Positions 1 to 64,000 of a stretch of DNA of 64,000 nucleotides are shown here, piece after piece. Below the pieces are notes generated by a model. It was not told the DNA's origin. It was given only the letters and a program-made list of their open reading frames with translations, and ran no database searches. The DNA lies in contig NZ_CP118270.1 in the NCBI RefSeq assembly GCF_028771845.1, positions 5,828,001 through 5,892,000 of the forward strand. The letters are read 5' to 3'. The DNA is from Paenibacillus marchantiae (lineage in GTDB: Bacteria > Bacillota > Bacilli > Paenibacillales > Paenibacillaceae). The position numbers and the translations under genes are program-made. Within the stretch, counting starts at the first letter, position 1. Every line of letters begins with the position of its first letter.

Positions 1-1174
1 TAATGACTTCTTCGTTCGTCGAATGAATAACAGAGGAGTGACCCATGCCGCCAAAAGCAACCACTTCTGCTGCGCGCTCAATCCCTTCAGCTGCCGTTTT
101 CACTTTGTAACAAGCCAGTACCGGGCTTAGTTTTTCAGCCGACAACGGGAATTTTGTACCTACCCCTTCAATCTCGGCTACGAGAATTTTGGTGTTAGCA
201 GGGACCTCGATACCGCACATTTGCGCAATGCTGACTGCAGATTGACCAACAATCGCCGGGTTCACCGCACATTTCTCAGCATTAATCGCACCTGCGGTCA
301 GTTTCGCTGCCTCATCCTTGTTGACGAAGTAACAGCCGTTCGCGATCATTTTCTTTTTCACCTGATCGAAGATCGGTTCTTCGATGATGACTGCTTGCTC
401 GGAAGCACAAATCATGCCGTTATCGAACGATTTGGACAAAATCAGATCCGTTACTGCTTGATTGATATCTGCGCTTTTCTCAATAAAGCAAGGTACGTTC
501 CCTGGCCCTACGCCCAGTGCTGGTTTACCACAGCTGTATGCAGCCCGTACCATACCTGATCCGCCTGTTGCCAGAATGAGCGCCACATCGTTATGATTCA
601 TCAGTGCGTTTGTGCGATCCATGGAAGGATCATCAATCCACTGGATACAATCCGCTGGAGCACCATGCTTCACTGCAGCATCAAGCAGGATTTTGGCGGC
701 TTCCCGGCTACAGTTCTGTGCAGATGGGTGGAAACCGAAGATGATTGGGTTACGCGTTTTGATGGAAATCAGTGCTTTGAACATCGTGGTGGATGTCGGA
801 TTCGTTACCGGGGTAATTCCCATGATGATGCCGACAGGCTCCGCAATTTTCTGGAAGCTTTCGTACTCGTTATCTTCGATAACCCCTACTGTTTTGTCAT
901 ATTTTATGCTATGATACACATATTCTGTTGCAAATATATTTTTGGTGATTTTATCCTCATACACACCCCGACCTGTTTCTTCCACGGCCATTTTGGCGAG
1001 CATCATATGTTTGTCCAGACCTGCCAGCGCCATCGCTTGCACGATGCGGTCAATCTGTTTCTGATCCATGGACATGAATGCTGCATGTGCTTTATTCGCT
1101 TTGTCAATTAACGTTTGAATATACTGACCTGCTGTCGGTTCTTTTACTGGGGCGACTTCGTTCTTTACAGCCAT
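1..1174 (-). CDS. adhE: Bifunctional acetaldehyde-CoA/alcohol dehydrogenase AdhE, N-terminal part (cut by window edge)
   Basis: About 391 codons of an expected 860-880 are present; the alcohol dehydrogenase half lies off the left edge. The protein starts [13 protein letters not shown] behind a strong AGGAGG ribosome site at 1181-1192. The visible part is the aldehyde dehydrogenase domain that reduces acetyl-CoA to acetaldehyde with NADH. It contains the Rossmann stretch [16 protein letters not shown] and the catalytic cysteine in the motif [11 protein letters not shown]. AdhE is a cytosolic fermentative enzyme that usually assembles into spirosomes. The promoter region carries a perfect Fnr-type palindrome placed as expected for activation, and the divergent neighbour is fnr itself, so anaerobic induction is likely. 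The identity is certain for the visible part; whether the C-terminal half is intact cannot be seen. Confidence 0.95.
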
Positions 1175-1228
1175 CTCCCTCATCCTCCTAAAGGTTCGTA
1201 TTGGTTTGTCTCTCTTCTTTACATTCAC

Positions 1229-1271
1229 ATCGTACCATGGGGAAAGAGTTAATTATGTGATTTTTTTCACA
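1229..1271 (-). promoter_or_regulatory. adhE promoter with Fnr box
   Basis: Positions 1256-1271 read TGTGATTTTTTTCACA, a perfect match to the Fnr/Crp-family palindrome TGTGA-N6-TCACA. On the minus strand a -10-like TACGAT occupies 1234-1229, predicting a start near 1222. The box is then centred at about -41.5, the classical class II activator position. The site, the -10 and the spacing are seen; activation by the neighbouring Fnr is inferred. Confidence 0.75.
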
Positions 1272-1373
1272 AAGTATAACAAATTTAATTTAAGTTTTTT
1301 AGTGTCTCTCACTTAGCCATTTACACTTCCTATTTAAACTATAGGGCTGTCAGATTCATCCTCTCCTTTCGAA

Positions 1374-1389
1374 AGTGAATTTAATCACA
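1374..1389. promoter_or_regulatory. Second Fnr-like box in the adhE-fnr intergenic region
   Basis: AGTGAATTTAATCACA matches TGTGA-N6-TCACA with one mismatch. It lies about 77 bp upstream of a TATACT -10-like element at 1451-1456 for fnr, and about 160 bp upstream of the predicted adhE start. It could serve autoregulation of fnr or cooperative binding for adhE. Confidence 0.55.
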
Positions 1390-1604
1390 ATGTTTGAAAT
1401 ATCGCCATTTTTGCCCCCTTTCCACGCCCCTCAAACGGCAAGATAAGGTATATACTGAACTTAAAAATTGAACCACCGCAATTTGTACCGTCCTTCCCGG
1501 CCGAGAGATGACCCTGATCAGGACGGCAACGGTTTGCGGCGAACCACGGGGGCCAGTCCAAGCTGCAGAAGGCCGTCCGATGGACACAAAGGGGAGATAG
1601 ACTT

Positions 1605-2321
1605 ATGAGAGAACAACTGAGTGTACTGGAAAAACGCGGAAATACCAACTGTTTCTCGGAAGCGAATTTCAACCATCTGCTCGTAACGATGAAGGACAGA
1701 ACCTATCCGGAAGGAACCCATCTGTATTGGGAGGGAGATGTCTCTGACAAACTTTATTATATGAAACGAGGCCGTGCTCAGATCACCAAATCCACGGATG
1801 AAGGCAAGGAATTGATTATGTACATGTATCAAGCCGGTGATATGATTGGGCAGGCTGATCCGTTCTTTGGATCGAAACACAGCTTTTCGGCGGAAGTGCT
1901 GGAGGATAGTGAGATCGGCGTACTGGAGCATAAAGACCTGGAAATGCTGATCTGCCAACATTGTGACTTTGCGATCGACTTTATGAAATGGATGGGTATC
2001 CATCATCGGTTAACCCAAACCAAATTCCGTGATCTGATGTTATATGGCAAACCGGGCGCACTCTGCTCTACGCTGATTCGATTGTCCAATTCCTACGGCG
2101 AGCCTCATGGAGAGCATGTCATGATTCATAAAAAAATAACACACACGGATCTGTCCAATATGATTGGAGCGACCCGTGAAAGTGTCAACCGCATGTTAAG
2201 CGATTTGCGTAAAAAAGACGCCATTGAATACGATAACGGCATGATTGTCATCAAGGATCTGCACATGCTCCAGGGCATCTGTCACTGTGAATTATGTCCT
2301 AACGAGATTTGCCGAATCTGA
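1605..2321 (+). CDS. fnr: Oxygen-sensing Crp/Fnr-family regulator, Bacillus Fnr type
   Basis: The 238-residue protein has an N-terminal cyclic-nucleotide-like effector domain (about 25-120), a dimer helix, and a winged helix-turn-helix around 176-205 with the recognition helix in ATRESVNRML. The C-terminus carries cysteines at 226, 228, 231 and 236. The last three have the C-X2-C-X4-C spacing of Bacillus subtilis Fnr, whose [4Fe-4S] cluster uses three C-terminal cysteines plus one aspartate; Asp143 in FRDLMLYGK is the likely fourth ligand. The family binds DNA as a dimer when oxygen is absent and activates fermentation and nitrate respiration genes. The start is set by AAGGGGAG 9-16 bases upstream. 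It is divergent from adhE, which carries a perfect Fnr box, and its own upstream region has another. Confidence 0.92.
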   Translation: MREQLSVLEKRGNTNCFSEANFNHLLVTMKDRTYPEGTHLYWEGDVSDKLYYMKRGRAQITKSTDEGKELIMYMYQAGDMIGQADPFFGSKHSFSAEVLEDSEIGVLEHKDLEMLICQHCDFAIDFMKWMGIHHRLTQTKFRDLMLYGKPGALCSTLIRLSNSYGEPHGEHVMIHKKITHTDLSNMIGATRESVNRMLSDLRKKDAIEYDNGMIVIKDLHMLQGICHCELCPNEICRI

Positions 2322-2361
2322 CGCTTTTCCCATCTTGTAAAACATTTGATACGCAAATGAA

Positions 2362-2396
2362 AAAAGCCCATCTTCTATAACGAAGATTGGGCTTTT
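2362..2396. terminator. Bidirectional rho-independent terminator
   Basis: The hairpin has arms AAAAGCCCATCTTC and GAAGATTGGGCTTTT with a 6-base loop and T/A runs on both sides. It lies between the convergent fnr and the lipoprotein gene and can end both transcripts. Confidence 0.85.
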
Positions 2397-2403
2397 GTTA
2401 TGC

Positions 2404-3117
2404 TTAAGATACAGTAGTCAACTCGAGCTTTACTGCATCACGTGGATTCAATTTCATGTCCAAACCGTTTTCCATCAGTTCCTTATCATTCACCATGATC
2501 ATCCAGCGTTGGTTCATCCGGGGAATTACATTTTCAACGGAAACAACGAATTTGTTGTTCTCCGACATTCTTACAATCCCACTGGACTTCAATACATCAC
2601 GCACAGTACATTCCTGAACATACACCCCGGCATATTGACGATTGAGATTTGGCATAATATTTCCACCGCTCACCTTGAGTAATGTTGTTTGGTAAACAAC
2701 ATCGTCTCCCCCACTGTCAGCGGCTTTTACATATATGATCACTTCATCTTTGACATGAAGCTCCATGTCCCAATTTTCCGGGTCAATATCCTTGCCATTC
2801 AGTTTGACCGCCCAGCTAAGTGAGGAGTCCAGAGAAACTTCCCCCACGGATTGGATCCGCTTGCCATCTGATGTAAAATCGACAAGTCCACTGTTCAATA
2901 GTGCTTTCTTGAGCGTCAGACCTTCACTAAAATCTCTCTTAATGGACTTCGTTGCGTCAGGCAAAAAAGTACTGCCATCCACTGCCACAGTAATAGTATT
3001 CTGCGATTCGGTCTCTTTGACGATTGGCTGTTCGGAAGGCTGTGTCTCGCTACACCCGGCTAATATAACCAGAATAAGCAGACATATACCTATGTAACCG
3101 GGGATTCTCTTCTTCAT
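2404..3117 (-). CDS. Secreted lipoprotein with two repeated DUF4430-like domains
   Basis: The start chosen is ATG at 3117, giving MKKRIPGYIG; it has a GGGTGG-like ribosome site and directly begins a lipoprotein signal with lipobox LAGC, so a longer upstream reading frame was rejected. The mature protein of about 215 residues should be anchored on the outer face of the membrane. It contains two similar blocks of about 90 residues, each with strands of the type ITVAVDGSTFLPDA followed by LKKALLNSGLV or VRDVLKSSGIV, a pattern like the cobalamin-binding-type C-terminal domain (DUF4430). No ligand can be assigned. The gene is monocistronic between two hairpins. The lipoprotein call is firm; the domain name is tentative. 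Confidence 0.75.
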   Translation of the reverse strand: MKKRIPGYIGICLLILVILAGCSETQPSEQPIVKETESQNTITVAVDGSTFLPDATKSIKRDFSEGLTLKKALLNSGLVDFTSDGKRIQSVGEVSLDSSLSWAVKLNGKDIDPENWDMELHVKDEVIIYVKAADSGGDDVVYQTTLLKVSGGNIMPNLNRQYAGVYVQECTVRDVLKSSGIVRMSENNKFVVSVENVIPRMNQRWMIMVNDKELMENGLDMKLNPRDAVKLELTTVS

Positions 3118-3252
3118 GTAGGTAACACCACCCTGCGTAAAATCATTCACCCTGTTGTCCATAACCTCTATTATGGCACAAAATTCATGCAAAAAAAGTG
3201 TCAATGCCGTTACTTTTCATCCAGCAGCGTCCATAACTGGTTTGTACAACAC

Positions 3253-3276
3253 AAAGAGCCTGCAAGCAGGCCCTTT
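3253..3276 (-). terminator. Hairpin upstream of the lipoprotein gene, end of the 3315-4046 transcript
   Basis: An inverted repeat AAAG-GCCTGC / GCAGGC-CTTT lies just after the stop of the gene at 3315-4046. The following T content on the minus strand is modest, so this is a probable rather than certain terminator. Confidence 0.5.
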
Positions 3277-3314
3277 GGCTCCTAATTATTATTAAGGTCT
3301 ATTAAGTAGCATGT

Positions 3315-4046
3315 TTACTGAACACAAGCCTGCATGTAGGTACGGCCTCCGTCTCCATCCTTCAGATACGGGTTGAGCCCAAAGAACTGTTCCTCCGACA
3401 CATAGACGCCTGTCAGCAAACGCCCTTCAAGTAATCCACCATCCACCTGTACACAGAACGAAGGTGCATCCACATATTCCTGGTAGAGCGGAATCTGACC
3501 CGATGATTGGTGTACCTTGGATACCTTGCCTTGCTCGTGCAGCGGCCGTTCAGAGAAATAGGTAGGTACAATATAACGGGCAATCACATCCAGCTCTTGT
3601 ACAGTGTAGAAGGTGTCATCACCCAGCCAAGGCGCAAGCATGCGGATCTTCTCATATTGTGACCATACAATCGCCTGAATCAGCATCTCCGCTTTAACAA
3701 AACGCCCTTCGCCCACATCCAGATACACACGTTCTTCATGAACGTTGGCTTCGGCCTGAACCCCGATGGAATCGGGTTGTCTCAGTTCACATCCAATACA
3801 TTTCCAGCCTCTTGCTGTCTGAATCCATTTTTGCAGTACCGCCGGAGCCATTACCTGACCATTGCTATTCGTGGAATGAGTCTTCTCTCCTGCAACATCA
3901 TCCTTAACCGACGGGGAATATGAGGTTCGTTTAAATAGCTCCGCAGCTTTTTTGTAGATTAAATGTACCTGGATGGATGCGCTCTCAAGTTCTGCAATAT
4001 CTTGCTTGCCGTAGCGTACTTCACGGGATAAGCTTTCTTCTCTCAT
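3315..4046 (-). CDS. Conserved-looking protein of unknown function
   Basis: The 243-codon frame has a good AGGAGG site upstream of ATG 4046. No signal peptide or membrane segment is visible. The protein has a C-X2-C pair in WKCIGCEL near residue 85 in the first third and further single cysteines near the C-terminus (FCVQVDGG, YMQACVQ), which could bind metal or be redox active. I do not recognise the family. A hairpin downstream suggests a single-gene transcript. Coding potential is supported by the ribosome site, length and regular amino-acid composition; the function is open. Confidence 0.6.
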   Translation of the reverse strand: MREESLSREVRYGKQDIAELESASIQVHLIYKKAAELFKRTSYSPSVKDDVAGEKTHSTNSNGQVMAPAVLQKWIQTARGWKCIGCELRQPDSIGVQAEANVHEERVYLDVGEGRFVKAEMLIQAIVWSQYEKIRMLAPWLGDDTFYTVQELDVIARYIVPTYFSERPLHEQGKVSKVHQSSGQIPLYQEYVDAPSFCVQVDGGLLEGRLLTGVYVSEEQFFGLNPYLKDGDGGRTYMQACVQ

Positions 4047-4141
4047 GACAAGTGGCCTCCTCGCTCCGGCCGCCTGCGGCCATTTTATTTACAATTATAC
4101 TACAACTCGCGACAACATGTGCAGGACCCTTAAGACAAAAA

Positions 4142-4168
4142 CTCCTGATTTCCACTGGAAATCAAGAG
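4142..4168 (-). terminator. Terminator of the HxlR-type regulator gene
   Basis: On the minus strand the stem CTC-TTGATTTCC / GGAAATCAGGAG with a 3-base loop is followed by TTTTTGTC. It lies 45 bases after the regulator stop codon. Confidence 0.7.
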
Positions 4169-4213
4169 CCTTTATCCCATCAGTTCACTTAGTTTGAGCC
4201 GGGGAAGCTGTTA

Positions 4214-4531
4214 CTACTCAACCCACTGCTCTGCCCAGTCTTGAATTTGATTCATAACGGGCTGTAGCGCCTTGCCTTTCTCTGTCAGTTCATATTCAAT
4301 ACGAACTGGCGTCTCCGGATAGACATGACGGATCAGAATTCCTTCGCTTTCCAGATCTTTCATCCGTTCTGACAACATCTTATCACTCATCGATGGAATC
4401 AGGTTGGAGATATCCTTGAACCGCTTCGAACCACTCATCAACGTTTGAATAATCAAACCGTTCCAGCGCTTACCCAAGAAAGAAAACGCCGTCTCAAAGC
4501 GCGGACACATCCGCAGATCTTGGCCTTCCAC
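4214..4531 (-). CDS. HxlR-family transcriptional regulator, YodB-like
   Basis: A 105-residue winged helix-turn-helix regulator closely resembling Bacillus subtilis YodB from MCPRFETAFSFLGKRWNG to the C-terminus, including PETPVRIEYELTEKG. YodB and its paralogue CatR are repressors that sense quinones, diamide or electrophiles through an N-terminal cysteine. That cysteine is present here (Cys9 in MCP), but the YodB C-terminal cysteines that form the intersubunit disulphide are absent because the protein ends WAEQWVE. The GTG start at 4531 is chosen because AAAGAGGTG sits 6 bases upstream; the GTG eight codons earlier lacks a site. An inverted repeat over the promoter suggests autorepression. 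Confidence 0.85.
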   Translation of the reverse strand: MEGQDLRMCPRFETAFSFLGKRWNGLIIQTLMSGSKRFKDISNLIPSMSDKMLSERMKDLESEGILIRHVYPETPVRIEYELTEKGKALQPVMNQIQDWAEQWVE

Positions 4532-4558
4532 ATTAATCACCTCTTTAGAGATCACTCA

Positions 4559-4578
4559 ACTTACGTTTAGTTAGTATA
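4559..4578 (-). promoter_or_regulatory. Probable operator and -10 of the YodB-like gene
   Basis: ACTTAC-N5-GTTAGT at 4559-4575 is an inverted repeat matching at 5 of 6 positions. It overlaps and follows a TATACT -10 element on the minus strand (4573-4578), the geometry of a repressor site at the transcription start. No target gene other than the regulator itself is obvious. Confidence 0.5.
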
Positions 4579-4832
4579 TTTCATAATAACATATTTAAGT
4601 CTCAAAGAAAACGTCTGCCGCTAAAAAGTTAAAATTTTAGGGGCATAACTCAACTTCGATGATACAACTCAGTATACATCACATGGGACAACGGAACCAT
4701 GGGAAAATATCGTCTAACTCCCATGTAGCTATCTTACCCAAAAAGAACCCAGCTGCCACAGTCATACTTGACTTGGAGAAGGGTTCTTTGGTATATCGTT
4801 TATTTTATCCGTTCATACAGCCAATTTGCAGC

Positions 4833-5561
4833 TTAAACCAGCACGTTACCAAGTGATCTTACAGGCTCGCTGAAGCCAAATTCCGGCTTAACGTTGCGCG
4901 TAGGATATGCCCACTTCACTCCATTGCTGATCACTTTTAAAATTTCCGGATTGTAGAAGGTCGGGTATGTTTCATGACCTGGACGGAAATAGAAGATTTT
5001 TCCTGAACCGCGGAGGAACGTGCATCCGCTTCGGAATACCTCTCCGCCTTGGAAATTACTTACAAACACCAGTTCATCCGGTACTGGAATATCGAAGAAT
5101 TCTCCGTACATTTCTTCTTTTTCCAGAATGATCTTGCTATTGATTCCCTCGGCAATCGGATGGGACGGATTCACACACCAGATAATCTCCTGCTCATTAG
5201 CTTCACGCCATTTCAGATCACAACTTGTGCCCATCAGCGCTTTGAATGGCTTGGAGAAGTGACCAGAGTGCAGCACAATCAACCCCATACCATCCAGGAC
5301 TCGCTGTGCAACCTTCTGTGTAATCTCGTCGCTCACACGCTCATGCGCCATATGTCCCCACCATATAAGCACATCTGTCGAATTCAGCACCTCATCACTT
5401 AATCCATGCTCAGGCTGATCCAGTGTTGCAGTGCGAATGGCAAAGCCTTCGCCTCCCAGCCCGTTTGCCAACGCCATGTGCAAACCGTCAGGGTAGACTT
5501 CTTTTACTTCATCATGAATTTTCTCATGGACAAATTCATTCCAAATGGTGACGTTAATCAT
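4833..5561 (-). CDS. ThuA-like domain protein (trehalose utilisation family)
   Basis: The 242-residue cytosolic protein has the class I glutamine-amidotransferase-like fold of the ThuA family: [10 protein letters not shown] at the start, [30 protein letters not shown] and [17 protein letters not shown]. In rhizobia ThuA works with the Gfo/Idh-type dehydrogenase ThuB on 3-keto derivatives of trehalose and related disaccharides. Start ATG 5561 is preferred over the TTG two codons upstream because AGGGGGA lies 8 bases before it. It follows a sugar isomerase-like gene with a 24-base gap, so the two are probably one operon. The substrate is not determined by sequence. Confidence 0.85.
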
Positions 5562-5585
5562 ATTCAATTTCCCCCTAGTGTAACT

Positions 5586-6554
5586 CTAAACCCACCACAT
5601 ATCTCCCAGCGGCTCTTCAATCAATACTTGTTGGAGATTTTGCACAGCTTTAGAGAATCCTTCTTCTACCGACATCAGACCATCTTCGTGTTCAATGCTT
5701 ACGACATAATCATATCCAACCAGACGCAGAGCACTAATAATATCAGCCCAAGTCTTGTTATCGTGACCATAACCGACCGAGCGGAATTGCCAAGCACGAT
5801 CAAGCATGTTTGTATAATCCTGCATATCCGTTACACCATATTTGTTCACGTTAATTGGATCAATAGTTGTATCTTTCGCATGGAAGTGATGAATCGCGCC
5901 TTCACGTCCCAGAATGTGGATCGCTTGCACCGGATCAATACCTTGCCACCACATGTGGCTCGGGTCCAAGTTAGCGCCAATCACTTCGCCTGCTGCTTCA
6001 CGCAATCTCAGCAAGGTAGCTGGTGTATGCACAGAGAATCCACCGTGCAGTTCCAGTCCCACTTTCACATTGTGATCTGCAGCGAATTTGCCCCACTCTG
6101 TCCAGTAAGGGATAACTTTGTTGTCCCATTGCCATTTAAGAACTTCTTGGAAGTCATTCGGCCATGGTGCAACAGGCCAGTTCGGATATTTGGCATCCTC
6201 ATGGTCTCCCGGACAACCGGAGAATGTGTTTACAACAGGCACTTCCAGTTTCTCAGCCAGTTCTACCGTCTTAACGAAATCATCGTGGAATCCTTTCGCA
6301 ATATCCTTTTGTGGATGAAGCGGGTTACCGTGACAGCTCAGTGCGCTGATGGTCAGACCGCGAGATTCTACTGCATTTTTGAAGTTTTTCAATGCTGTCG
6401 GGTTGCTCAGAAGCTCATCCGGTTTACAATGAGCATTCCCTGGATGTCCACCAGTTCCGATTTCTACTGCTTTCAAGCCTTTGGATGCAACATAGTCGAG
6501 TGCATCCTCCAATTTACGTCCTCCGAATAGTACCAAAAATACGCCGAGTTTCAA
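5586..6554 (-). CDS. Sugar phosphate isomerase/epimerase-like TIM-barrel protein
   Basis: The 322-residue protein belongs to the xylose-isomerase-like / AP-endonuclease-2 fold. Visible metal-ligand segments are VGLELHGGFS (Glu), NLDPSHMWWQG (Asp and His), HHFHAKDT (His) and VSIEHED (Glu). It has no signal peptide. Family members isomerise or epimerise sugars, inosose-type compounds or 3-keto-glycosides. The start ATG has an AGGGAGGAA site. It is the first gene of a two-gene transcript with the ThuA gene; the 180-base gap upstream contains a TACAAT -10-like element at 6641-6646 on the minus strand, so it may have its own promoter. Specific activity unknown. Confidence 0.85.
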   Translation of the reverse strand: MKLGVFLVLFGGRKLEDALDYVASKGLKAVEIGTGGHPGNAHCKPDELLSNPTALKNFKNAVESRGLTISALSCHGNPLHPQKDIAKGFHDDFVKTVELAEKLEVPVVNTFSGCPGDHEDAKYPNWPVAPWPNDFQEVLKWQWDNKVIPYWTEWGKFAADHNVKVGLELHGGFSVHTPATLLRLREAAGEVIGANLDPSHMWWQGIDPVQAIHILGREGAIHHFHAKDTTIDPINVNKYGVTDMQDYTNMLDRAWQFRSVGYGHDNKTWADIISALRLVGYDYVVSIEHEDGLMSVEEGFSKAVQNLQQVLIEEPLGDMWWV

Positions 6555-6734
6555 GTGCGATTCCTCCCTAGATTAAATATCATATTAATTGCTGGTTTTA
6601 TGAACCATGAACTGCATAAATATACCGTTCAGATCACATGATTGTATCGTTATTGTGGAAAATCAAGAGCTTTTCTATCCTGAAAATAAACGTAAGAATA
6701 CTGGTTATTTCATTGGAAATGACATCCGGTCGGT

Positions 6735-7817
6735 TTAGTCGAAATAAACCGCTTTGCCTGTCTGAGCAGACTCGTAGATCGCTTCAAGAATCTGAGTAAC
6801 CACGATGGCTTGTTCAGGTTTTACAACTGGATCTTTGTCTTCTATGATCGCTTCAAGCCACATTCTAGCTTCACGATCCGCTTCATTTTCTGCACTACCG
6901 GAATAAAAAGCAACCCCGCCTGCATCCAGATCTACCTTAGTTTCAAACAGACGGCTGCGTTTCTCGCCATTGATACGCAGACCATCTTTCATATCCGCGC
7001 CACCTTCTGTTCCGCAAAGCAGTGATTTCGCTTCGCCGAACTCAGCTACGTTCAGCGCCCAGCTGGACTCGATGATAATTGTAGCCCCATTCTCCATCGT
7101 CACAAAGCCGAATGCAGAATCCTCTACCTTAAATTGTTCCGGGTCCCACGGACCAAAAGCATTGGCCGCATTCTCACGTTGACCCAGCTTGTGGAAAGTT
7201 GAGCCCATAACACTCTTCGGCTTGTAATTATCCATCAGCCAAAGAGTCAGGTCCAATGCATGCGTACCGATATCAATTAGCGGTCCTCCACCCTGCTTTT
7301 CCTCATCAAGGAACACACCCCAGGTAGGTACAGCACGGCGGCGAAGTGCAATCGCCTTACCGAAATAAATATCGCCCAGCTCGCCTTCTTCACACATTTG
7401 TTTCAGATATTGGCTGTCATTGCGGAATCGGTTCTGATACGCAATGGACAACTTTTTGCCTGTACGTTGTGCGGCTTCCAGCATAGCCTGCGCTTGTGCA
7501 GACGTTTTCGCCATTGGCTTTTCACACATTACATGTTTGCCCGCCTCAAGGGAAGCGACCGTGATAACGGAGTGGGAGTCGTTTGGTGTACACACATGTA
7601 CCACATCAATACTCTCATCTTTCAGCATCTCGTGATAATCCGTATATACTTTAGCTCCCTCAGCACCGAATTCGGCTGCTGCCTCCTCCGCACGTTCTTT
7701 CACAATGTCACAGAAAGCGACCATACGGCCCTGAGATTGTTTGGACAGGCTGGGCATATGTTTACCTTTGGCGATTCCGCCACAACCTACGATGGCGATA
7801 TTAAGTACTTTAGACAT
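6735..7817 (-). CDS. Gfo/Idh/MocA-family NAD(P)-dependent oxidoreductase
   Basis: The 360-residue enzyme has the N-terminal nucleotide-binding motif IAIVGCGGIAKG, the family signature CEKPMAKT with its catalytic lysine, and the C-terminal sheet domain containing GGGPLIDIGTHALDL with the usual Asp/His pair. It probably oxidises or reduces a secondary hydroxyl of a sugar, cyclitol or glycoside. Start ATG 7817 (MSKVLNIAIVG) is preferred over a longer frame because GGAGGA lies upstream and the motif begins at the right distance. It overlaps the stop of the preceding isomerase gene by 8 bases, showing translational coupling. Confidence 0.88.
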   Translation of the reverse strand: MSKVLNIAIVGCGGIAKGKHMPSLSKQSQGRMVAFCDIVKERAEEAAAEFGAEGAKVYTDYHEMLKDESIDVVHVCTPNDSHSVITVASLEAGKHVMCEKPMAKTSAQAQAMLEAAQRTGKKLSIAYQNRFRNDSQYLKQMCEEGELGDIYFGKAIALRRRAVPTWGVFLDEEKQGGGPLIDIGTHALDLTLWLMDNYKPKSVMGSTFHKLGQRENAANAFGPWDPEQFKVEDSAFGFVTMENGATIIIESSWALNVAEFGEAKSLLCGTEGGADMKDGLRINGEKRSRLFETKVDLDAGGVAFYSGSAENEADREARMWLEAIIEDKDPVVKPEQAIVVTQILEAIYESAQTGKAVYFD

Positions 7818-8574
7818 GAACAAGTCCTCCATTAGCGGCATATTTTCTAATCCAGTTCATACTGCTCTCGATGCTTTGCAGTGGAGGATTCTGACATACA
7901 TCCTGTTCCACAACAAGCCACTCGGCTCCCGCCTGATCTGACGCTGTAGCTACAGCTCCCAGATCTACCTCACCTTGGCCGAATTCCACTGTCAGGACTT
8001 GGCCTTCTGAACGGCGCATGTCTTTCCAGTGGACAAGTGGCAGACGTCCCGCATACTTCGCGATGACTTCCGTTGGCGGGTATCCTGCGGCGTGAGCCCA
8101 ACACGAATCCAGCTCCACTTGCAGGTGGGAAGCGGTTACGGTATCATACATCGTGTATAACGCCGGCTGACCCTCAACCTGCTCTGTAAATTCAAAATCA
8201 TGATTGTGATACATTAACACCATGTCCTGCGCTGCACATTTCTCACCAATCTCATTCAGGGAAGCAAATACGTTATCCCATTGCCGTTGTTCTTCCGACA
8301 GATAAGGGACAATCAGGTTTTTGTTTCCGATGGCTTTGTGATAAGCGATCACGCCATCAAGATCCTCAATCAGACTATTGTACTGAACATGGGTACCCAC
8401 GATCTCCAGACCGAATTCATCCAAAATGGCCTTTACTTCTTCCGGGCTATGCCCGTAAAAGTTGTGAAACTCTACGCCTTGATATCCAAGCTCTGCAACC
8501 TTGGCGAGTGTACCTTTGAAATCTTGCTCCAGTTCATCCCGTACCGTATATAGCTGTAATCCAACCTTCAACAT
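7810..8574 (-). CDS. Sugar phosphate isomerase/epimerase-like TIM-barrel protein
   Basis: The 254-residue protein starts MLKVGLQLYTVRDEL, a characteristic opening of the family, after GAGGTGA. Metal-binding segments are MYHNHDFEF, QVELDSCWA, LVHWKDM and VVEQD. It sits between two Gfo/Idh/MocA oxidoreductases with a 27-base gap upstream and an 8-base overlap downstream. An isomerase acting on the keto-sugar made by the dehydrogenases, or an eliminase of 3-keto-glycosides, would fit. It shares fold but little length with the 322-residue paralogue further along the region. Confidence 0.87.
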   Translation of the reverse strand: MLKVGLQLYTVRDELEQDFKGTLAKVAELGYQGVEFHNFYGHSPEEVKAILDEFGLEIVGTHVQYNSLIEDLDGVIAYHKAIGNKNLIVPYLSEEQRQWDNVFASLNEIGEKCAAQDMVLMYHNHDFEFTEQVEGQPALYTMYDTVTASHLQVELDSCWAHAAGYPPTEVIAKYAGRLPLVHWKDMRRSEGQVLTVEFGQGEVDLGAVATASDQAGAEWLVVEQDVCQNPPLQSIESSMNWIRKYAANGGLVHV

Positions 8575-8601
8575 TTACCGGTTCACCTCATCCGAGATCA
8601 A

Positions 8602-9705
8602 TTAGTGTGACTGTACAGCCTCTGACTGATTTTCATCTGTATTGTTTTCTGCTCCTGCTTGATAAGTGCTCTCCAGCTGGATGTGTTTGCCCTCAAACGA
8701 GGAGCGTTGGAACGCATGCATAGCTTCAAGAACATGATAGGCAAGCTTACCACTGGCCTTGTGTTCGCGTCCGGCTCGAATGGATTCAACCATTTCGGTA
8801 ACGCCGATTCCACGCTCGTTCTGTCTGCTCTCAAAAGCAGGCGTCACAGTCTCCCATGTGTCCTGACCGAATCTGCGGAGCTTCACTTCCCCGTTAAAAA
8901 AGTTAGGATCCGGTATGCTCATCGTACCTTCGGTACCGTAGATTTCAATCCGTGGCAAATCCGAAGCACCCCGGATATCGAAGCTGGTGATCATTGTTGC
9001 AATGGCACCTTCCTCAAAATCAATCGTTCCTGCCAAGTGTGTTGGCGTCTGTACCTCAAGAGATGTACCTTCCTTCGGACCGGAACCAATAACGCGGTCC
9101 GTGATCTGTACACCTGCCGATGAACTGATTCTGCGAATCGGTCCAAGGAGAGTAATCAGAGCGGTCAAATAGTAAGGTCCCATATCGAACATCGGTCCGC
9201 CACCAGCGACATAAAAGAACTCCGGATTCGGATGCCAAGCCTCCGGCCCTCCACCCATGAAGAATGATGTTGCCGCAATCGGTTTACCGATCAGTCCTTC
9301 TTCAATAGCCTTGCGGGCAGTCTGAATACCTGAGCCAAGGAACGTATCCGGTGCTGAACCAACATACAATCCTTTTTCCTCAGCCAGTTCGATTACCTTG
9401 CGACCATCCTCAAGAGAGATTGCCAGTGGTTTCTCGGCATACACATGTTTGCCTGCTTCAAGCACAGCCAGATCAGTCATGGCATGACTGCCAGGAACCG
9501 TGAGGTTTAGTACAAGCTCAATTTCATTATCTTGCAGCAACTCATCTACATTGTAAACGTTTGCGATATTGAATTCATCAGCTCGTTCTTGTGCCCGTTC
9601 ACGGATCAAATCCGCAACAGCCACCACTTCAATGAGAGGATTATCTTTAAAATTCTCAAGATAAATGGCGCTAATGTTACCGCAACCAATAATACCCGCT
9701 TTCAT
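8602..9705 (-). CDS. Gfo/Idh/MocA-family NAD(P)-dependent oxidoreductase
   Basis: A 367-residue oxidoreductase with MKAGIIGCGNISAIY as nucleotide-binding start, the signature YAEKPLAIS and GGGPMFDMGPYYLTAL in the substrate domain. The last 15 or so residues are polar and probably disordered. The start is uncertain: ATG 9705 fits family alignment but its GGAG lies only 3 bases away, while an AAGGAG at 9727-9732 could serve a GTG at 9714. A much longer open frame upstream is not supported. It is the first gene of a tight three-gene operon divergent from an AraC regulator. Confidence 0.87.
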   Translation of the reverse strand: MKAGIIGCGNISAIYLENFKDNPLIEVVAVADLIRERAQERADEFNIANVYNVDELLQDNEIELVLNLTVPGSHAMTDLAVLEAGKHVYAEKPLAISLEDGRKVIELAEEKGLYVGSAPDTFLGSGIQTARKAIEEGLIGKPIAATSFFMGGGPEAWHPNPEFFYVAGGGPMFDMGPYYLTALITLLGPIRRISSSAGVQITDRVIGSGPKEGTSLEVQTPTHLAGTIDFEEGAIATMITSFDIRGASDLPRIEIYGTEGTMSIPDPNFFNGEVKLRRFGQDTWETVTPAFESRQNERGIGVTEMVESIRAGREHKASGKLAYHVLEAMHAFQRSSFEGKHIQLESTYQAGAENNTDENQSEAVQSH

Positions 9706-9903
9706 TTTCTCCACAGTGATGTTCATCTCCTTATGAATGGTGAGAACCTGTAAATTTGCATATTTGGAATTGAAGGTTTTACGCTTAAGTGTTGCACTTG
9801 AATTTAATACTATGGTATTCCGTTTCGGCTTCAATTAAAATGAATAATATGATCGAAACATGAACTATCTGGTCATAATTTTCAAATTGCAAGGAGTATG
9901 CCA
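9706..9903. promoter_or_regulatory. Divergent promoter region of the sugar operon and araC-type gene
   Basis: The stretch is 198 bases and AT-rich. It contains an inverted repeat AATAC-TATG-GTATT at 9806-9819, a plausible site for the divergent AraC protein or for RNA polymerase. Nothing else could be assigned. Confidence 0.35.
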
Positions 9904-10722
9904 ATGCCGACTGATTATTCCTGCCAGGTTCTTACAGCAGGCTTCTCGTTTCATCGCAAACCTTATATAGGCTTGCATCCTGAGGGAGTAAAGAATTACT
10001 TGTTGAGACTCCAGACGGACGGACGTTGCCGAGCACGTGTAGACGGCACCATGTCGCTTGTTGATGCGGGTGATCTGCTTCTGTTTAGTCCAGATGAGCC
10101 GTATGAACTGAGAATAGACAAAGAACAAAATCCGATGGGTGAACGACTTGTGGAGAGTGGTGATTACCATATTTTCTTCAATGGGGACTGGGTGGATGAG
10201 TGGTGGAAACATCACAAGCGGCCGAACCGGATCAAGGTGCAGCTGACCGAAAGCCTGCTTACCCTGTTTCGACAGCTCGTACTGGAGCAGCGCCGTATTT
10301 CCAATCCGTACCCTGAAATCGCCAGTTACTATATGCGAATTCTTTGTCTTGAAGTGGATCGTATGCTCTCGGAACATCCGACGATTACCAACACCAACTA
10401 TGTGGCATATGAGATTAAAAGTTACATCGAGGAGAACGCTTCTTCTCTATTCAAGCTTGAAGATATAGCTACCCATATTGGAATCAGTGTTTCAAGGGGA
10501 GTTCATCTCTTCAAAGAAGCGTTTGGTAAAAGTATTATGCAATATACACTGGATGTACGACTGAACATGGCCAGGGAACGGATCATTTTTAGTCCAATGA
10601 CACTCGAACATGTAGCCGAATCTTCCGGCTTTAACAATTATACGTATTTCCACCGGGTATTCCGCTCCCGGTTTGGCATGTCGCCCAAAGAATTCCGCGT
10701 CATTCACCGGGAACAGATGTAA
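9904..10722 (+). CDS. AraC-family transcriptional regulator
   Basis: The 272-residue protein has an N-terminal cupin-like sensor (SFHRKPYIGLHPEGVKNYLL onward; DAGDLLLFSPDEPY) and a C-terminal pair of helix-turn-helix units. The first is around LEDIATHIGISVSRGVHLFK and the second ends FNNYTYFHRVFRSRFGMSP. Of two nearby ATG codons, 9904 is chosen because AAGGAG is 7 bases upstream, while the first ATG is only 1 base from it. It is divergent from the oxidoreductase-isomerase-oxidoreductase operon and most likely its activator in response to the sugar substrate. Confidence 0.88.
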   Translation: MPTDYSCQVLTAGFSFHRKPYIGLHPEGVKNYLLRLQTDGRCRARVDGTMSLVDAGDLLLFSPDEPYELRIDKEQNPMGERLVESGDYHIFFNGDWVDEWWKHHKRPNRIKVQLTESLLTLFRQLVLEQRRISNPYPEIASYYMRILCLEVDRMLSEHPTITNTNYVAYEIKSYIEENASSLFKLEDIATHIGISVSRGVHLFKEAFGKSIMQYTLDVRLNMARERIIFSPMTLEHVAESSGFNNYTYFHRVFRSRFGMSPKEFRVIHREQM

Positions 10723-10731
10723 TCGCTTCAT

Positions 10732-10749
10732 TAATACGTATACGTATTA
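10732..10749. other. Perfect 18-bp palindrome
   Basis: TAATACGTATACGTATTA is fully self-complementary and lies in the 41-base convergent gap after the AraC gene. It has no loop or T run, so it is not a normal terminator. It may be a protein binding site or chance. Confidence 0.4.
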
Positions 10750-10763
10750 TCCGTAACCGAAAC

Positions 10764-11078
10764 TTATTTGCGCGCGGCAATCGCCTCGGATACAACCATA
10801 GCCAGATCTTCGTTGCCAAACATGGATAGCACACCCAATACGGTGTCGTCCGGAATGTCACCGGCTTCCTCCTTGGATACAACTAGCTTCAGCACCTGCT
10901 GCAAACGCTCGTTGCTCCGTTGTTCCGGGTAGGCTTGCCGGTACATCTCTTCCGGATCCAGTCCCTGATTGACACACCACTGGGCAAATACCAGAATCAT
11001 CATTTCCTCTTCCTGTTTATACGTCTCAATTACAGCTTCCTCAATCTGTTTGTTGCGTTCTTTTTCATATTCATCCAT
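10764..11078 (-). CDS. Small acidic protein of unknown function
   Basis: The 104-residue soluble protein starts MDEYEKERNKQIEEAV after a strong GGAGGAAG site. It is rich in Glu and Gln and predicted mostly helical, with a single cysteine in FAQWCVNQGLDPEEMY. I do not recognise a named domain. It stands alone: convergent with the AraC gene, and separated from the upstream oxidoreductase gene by about 80 bases without an obvious terminator, so co-transcription with that gene is possible. Confidence 0.65.
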   Translation of the reverse strand: MDEYEKERNKQIEEAVIETYKQEEEMMILVFAQWCVNQGLDPEEMYRQAYPEQRSNERLQQVLKLVVSKEEAGDIPDDTVLGVLSMFGNEDLAMVVSEAIAARK

Positions 11079-11161
11079 GGTGTTATTCTTCCTCCATTAT
11101 CGTTTAATGAATCATTAGTGCGGAAGGCTTCATTTATACTCCCGCACAACCTTCTGCAAGA

Positions 11162-12100
11162 TTAACCGCGGATAAGCTGTTCAGCCAAGTCATGACTGTC
11201 CATGACGTGACTCGCACTGATGGCACAGTCATCCGGGGTTTCAAGATTTGCCAAAAATTGGTCAATCGCTCCCGTGAATCCTCTTCGGGTCAAAATACTT
11301 TCCCAGCTGCCAAAGGTTTCCTTGCGTTCCTGTGCACCGCGTTCCTCACACTTCGCTATTTCCATGTTCAGCACTTCTACCGATCTTCCCCCGCCATGCA
11401 GCTCAAGCTTCTCCAGATCCGCTCCTGCTTGGCGTATCATATCGAATCTGCCATATGCCGTTCTACCCAACTTGGCTGATCCTGCGGCGTGCAGCAGGCG
11501 GTCCAAGTCATTTTTACGTATCCACTGATGGAGCAGCTGCACATTGTGATCTGAATACCATAACATCAGGTCAAGAATATGAATCAGATCATCATAGATA
11601 GTTTCCGCAGCGGGACGATCCTGAATGCCTGTACGATGTTTAGTAACTGTCAGCGATTCAAAGCCTTGTCCAGCCTGCATCCATTCCTTCGCGTTTTGAT
11701 ACAAAGGTGCAAATCTCCGGTTAAAACCTACCGCCAAAAGAAGACCCTGTGCTTCCGCAAATGCGGTCATTTCTTCCGACTCCCGTAACGTATAGGACAG
11801 CGGTTTGTCCACGTATACTGCAAGCCCCCGTTCCAAACATTGCATAACGATGTCAAAATGAGCTTCTGTTGCTGTATGTACAAACACCGCATCCAGATCC
11901 CAGGACAACAATTCTTTCATATCCGTTGTTCCATTGTTCAATCTATAGGTATGCTGTATTTCCTTCACAGGTTCGGGAGAACGGTTCATAATCCCCGCAA
12001 TTTCCACGTCCGAGTGGGCTGTCAACAGCGGCAAATATACTTTACGTGCAATGTCCCCGAGTCCGATGATCGCAACACGGGTTCGCTTGGTTGTTTCCAT
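11162..12100 (-). CDS. Gfo/Idh/MocA-family oxidoreductase
   Basis: The 312-residue protein has RVAIIGLGDIARKVYLP as nucleotide-binding start, and VDKPLSYTL where most relatives have Glu-Lys-Pro; the catalytic lysine is retained but the preceding acid is Asp. The C-terminal half has AAETIYDDLIHILDLML, replacing the usual metal or substrate Asp/His segment. The sequence resembles the MviM/YceM-type branch rather than the two oxidoreductases at 6.7-9.7 kb. Start ATG 12100 is chosen because AGGTGG lies 10 bases upstream; ATG 12109 is too close to it. The substrate is unknown. Confidence 0.82.
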   Translation of the reverse strand: METTKRTRVAIIGLGDIARKVYLPLLTAHSDVEIAGIMNRSPEPVKEIQHTYRLNNGTTDMKELLSWDLDAVFVHTATEAHFDIVMQCLERGLAVYVDKPLSYTLRESEEMTAFAEAQGLLLAVGFNRRFAPLYQNAKEWMQAGQGFESLTVTKHRTGIQDRPAAETIYDDLIHILDLMLWYSDHNVQLLHQWIRKNDLDRLLHAAGSAKLGRTAYGRFDMIRQAGADLEKLELHGGGRSVEVLNMEIAKCEERGAQERKETFGSWESILTRRGFTGAIDQFLANLETPDDCAISASHVMDSHDLAEQLIRG

Positions 12101-12300
12101 TATGATCATTCCACCTTCAGATGAGTTCTATATTTCTACGTCCTATAGTGTAACCCTTCAGGCAGCAACATGCCAGTGATTGCAGCTAGAACCGCCATGA
12201 ATTGTCCATCCTTTGGTTGAACGTGGTAAACTTTAGAGAGAAAGCAATACGGATTGGGATACAGTAAGACCTTCCTGGTCTGAAAGGAGCGTTTGGGATT

Positions 12301-12912
12301 TTGCGAAAATGGTTATGGCTCCTCTTATATGTTTTACTTGCTGGAGTCACGTTTATTTACAGATATGAACTGCTGACCTGGACCGATCTGCATCAGTCCA
12401 TTCCACTTTTACTAGCCATGGCGACATTGTTTGCTCTTGTACCCGTAATTCCGTACAAAATCGTCATTATTGCCTTTGGCTATAGTTACGGTACTGCAAC
12501 AGCAGCCTGGATATGCTGGCTTGGGACCACATTTGCTGCAATGCTGGTATACACCGGAGCGAGGACGATATTCCGAAATCAGGCCAGATCCTATCTCGAA
12601 CGCATTCGGGGTTTGAATCGATTTACAACATGGATGGAGGCTCATCCCTTCATGGGTATCGTGTCAATGCGACTGCTGCCCATCGTGCCCCAAATGGCGG
12701 TTAATATCTACGCGGGCATTACCTATACCCCATTCTGGGTCTTCATGGTTGCGACGGCAATTGGCAAACTGCCTGCGATTTTTGTTTTTGCCTATGCAGG
12801 TGCACAAGCAGAAACATCAATCTGGGTGAGCCTGCTAATCCTTGCCGGTTATCTGGTGTTCATGACGATAATATTGCTCTTGTTTCGCTTACGCTCTCGT
12901 AAAAAAGCCTAA
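12301..12912 (+). CDS. TVP38/TMEM64 (DedA-like) membrane protein
   Basis: The 203-residue polytopic protein has about five hydrophobic segments and the family core [18 protein letters not shown], followed by [18 protein letters not shown]. The VTT/DedA superfamily includes lipid scramblase or flippase-like proteins affecting membrane homeostasis. The start is TTG at 12301, with AAAGGAG 11 bases upstream; no ATG occurs until inside the second hydrophobic segment. It appears monocistronic. Confidence 0.8.
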
Positions 12913-13040
12913 GTGGGAACAGTCAGAAACATTTCAGACTCATCCTCTTTACGATCCTGCTTGGTTGGCTTGCCAATTCGGGATATAATAGAAGAGTAAG
13001 CCAAAATATCATTCTTCATCAGAAATGGAGTGACTATAGC

Positions 13041-14003
13041 ATGGAACAACATACTAGTGAAAAAGCAACTTTTGCAGGCGGGTGCTTCTGGTGTATGGTA
13101 TCCCCCTTCGAGGAACTACCCGGCATTCATAAGATTGTATCGGGTTATACAGGAGGACATACGGAGAACCCCACATATGAGGAGGTCTGCTCGGAAACGA
13201 CTGGTCACGTAGAGGCCGTTCAAATTACATTCGACCCGGCCATCTTCCCATATGAGAAGCTCGTTGAATTGTTCTGGCAACAGATCGACCCAACAGATAC
13301 GGGTGGACAATTCCATGACCGTGGATCATCTTATCAGACGGCCATCTTCTATCACAGTGAAGAACAACGCCAGATCGCAGAAGCTTCCAAAGCAGCTTTG
13401 GCACAAAGCGGACGTTTTGACAAACCAATTTTCACACCGATTTTGCCAGCGAAAACGTTCTATGAAGCAGAGGAGCATCACCAAGGGTACCATCACAAAA
13501 ATCCTGCGCACTACAAACGGTACCGTAAAGGTTCTGGACGTGAAGACTTTATCGAAAGCAACTGGTCCGGCAAAGTGGATAAAGACGGCCTGAAAGAGCG
13601 TCTGACGCCGCTGCAGTTCGAAGTTACCCAGAACAACGCAACTGAACCAGCATTTCATAACGAGTTCTGGGACCACCATGGTGACGGAATTTACGTGGAC
13701 ATCGTATCCGGTGAGCCACTGTTCAGTTCCACCGACAAATACGATTCCGGCTGCGGCTGGCCAAGTTTCACCCGTCCACTGCGGGACTACAATGTGAAGG
13801 AAAAAACGGATCTCAGCCATTTCATGATTCGTACCGAAGTGAGAAGTCGTGAAGGGGATTCCCATTTGGGTCACCTGTTCAATGACGGCCCTGCCGAAGC
13901 TGGTGGAATGCGTTATTGCATCAATTCCGCAGCCCTTCGTTTTGTACCCAAAGAAGACCTAGAAAAAGAAGGATATGCCGAATACGCCGTACTGTTTAAT
14001 TAA
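13041..14003 (+). CDS. msrAB: Fused peptide methionine sulfoxide reductase MsrA/MsrB
   Basis: The 320-residue cytosolic protein joins MsrA (about 8-165) and MsrB (about 180-320). The MsrA catalytic cysteine is Cys15 in AGGCFWCM. The MsrB half has [12 protein letters not shown] and the catalytic Cys293 in [14 protein letters not shown]. MsrA reduces the S epimer and MsrB the R epimer of methionine sulfoxide, repairing oxidised proteins with thioredoxin as donor. The zinc-binding C-X2-C pairs of many MsrB proteins are not seen, placing it in the zinc-free group. The start has a TGGAGTG site. It is followed by a repeat-containing intergenic region and a strong terminator. Confidence 0.95.
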
Positions 14004-14038
14004 GTTATGATTCATTGAAGTACGGAAATAATGAAGCG

Positions 14039-14233
14039 CTAGCGAATCGAACGCACCTTAAGATGACAATTAACGTGCAATACTAATTTTAACGAGCTTC
14101 AGTCACGTTATTCGGTTGAAATCTACGAAAAAGCCTGAGGCAGCACATGTAAAGCGATCAAATAATGCCTCTACGATTCGTTAAACCACAGACTTGAGGG
14201 AATTGGAGTATTAACTTGTGCTCAGTTCGTTAG
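14039..14233. repeat. Cluster of four degenerate 24-bp repeats, two per orientation
   Basis: Units lie at 14039-14062 and 14089-14112 on the plus strand, and at 14161-14184 and 14210-14233 on the minus strand. Each begins with a form of TTAACGA and ends with a CAC/GCA step and TTA. The arrangement + + - - makes an imperfect inverted structure. It fills the 328-base gene-free gap between msrAB and the Amj gene; no coding sequence is seen there. Confidence 0.5.
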
Positions 14234-14248
14234 ACATTAATTAAGACT

Positions 14249-14296
14249 AAAAGGGGCTTCCCGTCATCTTTATGACATATGGGAAGCCCCCTTTTT
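14249..14296. terminator. Strong bidirectional terminator
   Basis: Arms AAAAGGGGCTTCCC and GGGAAGCCCCCTTTTT form a stable hairpin with A/T tracts on both sides, ending msrAB on plus and the Amj gene on minus. Confidence 0.88.
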
Positions 14297-14330
14297 AGTT
14301 TGCTTTTTTTGTATATAGATTGAAATTGGC

Positions 14331-15131
14331 TTACATCATACTCACAATCCAGCCGATCCAGTAAGCAAATGGAATCAATAACAACTGCGCCAACAATGTA
14401 CCAAATAAACGGGATACAAGCATACAGCCATAGATCTGATTCATTCGATCCAGCCGAATTTCACCACGCAGAGATTTGTCGCTGAGCAACGAAATACGAG
14501 GATCAATCAGGATGGTTAACAAAATGGTCGCTACTCCATTAATGAGTCCGGTGGATTGCGAAGCAGCTACAGCCTGACCCGGATAAAGATACGCAGCGTA
14601 CAGACTGGACAGGACCCCAGTCGTATAGATTGCTGTCACCGCTATGTTCAACGTCATTAGACGTCTGGGCATTCCGTTTTGTACCAATAGTTTTGCCATT
14701 TTCCATGATGGCGGGGTAATATAATACATCGCGTTTTTGAGCTTGCTGCGTTTCAGCAGTCCTCGAACCATGGAAGGAATCGATCCTGCCGCCTCAAAAT
14801 GAACGACCATTCGGGAAGCGAGCTTGACCATCGTTGGAAAACTTAGAATAGCCAAGGCCGTTCCTATCGTAGCCGCACCCATCAGCCAGTGCAGTTGCGC
14901 TGCAAAGTGTGGGTTCCCTCCACTCGCCGCAGTATCCACCAGATTGCCTACCATCGGCCCTTGGGCCATATTGGAGGTACGCGACACCAGCAACAAAATT
15001 CCGGACAGGGACAAGGCCAGCGCTATTCGCCGAGTGCGTAATCCCCCAAGGCGCAGTGCATAGGACAGGCTGTCAGCCGCATGAATAAGCATGGTAAATA
15101 ACATAGGAATGGCCAGGCTCAAACTAAACAT
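14331..15131 (-). CDS. amj: Alternate lipid II flippase Amj family protein
   Basis: The 266-residue polytopic membrane protein has the family opening LIHAADSLSYALRLGGLRT and the segment LLLVSRTSNMAQGPMVG, as in Bacillus subtilis Amj (YdaH), which can replace MurJ in flipping lipid II across the membrane. Length matches the family (about 270). The ATG is preceded by GGAGATTTACAT. In B. subtilis amj is induced by SigM under cell-envelope stress; no SigM promoter was identified here. Monocistronic and ended by the strong terminator at 14249-14296. Confidence 0.85.
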   Translation of the reverse strand: MFSLSLAIPMLFTMLIHAADSLSYALRLGGLRTRRIALALSLSGILLLVSRTSNMAQGPMVGNLVDTAASGGNPHFAAQLHWLMGAATIGTALAILSFPTMVKLASRMVVHFEAAGSIPSMVRGLLKRSKLKNAMYYITPPSWKMAKLLVQNGMPRRLMTLNIAVTAIYTTGVLSSLYAAYLYPGQAVAASQSTGLINGVATILLTILIDPRISLLSDKSLRGEIRLDRMNQIYGCMLVSRLFGTLLAQLLLIPFAYWIGWIVSMM

Positions 15132-15354
15132 ATGTAAATCTCCTTATCTTTTTCCTAATGTGCTTCTATTGTAATTTCAAGTATGGAAGCATTATACTCC
15201 TCATCCACATAAAAGTATAGAAAAGCACTAAGAAGTTGAACAGTAGAATGCACAAAAATACAGCACACGCTTCGAAGTTCTCCACAATAATCGTTTATTC
15301 ATCCGGGTGCAGGGTAATATACAAATAACTTATATTGTACAGGAGGGAATCAAT

Positions 15355-15828
15355 ATGCCGTGGAACAAACAGGATTATCCCGTTTCCATGAAAAATCTGG
15401 AGCCTCGTGTCAGACATAAGGCCATTGAGATTGCCAATGCATTGCTGGATGACGGTTATGAGGAAGGACGCTCCATTGCAATCGCGACTGCCAAAGCGGA
15501 AGAATGGGATGAGAATCATCCCACATCGAAGCATTCGAAGCAGGCTACAAAACATACTTCATCAGACAGCAAATCGGAGCATGGAAAATCTTCATCTCCA
15601 CGCCGTCATTCCGAACCTGTCTCTTCTTCCAAAAGCCATGATAATATTCATGTCGTTCCTACCGACTCTGGCTGGGCCATCAAGGAAGAAGGTCAATCCA
15701 AATCTCTGGCTACGTTCCGAACCAAAGCCGAAGCTGTGGATGCTGCCAAAGAAAAGAGTGAAAAACAAAACATTCGGGCTATTATCCATAATGAAGATGG
15801 GCAAATTGCCTCTTCCATCAAGCCTTGA
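15355..15828 (+). CDS. YdaT-like stress protein with DUF2188 domain
   Basis: The 157-residue soluble protein begins MPWNKQDYPVSMKNLEPRV after AGGAGGGAA; an in-frame GTG 16 codons earlier was rejected. The N-terminal 60 residues match the start of Bacillus subtilis YdaT (DDGYEEGRSIAIATAKAEEW). A Ser/His/Lys-rich linker (about 55-95) follows, then a DUF2188 domain (HVVPTDSGWAIKEEG to the end). YdaT belongs to the SigB general stress regulon; a SigB promoter here was not established. Molecular role unknown. Confidence 0.75.
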   Translation: MPWNKQDYPVSMKNLEPRVRHKAIEIANALLDDGYEEGRSIAIATAKAEEWDENHPTSKHSKQATKHTSSDSKSEHGKSSSPRRHSEPVSSSKSHDNIHVVPTDSGWAIKEEGQSKSLATFRTKAEAVDAAKEKSEKQNIRAIIHNEDGQIASSIKP

Positions 15829-15895
15829 GTGAATCTGTTCTAAAATAGAAATATCGTGAATGTATTACTTTTAATTTTTTTTACTGAAGGCAAGC

Positions 15896-15952
15896 AAAAA
15901 AGCCCTTTCGCCGCTAATGGAATGATTCCCATCAAGCATGCAAAAGGGCTTT
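15896..15952. terminator. Terminator after the YdaT-like gene
   Basis: Arms AAAAAGCCCTTT and AAAGGGCTTT pair across a loop of about 33 bases. It lies between the convergent YdaT-like and YitT genes and could serve both. Confidence 0.65.
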
Positions 15953-16019
15953 GTGTTTGGTATGAGGCAAGCCCACCTTACTTGAACAACATTCATTTCG
16001 AATAGGGTGGCCGTTACGT

Positions 16020-16742
16020 TTAATGCGAAACCCCTCTAGCCACAGGAGCTCGTTGTGAAGCACCGCTGACTACTTTGGCAGCAGTCGACACGGGCAGCTT
16101 CACAGCTGAGGTCGTAACCGTCCGGCGAGCCGGGAAACTGACCATATACGTAATCACTTTACTGGCAATCCATACGGCCAGAATGGTATATAAAGTTTCT
16201 TTTACCGGTAGAAAGAAAAGCGACAATCCGAGTACAAACGCATCGCTGACAAAGAAAACCGTTCCCAGCTTCCAGCCCTTCCAACGGCTAATGAGCACCG
16301 CCAGAATGTCGTCTCCACCTGTTGCTCCTCCGAATCGAAGCACCATACCAGCACCCACGCCGGTGATAACACCGGACAAGACTGCCGGAATCCACAAATT
16401 ACCGTGAAACGGAATAACCAGGGTGGAGTACCGCTCAAACCCGTCATAGAACAATGAGAATGCGGCCACACCCAGCAGCGCCTGAATCATGAACTTCCAG
16501 CCCTTGAGGAACCAGGCCAGAATCATGACTGGAATATCCAGCAGCAGCATGCCAATAGCAGGTGATAAGCCTGTCGCGTACTTTCCAAGCAGGGCCAGAC
16601 CGACAAATCCGCCCTCCGATAAATGATTCTGAAAATTAATGTGATAGTAGGCAAATGCCAAAATAAATGTTCCGAGCAGCATAATGGCGAACTTTACCGC
16701 CTCTGTCTTAACTTGTTGTAAGGTTAACGATGTTCTCTTCAT
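16020..16742 (-). CDS. YitT-family membrane protein
   Basis: The 240-residue protein has about six membrane segments and the YitT core GGATGGDDILAVLISRWKGW. The C-terminal cytosolic DUF2179 domain found in longer YitT proteins is missing and is replaced by a basic tail (VTTSAVKLPVSTAAKVVSG). Function in the family is unknown; transport is often suggested. The start has an AGGGAA site. No partner gene is linked. Confidence 0.8.
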   Translation of the reverse strand: MKRTSLTLQQVKTEAVKFAIMLLGTFILAFAYYHINFQNHLSEGGFVGLALLGKYATGLSPAIGMLLLDIPVMILAWFLKGWKFMIQALLGVAAFSLFYDGFERYSTLVIPFHGNLWIPAVLSGVITGVGAGMVLRFGGATGGDDILAVLISRWKGWKLGTVFFVSDAFVLGLSLFFLPVKETLYTILAVWIASKVITYMVSFPARRTVTTSAVKLPVSTAAKVVSGASQRAPVARGVSH

Positions 16743-17061
16743 TCAGGTTCCCTCGCAGTTTGTAAAGGTTGGTTTGCACCGACCGTACCCTGCAAAAGGC
16801 AAGCCTGGAAGAAATCATCGTATTTGTCCTTCGAATATTATTCATTCCAATCCCCTCTTTCGCAGAGTCAGCCGTTTTTTTCTTTACGGTGGTGTACTCT
16901 ACAAGGGGCGCTAAGTATAAGAGAGATCGTAACGTTTCCAGATCGTCCTTGGGGAAATTATCCTTCGGGAACTCATGGTATCCTGATCCTTTCTGTCTGT
17001 TGGTGGTTAGCTGTGCTAATTAAACTGATGAATATTACACCATGCATAAGACCATATAAAC

Positions 17062-17212
17062 TTTACACTTAACCACTTCGATTGCAGTACCCTCTTTCGA
17101 TCGCTGTTATCCCCGGATTTTTTGATTCCCTTTTCCTAAGGGAAAAATCCTGTGATAAAGGCGAACACTTCGTTTCTTCAGACGGGTTCTGCACTCTACG
17201 TTCTCGTGTAAA
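17062..17212 (+). repeat. Interspersed palindromic repeat, copy A
   Basis: Bounded by TTTACAC and GTGTAAA, with a central stem of arms GCTGTTATCCCCGGATTTTT and AAAAATCCTGTGATAAAGGC around an inner hairpin. The arm GATCGCTGTTATCC-C-GATTTTT is shared with copies B, C and D. Length 151 bp. It lies in a gene-free gap upstream of the TIR-like gene. Confidence 0.8.
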
Positions 17213-17607
17213 AATTTAGTTCGCCTTCTATAGACACATGTAACGTTCAATTCAGTTTAAAAATCTAAGCTAACTTGCTTGTTCTTTTATTATATAACAC
17301 CGATGTGATTGGGTCGAAACAGCAGACCCTTCAAATATGAGCAAAAAGCACACTCTTGCCTGCTTGAGCCGCCAAACAGCCACACCAGGACAAGCTTCTC
17401 TACCTAATGGTGCTACCTGCTCCTTCATTCTATGACTGAAGCTTCCAAATATAACTGTCCAGTCACCCAACTGTGACAATTTGGGTCCATTTTTTATTTT
17501 TCCGCGGATTTTAAAGGAATCATTTCCCTCTTGCACATACACTATAGCAAATGTAATCGGCTTATCTTGGGTCCAGTTAAACGTTTCCAGACTTACTCTG
17601 CTGTTTA

Positions 17608-17616
17608 TGGTATAAT
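17608..17616 (+). promoter_or_regulatory. Extended -10 promoter of the TIR-like gene
   Basis: TGGTATAAT has the TG-N-TATAAT form that can work without a good -35 element. It predicts a start near 17622, leaving a leader of about 35 bases. Confidence 0.6.
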
Positions 17617-17657
17617 ATAACAATTGAATCCCCACTACCGTTTAAGCGAGGCGGATT

Positions 17658-18695
17658 ATGAAAACGTTAAAGCCAAGAGTCTTTATTGGCTGCTCGCTGG
17701 AAGCGAAGCCGATTGCAGCCGCAGTACACGAAAACTTGCGTTTCTCGGCCGAAGTTACCCCTTGGTACTCCGGAGTTTTTAATCCAAGCAGCTATACCAT
17801 GGACGATTTGGAAGCAGAAGTGCGTACAACAGACTTTGCCATTTTTATTTTTCATCCGGATGATATATCGAAAATTCGTGGGAAGTACTATGCATCTGTC
17901 CGTGATAATACAATGCTGGAAATGGGTTTGTTTATGGGTCGTCTGGGGCGAAAGCGTATTTTTTTCATTCTTCCAGAGGATATTACTGACATCAAAGACG
18001 CTTCCAAGATCGAAGGTTTACGCATGCCTACAGACCTGCTGGGATTAAATCCACTGGTTTATGAAATTCGTTCAGACGGGAAATGGGCGCCAGCCGTCTC
18101 GGTGGCCTGTTCCAAAATCGCCGACAGCATCGAAGAACAGGGGCGATGGAGCGATCCCGAAGTGGAAAAAATTATCGAGAAGCACAAAAGGTCTGAGGGT
18201 GAAGCCCGATTACAGTTGCTCAAGCTGCTGCGATTCTTCAGGGAGTTACTGCGTACCCGCAAAGCAGATTCGGTTATGTTGGAGCGAATGAGCGATGCAC
18301 TTCGAAGTGCATTTGTATCCCTTCCTCCATTTGCCGTGCGTGGGACTGCCATATACCGTACAGATGACAGTGGTCATATTGAACAATTATGTGGTAACGT
18401 TGGGGAACCGGGGAGAAAATATAACTTGTCCGCCAACGACGACAAACAACCTGATGATCCGAAGCGAATTCTGGTTATTGATTCTTACCGGGAGAACAAG
18501 ATCAAGATCAATCTCTACGACGACTACCTTGAGAAAGAGTATCTGCTATGCTATCCTGTAGCCAAGAGGTATGTAATCACAGTCCATATTATTGGACATA
18601 TTGAAGCGGATGAGGCGATATTTCAGCAGATGGATTTGGAGAACCGTCATCTGTTCAACGCCATCAACGATTTGTTAGGAGGCGAACCGGAATGA
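17658..18695 (+). CDS. TIR-like domain protein of the CAP12/Pycsar-effector type with a C-terminal sensor-like domain
   Basis: The 345-residue soluble protein has an N-terminal domain (about 6-137) with the pattern of the TIR-like family found in CBASS CAP12 and Pycsar effectors: RVFIGCSLEAKPIAAAV, TPWYSGVFNPSSYTMDDL, DFAIFIFHPDD, RDNTMLEMGLFMGRLGRKR, PTDLLGLNPLVYE. Glu88 in TMLEMGLF is at the position of the NAD-cleaving glutamate. A helical linker (170-200) leads to a C-terminal domain (about 205-340) with alternating strands that resembles a GAF fold; this is a guess. In defence systems such TIR domains degrade NAD when a nucleotide signal is bound. No cyclase gene is next to it. The start follows GAGGCGG. 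It overlaps the next small gene by 4 bases. Confidence 0.75.
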   Translation: MKTLKPRVFIGCSLEAKPIAAAVHENLRFSAEVTPWYSGVFNPSSYTMDDLEAEVRTTDFAIFIFHPDDISKIRGKYYASVRDNTMLEMGLFMGRLGRKRIFFILPEDITDIKDASKIEGLRMPTDLLGLNPLVYEIRSDGKWAPAVSVACSKIADSIEEQGRWSDPEVEKIIEKHKRSEGEARLQLLKLLRFFRELLRTRKADSVMLERMSDALRSAFVSLPPFAVRGTAIYRTDDSGHIEQLCGNVGEPGRKYNLSANDDKQPDDPKRILVIDSYRENKIKINLYDDYLEKEYLLCYPVAKRYVITVHIIGHIEADEAIFQQMDLENRHLFNAINDLLGGEPE

Positions 18696-18925
18696 AACCG
18701 GAAACGAAAAAAATAAGCAAGCGCTGGGGCAGCGACAAAAAGGTACGCCTCAGTTCTGCGCCCGAATCATCACGACCGGTTCCGGAACCCAAGGAAGAAG
18801 ATCGTTTCCACAAACCGGCCGTACCGCTGACTACCATTGGCCCTTCGCTGAAGGGTAAAGAAAGACCTTACAAAGTGATTCTGGAAAAAGAGGCTCTTTA
18901 CGAGAAGCCTCAGTATCTGGCTTAA
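18692..18925 (+). CDS. Small basic protein translationally coupled to the TIR-like gene
   Basis: The 77-residue frame starts inside the TIR-like gene through an ATGA overlap, with AGGAGG 7 bases upstream, so it is almost certainly translated. The product is hydrophilic, rich in Lys, Pro and Glu (KKISKRWGSDKKVRL, PVPEPKEEDRFHKP), probably disordered, with no recognised domain. It could be a modulator or partner of the TIR-like protein. A strong terminator follows about 50 bases later, closing a two-gene operon. Confidence 0.7.
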   Translation: MKPETKKISKRWGSDKKVRLSSAPESSRPVPEPKEEDRFHKPAVPLTTIGPSLKGKERPYKVILEKEALYEKPQYLA

Positions 18926-18975
18926 CCGCTTTATGCTCATATACAACTCTGCCGTCTGGTTCGGCAGATCATCTG

Positions 18976-19004
18976 GCCCCGCCGCCCAAGGCAGGGGCTT
19001 TTTT
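18976..19004 (+). terminator. Terminator of the TIR-like operon
   Basis: Arms GCCCC-GCC and GGC-A-GGGGC are followed by TTTTTT. Confidence 0.85.
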
Positions 19005-19251
19005 GTTGCAATCACTTTCGCAATTCTTCATAACCTTCGCCGATCAACGAACCAAAAGCTCTTCATCTCTTACTCTGATGCATTAAGTCGTTTTCTTTAT
19101 GCCCTTAGGTTTCCTGCAAAACCCAAAAATTATACCTTATTTTGGAGAAGGCTTGTCCCTATTTCAACACCTTAAATCTCAGCATAAATCGCATATGGGC
19201 TACTTCCAATATTTCTCGGTTGTATTGTGTATCATCATTGCATATATTGAT

Positions 19252-19274
19252 TATAATATAAGAACATACGTTCT
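19252..19274 (+). promoter_or_regulatory. LexA (SOS) box overlapping the start site
   Basis: AGAACATACGTTCT at 19261-19274 contains the GAAC-N4-GTTC core, and the inner bases fit the Bacillus LexA consensus CGAAC-RNRY-GTTYG. A perfect TATAAT lies at 19252-19257, so the box covers the predicted transcription start. A second half-like AAGAACATGTCC follows at about 19281. Confidence 0.7.
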
Positions 19275-19318
19275 GTAAATAAGAACATGTCCGAATTCAA
19301 GGTTAAGGAAGTGAAAGT

Positions 19319-19705
19319 ATGTCATCATCCCCTTCCGCCCCATCCCCTGCGGATGAAGACCACCGATTGATTAAAAGCATGGTTGTACGCACTCTTCTGC
19401 TGGATGTGCTTGAACGGGATATTCGCACACTGGATACGTTGCAGCTCAAAATGCCAGAGGTCTACATTCTGTCTCTAACCCGCATTCAGAATGATGTACT
19501 TAAGGAAATGCTTACGCTTCGCAAACAGATGAGAACTCGTGGCGTCAAGGTTCTGGAGGAGAAACGGCAAGTTGATGGAATCGAAACCCAGTACCTGTGC
19601 AGAGGATATTTGCAGCGGTTCTATATGCTGTGGACGTTCGCGCGGAATGAAGTCAAAAAAGAGCTTAGTCGGCATCTGGATATGGACTTGACCCAGCCGT
19701 TATAG
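19319..19705 (+). CDS. Unknown protein, candidate SOS-inducible gene
   Basis: The 128-residue soluble protein is predicted almost entirely helical after a Ser/Pro-rich start (MSSSPSAPSPADEDHRL). It is rich in charged heptad-like stretches (IQNDVLKEMLTLRKQMRTRG; FARNEVKKELSRHLD). I recognise no domain. AAGGAAGTG precedes the ATG. The promoter has a LexA box across the start site, so induction by DNA damage is inferred. It is not linked to other repair genes; the nearest downstream gene is cysteine synthase. Confidence 0.65.
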   Translation: MSSSPSAPSPADEDHRLIKSMVVRTLLLDVLERDIRTLDTLQLKMPEVYILSLTRIQNDVLKEMLTLRKQMRTRGVKVLEEKRQVDGIETQYLCRGYLQRFYMLWTFARNEVKKELSRHLDMDLTQPL

Positions 19706-19902
19706 CTAATTCATCTGCTTGATGTATCCATCATCGTTTGAATTCACATTTCTTAGTCCACTTAGTTCAATTACTCCTTAAACTCCTCACCCTTCTGCCT
19801 AATCGAAACAGGTTGACCCCGGGAGGCTGCGTTCATTAAGATGGAATAGACATGTCTGTGCATTCCGTTCAGACTTGTAATGAAAATGGATTCCTATAAG
19901 CA

Positions 19903-19940
19903 AACAAGCCTGCCTGCCATTAACGGCGGACAGACTTGTT
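19903..19940 (+). other. Hairpin in the cysteine synthase leader
   Basis: AACAAG-C-CTG-CCTGCC pairs with GGCGGACAG-A-CTTGTT just upstream of the ribosome site. There is no T run, so it is not a terminator; a role in leader control is only a possibility. No T-box or S-box consensus was found here. Confidence 0.4.
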
Positions 19941-19987
19941 CATTAGGAGTTGCTTTCAACGTCTTATCAATCAAGGAGTTGTACTTC

Positions 19988-20947
19988 ATGGACTTGAATT
20001 CGCATTTAATTAATAATCAAACATCCGCACATACAGGCATTGCCGCAAATGTTACTGAGCTGATAGGCCAGACACCTGCCGTCAGACTGAACAGACTTAC
20101 AGGTAGCGATTCCGCTGACGTATACGTCAAGCTGGAATACTTCAATCCGAGCGGCAGCGTCAAAGACCGTGCCGCCTATAACCTGATCGTTCAGGCTGAA
20201 CGGGCAGAACTACTGCTTCCCGGCGCAACCATTATCGAACCAACCAGCGGCAATACCGGCATCGGTCTTGCAATGAATGCTGCTGCCAAGGGATATAAGG
20301 CCATTCTGATCATGCCGGACAACATGTCCAAGGAACGCATCAACATTCTGAAAGCCTATGGCGCAGATGTCGTGCTCACCCCTGCCGCAGAACGGATGCC
20401 TGGCGCGATTCGCAAGGCCAAAGAACTTCAGGCCGACATTCCGGGAAGTTTCATTCCCCAGCAATTCGAGAATCAAGCGAACCCGGACATCCACCGGATC
20501 ACCACGGCTCCCGAAATTATGCAGCAGATGGAAGGCAAGCTGGACGCCTTTATCGCCACGGCGGGAACAGGCGGTACGATCACCGGAACGGGAGAAGAAC
20601 TGCGTAAGCAGCTGCCGGACATTCGTATCTATGCGGTAGAGCCGAAAGGTTCTCCTGTGCTGTCCGGCGGCGAGCCCGGACCCCACAAGCTCGTCGGTAC
20701 AAGTCCGGGGTTCATTCCGGACATTCTGAATACCGACGTGTGGGATGCCATTATCCAGGTGTCCGATGAGGATGCACTGGATACGATGCGGCAGCTTGCT
20801 GCCCGGGAAGGGCTGCTACTCGGCCCTTCCTCTGGCGCTTCGGTGTGGGCCTCCCTGCGCATCGCGCGGGAACTGGGGCCGGGTCACCGAGTGCTCTGCA
20901 TTGCGCCCGATACCGGGGAACGGTATTTGAGCATGGGTATTTTTTAA
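19988..20947 (+). CDS. cysK: Cysteine synthase (O-acetylserine sulfhydrylase)
   Basis: The 319-residue pyridoxal-phosphate enzyme makes L-cysteine from O-acetylserine and sulfide. The cofactor lysine is in NPSGSVKDRAAYN, the substrate loop is EPTSGNTGIGLAM, the phosphate loop is TAGTGGTITGTGE, and the C-terminal serine motif is LLLGPSSGASVWA. Start ATG 19988 has AAGGAG 9 bases upstream; the frame extends 36 codons further but without a site. The gene stands alone. In B. subtilis cysK is under CymR control; no CymR site was assigned. Confidence 0.92.
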   Translation: MDLNSHLINNQTSAHTGIAANVTELIGQTPAVRLNRLTGSDSADVYVKLEYFNPSGSVKDRAAYNLIVQAERAELLLPGATIIEPTSGNTGIGLAMNAAAKGYKAILIMPDNMSKERINILKAYGADVVLTPAAERMPGAIRKAKELQADIPGSFIPQQFENQANPDIHRITTAPEIMQQMEGKLDAFIATAGTGGTITGTGEELRKQLPDIRIYAVEPKGSPVLSGGEPGPHKLVGTSPGFIPDILNTDVWDAIIQVSDEDALDTMRQLAAREGLLLGPSSGASVWASLRIARELGPGHRVLCIAPDTGERYLSMGIF

Positions 20948-21082
20948 CAAAGAAAAACTCTTACACAAGTTAAAGACTCCCCTCCAAAATGAGCGCTTGA
21001 TCACAGCTGGACGTTGAATCCGTAGCGTACAAGTACTTATTCTGGAAAGGAGCCAGTTAAGTTAAATATTCTAAATATAGAA

Positions 21083-23065
21083 CTAGTGTGTCAGGGTTGT
21101 CCATTCTACACCTTCGGGAAGCAGAGCCGCAATGCGGTCTTTTGCTTCCTTTTTGGTATACAGCGATTCATCGAGAATGACCGCAGAACCGGAATCCGTG
21201 CTCGTCCGAATCAGACGTCCAAGACCTTGCTTTACACGCAGCAGCATGTATGGAAGATCGATCTCTTCATAAGGTGCCGCTGACGCTGTGCGTTTTGCAT
21301 TGAATACAGGGTCCTGTGGTGGATACGGGAGCGACCAGATCATGACATTGGATAATGACGGTCCTGGAACGTCCAGACCTTCCCACAGATTGACGGAGCA
21401 CAGTACACTCTCCTCATCCTCCTGGAAAGCGGCAATCAGGTCACTAATCTCCCGATCTCCCTCATACATAAAGCGTAACCCTTGAGCCTCAGGGACATGA
21501 ACAATGTCCTGCTTGAATGCACGCAGCTCTTCCATCGTACGGAACAGAATCAGGGCACGACCCCCACTCTCCTGAAGCAACGTTACGGCGTCACGCAACC
21601 GATTTTCATTTTCCGGGTGACCAGGTACGGTTTCATCTGTAATCTTCATCTGCATTTTGTCCGCATAGTCATATGGAGAAGCCACGGAGAACGATACAAA
21701 ATCATCAATCCCCAGACTGTCTGCCACATAACGGAATGAATTATCCACAGATAACGTTGCGGATGAGAAGACAATCGGAATGCCTGTGTTGAACACACGC
21801 TCGTTCAGAATTTCCTTCACGGTACGCGGCATGATCGATAAGGTTGTCTCGTCATCGCTCTGTTCAGCCCAGCAGATGTACCCATCTTCCTTACGGAACA
21901 ACGCAAGGGCAGACTGAATCATGTCCAGATGTTCTTCCACTACACGCATCTGATAGCCGTCCAGCGAGAACAATCCGCTCTCAAATACCAATTCTTCGCC
22001 GATCGCATCCAATACGCTGGTCAGTCGTTCAATCTCCCGCAGCAACGGCGGTTCTACCCGCACTTCTTTCCGTTCCGATCCGGGAATGGCTACCGTATAC
22101 GTATCCAGCAACGCGAACAGTCGCTCACTGCTCTCTATCGCTTCATCCACACGCTCGGCGAGGGATTCACGAATCTCACCTTCAAGCAGGCGAGTGACGA
22201 GTTCCTCGAAGATGCGGTGTTTCAATTTGTAGCTCAGTGCGTTCAGGGCCGCTTCTTCCAGCAAATGTCCTTCATCAAATACAACCGAGCTGTGATCAGG
22301 CAGCAATGGCAATTGTCCCTCGCGTTTGCGCGCTTCATAGGTCCACACATGCTCCATATAGTAATCATGGGAACAGATGATGATGTCCTTGGAACGGCGG
22401 TAGTGGTCACGTGATAACGTCAGACCACAGCGTTGACGTTTGGGACAAACGAAGCAATCCTGGAACGGGTCCCAGTTAATTTTATTCCACTGGCGATCAT
22501 TCAGATGTGGATACTGTTTACGGTCACCATACGGATGGAAGGCCTGAAGCGTACCCGGCGTATTCACAAAATCCGGAAGGCTCTCATGCACCTCTTCGAT
22601 CACCTGCGCATCCTCGTCCGCAAATCTCATCGCACTTAATTTATTCAGACAGACGTATTGGTCAGGTGATTTTCCCAGACGTGCATCCACTTCCAAGTCC
22701 AGATGTGCAGCCAGCTTCGCAATATCTCCGCCGGGCTTCACAAGCTGTTCAATCAAGGACTCATCAGCACAGGCAATCACCGCCGGTTTACCCGTATAAC
22801 GTGCATAACAGACCGCGTAGAGCAGATAGACTAGTGTCTTGCCTGTCCCCACACCAGCCTCAGCCATAATGGTCTTTTTATCTCCATAGGCCCGTTCGAG
22901 CTGGTACGCCATAAAAATCTGTTCATCCCGTACCTCGAAGCCAGACTCAGGCAAAATATCGTAAAAAACATCGGCAACCCATTCCCCGAGACGGGATACA
23001 AAAGGTTCAGCCGGATCATATGCAAAAGGATAACGTTGTGTAGACAATCCTAAGTCAGCCTCCAT
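21083..23065 (-). CDS. DinG/YoaA-type superfamily 2 DNA helicase with iron-sulfur cysteines
   Basis: The 660-residue XPD-like helicase has Walker A EAGVGTGKT at 69-77, a DEGH box at 264-267, and four cysteines (139, 204, 207, 213) in the positions of the [4Fe-4S] domain. The C-terminal helicase motif is VKQGLGRLIRTSTDSG. Such enzymes unwind 5' to 3' and resolve replication and recombination intermediates. Unlike Bacillus DinG of about 930 residues it has no N-terminal exonuclease domain. The start is uncertain: ATG 23065 has only AGAAG upstream, while GGAGG inside the first codons could serve the TTG at codon 7. Confidence 0.85.
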   Translation of the reverse strand: MEADLGLSTQRYPFAYDPAEPFVSRLGEWVADVFYDILPESGFEVRDEQIFMAYQLERAYGDKKTIMAEAGVGTGKTLVYLLYAVCYARYTGKPAVIACADESLIEQLVKPGGDIAKLAAHLDLEVDARLGKSPDQYVCLNKLSAMRFADEDAQVIEEVHESLPDFVNTPGTLQAFHPYGDRKQYPHLNDRQWNKINWDPFQDCFVCPKRQRCGLTLSRDHYRRSKDIIICSHDYYMEHVWTYEARKREGQLPLLPDHSSVVFDEGHLLEEAALNALSYKLKHRIFEELVTRLLEGEIRESLAERVDEAIESSERLFALLDTYTVAIPGSERKEVRVEPPLLREIERLTSVLDAIGEELVFESGLFSLDGYQMRVVEEHLDMIQSALALFRKEDGYICWAEQSDDETTLSIMPRTVKEILNERVFNTGIPIVFSSATLSVDNSFRYVADSLGIDDFVSFSVASPYDYADKMQMKITDETVPGHPENENRLRDAVTLLQESGGRALILFRTMEELRAFKQDIVHVPEAQGLRFMYEGDREISDLIAAFQEDEESVLCSVNLWEGLDVPGPSLSNVMIWSLPYPPQDPVFNAKRTASAAPYEEIDLPYMLLRVKQGLGRLIRTSTDSGSAVILDESLYTKKEAKDRIAALLPEGVEWTTLTH

Positions 23066-23168
23066 TCTTCTATAAGTGGTGCATTTTTATCTAAAAACCG
23101 TCCATAGGGCAAAAGTTAATTATCCCACGCCATGAGGTGGGTGACAAGCTTTTTTTAATGGAAACGAT

Positions 23169-23197
23169 GTATAGAACCGCTTTGCAGGGAAAATATA
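23169..23197 (+). promoter_or_regulatory. Possible forespore (SigF/SigG-like) promoter of the catalase gene
   Basis: GTATA at 23169-23173 and GGAAAATATA at 23188-23197 approximate the SigF -35 and -10 elements, but the spacer is 14 bases, one shorter than usual, and one -10 position differs. It is suggested by the KatX-like protein and is weak by itself. Confidence 0.25.
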
Positions 23198-23231
23198 TAT
23201 TTGAATCCATCATAAGGAAAGGCGGTGCTCC

Positions 23232-24824
23232 ATGAATCATCAGTCTTCACAACCTGAGCATTCCTCAGACAAGGCACCCGAGACATTAACGGATCGGCAA
23301 GGCCATCCCATCACGGACAATCAGAATGTTCGAACCGTCGGCAGTCGGGGACCGACTACGCTGGAGAACTATCACTTTCTCGAAAAGATCACTCATTTTG
23401 ACCGTGAACGTATTCCGGAAAGGGTTGTCCATGCCCGCGGCGCTGGCGCTCATGGTGTATTTCAGGCGTATGGAACGGCCGGGGATGAACCCGTATCGAA
23501 GTATACACGCGCACGTCTGTTTCAGGAAAAAGGCAAAGAAACGCCCGTATTCGTTCGCTTCTCTACGGTTATTCACGGTGGACATTCACCGGAGACGCTG
23601 CGGGACCCGCGCGGATTTGCTGTAAAATTCTATACGGAAGATGGCAACTGGGATCTGGTGGGCAACAATCTGAAAATCTTTTTCATTCGTGACCCGCTCA
23701 AGTTCCCGGATATGGTGCATGCCTTCAAGCCAGACCCGTTGACCAATGCACAAGATATGGAACGGTTTTTCGATTTTGTCTCGCTCAGTCCTGAAGCCAC
23801 CCATATGATTACGTTTCTCTTCTCCCCTTGGGGAATTCCGGCCAACTATCGACAAATGCAGGGGTCGGGCGTCAATACATACAAATGGGTGAACCAGGAA
23901 GGCACAGGCGTGCTCATTAAATATCACTGGGAACCGCTCAATCAAGGCATACGCAACCTGCTCCAAAAAGACGCTAGCGATATTCAGGGGCAGAACTTTA
24001 ACCACGCTACACTCGACCTGTATCACGCCATTGAACAAGGAGATTACCCGGAATGGGAATTGTGCGTTCAGGTTATGGAGGACGGCGAGCATCCAGAACT
24101 GGATTTTGATCCGCTGGACCCGACCAAACTGTGGCCGCCAGAGCAGTTTCCGTTTTTGCCGGTTGGGAAAATGACGCTACACCGCAATCCCGAAGACTAC
24201 TTTAATGAAGTGGAACAAGCAGCGTTTGGCACAGGTGTACTGGTGGATGGACTGGATTTCTCGGATGATAAACTGCTGCAAGGCCGCACCTTCTCCTACT
24301 CGGATACCCAGCGTCACCGGGTCGGTGCCAACTATCTGCAACTGCCAGTTAATGCACCCAAAAATCGGGTTGCCACCAATCAGAGCGGCGGGCAGATGCA
24401 ATATCAGGTCGACCGTGCACCAGGTCAGAATCCACACGTCAACTATGAACCTTCCTCGTTGGGCGGCTTAAAAGAAGCAACCCCACGTGGCAAGGAGCAT
24501 GAACCTCTTATTGAGGGTCATCTTGTTCGCGAGAAAATTGAGCGTACCAATGACTTCGGACAAGCCGGGGATACCTACCGTTCGTTTGAAGATTGGGAGC
24601 GAGACGAGCTGATCAGCAATCTGGTAGATGCTTTAGCCACATGCAAACCGGATATCCGCGAGCGCATGATCTCCCATTTCACACAAGCGGATGCCGATTA
24701 TGGACGCCGGGTAGCGGAAGGATTATCCGCCGTCTCAACGGATGACAGTGCCACGGTCCAGCCCAAGCATGAGCCCACAGTGGAACAGGCCGCCAAGCGC
24801 AGCCATGAAGCAGATCCATATTAA
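23232..24824 (+). CDS. Monofunctional haem catalase, KatX-like
   Basis: The 530-residue enzyme converts hydrogen peroxide to water and oxygen. Catalytic His67 is in [11 protein letters not shown], Asn139 in [12 protein letters not shown], and the haem-ligand Tyr356 in [14 protein letters not shown]. Length and overall sequence resemble the spore catalase KatX (about 547 residues) more than the 480-residue vegetative KatA, but assignment within the family is tentative. Start ATG 23232 follows AAAGGCGGTG. The last 40 residues are polar. It is a single gene followed by a hairpin. Confidence 0.9.
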
Positions 24825-24899
24825 GCACTGGCTGGTTTAGTTAAGGCGTATTTTAAGGTAAAGGACATGTTATATAGAAACGTATAGGTTCGTTAATTA

Positions 24900-24942
24900 A
24901 CCCTCGGTAGCAAAGACTGCTTAAGCAGCTGCTATCGGGGGT
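24900..24942 (+). terminator. Probable terminator after catalase
   Basis: Arms ACCCTCGGTAGCA and TGCTATCGGGGGT enclose a second small self-complementary element, GCTTAAGC. Only ATTT follows, so termination may be weak. Confidence 0.55.
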
Positions 24943-24945
24943 ATT

Positions 24946-25292
24946 TGGCGTTTCAACCTGAGCAGCCTGTGAGCTGATCATGTGGGGCCCTTCTATTTTA
25001 AATATTTATAAGGTTGATTTCGGTTGATTGGAGGTATGGATCATGCCGTTTGCTGCGAAAAGGGGCTCTTTCTACGTTAATTTCAGATGATCCCCTGTTA
25101 AATGAGGGACATGAACTGAGCGCAGGATTATACGCTACTCATATGAATTTCCATTTCCGACCAGTTATACGAGGCTTATCAGTAGGTTGTGTCCATCTGA
25201 TCAAATGATTATTGATGATAACGTTTACAACATTTACCATGAATCTGTGTCCTCTAGGACTTCATTTCCCAATTACTAAGGAGGTTTGCTTA
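24946..25292. other. Gene-free stretch upstream of the pectate lyase
   Basis: About 350 bases without a supported gene. Two overlapping mini-frames of about 13-15 codons start at 25037-25042 behind TTGGAGG; they could be leader peptides but nothing supports this beyond the ribosome site. Confidence 0.4.
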
Positions 25293-26648
25293 ATGAAATT
25301 ATTCCCTATTACTTCTGCTCATGCATCATCTCAACGTTCGCTGAAATCGAAAATGACTCACATCTGCCTAAGTGCCACGTTCCCTCTATTATTGCTCGGC
25401 GGTGGATCGGCTGGTGCGGCGGAACTGATCGATAGCGGACTGCAAAATTCTTCTGATTCTGTGGCTACCTCCAGTATCGCACTCGCTGCAGGTGATCTAT
25501 ATGTCGCTCCTGGCGGCTCGGCTAGCAATCCCGGAACCCTCGCGAGTCCTACGTCACTGGCTAACGCGTTGACCCAGATCACACCGGGCAAAACGATATA
25601 TCTGCGCGGCGGTACCTACAGCTTCTCGGAAACGGTTACGATTGAGCGAGGCAACAGTGGTTCATCAGGACAGCGCAAAAATCTGGTGGCGTACGGATCG
25701 GAAAAGCCTATCTTTGATTTCTCGGCCCAAACCTTCGCCTCCACCAATCGCGGGCTGCAAATGTTCGGAGACTACTGGCTCGTCAAAGGACTTGAAGTGA
25801 AGGGCGCGGGCGACAACGGTATCTTTATCGGGGGCAGTTACAACCGTCTGGAACAGATCGAAGCTCATCATAACCGGGATACTGGCATCCAACTCGGACG
25901 TTATGCTTCGACTGCGGCAAACAGCGAATGGCCTGCCTATAATGAAATTATTCGCTCCTATTCCCATGATAACTATGATCCGGATGACGGAGAAGATGCG
26001 GACGGCTTTGCCGCCAAATTGACGGTTGGCCCGGGCAACCTGTTCGACGGTTGTATCGCTGCCTATAATGTGGACGATGGCTGGGATCTGTACAGCAAAA
26101 CAGATACGGGCGCCATTGGCGTCGTAACGATCCGCAACAGCATCTCCCATCACAATGGGCAGACTTCGGATGGTACATCCACCTCCAATAGTGACGGTAA
26201 CGGCTTCAAGCTGGGCGGCGAGAAAATCGCGGTGAATCACATCGTGGAGAACAGCATTGCTTTTCAAAATAAAAAGCACGGCTTCACCTATAACAGCAAT
26301 CCCGGTTCAATCCAGATGAAAAACAATACGTCCTGGCAAAATGGCCAAAGCAACTTTGCCTTTGATGTAGGCACACATATCTTCACCAACAACCTGTCCT
26401 TCGAAGGCGGCGCCAGCGACAAAACCAGCGGAACCGACGTCAGCAGCACCAACGTCTGGTGGAAAAACAAGAAGAGCGTGAACGACAAAGGCCTGCTCGC
26501 CAGCGCAGCCGACTTTGTCTCCCTCGTACCTTCGGTGACACGCAGCGCGGATGGAACGCCTGTCCTGGGCGACTTCCTGAAGCTTGCCACTGGCAGTGAT
26601 CTGATTGGATCGGGTACGCCATCGGGTACGAATATTGGTGCGCGGTAG
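25293..26648 (+). CDS. Secreted pectate lyase, polysaccharide lyase family 9 type
   Basis: The 451-residue protein has a signal peptide with a long n-region (about 1-43, ending GGGSAGAAE) followed by a right-handed parallel beta-helix. The family core DADGFAAKLTVGPGNLFDG contains the calcium-binding aspartates and the catalytic lysine; NVDDGWDLYSK and GNGFKLGGEK are typical PL9 turns. It cleaves polygalacturonate by beta-elimination outside the cell with calcium. Start ATG 25293 follows AAGGAGG; a longer frame upstream was rejected. Monocistronic with a terminator; plant-biomass use fits the sugar genes elsewhere in the window. Confidence 0.87.
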   Translation: MKLFPITSAHASSQRSLKSKMTHICLSATFPLLLLGGGSAGAAELIDSGLQNSSDSVATSSIALAAGDLYVAPGGSASNPGTLASPTSLANALTQITPGKTIYLRGGTYSFSETVTIERGNSGSSGQRKNLVAYGSEKPIFDFSAQTFASTNRGLQMFGDYWLVKGLEVKGAGDNGIFIGGSYNRLEQIEAHHNRDTGIQLGRYASTAANSEWPAYNEIIRSYSHDNYDPDDGEDADGFAAKLTVGPGNLFDGCIAAYNVDDGWDLYSKTDTGAIGVVTIRNSISHHNGQTSDGTSTSNSDGNGFKLGGEKIAVNHIVENSIAFQNKKHGFTYNSNPGSIQMKNNTSWQNGQSNFAFDVGTHIFTNNLSFEGGASDKTSGTDVSSTNVWWKNKKSVNDKGLLASAADFVSLVPSVTRSADGTPVLGDFLKLATGSDLIGSGTPSGTNIGAR

Positions 26649-26697
26649 GTTGTAGTTAGACAGGTGTAGGTAATAAGTGCGGGATTAAACACAAAAG

Positions 26698-26745
26698 CCC
26701 CTTTCCATGCCAGCCTGATCGGTGGTAATGGAGAAGGGGATTTTT
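26698..26745 (+). terminator. Terminator of the pectate lyase gene
   Basis: CCCCTTTCCAT pairs with ATGGAGAAGGGG and is followed by ATTTTTGG. Confidence 0.78.
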
Positions 26746-26893
26746 GGGTTTGAATGATCGGGCAACCAACAGTTAATGCTAGTTACTTATGTTTTCGAAT
26801 ATTTTGGGCTGGTTTTGAAAGGTTACATCTGCCCTGCTCGCGTATAGGTTGGGTTAATCGTTTGCGCTCATGCTCTGCACAAAACCTCGATCA

Positions 26894-27148
26894 TCAGCCT
26901 ACCGCCTGTGCGGAACCTTGCTCAAACGCTGCTTCCACGTACATGGACGTCGATTGCCCGATTAAGTCTACCAATTCTTCCAATGCATCATATTCGTTCT
27001 CCGTATGCTGTGTCTTATAGTTCTGCATCAGGTCCGATATGCGGCGATTGATCTCCTGATACTTGGCATGCTCAGGATGAATCAACTCGTCCAACCGCAG
27101 GTTTCCGTGAAACAAATCCTCGATCAGGTTTGACATGTTATCCTTCAT
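26894..27148 (-). CDS. Small DUF6809-like protein
   Basis: The 84-residue soluble helical protein begins MKDNMSNLIEDLFHGNLRLDE. The LEDLFxGN start and the E-rich ending EAAFEQGSAQAVG are like the DUF6809 group of small Firmicute proteins. It has a GAGGTGA site. Function unknown; it stands alone. Confidence 0.7.
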   Translation of the reverse strand: MKDNMSNLIEDLFHGNLRLDELIHPEHAKYQEINRRISDLMQNYKTQHTENEYDALEELVDLIGQSTSMYVEAAFEQGSAQAVG

Positions 27149-27537
27149 GGTACGGTCACCTCAGGGATATTGTAACTCAGGGGATGAGGTGAGATGATAA
27201 TTTAGCGGGAATTCCGCTAGTATAACTGCGAACGTGACAAGTGGGACATCCCAACCGCTATATTAATAAAGTGGATCATCCTCTATCTAGTCGGATGTGT
27301 CTGCCGAAATATCATCTTCGAAATCCATCCAGCAGACCATTTTCCTTAAGAACCGCTGCTCGAATATTATGTTATCTAATGCCGATTCTCCTTTTAATTG
27401 TTAATCAAGGAAGTGGATTTTCGTTTTCCCACCTCTCAACTGCTCTTGTCTAATGTGAATGGCGTCTAATTTTGAAGCGAAAATATTTATTTGTTGAAAG
27501 CTAGAATACTCCGCTGAGTATTAACCTCCAAGCCTTG
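27149..27537. other. Gene-free stretch
   Basis: About 390 AT-rich bases between the DUF6809-like gene and the stop of the DUF5808 protein. No ribosome site with a convincing frame, no strong hairpin and no repeat were seen. Confidence 0.4.
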
Positions 27538-28623
27538 TTACCGCACCACAACTAACAGTACAATAATTCCGAGACAAGTCAGCCAGCTTACTGGGTGACC
27601 GAAATTTAATCCCCAGCCAACTCCGAACCTTTTCTCGACCATTAGGTTTGGATCTTTGCGATTGAAATAAATCATACCTAATAGCCATTTATCATCATCA
27701 TGGACAGGTCTGACATTGGAGGAATCGTCAGATCGCTCCAAGCGGCTTCCGCCCTGACCAGCCCAGAACGATAAGGCGAAGGCGTATAGGATGATAAAAG
27801 CTATTATAATTAGGATAATGGGGATAGCGAAATTGATGTTAAGCAGAGATATCATGTTTAGTTGCACGACGGAAAACAGGATAACTATTAAGAAGCTTGC
27901 TGTAATCATAAAATATGACCAAGTACGGCGGAATGTTACGTCTTGTCTGATGGAACGGTTAGGATCAGTGGGTTGAACTTGATGCTTCACTCTGCGAATA
28001 CTCCAATTCTCAAATATGAACAAAAGTGTTATGAACACTTGCATGAGCGTAGGCATAAACACAGAACTATAAGATTTAGCTGCATAGCGGTCTACGTTCC
28101 AACTGCTGTTGAAATGGATCGGAATCTGATCAGGAATAAGATCGTAGTTGCGTAGCACAGTTAGAATACTAACACCAATAATTAAAAAATGAATGAGGAA
28201 CCAATTACTAGACAAGCCAATGTTTCTTTCCCGAAATTCAGTGTCCACTGCCATGATCGACGGTTCCGGAGCAATAGGCAGCATAGGTAGTAAACTTTTC
28301 ATTTTGAAATGATAGCTAATGTTTATGACTAGGGAGATTACGACCATGGCGAGTGAATAAGTGACAATGATCCAACTTTGTTGCTTGGAATGTTCAACGT
28401 ATATTAGGCAGATGATGCAAACAATGAATAGGATGGTATGTAAGGTAGCACTAATCCTAGCATATGATTTCCGCATCTGGCGCAGAGGCTCACTGTGGAA
28501 TTGTGCAGCGCTGACGGTGACCCCAAAACTAATCGTCTCTCTTGTTAAATAAGGCATGCTTACCATGAGTAGAATGGTAGGTACAAATACAAAGATCATT
28601 ACCATAACAGGCATTATCGTCAT
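27538..28623 (-). CDS. Multi-pass membrane protein with DUF1648 and DUF5808 domains
   Basis: The 361-residue protein has about eight membrane segments. The middle contains the DUF1648 motif IPIHFNSSWNVDRYAAKS and the C-terminus the DUF5808 motif DDDKWLLGMIYFNRKDPNL followed by FGVGWGLNFG. Such SdpI-related proteins often pair with a GntR-type repressor; none is adjacent here. Start ATG 28623 has AGGAGG 8 bases upstream. The gene is AT-rich relative to its neighbours. Function unknown; envelope or toxin-immunity roles are suggested for relatives. Confidence 0.75.
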   Translation of the reverse strand: MTIMPVMVMIFVFVPTILLMVSMPYLTRETISFGVTVSAAQFHSEPLRQMRKSYARISATLHTILFIVCIICLIYVEHSKQQSWIIVTYSLAMVVISLVINISYHFKMKSLLPMLPIAPEPSIMAVDTEFRERNIGLSSNWFLIHFLIIGVSILTVLRNYDLIPDQIPIHFNSSWNVDRYAAKSYSSVFMPTLMQVFITLLFIFENWSIRRVKHQVQPTDPNRSIRQDVTFRRTWSYFMITASFLIVILFSVVQLNMISLLNINFAIPIILIIIAFIILYAFALSFWAGQGGSRLERSDDSSNVRPVHDDDKWLLGMIYFNRKDPNLMVEKRFGVGWGLNFGHPVSWLTCLGIIVLLVVVR

Positions 28624-28874
28624 ATCATTCGCCTCCTCTTATACATAAGTGTGTATTCGAAAAGAAAAGTCTATAACCCTTATAGCATAATGCCTTTTTG
28701 CATATGATTATCCTATTAAATTAGGATAGGTAATCAACTTGAACATAAATTTAATTATAATCGATTTTAGTGACTATAGGGGTGAAATTAACAATTTATC
28801 CGGATTTTTCGCTACACAGAGTTACTCATCTGACAACTGCAAGATGTACATCAAATCCATCGTTGTAAAACTGG

Positions 28875-29627
28875 CTATTTCTCCTCTGAATATATAAATA
28901 CATAATTCTCTTCATCCGACTGATCTTCTGAGAAAACAAAACCTAACCGATCAAATCCCTTAATATCCCTCACATCTGTAATTTTACGCTCTGCCATATA
29001 ACGTACCATTTCGCCTCTGGCCATTTTGGCCCGGGTTGCCTTTTCAACAATCTTCCCGTCGACCATTTGTCCAAATACACAAGTGATAAATCGGGTTTCC
29101 TCGCTCAGAAAAGGCGTGATGTTTTTGCTATACTCTTTTGAAGCCAAATTCAGGATACAGTCGCTTTCCGATTGAAGCTGATCTGCCAATTTGCTCCCCC
29201 AGAATTGATAGAGTGACTTGAAACCTGGACCTTGCAACTTGCCCTGCATCTCCAACCGATAAGGGGTGACCCCATCCAAAGGCCGTAACATGCCATAAAA
29301 ACCGGATAATATGCGCAAATGCTGCTCCAGATACGCCAGTTCCTCCTTTTGCAACACACCTGGCGACATATACTGATACTGAATACCCTCATAGGCATAG
29401 ATGGCTGGGGTAAGATTTGCTTTTATATTCATATTCCGGATCCGCTCCACGTTCTGTTCGGCGATTGCATCGTTACACTTCCACATTGCTTTGAGTTCAT
29501 CATAGGTTAACTTTTGAAGCAAACTGAGTAGCTGTTCTGATTCGTTTATAAAATGCGGCATCTGTGTCATAGCCATAAGATCGGTATCGATCTTCATCTT
29601 TTTAGCTGGTGATATAATAATCCTCAT
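28875..29627 (-). CDS. yaaA: YaaA-family peroxide stress protein (DUF328)
   Basis: The 250-residue cytosolic protein starts MRIIISPAKKM, the family hallmark, and has LYQFWGSKLADQL, ILNLASKEYSKN and ATRAKMARGEMVRYM. In Escherichia coli YaaA lowers free iron and protects DNA during peroxide stress; it binds DNA and may act on damaged structures. Length is as in the family. The ribosome site is weak (AAGG at 13 bases). Monocistronic. Confidence 0.9.
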   Translation of the reverse strand: MRIIISPAKKMKIDTDLMAMTQMPHFINESEQLLSLLQKLTYDELKAMWKCNDAIAEQNVERIRNMNIKANLTPAIYAYEGIQYQYMSPGVLQKEELAYLEQHLRILSGFYGMLRPLDGVTPYRLEMQGKLQGPGFKSLYQFWGSKLADQLQSESDCILNLASKEYSKNITPFLSEETRFITCVFGQMVDGKIVEKATRAKMARGEMVRYMAERKITDVRDIKGFDRLGFVFSEDQSDEENYVFIYSEEK

Positions 29628-29751
29628 CGTGCTGATCCATCCTTAATCTACCGTTGTTTTTGTCGTTATTCATTGTACAGGATTGGCTAGGTGAATCCAA
29701 TATCTAGGCTTAACTAAATCCATTCATGGTGCCTTTGAAATGACTCAAAAA

Positions 29752-29787
29752 TGAACAAGTCAGCCCACGATTGGACCGGCTTGTTCA
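29752..29787 (-). terminator. Hairpin after the SPFH gene region
   Basis: TGAACAAG and CTTGTTCA with partly paired interior form a stem between the SPFH gene stop and yaaA. Following T content is low, so it is a weak terminator candidate for the SPFH transcript. Confidence 0.4.
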
Positions 29788-29844
29788 TTAGAATTCAACA
29801 CATTAAATTGTTGAAAAAGTAAGGGGTGCATATCAAACCGCTAA

Positions 29845-30723
29845 TTAGGGAGATACGCTCCCCGCGCTGCTATTTTGCTCTGTTTTTGTAGTCGGCAATT
29901 GAATCATTGGCGTATTTGACCCACTTACATATGGAAGGGCTCCATCCCATTTCTTGATGGTTTCATATTCAACGAGTTGACTCGATAATGATTGTTGAAG
30001 CTCTTTATTTGCTTTAGCTTGACCTTCTGCTTCGATCAATAGTTTGTCTGCATTACCTTGTGCTTCCACGCGCTTACGATCTGCTTCTTTTTTGGCGATC
30101 TCAAGTTCAGTCGTTTTACGTTCCAGTTCTTGAGAAGCTTCCACACGCTTATCGATTGCTTCCTGAGTCTTAGCGTCAGGTTGAGGAACACCTACGGTCA
30201 CGTTTGATACAATAAAGCCTAACTCTTTAACGTCATCAGAAAAACGTTGTTGGACATCCACTCCTGCTTCGGATGACTTTTCACCATAAACATCAATGAC
30301 TGTAAACTTGGAAATACCTTTACGAGCTGCGTCACGGAAACGTGTTTTGAGATATGTATCCTCAATTTCTTGAATGCTAATTGGCCCAAATGTATTGAAT
30401 ATAGAAGATACTTTACTTGGTTCTACTTGGTAGTTGTATGCAAAATCAATTGTGATGTTTTTCCCGTCAGAAGTAGCAATCTGAATATCTCTGTATTCAA
30501 CCGTTTGAATTCGGATCGGATATTTCGTCACTTTATCAAACGCTCCAACGAGTTTCCACCCTTGACTTAGTGTACTATCTTTTACGCCTCCATTTGGTGA
30601 ATAGACGACCCCAACATATCCATTAGGAATTCTTGTTAAAAAGAAGGTCACCAGTAACACTCCCACAATAATAACTACTGCAACCGCAATAGCCCCTACT
30701 TTAAACGTCTTTGAATTTTCCAT
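29845..30723 (-). CDS. SPFH/prohibitin-family membrane protein
   Basis: The 292-residue protein has one N-terminal membrane segment (about 10-31), a band-7/SPFH domain (about 34-200, with FAYNYQVEPSKVS and FIVSNVTVGVPQP), and a coiled coil rich in Glu, Lys and Ala (about 195-255). These proteins form ring scaffolds at membrane microdomains or control proteases. Of two ATG codons, 30723 is preferred because GAGGAG is 7 bases upstream. The start overlaps the preceding 52-codon gene by 23 bases, so the two are coupled. Confidence 0.85.
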   Translation of the reverse strand: MENSKTFKVGAIAVAVVIIVGVLLVTFFLTRIPNGYVGVVYSPNGGVKDSTLSQGWKLVGAFDKVTKYPIRIQTVEYRDIQIATSDGKNITIDFAYNYQVEPSKVSSIFNTFGPISIQEIEDTYLKTRFRDAARKGISKFTVIDVYGEKSSEAGVDVQQRFSDDVKELGFIVSNVTVGVPQPDAKTQEAIDKRVEASQELERKTTELEIAKKEADRKRVEAQGNADKLLIEAEGQAKANKELQQSLSSQLVEYETIKKWDGALPYVSGSNTPMIQLPTTKTEQNSSAGSVSP

Positions 30724-30859
30724 CACCATTCTCCTCTTGTTTGAATTTATTGTATTTCTTCAGCAGTCTACCACCTATTTTATTGAATAGCGGGAACATT
30801 AATGACCATAGAATAAATGCTAGGATAAAGATTAAAATGATTCCCCCAATAAATGGCAT
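30701..30859 (-). CDS. Small single-pass membrane protein coupled to the SPFH gene
   Basis: The 52-residue protein MPFIGGIILIFILAFILWSL... has one membrane segment and a basic, charged C-terminus. Start ATG 30859 follows AGGGGAGGA; an upstream extension of 17 codons has no site. The overlap with the SPFH frame and shared membrane location suggest a partner protein. No known family recognised. Confidence 0.7.
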   Translation of the reverse strand: MPFIGGIILIFILAFILWSLMFPLFNKIGGRLLKKYNKFKQEENGDGKFKDV

Positions 30860-31164
30860 ATTCGTCCTCCCCTCTATGGATGTAACCGAGTACAAATTTA
30901 TAAATAGCAACTAATTATATCCTCCTTTATATATACTTTGTAAAATCGTATTCGGTTTCAATGATATTCAGACACCATTCCAATATTCTTCGACCGCTGT
31001 CAATTGAAAAAGAGGGACATAATAATGTGGAAGATTTCCCCAATCCCCTCGCCTGCACAATCAAAATATAAAAGAAACCCCGGTAGCACGTCTGCATTCA
31101 GCAGCGTACAGCCGAGGTTCATCATTATCATTTCAAATAATACATTATTTATCTCTACTTAAAC
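30860..31164. other. Gene-free stretch before the SPFH operon
   Basis: About 305 bases. It holds the SPFH operon promoter region (AT-rich, 30900-30950) and an imperfect hairpin at 31076-31119 belonging to the SleB-like gene. No coding frame is supported. Confidence 0.4.
31076..31119 (-). terminator. Probable terminator of the SleB-like gene
   Basis: AACC-C-CGG pairs with CCG-A-GGTT around an imperfect inner stem; on the minus strand it is followed by the T-rich stretch TTTCTTTTATATTTTG. Confidence 0.55.
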
Positions 31165-32226
31165 TCACCTTGTAAAATCATGCTGCCCAATCGTCAGTAA
31201 TGTTGGTCTGCTCTTACTCCACAACGAAGTCGCAATTTTCGGATTGTAATAATAGAGCGCTCCGTGTGTTGGATCAGTGCCATTCAAAGCTTTACGAGCT
31301 GCCTGATAGGAAGTCTGGGTTGGCTTTGTATTAAACTGTCCATCGTCTATGGCCGTGAACTGCCCTTTTTGGAAAATCACTTTTGGAATTGATGAAGGGA
31401 ATGCATTCGAATGGACTCGGTTCAAGACGACCGCGCCTACAGCAACCTGTCCTTCAAAGGACTCTCCGCGTGCTTCCCCATGAATCAGCTTCGCGAGCTG
31501 GCGCAGCGTGTTACCTTGGGCTGCAGCCTTCTTGTTCAGTCTGTTCAGTGTTGCCGGGCCTGCAATCCCATCCGCACTCAGCCCCTGAGCCTGTTGGAAC
31601 TTACGGACAGCGCCTTTGGTGAGAGACCCATAATACCCCGTCAATCCAGCTTTAAAATACCCCAGTTCGTTTAATTGCTCCTGCAATTGCAGCACATGTT
31701 CACCGCGAACGCCCTGTTCCAGCTTCTGTGCTCCGGCAGGCGGAGCTGCCATCGTGAGACCGAGAGCCATTGCGAAGGCACCGAGAAGCACACTGACTCG
31801 TCCTGCTCTTTTGCCAGCCTTTCTCCCTCTGCGATGGGTGATTTTCCGGCTGATGGTAATAGGTTCCATGTGGTCAGTGCTTGTGTGCAAATCATGCAGA
31901 TCAAGCCTCTCATCTCCGCTATCTAATCTAAACTCTTCATCAAGGCTGTAGATATAGCTCGTCATCTTCATCTGTTTCATTTCTTTCATCTCTTTAACAG
32001 GAGTAAGATCAATCACATCATATCTCCCGTTTATCTCACTTATCTTATCGTTGCCATTATAGCTGTACATTACATTCATACCGACATTATCAGTCACACG
32101 TACTACTTCACACACGCCATTCTGTCCACTCATCATATGCTTTTCATTCATTTTATTCTTCTCATTCATCATATTCTTTTCAATCATTTCACACGTTTGA
32201 TCCATTTCAATTTTGTTCTTCATCAT
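31165..32226 (-). CDS. SleB-like cell wall hydrolase with peptidoglycan-binding domain and long N-terminal extension
   Basis: The 353-residue protein has a peptidoglycan-binding domain (about 168-230: GVRGEHVLQLQEQLNELGYF) and a C-terminal Hydrolase_2 lytic domain (about 240-353: LIHGEARGESFEGQVAVGAV, catalytic Glu in HGEARGE). SleB is a lytic transglycosylase of the spore cortex. Before the signal-like hydrophobic segment (about 145-165) lies an unusual extension of about 120 residues, Met/Lys/Glu-rich with repeated MNEK units. The start at 32226 follows GGAGG by 8 bases. A SigA promoter upstream suggests expression in growing cells, unlike classical sleB. Confidence 0.8.
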   Translation of the reverse strand: MMKNKIEMDQTCEMIEKNMMNEKNKMNEKHMMSGQNGVCEVVRVTDNVGMNVMYSYNGNDKISEINGRYDVIDLTPVKEMKEMKQMKMTSYIYSLDEEFRLDSGDERLDLHDLHTSTDHMEPITISRKITHRRGRKAGKRAGRVSVLLGAFAMALGLTMAAPPAGAQKLEQGVRGEHVLQLQEQLNELGYFKAGLTGYYGSLTKGAVRKFQQAQGLSADGIAGPATLNRLNKKAAAQGNTLRQLAKLIHGEARGESFEGQVAVGAVVLNRVHSNAFPSSIPKVIFQKGQFTAIDDGQFNTKPTQTSYQAARKALNGTDPTHGALYYYNPKIATSLWSKSRPTLLTIGQHDFTR

Positions 32227-32303
32227 TCCATTAACCTCCACTTTTCTGAATCCAGATCCCACTTCTTCCCCCTGAATCCTCACGGCCCTACATCCCGAGT
32301 GTC

Positions 32304-32332
32304 ATTATAGGATATAGAAAAAGTGACGTCTA
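32304..32332 (-). promoter_or_regulatory. SigA-type promoter of the SleB-like gene
   Basis: On the minus strand TAGACG (32332-32327) and TATAAT (32309-32304) are separated by 17 bases. It predicts a start near 32297 and a leader of about 70 bases. Confidence 0.7.
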
Positions 32333-32377
32333 TCGGACCGATGGCGCAGGCGAAAATCCACTCCAAACACATCAAAA

Positions 32378-32417
32378 AGAGGCATGAGCCCATGGTCACG
32401 CCATAGTCATGCCTCTT
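32378..32417 (-). terminator. Terminator of the MFS transporter gene
   Basis: AAGAGGCATGA and TCATGCCTCTT form an 11-bp perfect stem with inner pairing and a T run on the minus strand. Confidence 0.75.
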
Positions 32418-32504
32418 CTTGTATCAACCTTCTGCCGCTTATCCACCCCGTTATAGTCGTAGGCAGGCAGACCCGCACAAAAGTTGCGTTGTATTTATTG
32501 ACAT

Positions 32505-33722
32505 TTATTCGGCCAGTTCCAGACCCTTGGTTTCCCGGCCCAGGAACAGCACAGCCGCAGCGCCAATGAGGATGGTCACGAAGAAAATCGTGAAAATTAG
32601 GCTGATTGCGACCTCACGCTGAACCAGCATACCAACCATCAATGGAGCAAGCACGCCCCCAATCCGGCCTACCGATGTAGCAAGACCCACACCTGTTGAA
32701 CGAACGGAAGTGGGGTACAATTCCGGACTGTATGCGTACAGACCGCCCCAAGCTCCCAGATTGAAGAAGGAAAGACAGATACCTGCGGTCAGGATCGTCG
32801 CTTCCGTTGTTGCCAGTCCAAAAGCAATCGCACTTACTGCTGTCAATGTAAGATAAACGACAAGTACAAATTTGCGGCCAAACCGCTCAATGAAGTACGC
32901 CGCCGTGAAGTAACCTGGCAGCTGTGCGATCGTCATAATCAGCACGTACTGGAAGCTTTTGACCAACGTAAAGCCTTTTGCCATAACAACCGATGGCAAC
33001 CATAAGAACATGCCATAATAAGAGAAAATGACGGTAAACCACAAGATCCAGAGCATCAACGTTGTGCGGCGATGCGGTGCCGACCAAACCGTGGCTACCT
33101 TTTCGCGGAACGTGATTTTCTTAATCTTGGTATTGTTCTTGTAACGAGGCGGGTCCTGAATGGCACGGCGCAGATACAGCGCATAGAACGCTGGAACGGC
33201 ACCAATGGCAAAAGCAATTCTCCAGCCATATTCCGGGATAACAAAGTTGGCAATGAGTGCCGATACAATCCAGCCACCTGCCCAGAAACTCTCCAGTAGT
33301 ACAACTGCACGTCCACGTTCTGCCGTAGGCATCGACTCCGATACCAATGTAGATGCCACGGGCAGCTCTCCGCCGAGGCCGATACCTGCAATCAGACGCA
33401 GTACACACAATACAGCGAATCCGGTGGCCAAGGCTGACAGACCGCTCGCGATCGTAAAGATCAGTAGGGTCCACATCAAAATGGCCTTTCGGCCGAAACG
33501 GTCCGCAAGTGCCCCCGCAAGCAATGCACCGAGCGCCATACCGATGGAGTTGATACTCGTAAGCACCCCGACTTGTCCAGGGCTGAGACTCCATTCCTTG
33601 GCGAGTGCAGCCACGATGAAGGAAATCATGCCGACTTCCATTGCATCAAACAGCCAGCTCATGCCGGCACTGAACAGCAGCTTGCGCTGCTTGGGATTCC
33701 GCAATACTTCCAGTTTGCTCAT
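32505..33722 (-). CDS. MFS transporter, sugar-porter/NiaP-like
   Basis: The 405-residue protein has 12 membrane segments and the loop motifs GALADRFGRKAIL (2-3 loop), ERFGRKFVL and PELYPTSVRSTGVGL. The early acidic segment SWLFDAMEVGMISF is typical of the family that includes the niacin transporter NiaP (YceI) and aromatic-acid carriers. Substrate is uncertain: nicotinate or an aromatic or sugar acid. The start follows AGGGAG. It is downstream of the sugar ABC genes but separated by about 115 bases. Confidence 0.78.
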   Translation of the reverse strand: MSKLEVLRNPKQRKLLFSAGMSWLFDAMEVGMISFIVAALAKEWSLSPGQVGVLTSINSIGMALGALLAGALADRFGRKAILMWTLLIFTIASGLSALATGFAVLCVLRLIAGIGLGGELPVASTLVSESMPTAERGRAVVLLESFWAGGWIVSALIANFVIPEYGWRIAFAIGAVPAFYALYLRRAIQDPPRYKNNTKIKKITFREKVATVWSAPHRRTTLMLWILWFTVIFSYYGMFLWLPSVVMAKGFTLVKSFQYVLIMTIAQLPGYFTAAYFIERFGRKFVLVVYLTLTAVSAIAFGLATTEATILTAGICLSFFNLGAWGGLYAYSPELYPTSVRSTGVGLATSVGRIGGVLAPLMVGMLVQREVAISLIFTIFFVTILIGAAAVLFLGRETKGLELAE

Positions 33723-33836
33723 GTCTTATAGCTCCCTTGATCTCTATGTAGTCATTCTGACACTAAACCATTATTATGCAGAATGATCCAGAAATCAATG
33801 TAAAATACGCATATCCGTTGATCTTCTTCCTATACC

Positions 33837-34652
33837 TTACCCCTTGAGTGAACCCGCTGTCAGACCTGCTACAAAATAACGCTGGAGCAGAATGAACAGC
33901 ACGATCATCGGAATGGCTGTTACCAGTACACCGGTGAGCATCATCGGATAGTTGGTCACGTATTCCCCGCGGAACTGCATGAGTGCGAGTGGTAACGTCA
34001 GCTTGGACTTACTGCTGAGCATCAGCATCGGAATGAGCAGATCATTCCACACCATAACGAGCAGGAACGTGGCTGTAGCTGCCAGAGAAGGTGCGGCGAG
34101 TGGTAGGGCAATCCGTGTATAGAGCCTCCACTCGCTTGCTCCATCCATACTGCCCGCTTCCAGTATTTCCGCATTCAGCATACGCATGAAGCCCGTCAGC
34201 ATAAATACGGAGACCGGCATCAGCATCGCGGCTGAAACTATAATTAGTCCTGTCAGACTGTCCGACCATCCGAGCGTACGCGTCAGGGAATAGATCGGCA
34301 GCATGCTCACTTGGGAAGGAACGATCAGACCTGCAACGAACAAAGCAAACACAATTTTGCCCACACTGCCACCCCAGCGAACAATGGCATAAGCAATCAT
34401 GCTGCTGAGCAACAACTCAATCGCAACGGTACCCAGCGTTACGACCAGACTGTTCCCGAAATACTGCCACATCGGCTGGTTGGGGAACATGCCAGTGAGA
34501 TTGTCCCATGTAAACGGGTCCGGCCAGCTAAATGGACTGATGAAGAAGTTGCTGCTCGTTTTGAACGATGACACAAATACAAAGTACAACGGCACGATGA
34601 TTAGCAGCGCGTACACCAATAAAATCAGGCGGTTGAACCACTTTAGAAACAT
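33837..34652 (-). CDS. Sugar ABC transporter permease, MalG type
   Basis: The 271-residue protein has six membrane segments and the EAA loop EAGSMDGASEWRLYTRIALP that contacts the ATPase. It is the second permease of a carbohydrate-uptake-1 importer, following the other permease by 49 bases with AAAGGAG before the ATG. No ATPase gene accompanies the set, so a shared MsmX-type ATPase is expected. Confidence 0.92.
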   Translation of the reverse strand: MFLKWFNRLILLVYALLIIVPLYFVFVSSFKTSSNFFISPFSWPDPFTWDNLTGMFPNQPMWQYFGNSLVVTLGTVAIELLLSSMIAYAIVRWGGSVGKIVFALFVAGLIVPSQVSMLPIYSLTRTLGWSDSLTGLIIVSAAMLMPVSVFMLTGFMRMLNAEILEAGSMDGASEWRLYTRIALPLAAPSLAATATFLLVMVWNDLLIPMLMLSSKSKLTLPLALMQFRGEYVTNYPMMLTGVLVTAIPMIVLFILLQRYFVAGLTAGSLKG

Positions 34653-34701
34653 GTGAACTCCTTTCTGCCTCTTGTGCAGGATAAATGCTCCAGCAACAAT
34701 A

Positions 34702-35574
34702 TCAATAGCTTACCCGGTCGGCACGCAGCGCCTTGAACTGCAATAACGTCAGCAAAGCGAGCAGAACCAGGAAGATCATCGAACCCGCAGAAGCGAGGCC
34801 AAATGAGTAGCTGCCAAAGGCGGTGTGATAGATATAAGTTGTCAAAATTTCAGTAGCATAGTTCGGGCCTCCGTCTGTCATCGTGAAAATGAGATCAAAA
34901 GCCTTGAAGGATTGAATCGTGGTATAGGCCACGACAATCGTTGCCGAAGGTGCAAGCAAAGGCCAGGTCACGGTACGGAATACCTGCCATTTGCTGCCGC
35001 CATCCATACGTGCTGCTTCGTACAGCTCCGCTGGAATGCCTTGCAGACCTGCGATAAACACGATCATCATCTGCCCGGCATGTGCCCAGACTTGTACAGC
35101 GGCTATCGAGTAGATTGCGATCTTCGGATCACCAATCCAGTTGTGGGCAATGCTCCCCATACCTGCCTCGTTCAATCCATAGTTAATCAACCCGATCGAA
35201 GGATCGTACATAAAAGCCCAGATCAGACCCACCGATACAGAGGACAGAATCGCAGGCAGAAAATAGAGCGCCCGGAGCGCGATGCGTGTCTTTGTGTTAC
35301 GTACCAAAAGCAGCGCCAGAACAAGTGAAATAAAGGTTTGCGCAATGACAACCGTTAACATGAACTCGACGTTGTTGCCAAAAGCTTTGCGAAATACGAT
35401 GCTGCTGAGACTGTCCTTGTAATTATCCAGCCCTACAAATGCATACGACGGGGATACCCCGTCCCAATCCGTAAAGGAGTAGAACAGCCCCGTCAATGTA
35501 GGAAATACGAACAGTGCAACGTACAGCAGCAACCCGGGTAACAAAAACAGGGATAGCTGAATACGGTTCTTCAT
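34702..35574 (-). CDS. Sugar ABC transporter permease, MalF type
   Basis: The 290-residue protein has six membrane segments and the EAA loop EAARMDGGSKWQVFRTVTWP. It starts 3 bases after the binding-protein stop codon with only a weak site (GGGAAA), indicating translational coupling. With the MalG-type permease it forms the membrane channel. The substrate is likely an oligosaccharide or glycoside but is not defined. Confidence 0.92.
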   Translation of the reverse strand: MKNRIQLSLFLLPGLLLYVALFVFPTLTGLFYSFTDWDGVSPSYAFVGLDNYKDSLSSIVFRKAFGNNVEFMLTVVIAQTFISLVLALLLVRNTKTRIALRALYFLPAILSSVSVGLIWAFMYDPSIGLINYGLNEAGMGSIAHNWIGDPKIAIYSIAAVQVWAHAGQMMIVFIAGLQGIPAELYEAARMDGGSKWQVFRTVTWPLLAPSATIVVAYTTIQSFKAFDLIFTMTDGGPNYATEILTTYIYHTAFGSYSFGLASAGSMIFLVLLALLTLLQFKALRADRVSY

Positions 35575-35577
35575 CGT

Positions 35578-36852
35578 TTATTTCCCGATATGCTGATCAA
35601 TGATCGCCTGTGCTTGCTGCGCTGCTTCTTCAGGAGAAGTGCCACTCAGTACAGCCTGAATGGAGTTGGTTACTGCTTTCTGATTATCTCCGTTCAGGAT
35701 AGTGAACCGTGGCTGGAACACGGTCTTTTTGCTCGCCCAATCTCCGGCAACCTGGAGCTCAGGTGTATCGTACTTCACATCATTCACCGTTACATTCTGT
35801 CCCGTCTGGTTCGCATATTCGCCAGCCACTTCCGGATTGCTCAGGAATTCGATGAACTTCTTCGCTTCTTCGGGGTGTTTGGACTTACTGTTCACCGCAA
35901 GCATAAATGTCGTGGTATGAACGCCTTCATACTTCGCCTGATCGGCACTCACCGTAATCGGTGCAAGCAGCTTCTGCTCCAGATTCGGATTTTGAAGCTT
36001 GTTCTGAGCCAGCTGATAAGATCCGCTTGCCAGCATGGCTGCTTTCTCCTGGATAAAGAGTGCTCCCGCTGCCGGGTCTTTCGTTCCCAGTGCGTCCTGC
36101 TGGAAGTATCCTTTGTCGTTCAGTTCTTTGATTTGAGTTAATGTTTTCACCCAAAACTCATCCGTCAGTTTGGCCTCTCCGGCTTCCACTTTGGTAAAAA
36201 TGTCGTCACTCGGTGCATTGTTCATCACCATCGTATTCATGAATTGGCCTGGACCAATATCCGCTCCAGCAAATGCAATCGGAATGATGCCGTTGTCTTT
36301 CAGCGTCTGGCATAGTGCCAGGAAGCCTTCCCAATCCGTTGGCGGGGTCAATCCATATTTTTCGAACAACTTCACATTGTAGATTGGATCGTTATATACG
36401 AGTTGATAAGGAATTGCATTTTGCTTGCCATCGTGCTGGCCTGCTTCAATTAGCTTAGGATTGTATGCAGACAGAAACGACGATCCAGTCAGATCAGTGA
36501 ACAATCCGGCTTTGGTGAAGGCTTCGAACTGTGCACCAGGGAAGGAAGCAAATACATCCCCAACTGAACCGTCACTGATTTTGGATTGTACAGTGGATTG
36601 ATATTGGTCTGAAGGAAGAGTCTGCATTTCCACATGGATGTTTGGATTTTCCTTTTCAAACGCATCAATCGTCTTGTTCAGTGCTTCCACATCCTCTCCA
36701 CGCCAGTGCATGAAGCTGATTGTTACTTTGCCCGAACCGGAGGAATCGCCCCCTCCTGATGCCGCGTTATCCCCGCCGCCGCAGGCAGACAGCAGGATGG
36801 ACATTACCAGCATACTGACAAGGGGCAGGATATATTTTTGTTTTTTTCTCAT
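35578..36852 (-). CDS. Sugar ABC transporter substrate-binding lipoprotein
   Basis: The 424-residue protein has a lipoprotein signal with lipobox LSAC (Cys24) and a Gly/Ser-rich linker (GGGDNAASGGGDSSGSG). An extracellular solute-binding family 1 domain follows (TISFMHWRGEDVEALNKTI; TPPTDWEGFLALCQTLKDNG). It delivers a sugar ligand to the two permeases downstream. The start follows AGGAGG. Repeat copy B lies directly upstream and separates it from the ssuD-like gene, so the promoter is close to or inside the repeat region. Confidence 0.92.
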   Translation of the reverse strand: MRKKQKYILPLVSMLVMSILLSACGGGDNAASGGGDSSGSGKVTISFMHWRGEDVEALNKTIDAFEKENPNIHVEMQTLPSDQYQSTVQSKISDGSVGDVFASFPGAQFEAFTKAGLFTDLTGSSFLSAYNPKLIEAGQHDGKQNAIPYQLVYNDPIYNVKLFEKYGLTPPTDWEGFLALCQTLKDNGIIPIAFAGADIGPGQFMNTMVMNNAPSDDIFTKVEAGEAKLTDEFWVKTLTQIKELNDKGYFQQDALGTKDPAAGALFIQEKAAMLASGSYQLAQNKLQNPNLEQKLLAPITVSADQAKYEGVHTTTFMLAVNSKSKHPEEAKKFIEFLSNPEVAGEYANQTGQNVTVNDVKYDTPELQVAGDWASKKTVFQPRFTILNGDNQKAVTNSIQAVLSGTSPEEAAQQAQAIIDQHIGK

Positions 36853-36896
36853 GAAAGAAGACCTCCTGAAGGATGTTATATAAGTTAAACAATGAT

Positions 36897-37049
36897 TTTA
36901 CACTGAACCACTACGCGGTCAGAACCATCTTCCAATCGCTGTTATCCCCAGATTTTTTTAAAATCACTTAATTAAAGGTGGAAATCCGGGGATAAAGGCG
37001 AACGCTACGCTTCTCCAGATTTTTTCTGTCCTCTTCGTTACCGTGTAAA
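36897..37049 (+). repeat. Interspersed palindromic repeat, copy B
   Basis: Bounded by TTTACAC and GTGTAAA, 153 bp. Central arms GCTGTTATCCCCAGATTTTT and AAATCCGGGGATAAAGGC pair with one A-C mismatch. It lies between the ssuD-like stop and the binding-protein gene start, in the same orientation as copies A and C. Confidence 0.8.
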
Positions 37050-37064
37050 AAAGGTTTCACTTAT

Positions 37065-38264
37065 TTAGTTGGTAGTAACTGAATGCTTCTTCTGTCTTAT
37101 TTTCCACTTCTCACGAATAATGGGCATCACAGTCCGGCCGAAAATTTCGGCTTCTTCCAAATGTGGGTACCCGGATAATATAAATGTTGTCACGCCCAGA
37201 TCTCCATATTCCATCAATCGTTCTGCGACCTGTTCTGCTGTACCCACAATGAGGATTGCTCCGCCGGAACGTACAACTGACAAACCTGTCCACAGGTTGG
37301 GACCTACGACAAACTGCTGCTTCTCGGACAGTTCCCGCAGCTCATTCTGTCTGCGTTGGTTGGTTGCATCCGTCTCTGCGAAGGCTGCTTTGGCTTTTTC
37401 GATGGCCTCTGGTGGGACTTTGCTTATAGTCTCCCAAGCCGCCGCCCATGCTTCTTCTTCCGTATCCCGAATGAGTACCTGTGCACGCATACCGTAACGG
37501 AGCTGACGATCTTGTCCGGTTTCCTCTTTGATCTGTTCGCGAATGACTTCAATTTCTTCGATCTGCTCCTGAATCCAGTCATGCGGCTCGCCCCACATGA
37601 GGAATGTATCTGCGTGTTCAACAGCGACCCGCTTTGCAATCGGTGAACTTCCACCCAAGTAGAACGGCGGATACGGATTTTGCACCGTTTCAGGCATGCC
37701 TACCGGACCTTTGAAATGATAATACTTACCGTTAAACTCCGAATTGTCTTCGGATCCTTCCTGATTCGATATGGCACCACTTCCAGCAAACTCGGTCAGA
37801 TTGAGCCCGGCCGATTGTGTCCATGAACGCTTCATCACTTCCATGTACTCGCTCGCCCGTTCATAACGTTCATCATGGGCATGAGCCAGTGGATCTCCCA
37901 GTTCCTCCAAATCCCGAACCGAACTGCCTGTCACCACATTGATCATGGCACGACCGCCAGACAGTTGATCCAGTGCCGCTCCCATACGCGCCGCCAATAC
38001 AGGGGTGACCAGACCCGGTCGAATGGCCACAAGCGGACGCAGTGTTTTCGTGTGACTCATGACAGCCGAACCCACAACCCACGCATCCAGACAGGCTCCC
38101 CCTGTCGGAATCAATACAAATTCAAAACCTGCCGTCTCCGCTGTCTGCGCTACTTGAACCAAATAATCCAGGCTCGGTTCCCGCTCCGGGGCAACTCCTA
38201 CATATTTTCCGTCTCCTGCTGTAGGCAAAAACCAACCAAACTTCATCTCTTCCTGTTCGCTCAC
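37065..38264 (-). CDS. SsuD-like FMNH2-dependent alkanesulfonate monooxygenase
   Basis: The 399-residue TIM-barrel flavoprotein of the bacterial luciferase family matches SsuD segments: KFGWFLPTAGDGKYVG, FVLIPTGGACLDAWVVGSA, LRPLVAIRPGLVTP, INVVTGSSVRDLEELGD, FYLGGSSPIAKRVAVEHAD, VSVVRSGGA and ILSGYPHLEEAEIFGR. SsuD releases sulfite from alkanesulfonates using reduced FMN from a partner reductase. No SsuE reductase or SsuABC transporter is adjacent. The GTG at 38264 (AAGGG 10 bases upstream) is preferred over TTG 38273; an ATG at codon 7 is another option. It is flanked on both sides by direct copies of the palindromic repeat. Confidence 0.85.
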   Translation of the reverse strand: MSEQEEMKFGWFLPTAGDGKYVGVAPEREPSLDYLVQVAQTAETAGFEFVLIPTGGACLDAWVVGSAVMSHTKTLRPLVAIRPGLVTPVLAARMGAALDQLSGGRAMINVVTGSSVRDLEELGDPLAHAHDERYERASEYMEVMKRSWTQSAGLNLTEFAGSGAISNQEGSEDNSEFNGKYYHFKGPVGMPETVQNPYPPFYLGGSSPIAKRVAVEHADTFLMWGEPHDWIQEQIEEIEVIREQIKEETGQDRQLRYGMRAQVLIRDTEEEAWAAAWETISKVPPEAIEKAKAAFAETDATNQRRQNELRELSEKQQFVVGPNLWTGLSVVRSGGAILIVGTAEQVAERLMEYGDLGVTTFILSGYPHLEEAEIFGRTVMPIIREKWKIRQKKHSVTTN

Positions 38265-38761
38265 GCAAGTCAATCCCTTCTATGAATAAATAAAGTCTCA
38301 TGTTAAAAATAAGATCGGTGTTGTGCAACATGGCCGTTCCGGGTACGAATCGTTCTTTCGATCGCTGTTATCTCCAGATTTTTTTGATTCACTTTTCCAA
38401 GGGGAAAATCCGGAGATAAAGGCGAACACTGCGTTTCTTCCAGAATCGATTTCGTCCCCTCCACTACGTTCGCACTCGTTAAACCTTATTTTTAAAGTGC
38501 GCCTAATTTCTAATCAATTTATAAGTACGTACACTTCCAAATGCCGATTAATTAACTTGGTTTAATAGGTATGGACATCATAACAATTGATTTGTCTGTG
38601 AGCAATGTCATTTCGCGGCCATTTCATTTTGTCATTTTGTGGTGAATTCACAGGAATAGGTCTTCTCGATCTTGAATATTTACAAAACCCACCTGTATAA
38701 TAGGTTATAAGAGAAACTTTCAGAGATTACAAACTATACTTATATTAAAGAGGTGTTCCTG
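38265..38761. other. Divergent gap with repeat copy C
   Basis: Holds repeat copy C (38323-38480) and an AT-rich part (38500-38750) that should contain the promoters of the divergent ssuD-like and AraC genes. No coding frame is supported. Confidence 0.45.
38323..38480 (+). repeat. Interspersed palindromic repeat, copy C
   Basis: Central arms GCTGTTATCTCCAGATTTTT and AAAATCCGGAGATAAAGGC carry a paired C-to-T and G-to-A change relative to the other copies, so the stem is kept. The outer ends are less well conserved (GTGCAAC at left), and the limits are approximate. Confidence 0.75.
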
Positions 38762-39634
38762 ATGATCGAGAGCATGAAGGAGGACCACCACGAGTTTTTG
38801 GATATTATTTTTTTTACTCCGTCTGAATTCGAGAAAGCCGGTGGAGCATGGCCGATTCGAATCGGTCGTAATATAGCCAAGAGCAACTATCATATCGGCC
38901 CTCGAACGACGCCTTTTCATTATTTAATTTTTGTTCTGGAAGGCGAGGGAACTTTCATACAGAACGGACATCGTTATTCCCTGCGTGCCCGCGATGCATT
39001 CTGCCTGTATCCACAGGTTACCCATGAGTACTGGTCCGACCCAAAGGAATCTTTGCACAAAATTTTCATTGCCTTTGATGGAAAACATGCAGCTGAACTT
39101 TTGGCACGAATCGGGCTTACTCCAGACGCGCCGCATCGTTCAGGCGTACTCACGCCGGAGACGGCAAGTGGCATGCGTGCTTTTATGGAAGAGGTTCGCA
39201 AACCTCAGGGAGGCGCAAGCGACCTGGGACGACTTACCCGTTTTCTCGGATTGTTTGACCGGATTGCCAAATCCCCTGCTACCCGAGTGCTTCAACCAGA
39301 CTCTGCCACACCCTGGCTGCAAAAGGGCAAGGAGTACATGGATATTCACTTTGCCGGCGGCATTACCGTGGAAGGTGTATCTTCTCACGCTGGCGTGGAT
39401 CGGACCCATTTTGCCAAACAATTCCGTAAAGCCTACGGCCTGTCTCCTGTCCAGTATATTCAACGTCTCAAAATGAATCAGGCCAAACGGTTGCTTGTTC
39501 AGACCCCGTTAACGTTAACTGAAGTAGCGCATTCGGTGGGTTACCCTGATCTGTTTTCTTTCTCCAAAGCGTTCAAAAAGCAGGTGGGTCTGCCACCCAA
39601 CCGATATCGAACGGCCGAGAACAATAAAAGCTGA
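38762..39634 (+). CDS. AraC-family transcriptional regulator
   Basis: The 290-residue protein has an N-terminal cupin sensor (PRTTPFHYLIFVLEGEGTF; RARDAFCLYPQVTHEY) and a C-terminal double helix-turn-helix (GITVEGVSSHAGVDRTHFAK and LTEVAHSVGYPDLFSFSKAF). Start ATG 38762 has AGAGGTG 6 bases upstream; the GTG three codons earlier overlaps the site. It is divergent from the ssuD-like gene and sugar ABC genes, which it may regulate. Ended by a strong shared terminator. Confidence 0.87.
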   Translation: MIESMKEDHHEFLDIIFFTPSEFEKAGGAWPIRIGRNIAKSNYHIGPRTTPFHYLIFVLEGEGTFIQNGHRYSLRARDAFCLYPQVTHEYWSDPKESLHKIFIAFDGKHAAELLARIGLTPDAPHRSGVLTPETASGMRAFMEEVRKPQGGASDLGRLTRFLGLFDRIAKSPATRVLQPDSATPWLQKGKEYMDIHFAGGITVEGVSSHAGVDRTHFAKQFRKAYGLSPVQYIQRLKMNQAKRLLVQTPLTLTEVAHSVGYPDLFSFSKAFKKQVGLPPNRYRTAENNKS

Positions 39635-39664
39635 TTTGTCGCCATCCGCATGCTAACGAATAGC

Positions 39665-39703
39665 AAAAAAAGGCAAGCCTCCTTGATCGGAGACTTGCCT
39701 TTT
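39665..39703. terminator. Bidirectional terminator
   Basis: AAAAGGCAAG and CTTGCCTTTT with inner CTCC/GGAG pairing; A and T tracts on both sides. It ends the AraC gene and the six-gene exopolysaccharide operon. Confidence 0.88.
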
Positions 39704-39761
39704 CCTCATTACATATTACAGTGCTCTTTCTTAAACTGCATATACCTATTATATACACCCG

Positions 39762-40661
39762 CTACTTCTTCTCCTCGCTCTTTCGAGCCAGCGGAATTCC
39801 GTTTTCCTTTGCATACCATGCTTCATAATGATGCACCGCAACACCTGCAAAAGATGAATGAGAAGCGCCGAGATCAAACACTTTCTTCATTTCTTCATCC
39901 ATATTGGTGATAGATTTGCTGAAAAAGGTTAGATGATCGCCCTCATGCGTATCAGCCAGTTCGGCTCCAACCCATACCTTCTTGCCAAGCTCATCCGCTT
40001 CATCCAGCTCTTCCTTGGACAGATCATACATCTGCTGACCACGATCCCGATAGGCCATGATGGCTACCGCATCAAAGTGATCAATCACCCAGCGGCTGAA
40101 TGTACCTCCGCCTTCTGCCGACTCGCGAGCATCCAGCCAGAAAGGGATTGCGGCACTCATGTAGAGTCCGGCATCATTACCAGCTTTGGTCCAGGCCTTC
40201 ATGTTGTCGCTCCACTCCGCAATAACGCTATTCTGCTCGTTCTCCCAGCGTTTTAGCTGATAAGGCTCAACATCCAGCTGAATTCCCTCAAAGCGTTCAT
40301 TTTTGGCCGAAGCTGCATTATATGCCCGTACTTTTTCAATAAACGCAAGTCCCTCTTCCCGCTTCTCCGTATAGGCCCAGTCTGCATGACCGTTAAGGGC
40401 ATGTACTTCGATCTCAGCCTGCCTCGCAGCCGCGATGAATTTGCGGTATGTCGCATCGGGTACCTCATCCTGAATTTGCAGGAAAATGGTATTCACGCCC
40501 TGCGCCTTGGAGAAGGAGATAATTTCAGGCGTCTGCTCTGCAATAATGGAAGCGTCCCACAGCCAGGTCGCTTTGTGTTCCTCATGTGAAAACCATTTGA
40601 GTAGCCAGGGCAGAAGAAGCAGGCAGAACAGCAGGGCCAAGATGGCCCATTTTGCCTTCAC
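39762..40661 (-). CDS. Membrane-anchored TIM-barrel protein of the exopolysaccharide operon
   Basis: The 299-residue protein has one N-terminal membrane segment (about 5-24) and an extracytoplasmic domain with glycosidase-like barrel motifs: TIFLQIQDEVPD, VHALNGHADWAY, GIQLDVEPYQLKRW (acidic pair), FDAVAIMAYRD and VWVGAELADT. It probably binds or cuts the exported polymer. The start is GTG 40661, 29 bases after the dehydrogenase stop; the site GTGGGG is distant. Last gene of the operon. Family not named with confidence. Confidence 0.7.
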   Translation of the reverse strand: MKAKWAILALLFCLLLLPWLLKWFSHEEHKATWLWDASIIAEQTPEIISFSKAQGVNTIFLQIQDEVPDATYRKFIAAARQAEIEVHALNGHADWAYTEKREEGLAFIEKVRAYNAASAKNERFEGIQLDVEPYQLKRWENEQNSVIAEWSDNMKAWTKAGNDAGLYMSAAIPFWLDARESAEGGGTFSRWVIDHFDAVAIMAYRDRGQQMYDLSKEELDEADELGKKVWVGAELADTHEGDHLTFFSKSITNMDEEMKKVFDLGASHSSFAGVAVHHYEAWYAKENGIPLARKSEEKK

Positions 40662-40690
40662 CGACAGTTTGCCCCACTTGTTCGTTATAT

Positions 40691-42058
40691 TCAGACGAGC
40701 AACGCTTCACTTGGCTCAAGCACAGGGTGCTGTACCGAATGACCAATCTTGTAAATGTGCGGATGTGGATACGTTTTGAACGCATTACGTGTATCCAGAA
40801 TCGGCACGCCCATCTCGGCAATATCAAAGTAAGGCAAATCGCTGTGGTTGGTGATCAGCACGATGCAGTCGTACTTCTTGAACTGTTCCAAGTTGAACAC
40901 TTCGCTATATACCGTCTCGCCATGCTTGTCCAGGAACGATTCAGCATGTGGATCATAATAGCTGACATTGGCTCCACCTTCCTTGAACTGTTCATAGATT
41001 TCCAGTCCTGGAGATTCACGCAAATCGGCAATATTCGGTTTGTACGACATACCAAGCAACAGAATGTTGGATTTACGTACCGATTTCGCGTACTCATTCA
41101 GAATGGTTGATGTTTTGTTCAGTACATAATATGGCATATTGTCATTGGTGGATTGCGCCAGCTCAATGAACTTGCTGTAGAAACGGAATCCTTTAGCCTT
41201 CCAGGACAGGTACATCGGATCAAGCGGGATGCAGTGACCGCCGATGCCAGGGCCCGGATAGAAAGGCATGAATCCAAACGGCTTCGTCGCAGCTGCGTCG
41301 ATAACTTCCCAGATATCGATGCCCATACGGTCACACATCATTGCCATTTCATTAACAAAGGCAATGTTTACGCTGCGGAATGTATTTTCCAACAGTTTGG
41401 ACATTTCAGCCACTTTTGGTGAAGATACAGGTACAACCGTTTCAACGTATTTGCTATACAACGCTGTTCCCAGTTTGAGGCAAGCTTCAGTTGTGCCCCC
41501 GATTACTTTCGGTGTATTAAAAGTAGTGAATCGTCCGTTGGACGGGTCCACACGTTCAGGCGAGAAGCACAGGAAGTAGTCTTTGCCTGCTTCATGTCCG
41601 ATTTTGTCCAGCTCATCCTGGATCAGTTCTTCGGTAGTACCCGGATAAGTCGTGCTTTCCAGCGTAATCAGCATGCCTGGTTTCATATGCAGTTTAATCT
41701 GATCCACAACCGTCTCGATATAAGACGTATCCGGGTCCTGATTTTCACTGAGCGGTGTAGGTACGCAGATGCTCAACGCATCGATCACGCGCAGCATGCT
41801 GTAATCCGTTGTAGGCTGGAAGCGGCCGCTTTGCATCACTTTTTTCAATTCCTCGGACGAAATATCGTGAATATAGGAATCTCCCTGATAGATGCTCTCC
41901 ACTTTGGATGCATCCAGATCAATCCCGATTACCGTGAAACCCTGATTGACCATTTCCACCGCAAGTGGTAATCCTACGTAACCGAGCCCGACCACGCCGA
42001 GCACCGCTTCTTTATTTTCGATCGCATTCAGTAATGTGTGGAATTGTTGATTCTCCAT
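40691..42058 (-). CDS. Nucleotide-sugar dehydrogenase, UDP-N-acetylhexosamine type
   Basis: The 455-residue enzyme has the NAD motif GVVGLGYVGLPLAVEM, the segment CFSPERVDPSNGRF typical of UDP-GlcNAc/ManNAc 6-dehydrogenases, and the catalytic Cys276 in GPGIGGHCIPLDP. It oxidises the C6 hydroxyl to a carboxylate in two steps, giving a UDP-uronic acid. Start ATG 42058 follows GGAGGG; 16 upstream codons were rejected. It should supply the acidic precursor for the GT2 synthase in the same operon. Confidence 0.88.
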   Translation of the reverse strand: MENQQFHTLLNAIENKEAVLGVVGLGYVGLPLAVEMVNQGFTVIGIDLDASKVESIYQGDSYIHDISSEELKKVMQSGRFQPTTDYSMLRVIDALSICVPTPLSENQDPDTSYIETVVDQIKLHMKPGMLITLESTTYPGTTEELIQDELDKIGHEAGKDYFLCFSPERVDPSNGRFTTFNTPKVIGGTTEACLKLGTALYSKYVETVVPVSSPKVAEMSKLLENTFRSVNIAFVNEMAMMCDRMGIDIWEVIDAAATKPFGFMPFYPGPGIGGHCIPLDPMYLSWKAKGFRFYSKFIELAQSTNDNMPYYVLNKTSTILNEYAKSVRKSNILLLGMSYKPNIADLRESPGLEIYEQFKEGGANVSYYDPHAESFLDKHGETVYSEVFNLEQFKKYDCIVLITNHSDLPYFDIAEMGVPILDTRNAFKTYPHPHIYKIGHSVQHPVLEPSEALLV

Positions 42059-42195
42059 GATATTCCCTCCGGGCAGTGTATTTGTTTGGTTGATTGACGA
42101 ATCCATTTGATAGATGTTTGTCTGTAGATGTACTTATTTGTCTGATAAAAATTAATGAAGGCTATTTGTTTCTCTTGGCTTTACTTGTGGTGCTT

Positions 42196-42999
42196 TTAAT
42201 GCAGGCAACGCCTGATTCGGGCATCCAGCTCCACAGGTGAGAACGGTTTGGTCATATAATCATCGACTCCGCTGCGGAAGCATTGACTGATCGTTTGTTC
42301 CACACGCTGTTCCGTTAATACGACGATTTTGGGCGGCTGAGCCACATCCAGGTTCTGGATATGTTGAATGAACGGCAGGCCATCAATGCCATACAGGTTC
42401 AATTCGGTCAGCACCAGATCAGGCGTGATTTTCTCAATCAGTTCCAGTGCAGCCAGTCCGTCCACCGCTTCATAGGTTTCATACCCCTGCATCTTCAGAC
42501 GCAATTGCAGAAACTCGCGTACCGTCGGATCGTTATCCACAATCAAAATTCGTTCCGGCTCGTCTACCGTCTTGTCCAGCGTGTAGATATGAATCTCCGA
42601 CGGGTCTACCAGCTTGGCGGACTCAGCCATATGTTGAATGGTTGCCTTTGAAGGACGCTCACCTGCCGGGAAACTTGCCAGCGTGATTTGCGGATCGGCA
42701 CCAGGTACCGTCTCCTGCAATTCATGCTTGATGCGAAGCCCCTCATAATGAACCTCATCCAGCGTCAACCCTGGCAGCAGGACAGCAAGTGCCTGTGTGG
42801 CTCCATCCTGCCAGACCTGGTAGGCAGACTCACTGGTCTGCTCCAGATGTGTCCTGACCTGCTGCTCCGGCTGAGACTGCCCTGCACAATGGATGAACAT
42901 TAAGCCGCATGTTTCGGCACCCGTTTCTTTCAATCTCTGTTCTACACTGCGGTACACATTAACGGCAGCCTCACGCTGCAATGTCGCCGTATTTGGCAT
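42196..42999 (-). CDS. Degenerate GGDEF-like domain plus receiver domain lacking the phosphoacceptor Asp
   Basis: The 267-residue soluble protein has an N-terminal domain (about 10-140) with the outline of a GGDEF fold (ALAVLLPGLTLDEV; ITLASFP) but no GGDEF motif. The C-terminal receiver domain (150-267) keeps the acidic pair Asp155/Asp157, Thr229 and Lys251, but the phosphorylated position is Glu199 (LVLTELNLYG). Glu there often mimics the phosphorylated state. No output domain is present, so it likely acts by protein contact, perhaps on the synthase. Start ATG 42999 follows GGTGG. Confidence 0.75.
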   Translation of the reverse strand: MPNTATLQREAAVNVYRSVEQRLKETGAETCGLMFIHCAGQSQPEQQVRTHLEQTSESAYQVWQDGATQALAVLLPGLTLDEVHYEGLRIKHELQETVPGADPQITLASFPAGERPSKATIQHMAESAKLVDPSEIHIYTLDKTVDEPERILIVDNDPTVREFLQLRLKMQGYETYEAVDGLAALELIEKITPDLVLTELNLYGIDGLPFIQHIQNLDVAQPPKIVVLTEQRVEQTISQCFRSGVDDYMTKPFSPVELDARIRRCLH

Positions 43000-43067
43000 G
43001 TTCTTTTCCACCCTTCTCCCTCGGTTATCTATATTGTTTCTGCTGTATTACTTTGATTACGCTGTGC

Positions 43068-44465
43068 TTAAGCCGCCTCGCTTGTCTTCTCTTCCTCGGA
43101 CCAGCTCTGGCGTGTCATGGTACCCCATGAGTTGTTGTTTTGCATGAACTGGATATGCCCCTGCAATCTCCACAGCACGCCGAGCTGATGATAGCCGACG
43201 AATTTCAGAGCGGAGTAGAACAGCATTTTGACCAGATCGGATAGCTTGTTATACCGCTTGAATGCAATTTCCTCAAGCACAAGGGCTCCCACACTGAGCA
43301 GATAACCACTCACAATGTTGAGCGATCCAAAGAGCACAAGTATCGGCCACTGGGTCATATCCATCAGTACATATCCCGTGAGAGCGAGAAGTCCGGTAAT
43401 TCGGAAATACGGATTCAGCGCTTCAAAAAGAATGTTGTACGGCATGGTCAGCATGCCCATGACTTTATATTTCGGGTTGAACAACATGCCGCGATTCTCG
43501 ATCATGTTCTTCAGATTTCCACGTCCCCAGCGTTTGCGCTGACTGGACAAGATCCGGTAGGAATCCGGCGCCTGTGTCCAGCACACGGCTTCAGGGCAGA
43601 AGGCTACGCGGTATTTCAATTTATTCTCCAACATATAACGGTGAAGTTTGATGATAATGTTCATGTCTTCACCCGGATAACCGTCCCGGTATCCCCCAAC
43701 CGCAATAACCGCATCCTTGCGGAACATGCCGAAGGCACCCGAGACGATGATCAGACCATTCATATGACTCCAACCGATCCGTCCGCCGAGAAAAGCTTTG
43801 AGATACTCGATGGACTGGAACATCGGCCAAATCTTGCGAGGCAGTGAAACGTCCTGCACTGCCCCATTCTCGATTTTGCAGCCGTTGGCTATCCGTACAT
43901 CCCCGCCAATAGCCACCGTCTCTTCCGGATTCTCCATATACATGCGAGCCATACGAATCAGGGCATCCTTCTCCAGTAAAGAGTCAGCATCAATGGAAGA
44001 AATCAATGGATAATGAGACAGGTTGATTCCGGCATTGAGGGAATCGGCCTTCCCGCCGTTTTCCTTGTCAATGACATACAGGTCGGGGAATTCCGGATTG
44101 TGGTAGATCCCGCGAATTTTCTGACAGGAAATCTTGCCCCTAATCATCGTGTTGGGTACCGGCTTCAGACGATATTCTTCCAGCAACACCTTCAGGGTGG
44201 TATCGCTTGAACCATCATTCACCACGATGACTTCATACGTTGGATAATTCAGCGTCATCAGGCAGTTCACATTTTCAATAATCGTCAGTTCCTCGTTATA
44301 TGCGGGCACCAGCAAGGAAACCGATGGTACCAGCTCCGAGCCTGACAACGTATTGTATTTGGAATAATGCGATCGCCTGAAGATCGTCCAAATGTTACGG
44401 AATGATAAGGCCAGAATGGAAAAGTAAAGCGTATTTACGGCAACGACATAATAGATTGCAACCAT
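43068..44465 (-). CDS. Family 2 glycosyltransferase, processive polysaccharide synthase type
   Basis: The 465-residue membrane protein has an N-terminal membrane segment, a cytosolic GT-A domain and three or four C-terminal membrane segments. Motifs are VPAYNEELT, VVNDGSSD, SSIDADSLLEKDAL (metal-binding DAD), YPGEDMN (catalytic acid) and SSQRKRWGRGN (the Q-x-x-R-W motif of processive synthases). It would polymerise and export a glycan. ATG 44465 has no ribosome site; a strong AGGAGGGG at 44502-44509 sits 6 bases before an in-frame CTG at 44495, which may be the true start. Confidence 0.87.
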   Translation of the reverse strand: MVAIYYVVAVNTLYFSILALSFRNIWTIFRRSHYSKYNTLSGSELVPSVSLLVPAYNEELTIIENVNCLMTLNYPTYEVIVVNDGSSDTTLKVLLEEYRLKPVPNTMIRGKISCQKIRGIYHNPEFPDLYVIDKENGGKADSLNAGINLSHYPLISSIDADSLLEKDALIRMARMYMENPEETVAIGGDVRIANGCKIENGAVQDVSLPRKIWPMFQSIEYLKAFLGGRIGWSHMNGLIIVSGAFGMFRKDAVIAVGGYRDGYPGEDMNIIIKLHRYMLENKLKYRVAFCPEAVCWTQAPDSYRILSSQRKRWGRGNLKNMIENRGMLFNPKYKVMGMLTMPYNILFEALNPYFRITGLLALTGYVLMDMTQWPILVLFGSLNIVSGYLLSVGALVLEEIAFKRYNKLSDLVKMLFYSALKFVGYHQLGVLWRLQGHIQFMQNNNSWGTMTRQSWSEEEKTSEAA

Positions 44466-44487
44466 GCCGTAGATTAATAGTAGATCT

Positions 44488-45699
44488 CTAAGCAGTGTAA
44501 TCCCCTCCTACCGCAGCCACACCTGTACGTTTCTTGCTTGTTATCCGGTTCCCACGTACGGGACCGAAGTACCGATCATACAGCAGCCTTTTTTTGTTAT
44601 GTGCAATCATCTGGTCAACGGCTTTGTGGTCTGTTCCTGAGTGCTGCATCGTACTCTCAATCTGCTGCATTGCAATTTCCCGTTCAGCACCTGTGCCCTC
44701 CACAGCCGCCTGACACAAGGCTTCAAATCCCGGTTCACCCAGCTTGCCAAGGCTCTCCGCACTGTTATAGCGTACTCCCCAATCTTCATCACGCAGCGCT
44801 TTGCGCAGCAGTGGAATGCTGCCTGCCGCATGTTTCGAACCGAGCGCCTGCACCACTTCGGCACGCACCTCCGGGTCCGAATCCTGCATGAGCTTCAGAA
44901 TGGTCTCGTCCTGAAGTGCCGGACTTGCGCTAAGATATAGCTTCACCGCTTCTGCCCGTACATCCTGATGTTCTGCGCCAACAAGTCTGTCGAGTGCAGG
45001 CATCACTTCGGGTACAGCTTGTCCCCACATCGCAACCAATCCCACTTTGACAAAGTCAGGATTGCGATCTTCCAGCAACTCAATCAGAATTCTGCTTGTA
45101 TCCAGACTGGTTTCGAGCAAAATATCTGCTGCCAGATGATGAATCGATTTTCCTTTGGTTAACAGCAACGCGAGCATATCTTTCAGTTCACCCTGACGGA
45201 TGGTACATCTTGCGATCGAACGACCAATCATAATTGCCATCGGACCAGGTTTTTCTTCCTTAAGCAATTCCATCAAGCCTGGAACGGCCTCTGGACAACG
45301 CATGCCGCCCAATCGATACGCTGCATCAATCTGGCGTCCGTAACGAATACGACTCAGTTCCTTCAGATCATGCTCTACAAATCCGGCTTCACGGCAGAGT
45401 ACAATCAATTTGTTGCGATACTCGCCCTTGAACTGATCAATCCATTCAATAAGTTTGCTCTGGATGACCCGACGCTCAAGCGGGGCCAACTTCCCAGGTG
45501 GCAATCTCAGGGGACTGTCCTCTGTCAGCGCCGTCTGCAGATACGTAAAGTAGTCACGCTGCTTTAATTTATAAAACTCAATCTTGCGCCGTTTGCCGTT
45601 GTGGGACATTTTCATGGCAAACAGCAGGATTACACCCACAGCGACGAGCGCCGTACAGATGTATAGAAATAGATAAGCCAAAGCCAAATTCGGAAACAT
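44488..45699 (-). CDS. Membrane-anchored HEAT-repeat protein
   Basis: The 403-residue protein has an N-terminal membrane segment (about 5-28) and then HEAT-type helical pairs from about 130 to 345, for example DPEVRAEVVQALGSKHA and DWGVRYNSAESLGKLGE. These provide a protein-binding scaffold on the cytosolic side. It lies between the glycosidase and the synthase, ending within 8 bases of the synthase's probable start, so it is likely a structural partner of the synthase. AAAGGAGG precedes the ATG. Confidence 0.82.
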   Translation of the reverse strand: MFPNLALAYLFLYICTALVAVGVILLFAMKMSHNGKRRKIEFYKLKQRDYFTYLQTALTEDSPLRLPPGKLAPLERRVIQSKLIEWIDQFKGEYRNKLIVLCREAGFVEHDLKELSRIRYGRQIDAAYRLGGMRCPEAVPGLMELLKEEKPGPMAIMIGRSIARCTIRQGELKDMLALLLTKGKSIHHLAADILLETSLDTSRILIELLEDRNPDFVKVGLVAMWGQAVPEVMPALDRLVGAEHQDVRAEAVKLYLSASPALQDETILKLMQDSDPEVRAEVVQALGSKHAAGSIPLLRKALRDEDWGVRYNSAESLGKLGEPGFEALCQAAVEGTGAEREIAMQQIESTMQHSGTDHKAVDQMIAHNKKRLLYDRYFGPVRGNRITSKKRTGVAAVGGDYTA

Positions 45700-45725
45700 T
45701 TGAAAAGGTCCTCCTTTATACTCAT

Positions 45726-47951
45726 TTATTCGGTCTGAAAACTTGGAATTTGTTCATACCGTTTCTTCATTTCCTCGTAGCTCAGTTTCAGTCGTTCACT
45801 GTACTGTACCTGCTCCCAGGGCTGCCAGCTGTATATAGGCAATGTTTTCACATCCAGTGTCTTCTGGTCACCACCAGGCCAAGAGATACTTCCAGTAGAA
45901 CGATCCATTAGCCACGGAACCAGGGTCACACCCTTGACTGCGACAGTTTCGAATTCCCGTCCACCTTTCAGCGCTCCATACTTGATCGCTTGCAGTGAAC
46001 TTGGGTCACCGAATCCAAGCAGCATCCATGGTATACGCATCTCGATCTGATTACCGTTATATTGCCAGGCGGTTAACGAATCGGTATCGGACTGATCCGG
46101 AGCTGTCGTTCCCCGTTTCAACGTACCGACCTTCTCATTCATGAACGGTTGGGCGGAACGGGTATCCGGTGGGGTCATCCGCAGGCTGACCGCCAGGTTC
46201 CATGGATGGAATGGATCTGCCGCTTTCTCTTGCTCCTCGGGCAGCATCCCGTAACCGTCCTTGCCATAGAGGCGCTGGTTAAAGTCATAGTCCTTGGCGA
46301 TCTCCACTTGTGATTCATCATTCTGTCCCAATGTAATCACTGTTTCGAGTCCGTCACTCAGCGTTCGATCCGGAAGTCTCGTACCCGGCTGATTGCCGCC
46401 ATCCAGCGTATCCGTTCCGATGCGCAGCAAGGTCTGGTCTGGGTCAAAAGGTTGATCCAGCGTCATGCCAATGTACAGGTAGGCTTCATCATGGGTCATT
46501 TTCATTTCCTTGATGCCATCTACCTTGCCTTGCCAGACGGTGACCTCTTCCTTCTTCAGCGTATTCCAGTCATCCAGTTTCCCGTCGATGGTCAGCTGTT
46601 CCTGCTTACCGGGGTCCATGGCGAGCAGACCGAACATCTTCTCATTCGTCAGCACGTTCAGCCAGTAGGCGCGCCGATCAGCTGGAATTTCAAGCGGCAT
46701 CGTGTTCCAGGTTTTTTTGAACCACTCATCCTGCCACATGAACAAAATCGCTCCCGCATACCCTTCATCATAAATATCCTGAGTCAGCGATGCGTCGATC
46801 TCGCCCTGCTCGACCTCGTTATGTCCGCCCTGATCCCGACCTCCCATACCGAGATGGGAGATTCCAAGCGAAGACGGTACACCGTACTCTGTAATCATTA
46901 CAGGCATATCGGAAAACTCGGCTTTGAGCTTGCGCAGATAACTTTTGTACGTGTTGTACTCGCCTTTCTCATCCTTGATCGTCTGGAGTGTCTGGTCCGT
47001 ATGGAACAAGTCCGGGTAATAAGGGTACACATGGTATGCTGCAAAATATCCGCCCTGCCACTCTTCCGGTTGAATATGTCGCGCATCCACACTCACCAAA
47101 TCCTCTTCGAACAGCGGCTCGCCCGGATGATCCAACACATCGGTTGTTACCCAGTTGGTGAAGGTCATTGGATGCTCCCACCCGTATTTCTTCTCCAACA
47201 CGGCGGTATAGTCCAGCAGCTCAGCCAGCCAATTTTCGAACGGTGATGCATCCTGCGTCCCGGAAAAATGAACGCCTTTGTACTGCGGCACATCGGAATG
47301 GCTCTCATTCGTGTTGTTCACCATTGAAGGGTCCCACTCGGTCCCCACATGCCAAGCCATCAGATATTTCCCGGCATTCGTCTTGTATTTGCCGCTTGAC
47401 TCTCCCGGTTTATCGGGAATGTCCGCATCCCCATATACAGCCGATACCGCCTTTTCAATCTCCTGCTTGAACGTCTGCTCAATATGGTCAGCATAGGCAT
47501 CCTGCTTTTCGATCAACTCTTCTTCCGGCGACCATATGCCCTGTATAAAATATAACGGTTGCTCCCGGCCACGGTTATACTCAACCAATGCGGTATAAAA
47601 AATCGGCTCATGTACCGTGTACACCCGGATTACATTGGCCCCCAGATCCTCAATCTGCTGGAACCACTTCAAGTAATCCTCTTTGGTCAACGGAAATTCG
47701 CCCGGGTAATGTCCTGGTGATGTAGCACCCAGGTTCACACCTTTCACGAACATCTCCCGCCATGCGCCATCGGGTCCATATTCCATGAACCGGTCTCCAT
47801 CGGTCTTGAATTTCATCTCCGTGCCATTATCAGCTGTGTACGTAACGAGCTGGGGTTGCATATAGTGCCAGCCGGCAAATATTCCGCCTGTCACTACGGC
47901 CGCTCCTGTCAGCATCGTTAGCAACCAACGTCTTCGTCTTCGTCTGCTCAT
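45726..47951 (-). CDS. Membrane-anchored glycoside hydrolase-like protein with CBM9-like C-terminus
   Basis: The 741-residue protein has a basic start (MSRRRRRRW), one membrane segment (9-27), a family-A TIM-barrel glycosidase domain (about 60-450) and a beta-sandwich beginning near 455 (LTIDGKLDDWNTL) like CBM9. Candidate catalytic residues are Glu in WHVGTEWDP (acid/base) and VMITEYGVP (nucleophile). It probably trims or shapes the secreted polymer. First gene of the operon; the ribosome site is weak (AAGAG), with a better GAGAGGTG 16 bases away. Confidence 0.8.
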   Translation of the reverse strand: MSRRRRRRWLLTMLTGAAVVTGGIFAGWHYMQPQLVTYTADNGTEMKFKTDGDRFMEYGPDGAWREMFVKGVNLGATSPGHYPGEFPLTKEDYLKWFQQIEDLGANVIRVYTVHEPIFYTALVEYNRGREQPLYFIQGIWSPEEELIEKQDAYADHIEQTFKQEIEKAVSAVYGDADIPDKPGESSGKYKTNAGKYLMAWHVGTEWDPSMVNNTNESHSDVPQYKGVHFSGTQDASPFENWLAELLDYTAVLEKKYGWEHPMTFTNWVTTDVLDHPGEPLFEEDLVSVDARHIQPEEWQGGYFAAYHVYPYYPDLFHTDQTLQTIKDEKGEYNTYKSYLRKLKAEFSDMPVMITEYGVPSSLGISHLGMGGRDQGGHNEVEQGEIDASLTQDIYDEGYAGAILFMWQDEWFKKTWNTMPLEIPADRRAYWLNVLTNEKMFGLLAMDPGKQEQLTIDGKLDDWNTLKKEEVTVWQGKVDGIKEMKMTHDEAYLYIGMTLDQPFDPDQTLLRIGTDTLDGGNQPGTRLPDRTLSDGLETVITLGQNDESQVEIAKDYDFNQRLYGKDGYGMLPEEQEKAADPFHPWNLAVSLRMTPPDTRSAQPFMNEKVGTLKRGTTAPDQSDTDSLTAWQYNGNQIEMRIPWMLLGFGDPSSLQAIKYGALKGGREFETVAVKGVTLVPWLMDRSTGSISWPGGDQKTLDVKTLPIYSWQPWEQVQYSERLKLSYEEMKKRYEQIPSFQTE

Positions 47952-48812
47952 GGCTCTTGATTGCTCACCTCTCTAGTATGCATCCTGCTTCATCTGCGGA
48001 TCTTAAATGACATGAAGGTCTGCGGGAAATCCCGCATCGGATGTCCGCTTTGGGTAGAGATGTCAGCGGTGTAGTTCTCACTATAGCTCTAAGACTCTGC
48101 ATTTGTAACTAGGCTGTTGGAAGCAAACGTGAACTGCAACATTCTGCCCATAATTCGTAAAATGCGCCATCAACTAGCATCCATGAGCCCTTCTTGCTCT
48201 TATGTCCCATGGACACGAATATATGCCACTTTAACCGTCCGTTTGAGGTTCTTCCAGGCTTGCACATCTCTACCCGTTATTGTTATATGCAACGCGGATT
48301 GCGAGATCTGTTTCCGCTTGAACGCTTACCCCATTAAACGCTAATGATATTTTAAAGTTGCGGACATTTTTACAGTATTAACCATAAAGATTACAAAATT
48401 GATACTATAGTCCGATAACGTATCCTTGAAAACCCGCGTCCTATCAAGGTTTTCTGAAAAGTGCAGAAAATGAAAAAAGGACATCAGTCCCCCCCTATAG
48501 GACTGTGCCCATTTATATTACTTTTACATAAAGCCCAATGAACACCCGGTCATCACCCGGAAGTCACGGATCTCTTACACGAAATGTAAAAAAATACATC
48601 TTTTTTCCTAAATTTTGACTCTAATAGGTCCATCCAATAATTGTGTCCAATTTGCAAAATAATTCCGGTTGCCGCATCTGGCATTGTCGGATATGCTTAT
48701 AAAACAGGAACACTTGTTCCATACTGTAAATAAACTGTAAAATAGCATTGGCTGAATGTACCCTATCGCTGCACAGAAGCAGCCGAATCATGAATAAAAG
48801 GAGAGAAGTACT
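47952..48812. other. Long divergent control region
   Basis: About 860 bases without a supported gene. It contains a hairpin TGCGGG-AAAT-CCCGCA at 48021-48036 in the operon leader, an AGTCC/GGACT hairpin near 48485-48505, and the LexA-box promoter of the polymerase gene (48707-48743). I looked for a cyclic-di-GMP riboswitch core and did not find one. Confidence 0.5.
48707..48743 (+). promoter_or_regulatory. LexA (SOS) box and promoter of the Y-family polymerase
   Basis: GGAACACTTGTTCC at 48707-48720 is a perfect palindrome with the GAAC-N4-GTTC core. It overlaps a -35 TTGTTC (48715-48720), which is 17 bases from a -10 TAAAAT (48738-48743). Confidence 0.75.
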
Positions 48813-50057
48813 ATGCCCCGCAAAGACGGACGTGTCATTATGCTGGCCGATTGCCAGTCATTTTATGCCAGTGTGGAGAAGTCTGCACATCCTGAATACA
48901 GAGACCGTCCGCTTGTTGTTGCGGGAGATCCTGCACGCCGTTCAGGCATTATTCTGGCAGCCTGCCCACTCGCTAAGTCCTATGGGATTACTACAGCAGA
49001 ACGGCTGGGTGAGGCTCTTGCCAAATGCCCCGATGTTGTCGTCATTCGTCCCCGGATGGCCGAATATATTCGTGTTTCCCTACACATTACCCGTATCCTT
49101 CAGTCCTATACCGATCTGGTTGAACCGTATAGCATTGACGAACAGTTTCTGGATGTCACCGGAAGTTTAGATCTGTTCGGCAGTCCCGAAACGATTGCCC
49201 GCAGTATTCAGGACAGGGTAATGGAAGAGACTGGCGTCTATATCCGCGTCGGCATCAGCGACACCAAGGTTGTCAGCAAGATGGCCTGTGACCTGTATGC
49301 CAAAAAAGTCCCCGGAGGCATCTATACATTGCCCCGCAAGGACGTGCAGACAACATTGTGGAAAAAGCCTGTTCGAGACATGTTTATGGTCGGTTCCCGG
49401 ATGGGGCAGCATCTCTATAAGATGGGGATTCATACGATTGGGGATCTAGCGCAGACTCCATTGTCCCGGCTGAGAGAGCGTTGGGGTGTAAATGGTGAGG
49501 TACTGTGGCGTATTGCCCGCGGGATCGATGATTCTCCGGTAAAACCCGGGACATATGCTCACCAGCAGCAGGGCATTGGACATCAGATGACATTGCCTCG
49601 GGACTATGAATCGTGGGAAGACATCAAAGTGGTGCTGCTCGAACTGGCGGAGCTGGTCAGCCGGCGTTCCCGGGACAAATCGCTCATGGGCAATGTCGTC
49701 TCTGTAGGATGTCGGGGGCAGGATTACGATCGTCCAACCGGCTTCTCCCGCCAGATGAAGGTCAATGAACCTACCAACATCACCGATGAAGTATACGATG
49801 CGGCAGCAGCTTTGTTTCTGCGCCATTGGGACGGATTACCCATTCGCCGCATCAGCGTGTCATTGACCGGACTCGTGCCCGATTCCGAAGTACAGCTGTC
49901 CTGGTTCGATGACCGTGAACGCAAAAGAGAACTGGAACGTGCCACGGATGACATCAAGCGCAAGTTTGGAGAAACCGCGATTATGCGAGCCTCCTCGCTC
50001 TGCTCCTCCGCACAGGCACAGGACCGTTCTCATAAAATTGGAGGTCACTATAAATGA
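48813..50057 (+). CDS. Y-family DNA polymerase, UvrX/YqjW type
   Basis: The 414-residue translesion polymerase has catalytic acids Asp13 (MLADCQSFYASVE) and Asp109-Glu110 (YSIDEQFLDVTG), a helix-hairpin-helix region (MGIHTIGDLAQTPL) and a little-finger domain. It copies past lesions with low fidelity. AAAGGAG precedes the ATG. It overlaps the next yolD-like gene by 4 bases, the same pairing as uvrX-yolD and yqjW-yqjX in Bacillus subtilis. A LexA box in the promoter indicates SOS induction. Confidence 0.92.
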   Translation: MPRKDGRVIMLADCQSFYASVEKSAHPEYRDRPLVVAGDPARRSGIILAACPLAKSYGITTAERLGEALAKCPDVVVIRPRMAEYIRVSLHITRILQSYTDLVEPYSIDEQFLDVTGSLDLFGSPETIARSIQDRVMEETGVYIRVGISDTKVVSKMACDLYAKKVPGGIYTLPRKDVQTTLWKKPVRDMFMVGSRMGQHLYKMGIHTIGDLAQTPLSRLRERWGVNGEVLWRIARGIDDSPVKPGTYAHQQQGIGHQMTLPRDYESWEDIKVVLLELAELVSRRSRDKSLMGNVVSVGCRGQDYDRPTGFSRQMKVNEPTNITDEVYDAAAALFLRHWDGLPIRRISVSLTGLVPDSEVQLSWFDDRERKRELERATDDIKRKFGETAIMRASSLCSSAQAQDRSHKIGGHYK

Positions 50058-50395
50058 GTAAAAAATTACAGCAAAACGGGATTTTTGAGTCGTCGCGCAT
50101 GATGCTTCCCGAACACCGGGAAGCCTACATCATTCATCAGGAACAACTTGCTCCCCGTACCCGTCCATCTCTGGATGCCCAGGCAGCGGAAGAAATGTCA
50201 CGTTTGCTTAGTAACTCCATGCTGCTCGGGGATACAGTCACCATCACCCTGTTCCATGAACATGATGATATCCGCTTTACCGGACAGGTGCTCCGATTGG
50301 ACTCCCCTGCCCGTACCCTTAAGCTGCTGATGGAGAGTGGGACTCGGGACATTCAGATGAATCTTATTACGGATGTGGTACTCGCGAATGAATGA
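50054..50395 (+). CDS. YolD-like family protein
   Basis: The 113-residue protein is coupled to the polymerase by an ATGA overlap, with GGAGG 10 bases upstream. It matches the YolD-like family: MMLPEHREAYI at the N-terminus, VTITLFHEHDDIRFTGQVLR in the centre and DIQMNLITDVVLA near the end. YolD-like proteins always travel with Y-family polymerases and are thought to assist or regulate them. Confidence 0.88.
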   Translation: MSKKLQQNGIFESSRMMLPEHREAYIIHQEQLAPRTRPSLDAQAAEEMSRLLSNSMLLGDTVTITLFHEHDDIRFTGQVLRLDSPARTLKLLMESGTRDIQMNLITDVVLANE

Positions 50396-50742
50396 TGCGC
50401 GCCAAAGACCCAGACGTCAGACAGCCTTACTTTTCTGGGTGTTTGACTCGTCAATATGAACCATATCTTAAGGAGTGAAGCTTTTTTTGGGTTCACCATA
50501 TTTCGCTCCCGAGGCGAATGAACTTGATATATAGGGAGCATCCCGAATTCACCCCAGCGTTGCGGGTGTACCGGAATAGATGCAGCATGGCCATTGCTAT
50601 GCAGGACCCTTTTCCTACGGGATCTGAACCAAGACTGAAGCAACCAACAAGCCACATTCCTATCGGACTATTTCGTTCCAAAGAAGCAAAAGGACGAATT
50701 GGTGATTCATCGGCTACTCAGGAGGGTAAGGGGATGACTTCG
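50396..50742. other. Gene-free convergent gap
   Basis: About 350 bases between yolD-like and the glutaminase stop. A small hairpin TTCGC-N6-GCGAA lies near 50501-50518. No convincing terminator or coding frame was seen. Confidence 0.35.
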
Positions 50743-51684
50743 TTAGAACAAACTCCAGTCAAATTCTCTGGAAAGACGCTCAAGCAGATGCACGCCTGCA
50801 ATGCTGTTTCCTTTCCGATTCAGAGCCGGACCTACAAGACCGATGCCAAACTGGCCTGGAACCAGAGTCAGAATTCCACCCGACACTCCACTCTTGGCAG
50901 GCAACCCGACCTGAATCGCGAATTCGCCTGATGCATTATACATACCGCAGGTAGTCATGAACGTTTTGGCGATCTGCACATAACGACGAGGAATAAGCTC
51001 AATCCCGGTGATCGGATCTGTCCCGTCATAAGCAAGCACCAGTGACATACGGGCCAGGTCTGCACAAGTCACCTCGATGGAGCAATGGCGGAAATAGACG
51101 GCAAGCACATCTTCGACGTCATCCTTGAGCACACCATTGTGCTTCAGAAAATAACCAAGCGAGCGGTTCAGATGGCCTGTCTCCGATTCGGACCGATATA
51201 CCGCCTCGTTATAGTCCAGCCGATCATTATTCGCGAGCTTGCGGAAAAATTCCAAAATGCGCCGTGACTTCTCCTCTTTACAATCCCCGGCAATGAGGGA
51301 CGATACCGTGATCGCGCCCGCATTGATCAATGGATTAAACGGAATGCCCGGTTCGACCAGTTCAAGCTTGATCATGGAATCATAATCATCGCCGGTAGGT
51401 TCTTTTCCTACATTAAAAAAGACCGCTTCCTCCCCATGATCCATCAGGGCCAGAATGAGTGTAAATACCTTGGAGATACTTTGCATCGTAAACGGGACAC
51501 CACAATCGCCGGCTGACACATGATTGCCTTCGGCGTTCATGATATGTATACCCAGTTCGTCCTGTGAGGCCTTGAATAACTCGGGAATATAAGAGGCTAC
51601 TTTCCCCTGTCCGGTGTGCAGACGGCTGGTCTCCAGCCATTCCGGCAACAACTGGTTCAGACGTTCCATTGCAGCATTGCTCAT
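50743..51684 (-). CDS. glsA: Glutaminase
   Basis: The 313-residue enzyme of the serine-dependent beta-lactamase-like fold hydrolyses glutamine to glutamate and ammonia. The active motif is FTMQSISKVFTL (Ser-x-x-Lys), with NPLINAGAITVSSL, CADLARMSLVLAYDG and LPAKSGVSGGI. Length fits the family (about 310). Start ATG 51684 follows GGAGGAG by 6 bases; the earlier in-frame TTG and ATG overlap the site. Monocistronic. Confidence 0.93.
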   Translation of the reverse strand: MSNAAMERLNQLLPEWLETSRLHTGQGKVASYIPELFKASQDELGIHIMNAEGNHVSAGDCGVPFTMQSISKVFTLILALMDHGEEAVFFNVGKEPTGDDYDSMIKLELVEPGIPFNPLINAGAITVSSLIAGDCKEEKSRRILEFFRKLANNDRLDYNEAVYRSESETGHLNRSLGYFLKHNGVLKDDVEDVLAVYFRHCSIEVTCADLARMSLVLAYDGTDPITGIELIPRRYVQIAKTFMTTCGMYNASGEFAIQVGLPAKSGVSGGILTLVPGQFGIGLVGPALNRKGNSIAGVHLLERLSREFDWSLF

Positions 51685-51798
51685 CTCCATCTCCTCCAAA
51701 TCTCTGTATGAGCATTTCGCATGCCTCCGAATGACGAGTTCCCATCGAAGTGATGCAAAATGCCCGATATAGTATGTATTACCCGCAAGCCTGATCCC

Positions 51799-52281
51799 TT
51801 ACCGCTTCACCTGAAGATTCAGCTCCAGAATCTCGCCGGGTAACCCATGATAATCTCCAACCCATGTGGATACAAAGTTCTGTCTGAGCAATATTCGACG
51901 TGATGCCGCATTGGACGGATCGATAACCGCATAAAGTACACCAATTCCCGCCGCCTGTGCCTGAATAATCAGCCGAGCTGCGATGGAAGTCCCGTGTCCT
52001 CTCCCCCAATGCTCCGGCAGAATCATGTAACCCATTTCCGCCCGGGACGGATCGGATTCATCCGGGATCAGTTTGGCGTAGGCCATTCCTACCCCATCTT
52101 CACCAGATATTCGATAATAGCCACAATTGTTGCCGAGATTATAATTCAGCATGGATTCAAATTCCGCAGTAGCTTCATGCTCAGGCAGAGCACGTTCGGT
52201 AATCTGTTGCATGACTTCAATATTGGACACAAGAGCATAATAATCAGCAAAATCAGATGGTGCATATTTCAAGAAATTCAT
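51799..52281 (-). CDS. GNAT-family N-acetyltransferase, RimJ/RimL type
   Basis: The 160-residue enzyme has the acetyl-CoA binding segment EMGYMILPEHWGRGHGTSIA and the downstream DPSNAASRRILLRQNF. The acceptor may be a protein N-terminus or a small amine; it cannot be fixed from sequence. The ATG follows GGAGGAGGT. Stands alone between glutaminase and an MFS gene. Confidence 0.87.
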   Translation of the reverse strand: MNFLKYAPSDFADYYALVSNIEVMQQITERALPEHEATAEFESMLNYNLGNNCGYYRISGEDGVGMAYAKLIPDESDPSRAEMGYMILPEHWGRGHGTSIAARLIIQAQAAGIGVLYAVIDPSNAASRRILLRQNFVSTWVGDYHGLPGEILELNLQVKR

Positions 52282-52419
52282 GACGAATATACCTCCTCCA
52301 AATGGCTAACAAGGACTTGCTCTTTTTATTTCACCTAGAGTATACCAGAAGCCAAGTATGCATTGCACACAACCACTTCATGTACAGAATTCTCATTCCT
52401 ATCGGGTCCAGCAGGTACC

Positions 52420-52446
52420 AAAAAAGCGGCCTCCGTAGGAGACCGC
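52420..52446 (-). terminator. Terminator of the OFA transporter gene
   Basis: GCGG-CCTCC and GGAG-ACCGC pair with a 3-base loop; six T residues follow on the minus strand. Confidence 0.82.
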
Positions 52447-52488
52447 CCAGCTTGCTTTTTATAAAATAGAACTTCGTCCCCACTACGA

Positions 52489-53778
52489 TCAGCTTGCCCG
52501 GGATGAAGGGTTAAGATTCATCTGCTGTTCACGTTGACGTGTACGACGTCCTTGACCCGGAGGCGTAATCATCAACGCCAGCAAGAGCGAGACGGCACAC
52601 AGTACAGCGATCACAATAAAGGTAAGATGGAACCCGCCCAGCATGGCGCTGATAAACGATCCAGCCAAGGCACCAAATCCAAATCCCTGATAGATGACGC
52701 CGTAGTTTTTGCTCTGATTTTTCAGTCCAAAGTAATCTGCCACAATCGCCGGGAAGACCGTGATATTGCCACCGAAACAGAATGCGATAGCGGCTACACA
52801 GGCGAAGAAGATGCCAAAGCTCAGTGGTACCAGGCTCAGCGTCATTACGGCAACAGCCGTAACCAACAGTGCTCCGGCAATAACTTTCATTCGTCCTACT
52901 TTATCCGACAGCGCCCCCAGAATGATACGTCCAGCGGTGTTAAAGATCGCAACCATCGCCACCGCATTGGCCGCCGTAGCCACATTAAGACCTGCCAACT
53001 GCACACCGATGTCTTTCACAATACCGATCAGATACAGTCCACTCATACAGGCCGTGAAGAAAATAACGAACAGCATATACGCTTCTTTCGTGCGCAGCAT
53101 TTCTTTGACCGTATAATCATGACGTGTTTCTGGTTGCTTCGCACCGTCCGTGCTACTTGCTGGAGCTTGTTCACGAACAACCGCTTCACGGATCAGGAAC
53201 GAGCCGCCCACGATCAATACCAACACAATAATGCCCCAGTACATAAAAGCTTGAGCAGGACCAACAGCACCAATTAATGCCGAGTTCACGTATTTGAACA
53301 ACAGACTGCCTGTACCAAAGGCCCCGACCGAAATACCTGAGATCAGACCTTTTCGCTCAGGGAACCACTTGATCAGGTTGGACAGGGAAGTAATGTACGC
53401 CGTACCATCCGCGAATCCAACCACAAATCCGGCCAGGATATAGAGCAGTGTCAACGAACTCACTTGAGAACTGAGCACGAGTCCCAGACCAAGCACAACT
53501 CCGGCTACCCGAATCAGGCGACGAAGCCCCCATCGTTCTTGCAGTCGGCCGGCAAATAGTGTGGCAAATGCCAAAGCAAAGCTGGTAATCGAAAATGTTA
53601 TCGCGACCGAGCTGACGTCCCATCCGAAACGATCAGACAACGGTTGATTAAATAAACTCCAGGTGTAGATGGTTCCGAGACCCATTTGTACAATAATGGT
53701 TCCCAGTACAATAAGCCAGCGGTTCATTTTCATAGTTGTAGATGCTGAATTAGGTGCGGATGAAATAGCTGCTTTCAT
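52489..53778 (-). CDS. MFS transporter of the oxalate/formate antiporter (OFA) family, YhjX-like
   Basis: The 429-residue protein has 12 membrane segments and typical OFA features: IIVQMGLGTIYTWSLFNQPL in the first helix, LSNLIKWFPERKGLISGISVGAFG, and YGVIYQGFGFGALAG near helix 11. E. coli YhjX belongs to this family and is induced by the pyruvate-sensing YpdA/YpdB system. Here the gene lies directly downstream of a LytS/LytTR pair, separated by 120 bases, in the same orientation. AAAGGGGAG precedes the ATG. Substrate is likely a small carboxylate. Confidence 0.87.
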   Translation of the reverse strand: MKAAISSAPNSASTTMKMNRWLIVLGTIIVQMGLGTIYTWSLFNQPLSDRFGWDVSSVAITFSITSFALAFATLFAGRLQERWGLRRLIRVAGVVLGLGLVLSSQVSSLTLLYILAGFVVGFADGTAYITSLSNLIKWFPERKGLISGISVGAFGTGSLLFKYVNSALIGAVGPAQAFMYWGIIVLVLIVGGSFLIREAVVREQAPASSTDGAKQPETRHDYTVKEMLRTKEAYMLFVIFFTACMSGLYLIGIVKDIGVQLAGLNVATAANAVAMVAIFNTAGRIILGALSDKVGRMKVIAGALLVTAVAVMTLSLVPLSFGIFFACVAAIAFCFGGNITVFPAIVADYFGLKNQSKNYGVIYQGFGFGALAGSFISAMLGGFHLTFIVIAVLCAVSLLLALMITPPGQGRRTRQREQQMNLNPSSRAS

Positions 53779-53898
53779 CGTGATCTCCCCTTTGCCGATG
53801 TCATATATATGAATGCGTTCACAAGCTAATCATACATGAAAGGGGATTCATTACACCGATTTGAGCATGAGTTGCATCAGATGTGGAATGAAATGCCT

Positions 53899-54711
53899 CT
53901 AGATGCGCATGAGCTGCCTGAATTCTTTGACTTTGCCCCGGCTAACCGGTACTTCAGCCTCCAGATCACGCAAACGAAGCAGGTACGTATTGTTAAACCA
54001 AGGCACAATTTCACGGATTTGAGACAAATTCACGACGTAAGAACGATGGCAGCGGAAAAAGGTTTCCTGCGGCAATCGCCCGTGAAAATCCGAAATACTG
54101 ACCGGCATCGTAAACTCACCGTTTTTGGTATACACCTTCGTTACTTTCTCTTGTGCTTCTGCATAATAAATATCGGCGGTGTCTGTCACAATAATATTGT
54201 CATTGCGCAGCAGGTTAATGCGTCGTTCCGTCTGGATATTGGATTCCCGTGCCTGCATATTTGCTGCAGACCATTCATCGTTGGCTTGAGCCGCATTGTG
54301 AGCCTGCCCATCGTCACTGCTGTGTTCACGTTTCTCCTGCTCTAGATCCCGTTTGAACGCCGTTTCGAGTTTATTCAGCATCGCGGCAATTCGTTTCTCA
54401 TCATAGGGCTTCAGAATATAGTCAAACGCCTCCAGCTCAAACGCTTCAGCCGCATGCTCCTTATAAGCCGTTGTGAATACGATATATGGCTTGCTCGCAA
54501 ACTTTCCAATATGATGTGCCAGCATCATGCCGTCCAGCGAAGGGATATTTATATCAAGAAAAATAACGTCGACTTCCTGCTCCTGCAGAAACTTCAGCAC
54601 ATCCAGTCCATCTTCCAGACAATCTACCACTTCAATTTGGCTATGTTCCTGTATCAAGTAATTCAGTTCCTCACTTGCCGGAATTTCATCTTCAACAATA
54701 AGGGCTCTCAT
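53899..54711 (-). CDS. LytTR-family response regulator
   Basis: The 270-residue protein has a receiver domain (1-120, phosphoacceptor Asp53 in VIFLDINIPSLDG, Lys in YDYILKPYDEKR), a polar linker (135-170), and a LytTR DNA-binding domain (about 172-270: RINLLRNDNIIVTDTADIY; FFRCHRSYVVNLSQIREI). It starts 10 bases after the kinase stop with AAGGTG upstream, so the pair is one operon. The likely target is the OFA transporter gene. Confidence 0.92.
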   Translation of the reverse strand: MRALIVEDEIPASEELNYLIQEHSQIEVVDCLEDGLDVLKFLQEQEVDVIFLDINIPSLDGMMLAHHIGKFASKPYIVFTTAYKEHAAEAFELEAFDYILKPYDEKRIAAMLNKLETAFKRDLEQEKREHSSDDGQAHNAAQANDEWSAANMQARESNIQTERRINLLRNDNIIVTDTADIYYAEAQEKVTKVYTKNGEFTMPVSISDFHGRLPQETFFRCHRSYVVNLSQIREIVPWFNNTYLLRLRDLEAEVPVSRGKVKEFRQLMRI

Positions 54712-54721
54712 CGACAGTTCA

Positions 54722-56392
54722 TCACCTTGTTACTACATCTCCTTTGGGTACATCAAATAAAATATCGGTTCCATGCTCCAGCCGTGTAATTGTTAACCCT
54801 TGTCCATAAATGAGCTTCACCCGACGATGCACGTTGTACAACCCGATCTGGTTGACTGGCATCCGGTCATGGTAAACACGCTCAATAATGTCGGCTCCAA
54901 TGCCTGCTCCTGTGTCACTGACCCCAATTCGCACAAAGTCAGGATAATCCTGTACCCGAATCCGTACAGTCCCGGGTCCTTTCACCTTGAGAATACCGTG
55001 GATAATGGCATTTTCCACAAGTGGCTGGATGACCAGACTTGGAATATGCACAGCCACCTCATCAATATCATAGATGACGTTAAGCCTGCTGCCGAAGCGC
55101 GCCTTCTCGATTTCCACATAATTGCGGACCTGCTCCAACTCCTTGTGAATATCGATAAGCTCATCCGATAGCTCCAGGTTATAGCGCATATATCCAGACA
55201 GATTCACAATCAATTCGCGTGCCCGATCCGGCTTGGTGCGAATGGATGAGGCAATGGCGTTCAGCGCATTGAATAGAAAATGAGGATGAATTGTAGTCTG
55301 CAATGCACGCAGCTCCGCTTTATTGGCCGCAGCCTTGATCTCCTCCACACGTGATACTTCCATCTGGGTGGAAATAATCTGGGACAGGCCCACAGCCATC
55401 GTTTGCAACGGATACGTAATCTTGTACGCTTTGCGGTAATAGATTTTCAAGGCACCCGTTACTTCGCCCCGCTCTTTGAGTGGAATGATGAGGAGGGAGT
55501 GGATATCCGGCGTTTTTTCGTCAATGACATCATTGCTGATCGTAATCTCTCCGCTGGAGATCGTCTTCTTCGTCATCTCACTAATAATTTCATTACCGAT
55601 GTGATATCGTTCCTCACCAAATCCCACATAAGCCAGTACATTTCGGGTATCCGTAATCGCAACCGCATCAGCCTGAATATCCTCCTGAATAATCCGGCAG
55701 ATCGTACGCAGGGAGTCTTCATCAATGGAACGGAAGTACGGCAAGGTCTTATTGGCAATCTCCAGCGCCAGCTTGGCCTGACGAGCTGCAATCATTTCCT
55801 TTTCCCCTTCCACACTCTGCACCAGCAGTACGATTAGCCCAATATTCACCTCACCTAATATCATCGGCAGCGCAATCTTCGAGACAATGTCGGCCCCCAG
55901 TGGATCGGGATAGGAATACAGCAGGATGAGCAGCATCGTAAGCGCCTCACAGATCATTCCGGCCGCAATACCGATCATCCAGCGCTTCGACTTAGGCGTA
56001 TACTTATGTATATACCCGGAGACCAAACCTGCAAGGATACTCGTGATCAGGCACGGGATCGCCGTAACTCCATCCATATCGATTAAATATCGATGCACCC
56101 CGGACACAATCCCGGTAATGATGCCTACAGGCCCCCCGAACAGAATACCGCCAGACATAACAGCAATAATGCGCACATTCACCAGAGAGCCTTCCACATT
56201 AATACCGGTATAGGTACCGAAGATAGCAAATGCACAGAATAACAACGTAACCGCAATGTACTCCTGCCATCTCAATTTTCCCTTTTGCAATATCTGTCTA
56301 AACCGCGGTATCCTCGACAGAAAGAATAAAAATATAATCAGCAGTGCCGCACGTTCAAACAAACCCAGCAGCATCGTAAACATCTCCGTCAA
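54722..56392 (-). CDS. LytS-type sensor histidine kinase
   Basis: The 556-residue membrane kinase has about six N-terminal membrane segments of the 5TM-LYT type ([37 protein letters not shown]), a GAF domain (about 215-340), a His-kinase domain with the phosphorylated His in [14 protein letters not shown], and an ATPase domain ([21 protein letters not shown]). In B. subtilis and E. coli this class senses extracellular pyruvate. The TTG at 56392 is chosen because GGAGG lies 8 bases upstream and the protein then begins like B. subtilis LytS. Confidence 0.92.
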
Positions 56393-56726
56393 TCTGACTT
56401 CCTCCACATCCGTCAAAAATAAACGCCCATTATCGCAGCAGCGTTTTCCTCACCTTGAAATCCATGTATGCTCGTATGCAACAGTTTACCGCTCCCCCAG
56501 AAGGAAAGCAAAGTCGATCCTGTGAAAATGGAAGTAGCCGAAAGTCGCTAACCTATTGAACAGACGATACGGAATTCATTTTGCTCCAAACCATTCTCTT
56601 CCCTACCAACAAAGCTTCACTTACCTACACATATAACTCCACTTCCAGAAATCCACTGTGTTATAATTAATTGGAACATTATGCTAATTAATTAAACTGA
56701 AATTTATTTAAGAAAGGTGTATTTAA
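56393..56726. other. Divergent gene-free gap upstream of lytS
   Basis: About 330 bases between the kinase and a small membrane-protein gene. AT-rich, presumably carrying both promoters; no repeat, hairpin or coding frame was supported. Confidence 0.35.
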
Positions 56727-56984
56727 ATGTTTGTAATGCTACTGATAGGCTCACTCCTGCTTTTTAGTGGTTTGTGGTACATCATTTACTTTATCTCGAA
56801 ACGTACCAAAAACCCTAATCGCTCGTCTGCTCATGTGCTGAGAGTGATTTTAAGTATTTCGATCCTCGTACTAATAGTTGAAAACTACATATACGAAACA
56901 GTACCTTCTAATGCCATTTTAATTTTAGTATTTATTGCATCTTTAATAGCCACTAGCCCTTATTTTGTTAAGAATAAAGAATGA
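56727..56984 (+). CDS. Small membrane protein of unknown function
   Basis: The 85-residue protein has three hydrophobic segments (about 2-22, 37-55, 60-77) with a basic loop KRTKNPNRSSAH. AGAAAGGTG precedes the ATG. No family recognised. The gene is AT-rich compared with its neighbours and is followed 95 bases later by a lipoprotein gene, so both may have been gained together. Confidence 0.6.
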   Translation: MFVMLLIGSLLLFSGLWYIIYFISKRTKNPNRSSAHVLRVILSISILVLIVENYIYETVPSNAILILVFIASLIATSPYFVKNKE

Positions 56985-57078
56985 TGGGATGACACCAGTT
57001 TCCTGCCTCTCTCCTATTAGAACTGGATTATAATCAACATGCTTCGTTTATCTCGCATTCCAAGGAGGAGTTTCCTTA

Positions 57079-57660
57079 ATGAAAAATCTCTCTTGTGGTA
57101 TTTTATCTCTATGTATAATTGGAGCCTTACTTCTTTCTGCATGCGGAAAAGCGGACGACAATTACCCCCTTTCCAATAGCGAAAAACCTAGCAACACAAC
57201 AAGCGGAGCCCCTTCAACCAACATTACACCAAAAAACTTTGAAAGTCTGATTGAGCCAGCGGAGATTGAAGAAATTAAGGACATCACAGCGGCCGAATTT
57301 AAGAAGGGCGTCTACATTGATTTCGACAAATATAAAAGCAGCTTCTTTGACGAAAAGATTATCTCTAAGTTAAGGAACAATCTGGAATCGATTGTAGAGA
57401 ACAACGAAAAAAAGTTTAAGCAGAATCTGAATAACAAGTCTTTGGAATCCATTAGAGAAGGCTTTTATTACAAAAACACAGCCGATCAATTCATGTTCTA
57501 TGAGTTGGATCTTTTAGAAAAACTCGATCATCCAGAACAAATTAGAGTAGGTGTGCGCTTTGTTAGAAAGTCCTCAGACGGTAGTATTGAGAATCAAGGC
57601 ATTACCTACTTCTTTACTAAAAACGAAAAAGGTGACTGGGGTATTGAAAACATAGATTAA
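57079..57660 (+). CDS. Lipoprotein of unknown function
   Basis: The 193-residue protein has a lipoprotein signal with lipobox LSAC (Cys21), a Ser/Thr/Asn-rich linker (30-55), and a mixed helix-strand domain ending FFTKNEKGDWGIENID. The ending resembles small secreted domains of unknown role. A strong AAGGAGGAG site precedes the ATG. AT-rich, no named domain. Confidence 0.68.
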   Translation: MKNLSCGILSLCIIGALLLSACGKADDNYPLSNSEKPSNTTSGAPSTNITPKNFESLIEPAEIEEIKDITAAEFKKGVYIDFDKYKSSFFDEKIISKLRNNLESIVENNEKKFKQNLNNKSLESIREGFYYKNTADQFMFYELDLLEKLDHPEQIRVGVRFVRKSSDGSIENQGITYFFTKNEKGDWGIENID

Positions 57661-57743
57661 ATCCCAACTTGAAAATTTAAAGGAGATTTAATCCAATAGT
57701 ATTTTGTATCAAGTAACACATGTTCTTGACTAAAACAATCAAA

Positions 57744-57784
57744 AGGGCGGTCCATAAGTCATATTCCTGACTTATGAACCGCCC
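57744..57784. terminator. Long hairpin, probable terminator
   Basis: GGGCGGT-C-CATAAGTCA pairs with TGACTTATG-A-ACCGCCC around a 6-base loop, a 17-bp stem. T residues follow only on the minus strand, so it may act mainly against transcripts from the spoVIF side. Confidence 0.65.
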
Positions 57785-57830
57785 CATCCACTAAAATTAC
57801 TTCATACACATTCGATGTAATTTGGTTTTT

Positions 57831-58055
57831 ATAAAATGAACTTCCAGTTACACAGTAACGGAGAGTGCAGAACCAATCTGGAGAAGCGAAGCTAAAAGCT
57901 TTCTGAAAGAAAGCTGCATCGGAAGCATACGCTCGCCTTTATCACCGGATTTTACCCTTTCAAAGGGTAATTCAAAAAAATCCGGGGATAACAGCGATCG
58001 GAAGATGGTACTGCACTCGGAGTGGCCACGTGTAACACCCTGTAGTTCATTTTAT
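57831..58055 (-). repeat. Interspersed palindromic repeat, copy D (longest, with 12-bp terminal inverted repeats)
   Basis: Perfect terminal inverted repeats ATAAAATGAACT and AGTTCATTTTAT bound 225 bp. Inside are second arms GTTACAC/GTGTAAC, third arms GTGCAGAACC/GGTACTGCAC, and the shared central stem. An extra hairpin, AGCTTTCT/AGAAAGCT, accounts for most of the added length. Orientation is opposite to copies A-C. Confidence 0.82.
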
Positions 58056-58079
58056 ACCACCCAACATTCCATCGAATCC

Positions 58080-58367
58080 CTACCTAAACATGCCCCACAA
58101 CTTAATCAAATGAAACGTATTGTTCGGATCGATCTTCTGCGCAAGAACAAAAGCAACAAATTGTTCCTCCTGAGTCGCAGAAAAATTCTCGTTCAAAATG
58201 ACCGCTGACGACTTGACCAGCCTTCTTACCTTGGCCTTATCCTGCAAATCGGACTTGGTGACCCCATCTATCAACTTTTTGATACGCTCTTTGACAGCGG
58301 GATTTTTCATCTTTGTTTTGATCCGCTCCACCAGCTGCGGACTGATTCCATATTGTTGGTAACCCAA
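58080..58367 (-). CDS. Stage VI sporulation protein F-like
   Basis: The 95-residue helical protein resembles the SpoVIF family of late spore-coat assembly factors (ERIKTKMKNPAVKERIKKLI; KVRRLVKSSAVILNENFS). The TTG at 58367 is taken as start because AGGAGG lies 11 bases upstream and the product then reads MGYQQYGISPQLV; the GTG within the ribosome site itself is unlikely. The match is by overall pattern, not by a strict motif, so moderate confidence. Confidence 0.65.
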   Translation of the reverse strand: MGYQQYGISPQLVERIKTKMKNPAVKERIKKLIDGVTKSDLQDKAKVRRLVKSSAVILNENFSATQEEQFVAFVLAQKIDPNNTFHLIKLWGMFR

Positions 58368-58480
58368 AACGAACAGCACCTCCTGAATAATGAACTCACT
58401 TCTTATTCATATGACAGGAGGGCCTGTACACTTGACATTTTCCCACGGAAAATGTGGAAAACCACACATTCATAGCCCGA

Positions 58481-60526
58481 TCAATCGATCAGATCACCCT
58501 GGAATACTTGCTGCTGCTGTAAAAAGTCACGTAAAGGAGCGTAGTCAACAGACGTCCAGAAGCTCGCATCCGCAATCAGGCTGGAGACGTCATCTCGCGC
58601 CTGCTCCAATACCTCAAAATCTGCAACCATGTCGGCAAGACGGAACTCCGGTAATCCACTTTGCTTGGTGCCAAAGAAATCGCCCGGTCCCCGCAGATCC
58701 AGATCTCGACGGGATACCTCGAATCCATCTTCGGTTTCCGTCATGACCTTCATGCGCTCCTGCCCCACCTCTGTCTTGGGGTCTGCAATGAGTACACAAT
58801 AGGATGCATGAGCGCCCCGACCGACCCGACCACGAAGCTGATGCAGCTGCGATAGACCGAAGCGGTCCGCATCCATAATGACCATCAGCGTTGCGTTAGG
58901 CACATCGACCCCGACCTCCACAACTGTTGTGGAGACCAGAAGCTGAATTTCGTTGCTGTAAAAGTCACGCATCATCTCTTCCTTCTCGCCAGTCGTCATC
59001 CGTCCATGCAGCAGACCTACACGGTACTTCGGAAAGTTCTGTTGCATCTGGATATGCAGGTCAATGGCATTCTGTACATCCAGCTTCTCCGACTCTTCAA
59101 TGAGCGGGCAGATCAGATAGGCCTGACGTCCCTGGTCCACTTCTCGCGAAATAAAACCAAGAACCCGGTCCATCATGTCATGCTTGACCCAGTACGTCGA
59201 GATAGGAATCCGCCCCTTTGGACGTTCCGAGATGGTCGATACTTCAATATCACCAAAAGCTGTAATGGCAAGCGTTCGCGGTATCGGCGTCGCCGTCATC
59301 GTTAACACATCCGGGTTATAGCCTTTACGCCGCAAAATGCTGCGCTGGTTCACACCGAAGCGATGCTGTTCATCTGTAACAACAAGACCCAAGTCACGGA
59401 AAAATACATCCTCCTGAATCAAAGCGTGTGTACCCACAACGATATCGATCATACCCATCTGCAAGGATGCAATCAGATCTTTGCGCTTTCGTCCATTCAC
59501 GCTGCCCGTTAACAGCCCTACAGTTACGCCAAAAGGTTCAAACAGCTTTTGCAGTGAGCGCATATGCTGTTCTGCCAGAATCTCCGTAGGGACCATCAGA
59601 GCCCCCTGAAAACCGGAACGAACGGTCGTATACAGCGCGATCGCCGCAATAACCGTTTTACCTGAGCCTACATCTCCCTGCAGCAATCGATTCATCGAAT
59701 ACGGTGAACGCATATCATGCAGAATTTCAAGCTCTACCTTCTTCTGTGCATCCGTCAGTTCAAATGGCAAACTGCGAACAAACTCCCGAATCGTCGTATT
59801 ATCCGTTGTGTGCACTACACCATCCATACGATCCCGGTTCAATGCACGATACGCCTGCATCTTGAGTTGAAACAAAAATAGCTCCTCATACACCATCCGC
59901 TGTCTGGCCTGCTGGCCTTCCCGGTTATCCTGCGGACGGTGAATCCCGGCAATCGCCTGTTTGCGAGGCATGAATCCATATTTGTTCATGAGTGATTGAG
60001 GCAGAATTTCGGGGATCATTTCCCCGAATTGGACTAATCCCTGATTAATCGTTTTGCGCATCCATGACTGCGTTAGCTTGCCGGTTACCGAATACACAGG
60101 CTGCAGCGTGCCCGATCGTCCTTCCCCTTTATCCGGGAATTCCGAGTCCGTTACGGTCATCTGCATACGCTTCTGTTCCCATTTCCCCGTAATAACAATC
60201 TCCCGATTGGGCGTAAGCTGTTCTTTCAGAAAATGCCGATTGAACCAGGTGGCTGAAATCATCCATTCTTCCGTCATCACCTTACAGGTAAGGCGTGACT
60301 TTTTGCCATAACGCTGCAACACTGGGATGCCCATCACTTTACCCTGTACCGTAATTTTGTCCCCGTCCTTCACTTCACTGAGCGAACGCAGCCGATAATC
60401 CTCATAACGGAACGGATAATATTCAAGCAAGTCTTTTACAGTAGAGATGCCAAAGGCGTGAAGCTCTCCCTCTTTGAGAGCACTCACGCCGCTAATTTGT
60501 TTAACCGATATTTCTTCCCATTTCAT
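58481..60526 (-). CDS. recG: ATP-dependent DNA helicase RecG
   Basis: The 681-residue protein, the usual RecG length, has an N-terminal wedge domain, Walker A GDVGSGKTVIAAIAL, a DEQH box in VTDEQHRFGVNQRS, and motif VI QLRGRVGRGAHASY. RecG remodels stalled replication forks and branch-migrates Holliday junctions. Start ATG 60526 follows GAGGG and lies 10 bases after the degV stop, so it is the last gene of the yloV-degV-recG transcript. Confidence 0.96.
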   Translation of the reverse strand: MKWEEISVKQISGVSALKEGELHAFGISTVKDLLEYYPFRYEDYRLRSLSEVKDGDKITVQGKVMGIPVLQRYGKKSRLTCKVMTEEWMISATWFNRHFLKEQLTPNREIVITGKWEQKRMQMTVTDSEFPDKGEGRSGTLQPVYSVTGKLTQSWMRKTINQGLVQFGEMIPEILPQSLMNKYGFMPRKQAIAGIHRPQDNREGQQARQRMVYEELFLFQLKMQAYRALNRDRMDGVVHTTDNTTIREFVRSLPFELTDAQKKVELEILHDMRSPYSMNRLLQGDVGSGKTVIAAIALYTTVRSGFQGALMVPTEILAEQHMRSLQKLFEPFGVTVGLLTGSVNGRKRKDLIASLQMGMIDIVVGTHALIQEDVFFRDLGLVVTDEQHRFGVNQRSILRRKGYNPDVLTMTATPIPRTLAITAFGDIEVSTISERPKGRIPISTYWVKHDMMDRVLGFISREVDQGRQAYLICPLIEESEKLDVQNAIDLHIQMQQNFPKYRVGLLHGRMTTGEKEEMMRDFYSNEIQLLVSTTVVEVGVDVPNATLMVIMDADRFGLSQLHQLRGRVGRGAHASYCVLIADPKTEVGQERMKVMTETEDGFEVSRRDLDLRGPGDFFGTKQSGLPEFRLADMVADFEVLEQARDDVSSLIADASFWTSVDYAPLRDFLQQQQVFQGDLID

Positions 60527-60536
60527 GTCTAATCCC

Positions 60537-61400
60537 TCATTCCGGAACAGGCCACATAAAGATGGCAATTACGCCAGGCCCAACATGGCTGCCAACGACA
60601 GCTCCAATATTGGTATACACCACTTCATTCAGTGTAAAATGTCCACGTAATTGCTCTGCACAAGCGATCGCTGATCCGGGGTCTGCGGTATGACCTACCG
60701 CCAGATTAACACGTTGACCCGCCAGATCCTGCTGAAACAGCTCAATAATGCGTGCCATGGCTTTTTTGTGACCTCTGACTTTCTCCACTGCGTAAATAAC
60801 GCCTTCCTCATCAATGGACAAGATCGGTTTAATATTCAGCAATGTTCCCAAGATGGCCGCAGCTTTGCCAATCCGACCGCCTTTCTGCAGATACTCCAAT
60901 GTATCTACGAGAAAGAACAGCTTGCGGCTCTTCTGCATGGCTGCTACAGCCGCAGTGATCTCCGCAGCGGATTTGCCTTGTTCGGCAAGCTCGGCAGCCT
61001 GTACGACCAATAAACCATATCCATAGGATGCAGACTTCGAATCCAGTACCGTTATATCGCCCTCACGTTCCAGCAACGATTTGCCGAGCAGTGCCGATTG
61101 ATAGGTACCACTCATGCCGGAAGACAAATGAATCGATACAATGGGCCGTTCCGGGTTCTCATCCAACAGCGTGTTATAGATATTCATAAAATCGGTGGGA
61201 GAAGGCTGTGAGGTTGTAGGCAGCACAGATACCTTCTCCAATTTTGCATAGAACTGTTCCGAAGTCAGATCAACGCCGTCTGCATAAGCTTCTTCCCCGA
61301 ACAAAACACGCAGCGGAACAACATGAATCCCGTATTTACGGATCAGTTCTTCCGGTATATCTGCCGTGCTATCGGTTACGATCGCAACCTTGTGGCTCAT
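60537..61400 (-). CDS. DegV-family fatty-acid-binding protein (FakB-like)
   Basis: The 287-residue cytosolic protein has the DegV opening VAIVTDSTADIPEELI, TTSQPSPTDF, VSIHLSSGMSGTYQSA and the fatty-acid pocket region of the family. FakB proteins bind a fatty acid and present it to the kinase FakA for phosphorylation. The adjacent upstream gene is the FakA homologue, supporting that role. GAGGAGGGG precedes the ATG. Confidence 0.9.
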   Translation of the reverse strand: MSHKVAIVTDSTADIPEELIRKYGIHVVPLRVLFGEEAYADGVDLTSEQFYAKLEKVSVLPTTSQPSPTDFMNIYNTLLDENPERPIVSIHLSSGMSGTYQSALLGKSLLEREGDITVLDSKSASYGYGLLVVQAAELAEQGKSAAEITAAVAAMQKSRKLFFLVDTLEYLQKGGRIGKAAAILGTLLNIKPILSIDEEGVIYAVEKVRGHKKAMARIIELFQQDLAGQRVNLAVGHTADPGSAIACAEQLRGHFTLNEVVYTNIGAVVGSHVGPGVIAIFMWPVPE

Positions 61401-61428
61401 CAGATCCCCTCCTCTTTGCTTAAGTGCT

Positions 61429-63237
61429 TTAGGACTCTACAGAGAACAAATAATAATAAACCGGCTGTCCTCCAAGATGCACCTCTACCTCAGCATCAGG
61501 ATATTGTTCTTCAAGCCATGTGACAAGCGCAGCGGTAATCTCAGGGGTAGCCTCGTCCCCTTCAAGGATGGTCACCACTTCATCTCCGCTCTCCATCATC
61601 TGTTGCAGCAGACCTTCACATGCGTGCAGCATGCTTTCGTCCGTTGCCACGATCTTGGAATTATGGATACCGATGTAGTGTCCCGCTTTGATATCAAGCT
61701 CATCATATTGTGTATCTCTGACCGCATGAGTCACTTGACCGGACTGTACCCGGCTAATCGCCTCAAGCATATGGTCACGGTTGGTTTCTGCAGACTCATC
61801 CTCCTGGAAAGCAAAAGCCGCTGCCATACCCTGAGGGATTGTCTTGCTCGGAATCACAATAATTCGACGCTCATCTTCAAGCAACTCCCTAGCCTGCTCG
61901 GCAGCAAGTACAATATTGGAGTTGTTCGGCAAAATAAATACCTGTTCTGCCGCGATCGAACGCACCGCTTTCACAAAATCTTCAGTGCTCGGATTCATCG
62001 TCTGTCCACCAGACAGAACAACATCCACGCCAAGACTCTGGAAAATCTCTGCAATGCCGTCACCGGAAGATACCGCGATGAAACCATATGGTGCCATCTC
62101 ATCTGCTGGGAGCACGGCTTTTTCCACGCTACGCGCCGCTTCAGGCGGAATCTCTGCGAACAGCTCAGGCGAAGGCGCAATGTCCATGCCTGCTGTCAGC
62201 AGATCACGATGCTGCTCACGCATATTGAGAATATGAATTTGTGTGATTTCGCCATAACGGAGAGCCAGGTTTAATACATCCCCAGGTGTCTTGGAATGCA
62301 CGTGAACCTTAATCACTTCATCGTCAGCAATAATAATGATGGAATCCCCGTTAACTGACAACGCTTTCCGGAATGCTTCGTCATCAAATGCAACACCTGC
62401 GTTCTCTCCAAGCTCGCGGTTTATAAAGAACTCCATGTCATACAGGAACTCAATATCTTCCGTTTCCAGTCGCGCCTGGGCAGACATTGGCATCTCTGGC
62501 ACGATTACCTGCTGTGCAGGCTTCGCAGAAACCACTTCTGACGGTGCAGCCGGTTTCAATGCAGATGCCGCTACGGTTGGTTGTACGTCTCTCTGGAAGG
62601 ATGTACGACTTGCCCCGTCCGTTTGCAACAGAACGTCCATAAAGCCTTCGTAAATATATACAAGCCCCTGGCCGCCTGAATCCACAACACCAACCTGTTT
62701 CAATACAGGCAGCAATTCCGGAGTCATTGCCAGTGCTTCTTTTGCTTTTAACAATACTTCATTCATTAATTCAGTTATATCATTCGTCCGTCTTGCGTAG
62801 TAGCTGGCATGTTTCGCCGCTTCCTTGGCTACGGTAAGAATGGTCCCTTCAACGGGTTTCACTACGGCTTTATAAGCTGCGTCCACACCGTTCTGCAGGG
62901 CTGCGGCGAACTGGAGTGTATTCAGTTCCTCATAAGGAGCAGCTGAACGACTGAATCCGCGGAACAATTGCGATAATATTACTCCGGAATTCCCCCGTGC
63001 GCCCATAAGCAGGCCTTTTGATAAAATACCGGCAGCTTCTCCGATGGAGGCAGAACTCTTGCGTTTAATCTCTGCGACTCCTGCACTCATTGTCAAATTC
63101 ATGTTCGTTCCCGTGTCACCATCCGGCACAGGGAAAACATTCAGGGAATTGACGTGCTCTGCATGCTGTCCAAGTTGTTCCGCTCCGGCAAGTACCATTG
63201 CGGTGAAATCTGTTCCATTTAAAGAACGTATACTCAA
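61429..63237 (-). CDS. fakA: DAK2-domain fatty acid kinase, FakA/YloV
   Basis: The 602-residue protein begins MSIRSLNGTDFTAMVLAG as in Bacillus subtilis YloV, with the DAK2 kinase motifs NVFPVPDGDTGTNMNLT and GARGNSGVILSQLFRG, and a C-terminal DegV-like fold. It phosphorylates fatty acids bound to FakB for incorporation into phospholipid. The TTG start at 63237 follows AGGAAGGGG by 9 bases; the frame extends 12 codons further without a site. The yloU (Asp23) gene usual in front of it is not seen. Confidence 0.93.
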   Translation of the reverse strand: MSIRSLNGTDFTAMVLAGAEQLGQHAEHVNSLNVFPVPDGDTGTNMNLTMSAGVAEIKRKSSASIGEAAGILSKGLLMGARGNSGVILSQLFRGFSRSAAPYEELNTLQFAAALQNGVDAAYKAVVKPVEGTILTVAKEAAKHASYYARRTNDITELMNEVLLKAKEALAMTPELLPVLKQVGVVDSGGQGLVYIYEGFMDVLLQTDGASRTSFQRDVQPTVAASALKPAAPSEVVSAKPAQQVIVPEMPMSAQARLETEDIEFLYDMEFFINRELGENAGVAFDDEAFRKALSVNGDSIIIIADDEVIKVHVHSKTPGDVLNLALRYGEITQIHILNMREQHRDLLTAGMDIAPSPELFAEIPPEAARSVEKAVLPADEMAPYGFIAVSSGDGIAEIFQSLGVDVVLSGGQTMNPSTEDFVKAVRSIAAEQVFILPNNSNIVLAAEQARELLEDERRIIVIPSKTIPQGMAAAFAFQEDESAETNRDHMLEAISRVQSGQVTHAVRDTQYDELDIKAGHYIGIHNSKIVATDESMLHACEGLLQQMMESGDEVVTILEGDEATPEITAALVTWLEEQYPDAEVEVHLGGQPVYYYLFSVES

Positions 63238-63672
63238 GTGAGAATTCCCCTTCCTAGCTTGATACACGAACATCTTGCACCAAGATGTTATCTGGTCTGT
63301 TCATGCGCAAACGCTTATCGCGTTATTCTTCGTCCATACCTTGTCCGGCACAGGCATAATAATACAACATGTCAGCCGGATTAACGGTCTGGGCGGCCGG
63401 GCAACCGATATCCTGCAATTGCTCTGTTACCCCTAATTCGGGGCATACGGATATGCACCGGTATCAAGAGCCGGCATGAATGCCGCATGGAGACTGGTGC
63501 CAATGATGGAATGCCGCAGCTCACAGCGTTGCCAAAAAAGCAGACCACCGACCCTTTAAGGCCGGTTTTTTCTCCGGCTCCCCCGCGGCAACAGCCTGTT
63601 CAACGCTGTATTATGGACTATTCAACATTGTACTATATTAGACAGGAGAAATAAATAAAGTTTTTGGATCAG

Positions 63673-63702
63673 TTGACGAAGCTTTTTTCAATATGATATT
63701 AT
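63673..63702 (+). promoter_or_regulatory. rpmB promoter
   Basis: TTGACG at 63673-63678 and TATTAT at 63697-63702 are separated by 18 bases. It predicts a start near 63709 and a 170-base leader. Confidence 0.6.
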
Positions 63703-63743
63703 ATTCAAGTATTGTTTTATGCAGGTTTAGTAATGGAAATGAT

Positions 63744-63881
63744 CCGGCTATGCCGGCTTGAACAACGCCATTAGCTACTGGAACCTGACCATTGTGGTCA
63801 GGAAGAACAATTTAGCCCGTCTGGAATGGCATTCGTGTCTCCTTAGGGCAACTGGTTATTTTAGGATAGGAGGTGTAATCT
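63744..63881 (+). promoter_or_regulatory. Structured rpmB leader RNA
   Basis: Three stems can be drawn: CCGG-CTATG-CCGG at 63744-63756; an outer GCCATT (63767-63772) with AATGGC (63825-63830); and inside it CCTGACC (63784-63790) with GGTCAGG (63796-63802). TCTCCT at about 63838 can pair with the AGGAGG ribosome site. A role in autoregulation of L28 is only suggested. Confidence 0.45.
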
Positions 63882-64000
63882 ATGTCTCGCAAATGTTATG
63901 TGACAGGTAAGAAACCGGGCACCGGTAACCACGTATCCCACGCTAACAACCGTAACCGTCGTTCTTGGGGCGTAAACGTTCAGAAGGTCCGCATTCTCGT
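63882..64000 (+). CDS. rpmB: Ribosomal protein L28, N-terminal part (cut by window edge)
   Basis: Thirty-nine codons are visible: [20 protein letters not shown] and onwards, including [17 protein letters not shown], the L28 signature. AGGAGGTG precedes the ATG by 6 bases. The protein is normally about 62 residues and part of the large ribosomal subunit. It diverges from yloV, as in Bacillus. Confidence 0.95.

Follow-up and report, generated by a model that had tools for sequence, protein, structure and literature searches.

A HEAT-linked glycosyltransferase 2 operon in Paenibacillus marchantiae, read as a synthase-dependent polysaccharide system

Background

Several described systems resemble parts of the locus analyzed here. 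PelD is a c-di-GMP receptor with a degenerate GGDEF domain, the PNAG synthases PgaC/IcaA are membrane glycosyltransferases of the GT2 type, and hyaluronan synthase operons (hasA-hasB) combine a single GT2 with a nucleotide-sugar dehydrogenase in one operon. The ydaJKLMN operon of Bacillus subtilis comes close, as it also joins a GT2 synthase, an anchored glycosidase, and a degenerate GGDEF regulator. YdaK is described as a degenerate-GGDEF c-di-GMP receptor in PMC7064775, and a 2020 survey counts 5 synthase-dependent polymers (PMC7112194). We analyzed a window of 64,000 nucleotides (the whole stretch of DNA) from P. marchantiae holding a 6-gene operon, of which we found no description in the open-licence literature.

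Gene content and conservation of the operon

We confirmed 6 minus-strand genes in the order GH, HEAT, GT2, REC, UDH, and TIM, preceded by a leader and followed by a hairpin:

47952..48812, minus strand: leader/promoter region, about 860 bases, with conserved blocks at about 48752-48610, 48460-48335, and 48160-48060
45726..47951, minus strand: GH, membrane-anchored clan GH-A glycosidase with a C-terminal beta-rich domain, 741 aa (by fold and conserved Glu)
44488..45699, minus strand: HEAT, one N-terminal hydrophobic segment and then HEAT repeats, 403 aa (by Pfam)
43068..44495, minus strand: GT2, processive-type glycosyltransferase 2 (by Pfam, NCBIfam, and motifs)
42196..43011, minus strand: REC, GGDEF-like N-domain and receiver domain, 271 aa, without GGDEF motif or I-site
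40691..42106, minus strand: UDH, nucleotide-sugar dehydrogenase, 471 aa (by NCBIfam and 3 UDPG_MGDP_dh domains)
39762..40661, minus strand: TIM, membrane-anchored TIM-type protein, 299 aa, with D-x-E (D130, E132) and MAYR (Y204) motifs
39665..39706, minus strand: terminator-like hairpin of 18 pairs with a T run, behind TIM (by stem search)

Pfam families above cut-off in the 6 proteins were GT2, HEAT, Response_reg, and 3 UDPG_MGDP_dh domains, with none above cut-off in the GH or TIM proteins. The order GH-HEAT-GT2-REC-UDH was kept in 80 of 80 loci, these being the best 80 of 139 encoding a GT2 relative, and the grouping is therefore beyond chance. At a search threshold of E up to 1e-150, GT2 was absent from 19 of 75 genomes of the genus. 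The 6-gene operon around a synthase proposed by the initial annotation is thus borne out by the co-directed genes, the hairpin at their end, and the conserved order.

Terminator-like sites numbered 14 in the region against 8.6 expected from shuffles, and the hairpin at the operon end had the longest stem. The promoter scan returned 4 sites, fewer than the 13.0 expected from shuffles, and therefore counts as no evidence. No Rfam family matched the window at gathering scores, and none matched 39500-48850 when hits with E up to 1 were admitted. Two leader stretches of 19 and 27 bases, searched in the genome itself with at most 3 mismatches, matched exactly at the operon only; the first was also found at 1 place with 2 mismatches and at 3 places with 3, about equal to the control.

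The synthase and its HEAT partner

The GT2 protein has 465 aa from the ATG at 44465 and probably 475 aa from a CTG start at 44495, with a Shine-Dalgarno sequence inside the HEAT gene. D84, D141, D159/D161, E266-D267, and Q309-R312-W313 were present in 105 of 105 rows (the Deinococcus GT left out), and these D, DxD, ED, and QxxRW motifs, along with the constant partner set, agree with the processive type claimed for it. Hydrophobic segments lie at residues 2-20, 238-256, and 375-393 by simple hydropathy only. The best named NCBIfam models, both below cut-off, were PgaC/IcaA (TIGR03937, 134.1 bits) and an XrtG-associated glycosyltransferase (TIGR03111, 118.4 bits), and the cellulose synthase BcsA model (TIGR03030) gave 35.6 bits, short of its cut-off of 699.1. 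In a tree of 51 rows, none from Deinococcus, the UDH-linked GT2s formed 1 clade with support of 100/100 on a stem of 1.21 changes per column.

A Pfam match above cut-off bears out the HEAT repeats named by the initial annotation. In 6 loci (L063, L064, L065, L067, L068, and L072) the protein has only 251 aa, so its C-terminal repeats are dispensable there. The lack of a BcsB-like subunit (YdaN) was likewise confirmed, with no Pfam match in the 6 operon proteins at E up to 1. The further idea that HEAT stands in for this subunit was dropped, because the protein is probably cytoplasmic, a topology predicted from hydropathy and basic residues only.

Hydrolase-like proteins and the dehydrogenase

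No Pfam family was above cut-off for GH in 21 members, and searching PDB sequences with a profile of GH returned nothing real. The fold search ranked GH157 (Z 24.6, rmsd 3.2, 316 aligned), GH2 (24.4), and GH5 (23.1) close together. By position, E205 is the acid/base and E355 the nucleophile, and the pair was conserved in 107 of 109 rows, with both Glu absent in L130 and L148; the rows leave out L019 and L040 (broken frames), L114, L116, L125, L127, L142, and L143 among the 34 distant regions, and second GH genes. The clan GH-A fold and the 2 conserved Glu uphold a family-A glycosidase, and the CBM9-like domain claimed alongside it is weakly supported, the C-terminal part scoring 24.8 bits against a cut-off of 50 with the Firmicu-CTERM domain model TIGR04145. 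A GH72 identity was set aside, its matches being weak (best E 0.15, 2 of 21 members); GH72 was not among the fold matches listed, which does not speak against it.

TIM is perhaps GH18-like. Comparison with GH18 by hhalign gave P 0.0032 and a probability of 9.9 percent with the DxE and M-x-Y motifs aligned, from a thin profile of 5 rows (5 of 8 loci, the other 3 lacking the motif sought, and 2 of the 5 rows apparently 1 protein), against P 0.15 for the GH5 control. For 17 members, the Pfam families listed with E up to 1 did not include GH18. The 79 TIM rows leave out L079, L081, and L083 (without plus-strand copy) and L084 and L088 (length).

UDH probably starts at 42058, giving 455 aa. It scored 421.3 bits with the subfamily model TIGR03026, above the cut-off of 189.8, had a tblastn match in 80 of 80 loci, and carried the catalytic GGHC in 63 of 63 rows (18 loci left out). 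Models of UDP-ManNAc dehydrogenases (WecC, 243.3 bits; archaeal, 254.5) and of TviB (187.8) outscored those of UDP-Glc dehydrogenases (TuaD, 148.3; AglM, 156.9), but no UDP-HexNAc equivalog cut-off was reached (WecC 459, archaeal UDP-ManNAc dehydrogenase 750, TviB 592). The earlier assignment as a UDP-N-acetylhexosamine dehydrogenase is therefore retained as probable, by rank among models and not by equivalog, and we infer that the polymer would contain N-acetyl-uronic acid.

The regulator and c-di-GMP

The initial annotation had called REC a degenerate GGDEF-receiver protein. With hits admitted up to E 1, Pfam found no GGDEF in the N-domain of any of 21 members. Structure searches with the REC model listed matches covering the receiver part only and so speak neither for nor against GGDEF. 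The predicted order of elements, H-E-H-E-E-H-E-H-E, was compared with the GGDEF topology and, together with the relatives' regulators, tentatively favors the assignment. By sequence the kinship is weak, with P 0.012 against a profile of the genome's own GGDEF domains (9 of 14 proteins; 5 without the required motif were left out) and 0.12-0.15 for 3 controls. Comparison with the relatives' GGDEF domains was no better (P 0.075 and 0.031).

Among 14 GGDEF-REC regulators of relatives, 12 kept a c-di-GMP I-site, an RxxD 5 residues upstream of the degenerate GGDEF. The other 2 were L119 and L126, the latter retaining AGDEF, from which it may be active. At the aligned place, none of the 80 window-clade REC rows (the window and 79 loci, L039 left out) had an I-site, a position that rests on a weak alignment because the GGDEF kinship of the N-domain is weak. 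RxxD occurred anywhere in residues 40-100 in 7 of 80 rows, and the window protein had none there nor within its first 150 residues. In the receiver domain, the phospho-acceptor position was Glu in 70 of 80 rows, the window included, and the second acid of the acidic pair was replaced in 80 of 80, unlike in a phosphorylatable receiver. The proposed link to c-di-GMP is thus backed by motif in most relatives examined, but the window protein itself lacks this motif. We read the Paenibacillaceae lineage as having gained a probable UDP-HexNAc dehydrogenase, perhaps changed its donor, and, going by the regulator motifs, lost direct c-di-GMP gating.

Distant relatives and fusions

Of 34 distant regions, 23 had a GT2 of the operon class (>300 bits) close to GH and 11 had none nearby; HEAT was detected in 22 of these 23, with some scores of only 20-30 bits. 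This share is not that of a random sample, because the 16 genomes taken from 72 family genomes with GH were picked for divergent or long GH frames; G344, G393, and 4 same-genus genomes were left out. The count of 23 of 398 may be low, with at most 2 candidates scored per genome. UDH on the same strand was missing in 22 of the 23 GT2-bearing clusters, among them L122 with a copy on the opposite strand. GH-like, HEAT, and GT genes were grouped on a Deinococcus plasmid and on a Planococcus plasmid. Relatives also carried a HEAT-GT2 fusion (L119, 1,378 aa), a GH-HEAT fusion (L123, 1,081 aa), and a TIM-GH fusion (L131, 1,025 aa), and these fusions suggest that the GH, HEAT, GT2, and TIM parts form 1 machine.

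Discussion

We read the operon as a synthase-dependent polysaccharide system, its polymer, donor, and export being deduced, and put the probability of a HEAT-linked machine making an extracellular polysaccharide at roughly 0.6. From its motifs and hydropathy, GT2 would polymerize a nucleotide sugar at the membrane and pass the chain outward. HEAT, held by 1 helix and facing the cytoplasm, would be the constant synthase partner, and the fusions and the order of the genes make it a probable scaffold or control subunit that links synthase and regulator. Outside the cell, the anchored GH-A enzyme may trim or release the chain, with the GH18-like TIM as a putative second hydrolase or binding protein. 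Single-domain hyaluronan synthases use 2 donors, and by analogy the GT2 clade could use the UDP-N-acetylhexosaminuronic acid presumably supplied by UDH either alone or alternating with UDP-HexNAc. Most examined relatives have a degenerate GGDEF regulator that carries the c-di-GMP I-site. Because the window clade has lost the I-site and, mostly, the receiver aspartate, its regulator may hold the machine on or answer another signal.

Instead of a secreted matrix polysaccharide, the same genes might make a polymer bound to the wall, akin to teichuronic acid or secondary cell wall polymers. Polymers of this sort are known to contain N-acetyl-uronic acids, S-layers occur in the host families, and UDH is constant in 80 loci. 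We nevertheless consider a wall polymer unlikely, since no ligase, flippase, or lipid-carrier transferase model was among the matches listed (best 25, for REC), the full processive signature was present in 105 of 105 GT2 rows, and 22 of 23 distant GT2 clusters lack a same-strand UDH. The last count, with the opposite-strand copy in L122, bears the other way on the proposal that UDH feeds another pathway and is merely co-transcribed, GT2 making a neutral HexNAc polymer as the UDH-less relatives may. This is rather unlikely, as UDH keeps its place in all 80 loci and the UDH-linked GT2s form a single clade on a long stem.

The GT2 superfamily is broad and motifs give no certain reading of processivity, which leaves room for a single-step transferase acting on lipid or protein, with GH and TIM acting on other glycans; the invariant QxxRW, ED, and DxD (105 of 105 rows), the PgaC/IcaA and XrtG-associated models as best named matches, though below cut-off, and the fusions linking GT2, HEAT, and a GH make it improbable. 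Very remote indeed is a diverged ydaJKLMN, despite the same broad idea of a GT2, a degenerate GGDEF-like regulator, and an anchored glycosidase. The resemblance drawn by the initial annotation is not supported, since another locus of the genome, at C1:910-914 kb, joins GH8, a degenerate GGDEF, and a GT2. Moreover, GH-A replaces GH8 (no Pfam match in the 6 proteins), HEAT and the dehydrogenase are added, no BcsB-like match was found, and the I-site, kept in 12 of 14 relatives' regulators, is absent from the window protein.

For the HEAT-linked synthase reading we tentatively propose, at a little under even odds, a wider setting. HEAT-linked GT2 synthases would be a distinct, widespread, undescribed class of polysaccharide-making system in Bacillota, reaching at least 1 Deinococcus plasmid, in which a cytoplasmic HEAT protein replaces PilZ-, PelD-, or PgaD-type partners. 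One Paenibacillaceae lineage would then have gained a UDP-HexNAc dehydrogenase and turned, in the manner of hyaluronan systems, to an N-acetyl-uronic-acid polymer, while its regulator ceased both to bind c-di-GMP and to be phosphorylated. If so, a further type would join the 5 polymers of the survey (PMC7112194), and Paenibacillus, Cohnella, and Brevibacillus would have an unexplored, probably acidic polymer. The module with and without the c-di-GMP I-site and with and without the dehydrogenase would be a natural experiment bearing on GT2 donor choice and on the role of the HEAT subunit, and the GH and TIM proteins would be candidates for unassigned glycosidase families.

Comparison with described systems

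The product was matched to no described polymer, in line with the earlier claim of one not yet described. PgaC/IcaA is the best named NCBIfam match of the operon GT2, but its 134.1 bits lie far under the equivalog cut-off of 422.3, and no PgaB/IcaB or PgaD model was among the Pfam and NCBIfam matches listed for the 6 proteins. The XrtG-associated model likewise has a cut-off of 363.95 against the 118.4 bits reached, and no exosortase model was among the matches listed for the 6 proteins. PelD and YdaK share the degenerate GGDEF and RxxD with 12 of 14 relatives' regulators, whereas regulators of the operon type add a receiver domain and the window protein is without RxxD. The hasA-hasB operons offer the same pairing of a single GT2 with a nucleotide-sugar dehydrogenase, but the dehydrogenase here scores as a UDP-HexNAc type and is accompanied by GH, HEAT, REC, and TIM partners.

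Operon layout and conservation

The 6 genes, in a genome of 6.98 Mb on a single contig, encode a glycosidase (GH), a HEAT-repeat protein (HEAT), a glycosyltransferase (GT2), a GGDEF-like/receiver regulator (REC), a nucleotide-sugar dehydrogenase (UDH), and a TIM-type protein (TIM).

47951 to 39762, minus strand: 6-gene set, followed by an 18-pair terminator-like hairpin
44495-44488, minus strand: probable GT2 start, CTG, overlapping the HEAT stop codon
48812-47952: leader upstream of GH, with 3 conserved blocks
about 48512-48471: terminator-like hairpin inside the leader, ~520 bases before GH

The upstream neighbor is a divergent Y-family polymerase gene, ~860 bases away, and the downstream neighbor is a converging AraC-type gene. 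Relatives were found by GT2 among named genome contigs, and the best 80 of 139 were taken. The order GH-HEAT-GT2-REC-UDH was kept on one strand in all 80, confirming the operon of the initial annotation as a real, conserved system. TIM directly followed UDH in 70 of the 80 loci; in the remaining 10 (7 Cohnella and 3 Brevibacillus), it lay elsewhere, ran in the opposite direction, occurred in several copies, or was absent from the stretch covered. Best-segment identity to the window was 69% to 100% for GT2 across the 80, with 99% to 100% in 2 Paenibacillus taichungensis strains, and fell to ~30% to 40% at the far end for HEAT, REC, and TIM. GT2 was present in 56 of 75 genomes of the genus (E up to 1e-150), and the GH profile had matches in 72 of the 148 family genomes and in 23 of 398 sampled from the phylum. 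Given this conservation and spread, the set is a common accessory operon and no odd local grouping. The GH reading frame was broken in 2 relatives (L019 and L040), and 4 others (L031, L032, L033, and L043) carried a second dehydrogenase (30%-33% identity) a few kilobases downstream of the operon, at ~14500-17000, with an additional GT2-like match (21%-25%) in the same stretch.

The leader blocks were nearly unchanged in 15 close rows (the window and 14 relatives) and partly so in all 23. Two short leader stretches had exact matches in the own genome only at the operon, and Rfam gave no match in 48812-47952.

Probable synthase, HEAT protein, glycosidase, and TIM protein

Most likely, the operon encodes a HEAT-linked type of synthase-dependent machinery for an extracellular polysaccharide; we infer its polymer, donor, and export, and the role of HEAT. 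GT2 kept the D, DxD, ED, and QxxRW motifs typical of processive synthases in 105 of 105 rows, with PgaC/IcaA and an XrtG-associated glycosyltransferase as best named models, both far under cut-off. The CTG at 44495 is probably the GT2 start codon, since 70 of 80 relatives have CTG at this place, preceded by a Shine-Dalgarno GGAGG that doubles as coding sequence for the conserved GGDYTA end of HEAT; printed Cohnella and Brevibacillus rows had ATG or TTG at or adjacent to this position. Because a single N-terminal hydrophobic segment precedes a basic stretch and the repeats, the HEAT repeats of the window should be cytoplasmic. HEAT was shortened to 251 aa, without C-terminal repeats, in L063, L064, L065, L067, L068, and L072.

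No Pfam family scored above cut-off for GH. Its predicted model has a clan GH-A fold (pLDDT 80.8), with near-tied matches to GH157 (Z 24.6), GH2 (24.4), and GH5 (23.1) that fix no single family, and the acid/base and nucleophile Glu were found in 107 of 109 rows, which bears out the proposed family-A glycosidase. The TIM profile matched PDB entry 10yv (1.1e-27; Cellulomonas fimi, named "Putative GH97" by its depositors), and D130, E132, and Y204 were kept in 79 of 79 rows. Against a thin own-genome GH18 profile (5 rows, 2 apparently one protein), FxGIQxDVE aligned on FDGVDLDWE and MAYRD on MTYD, with P 0.0032 and a probability of 9.9% (GH5 control, P 0.15). The alignment is suggestive of a GH18-like enzyme but no proof of one; such an enzyme would fit an N-acetylhexosamine polymer.

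Dehydrogenase and GT2 phylogeny

UDH scored above the nucleotide-sugar dehydrogenase cut-off, with Cap5O as best PDB sequence match. The proposed UDP-N-acetylhexosamine specificity was supported in part: UDP-ManNAc models outscored UDP-Glc dehydrogenase models, with all scores below the equivalog cut-offs. In a tree of 51 GT2s, with no Deinococcus glycosyltransferase included, the 28 UDH-bearing members (the window, 26 named loci, and L131) formed one clade (support 100/100) with a stem length of 1.21 changes per column; UDH therefore accompanies a marked synthase change, which fits a change of donor, other causes being possible. The exact sister of this clade is unsure because its neighbor, L119, lies on a long branch.

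Distant clusters

The distant set comprised 34 regions: 16 were picked from the family, and the other 18 came from 17 of the 19 GH-positive phylum genomes lying outside the genus. A GT2 of the operon's class (>300 bits to the profile) lay near GH in 23 of them, and HEAT was detected in 22 of these 23, in some at just 20 to 30 bits. Only L131 had UDH on the same strand; L122 had one on the opposite strand. Three fusions were found:

L119: HEAT-GT2 fusion, GH divergent
L123: GH-HEAT fusion
L131: TIM-GH fusion

These fusions tie the operon parts together. A GH-like gene, HEAT, and a glycosyltransferase were also adjacent on Deinococcus radiophilus and Planococcus maritimus plasmids, preceded on the latter (L148 4021-12375) by polyphosphate-polymerase-like, DUF4956, and CotH kinase genes. 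In L132 (~6848-7990), as in many relatives, a ~360-aa stretch with no Pfam match preceded GH; it is probably outside the cell and a possible candidate for a BcsB-like part. A similar-looking stretch, judged by eye, followed GT2 in the L119 fusion (about residues 1000-1378).

Regulators

Of the proposed degenerate GGDEF-receiver protein, the receiver domain was present; the N-domain was predicted as H-E-H-E-E-H-E-H-E (pLDDT 84.2, pTM 0.53), the element order of GGDEF, with a weak GGDEF profile match (P 0.012; controls, 0.12-0.15). The receiver phospho-acceptor position was Glu in 70 of 80 rows, including the window; the 10 rows with Asp all came from Cohnella or Brevibacillus. The second acidic-pair residue was replaced in all 80. 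At the place aligned with the distant regulators described below, RxxD was absent from all 80 window-clade rows, in a weak underlying alignment; it occurred anywhere in residues 40-100 in 7, with none in the window. The own genome had 14 GGDEF matches, zero within the operon.

We aligned GGDEF-like/receiver regulators from 14 distant clusters. Pfam GGDEF matched 6 of the 9 searched (L119, L132, L139, L126, L145, and L146) and did not match L133, L136, or L134; a profile of 6 weak regulators (L121, L133, L134, L135, L136, and L141) matched own-genome GGDEFs with 95.7% probability. The full GG[DE]EF motif was found in none of the 14 (L126 has AGDEF). RxxD stood 5 residues before the motif place in 12 of the 14, all except L119 and L126; it is the I-site through which YdaK binds c-di-GMP (PMC7064775). 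L129 and L123 each have, next to the cluster, a cyclase-like protein whose GGEEF and I-site are intact. The L119 regulator (10427-12637), adjoining the HEAT-GT2 fusion, combined GGDEF, receiver, and DivIVA domains. From these motifs, we infer c-di-GMP gating for the ancestral module, with loss of it and, mostly, of phosphorylation in the window clade.

Comparison with known systems

Full-text searches of open-licence papers listed no description of a HEAT-linked polysaccharide system of this kind. The initial annotation had likened the operon to ydaJKLMN of Bacillus subtilis. The same genome holds a separate set that looks like the yda type:

C1:910-914 kb (L168 7448-11006): GH8 protein, degenerate GGDEF protein, and GT2 in a row

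GT2 is the one tested defining part of yda that also occurs in the operon, and the likeness is a parallel only.
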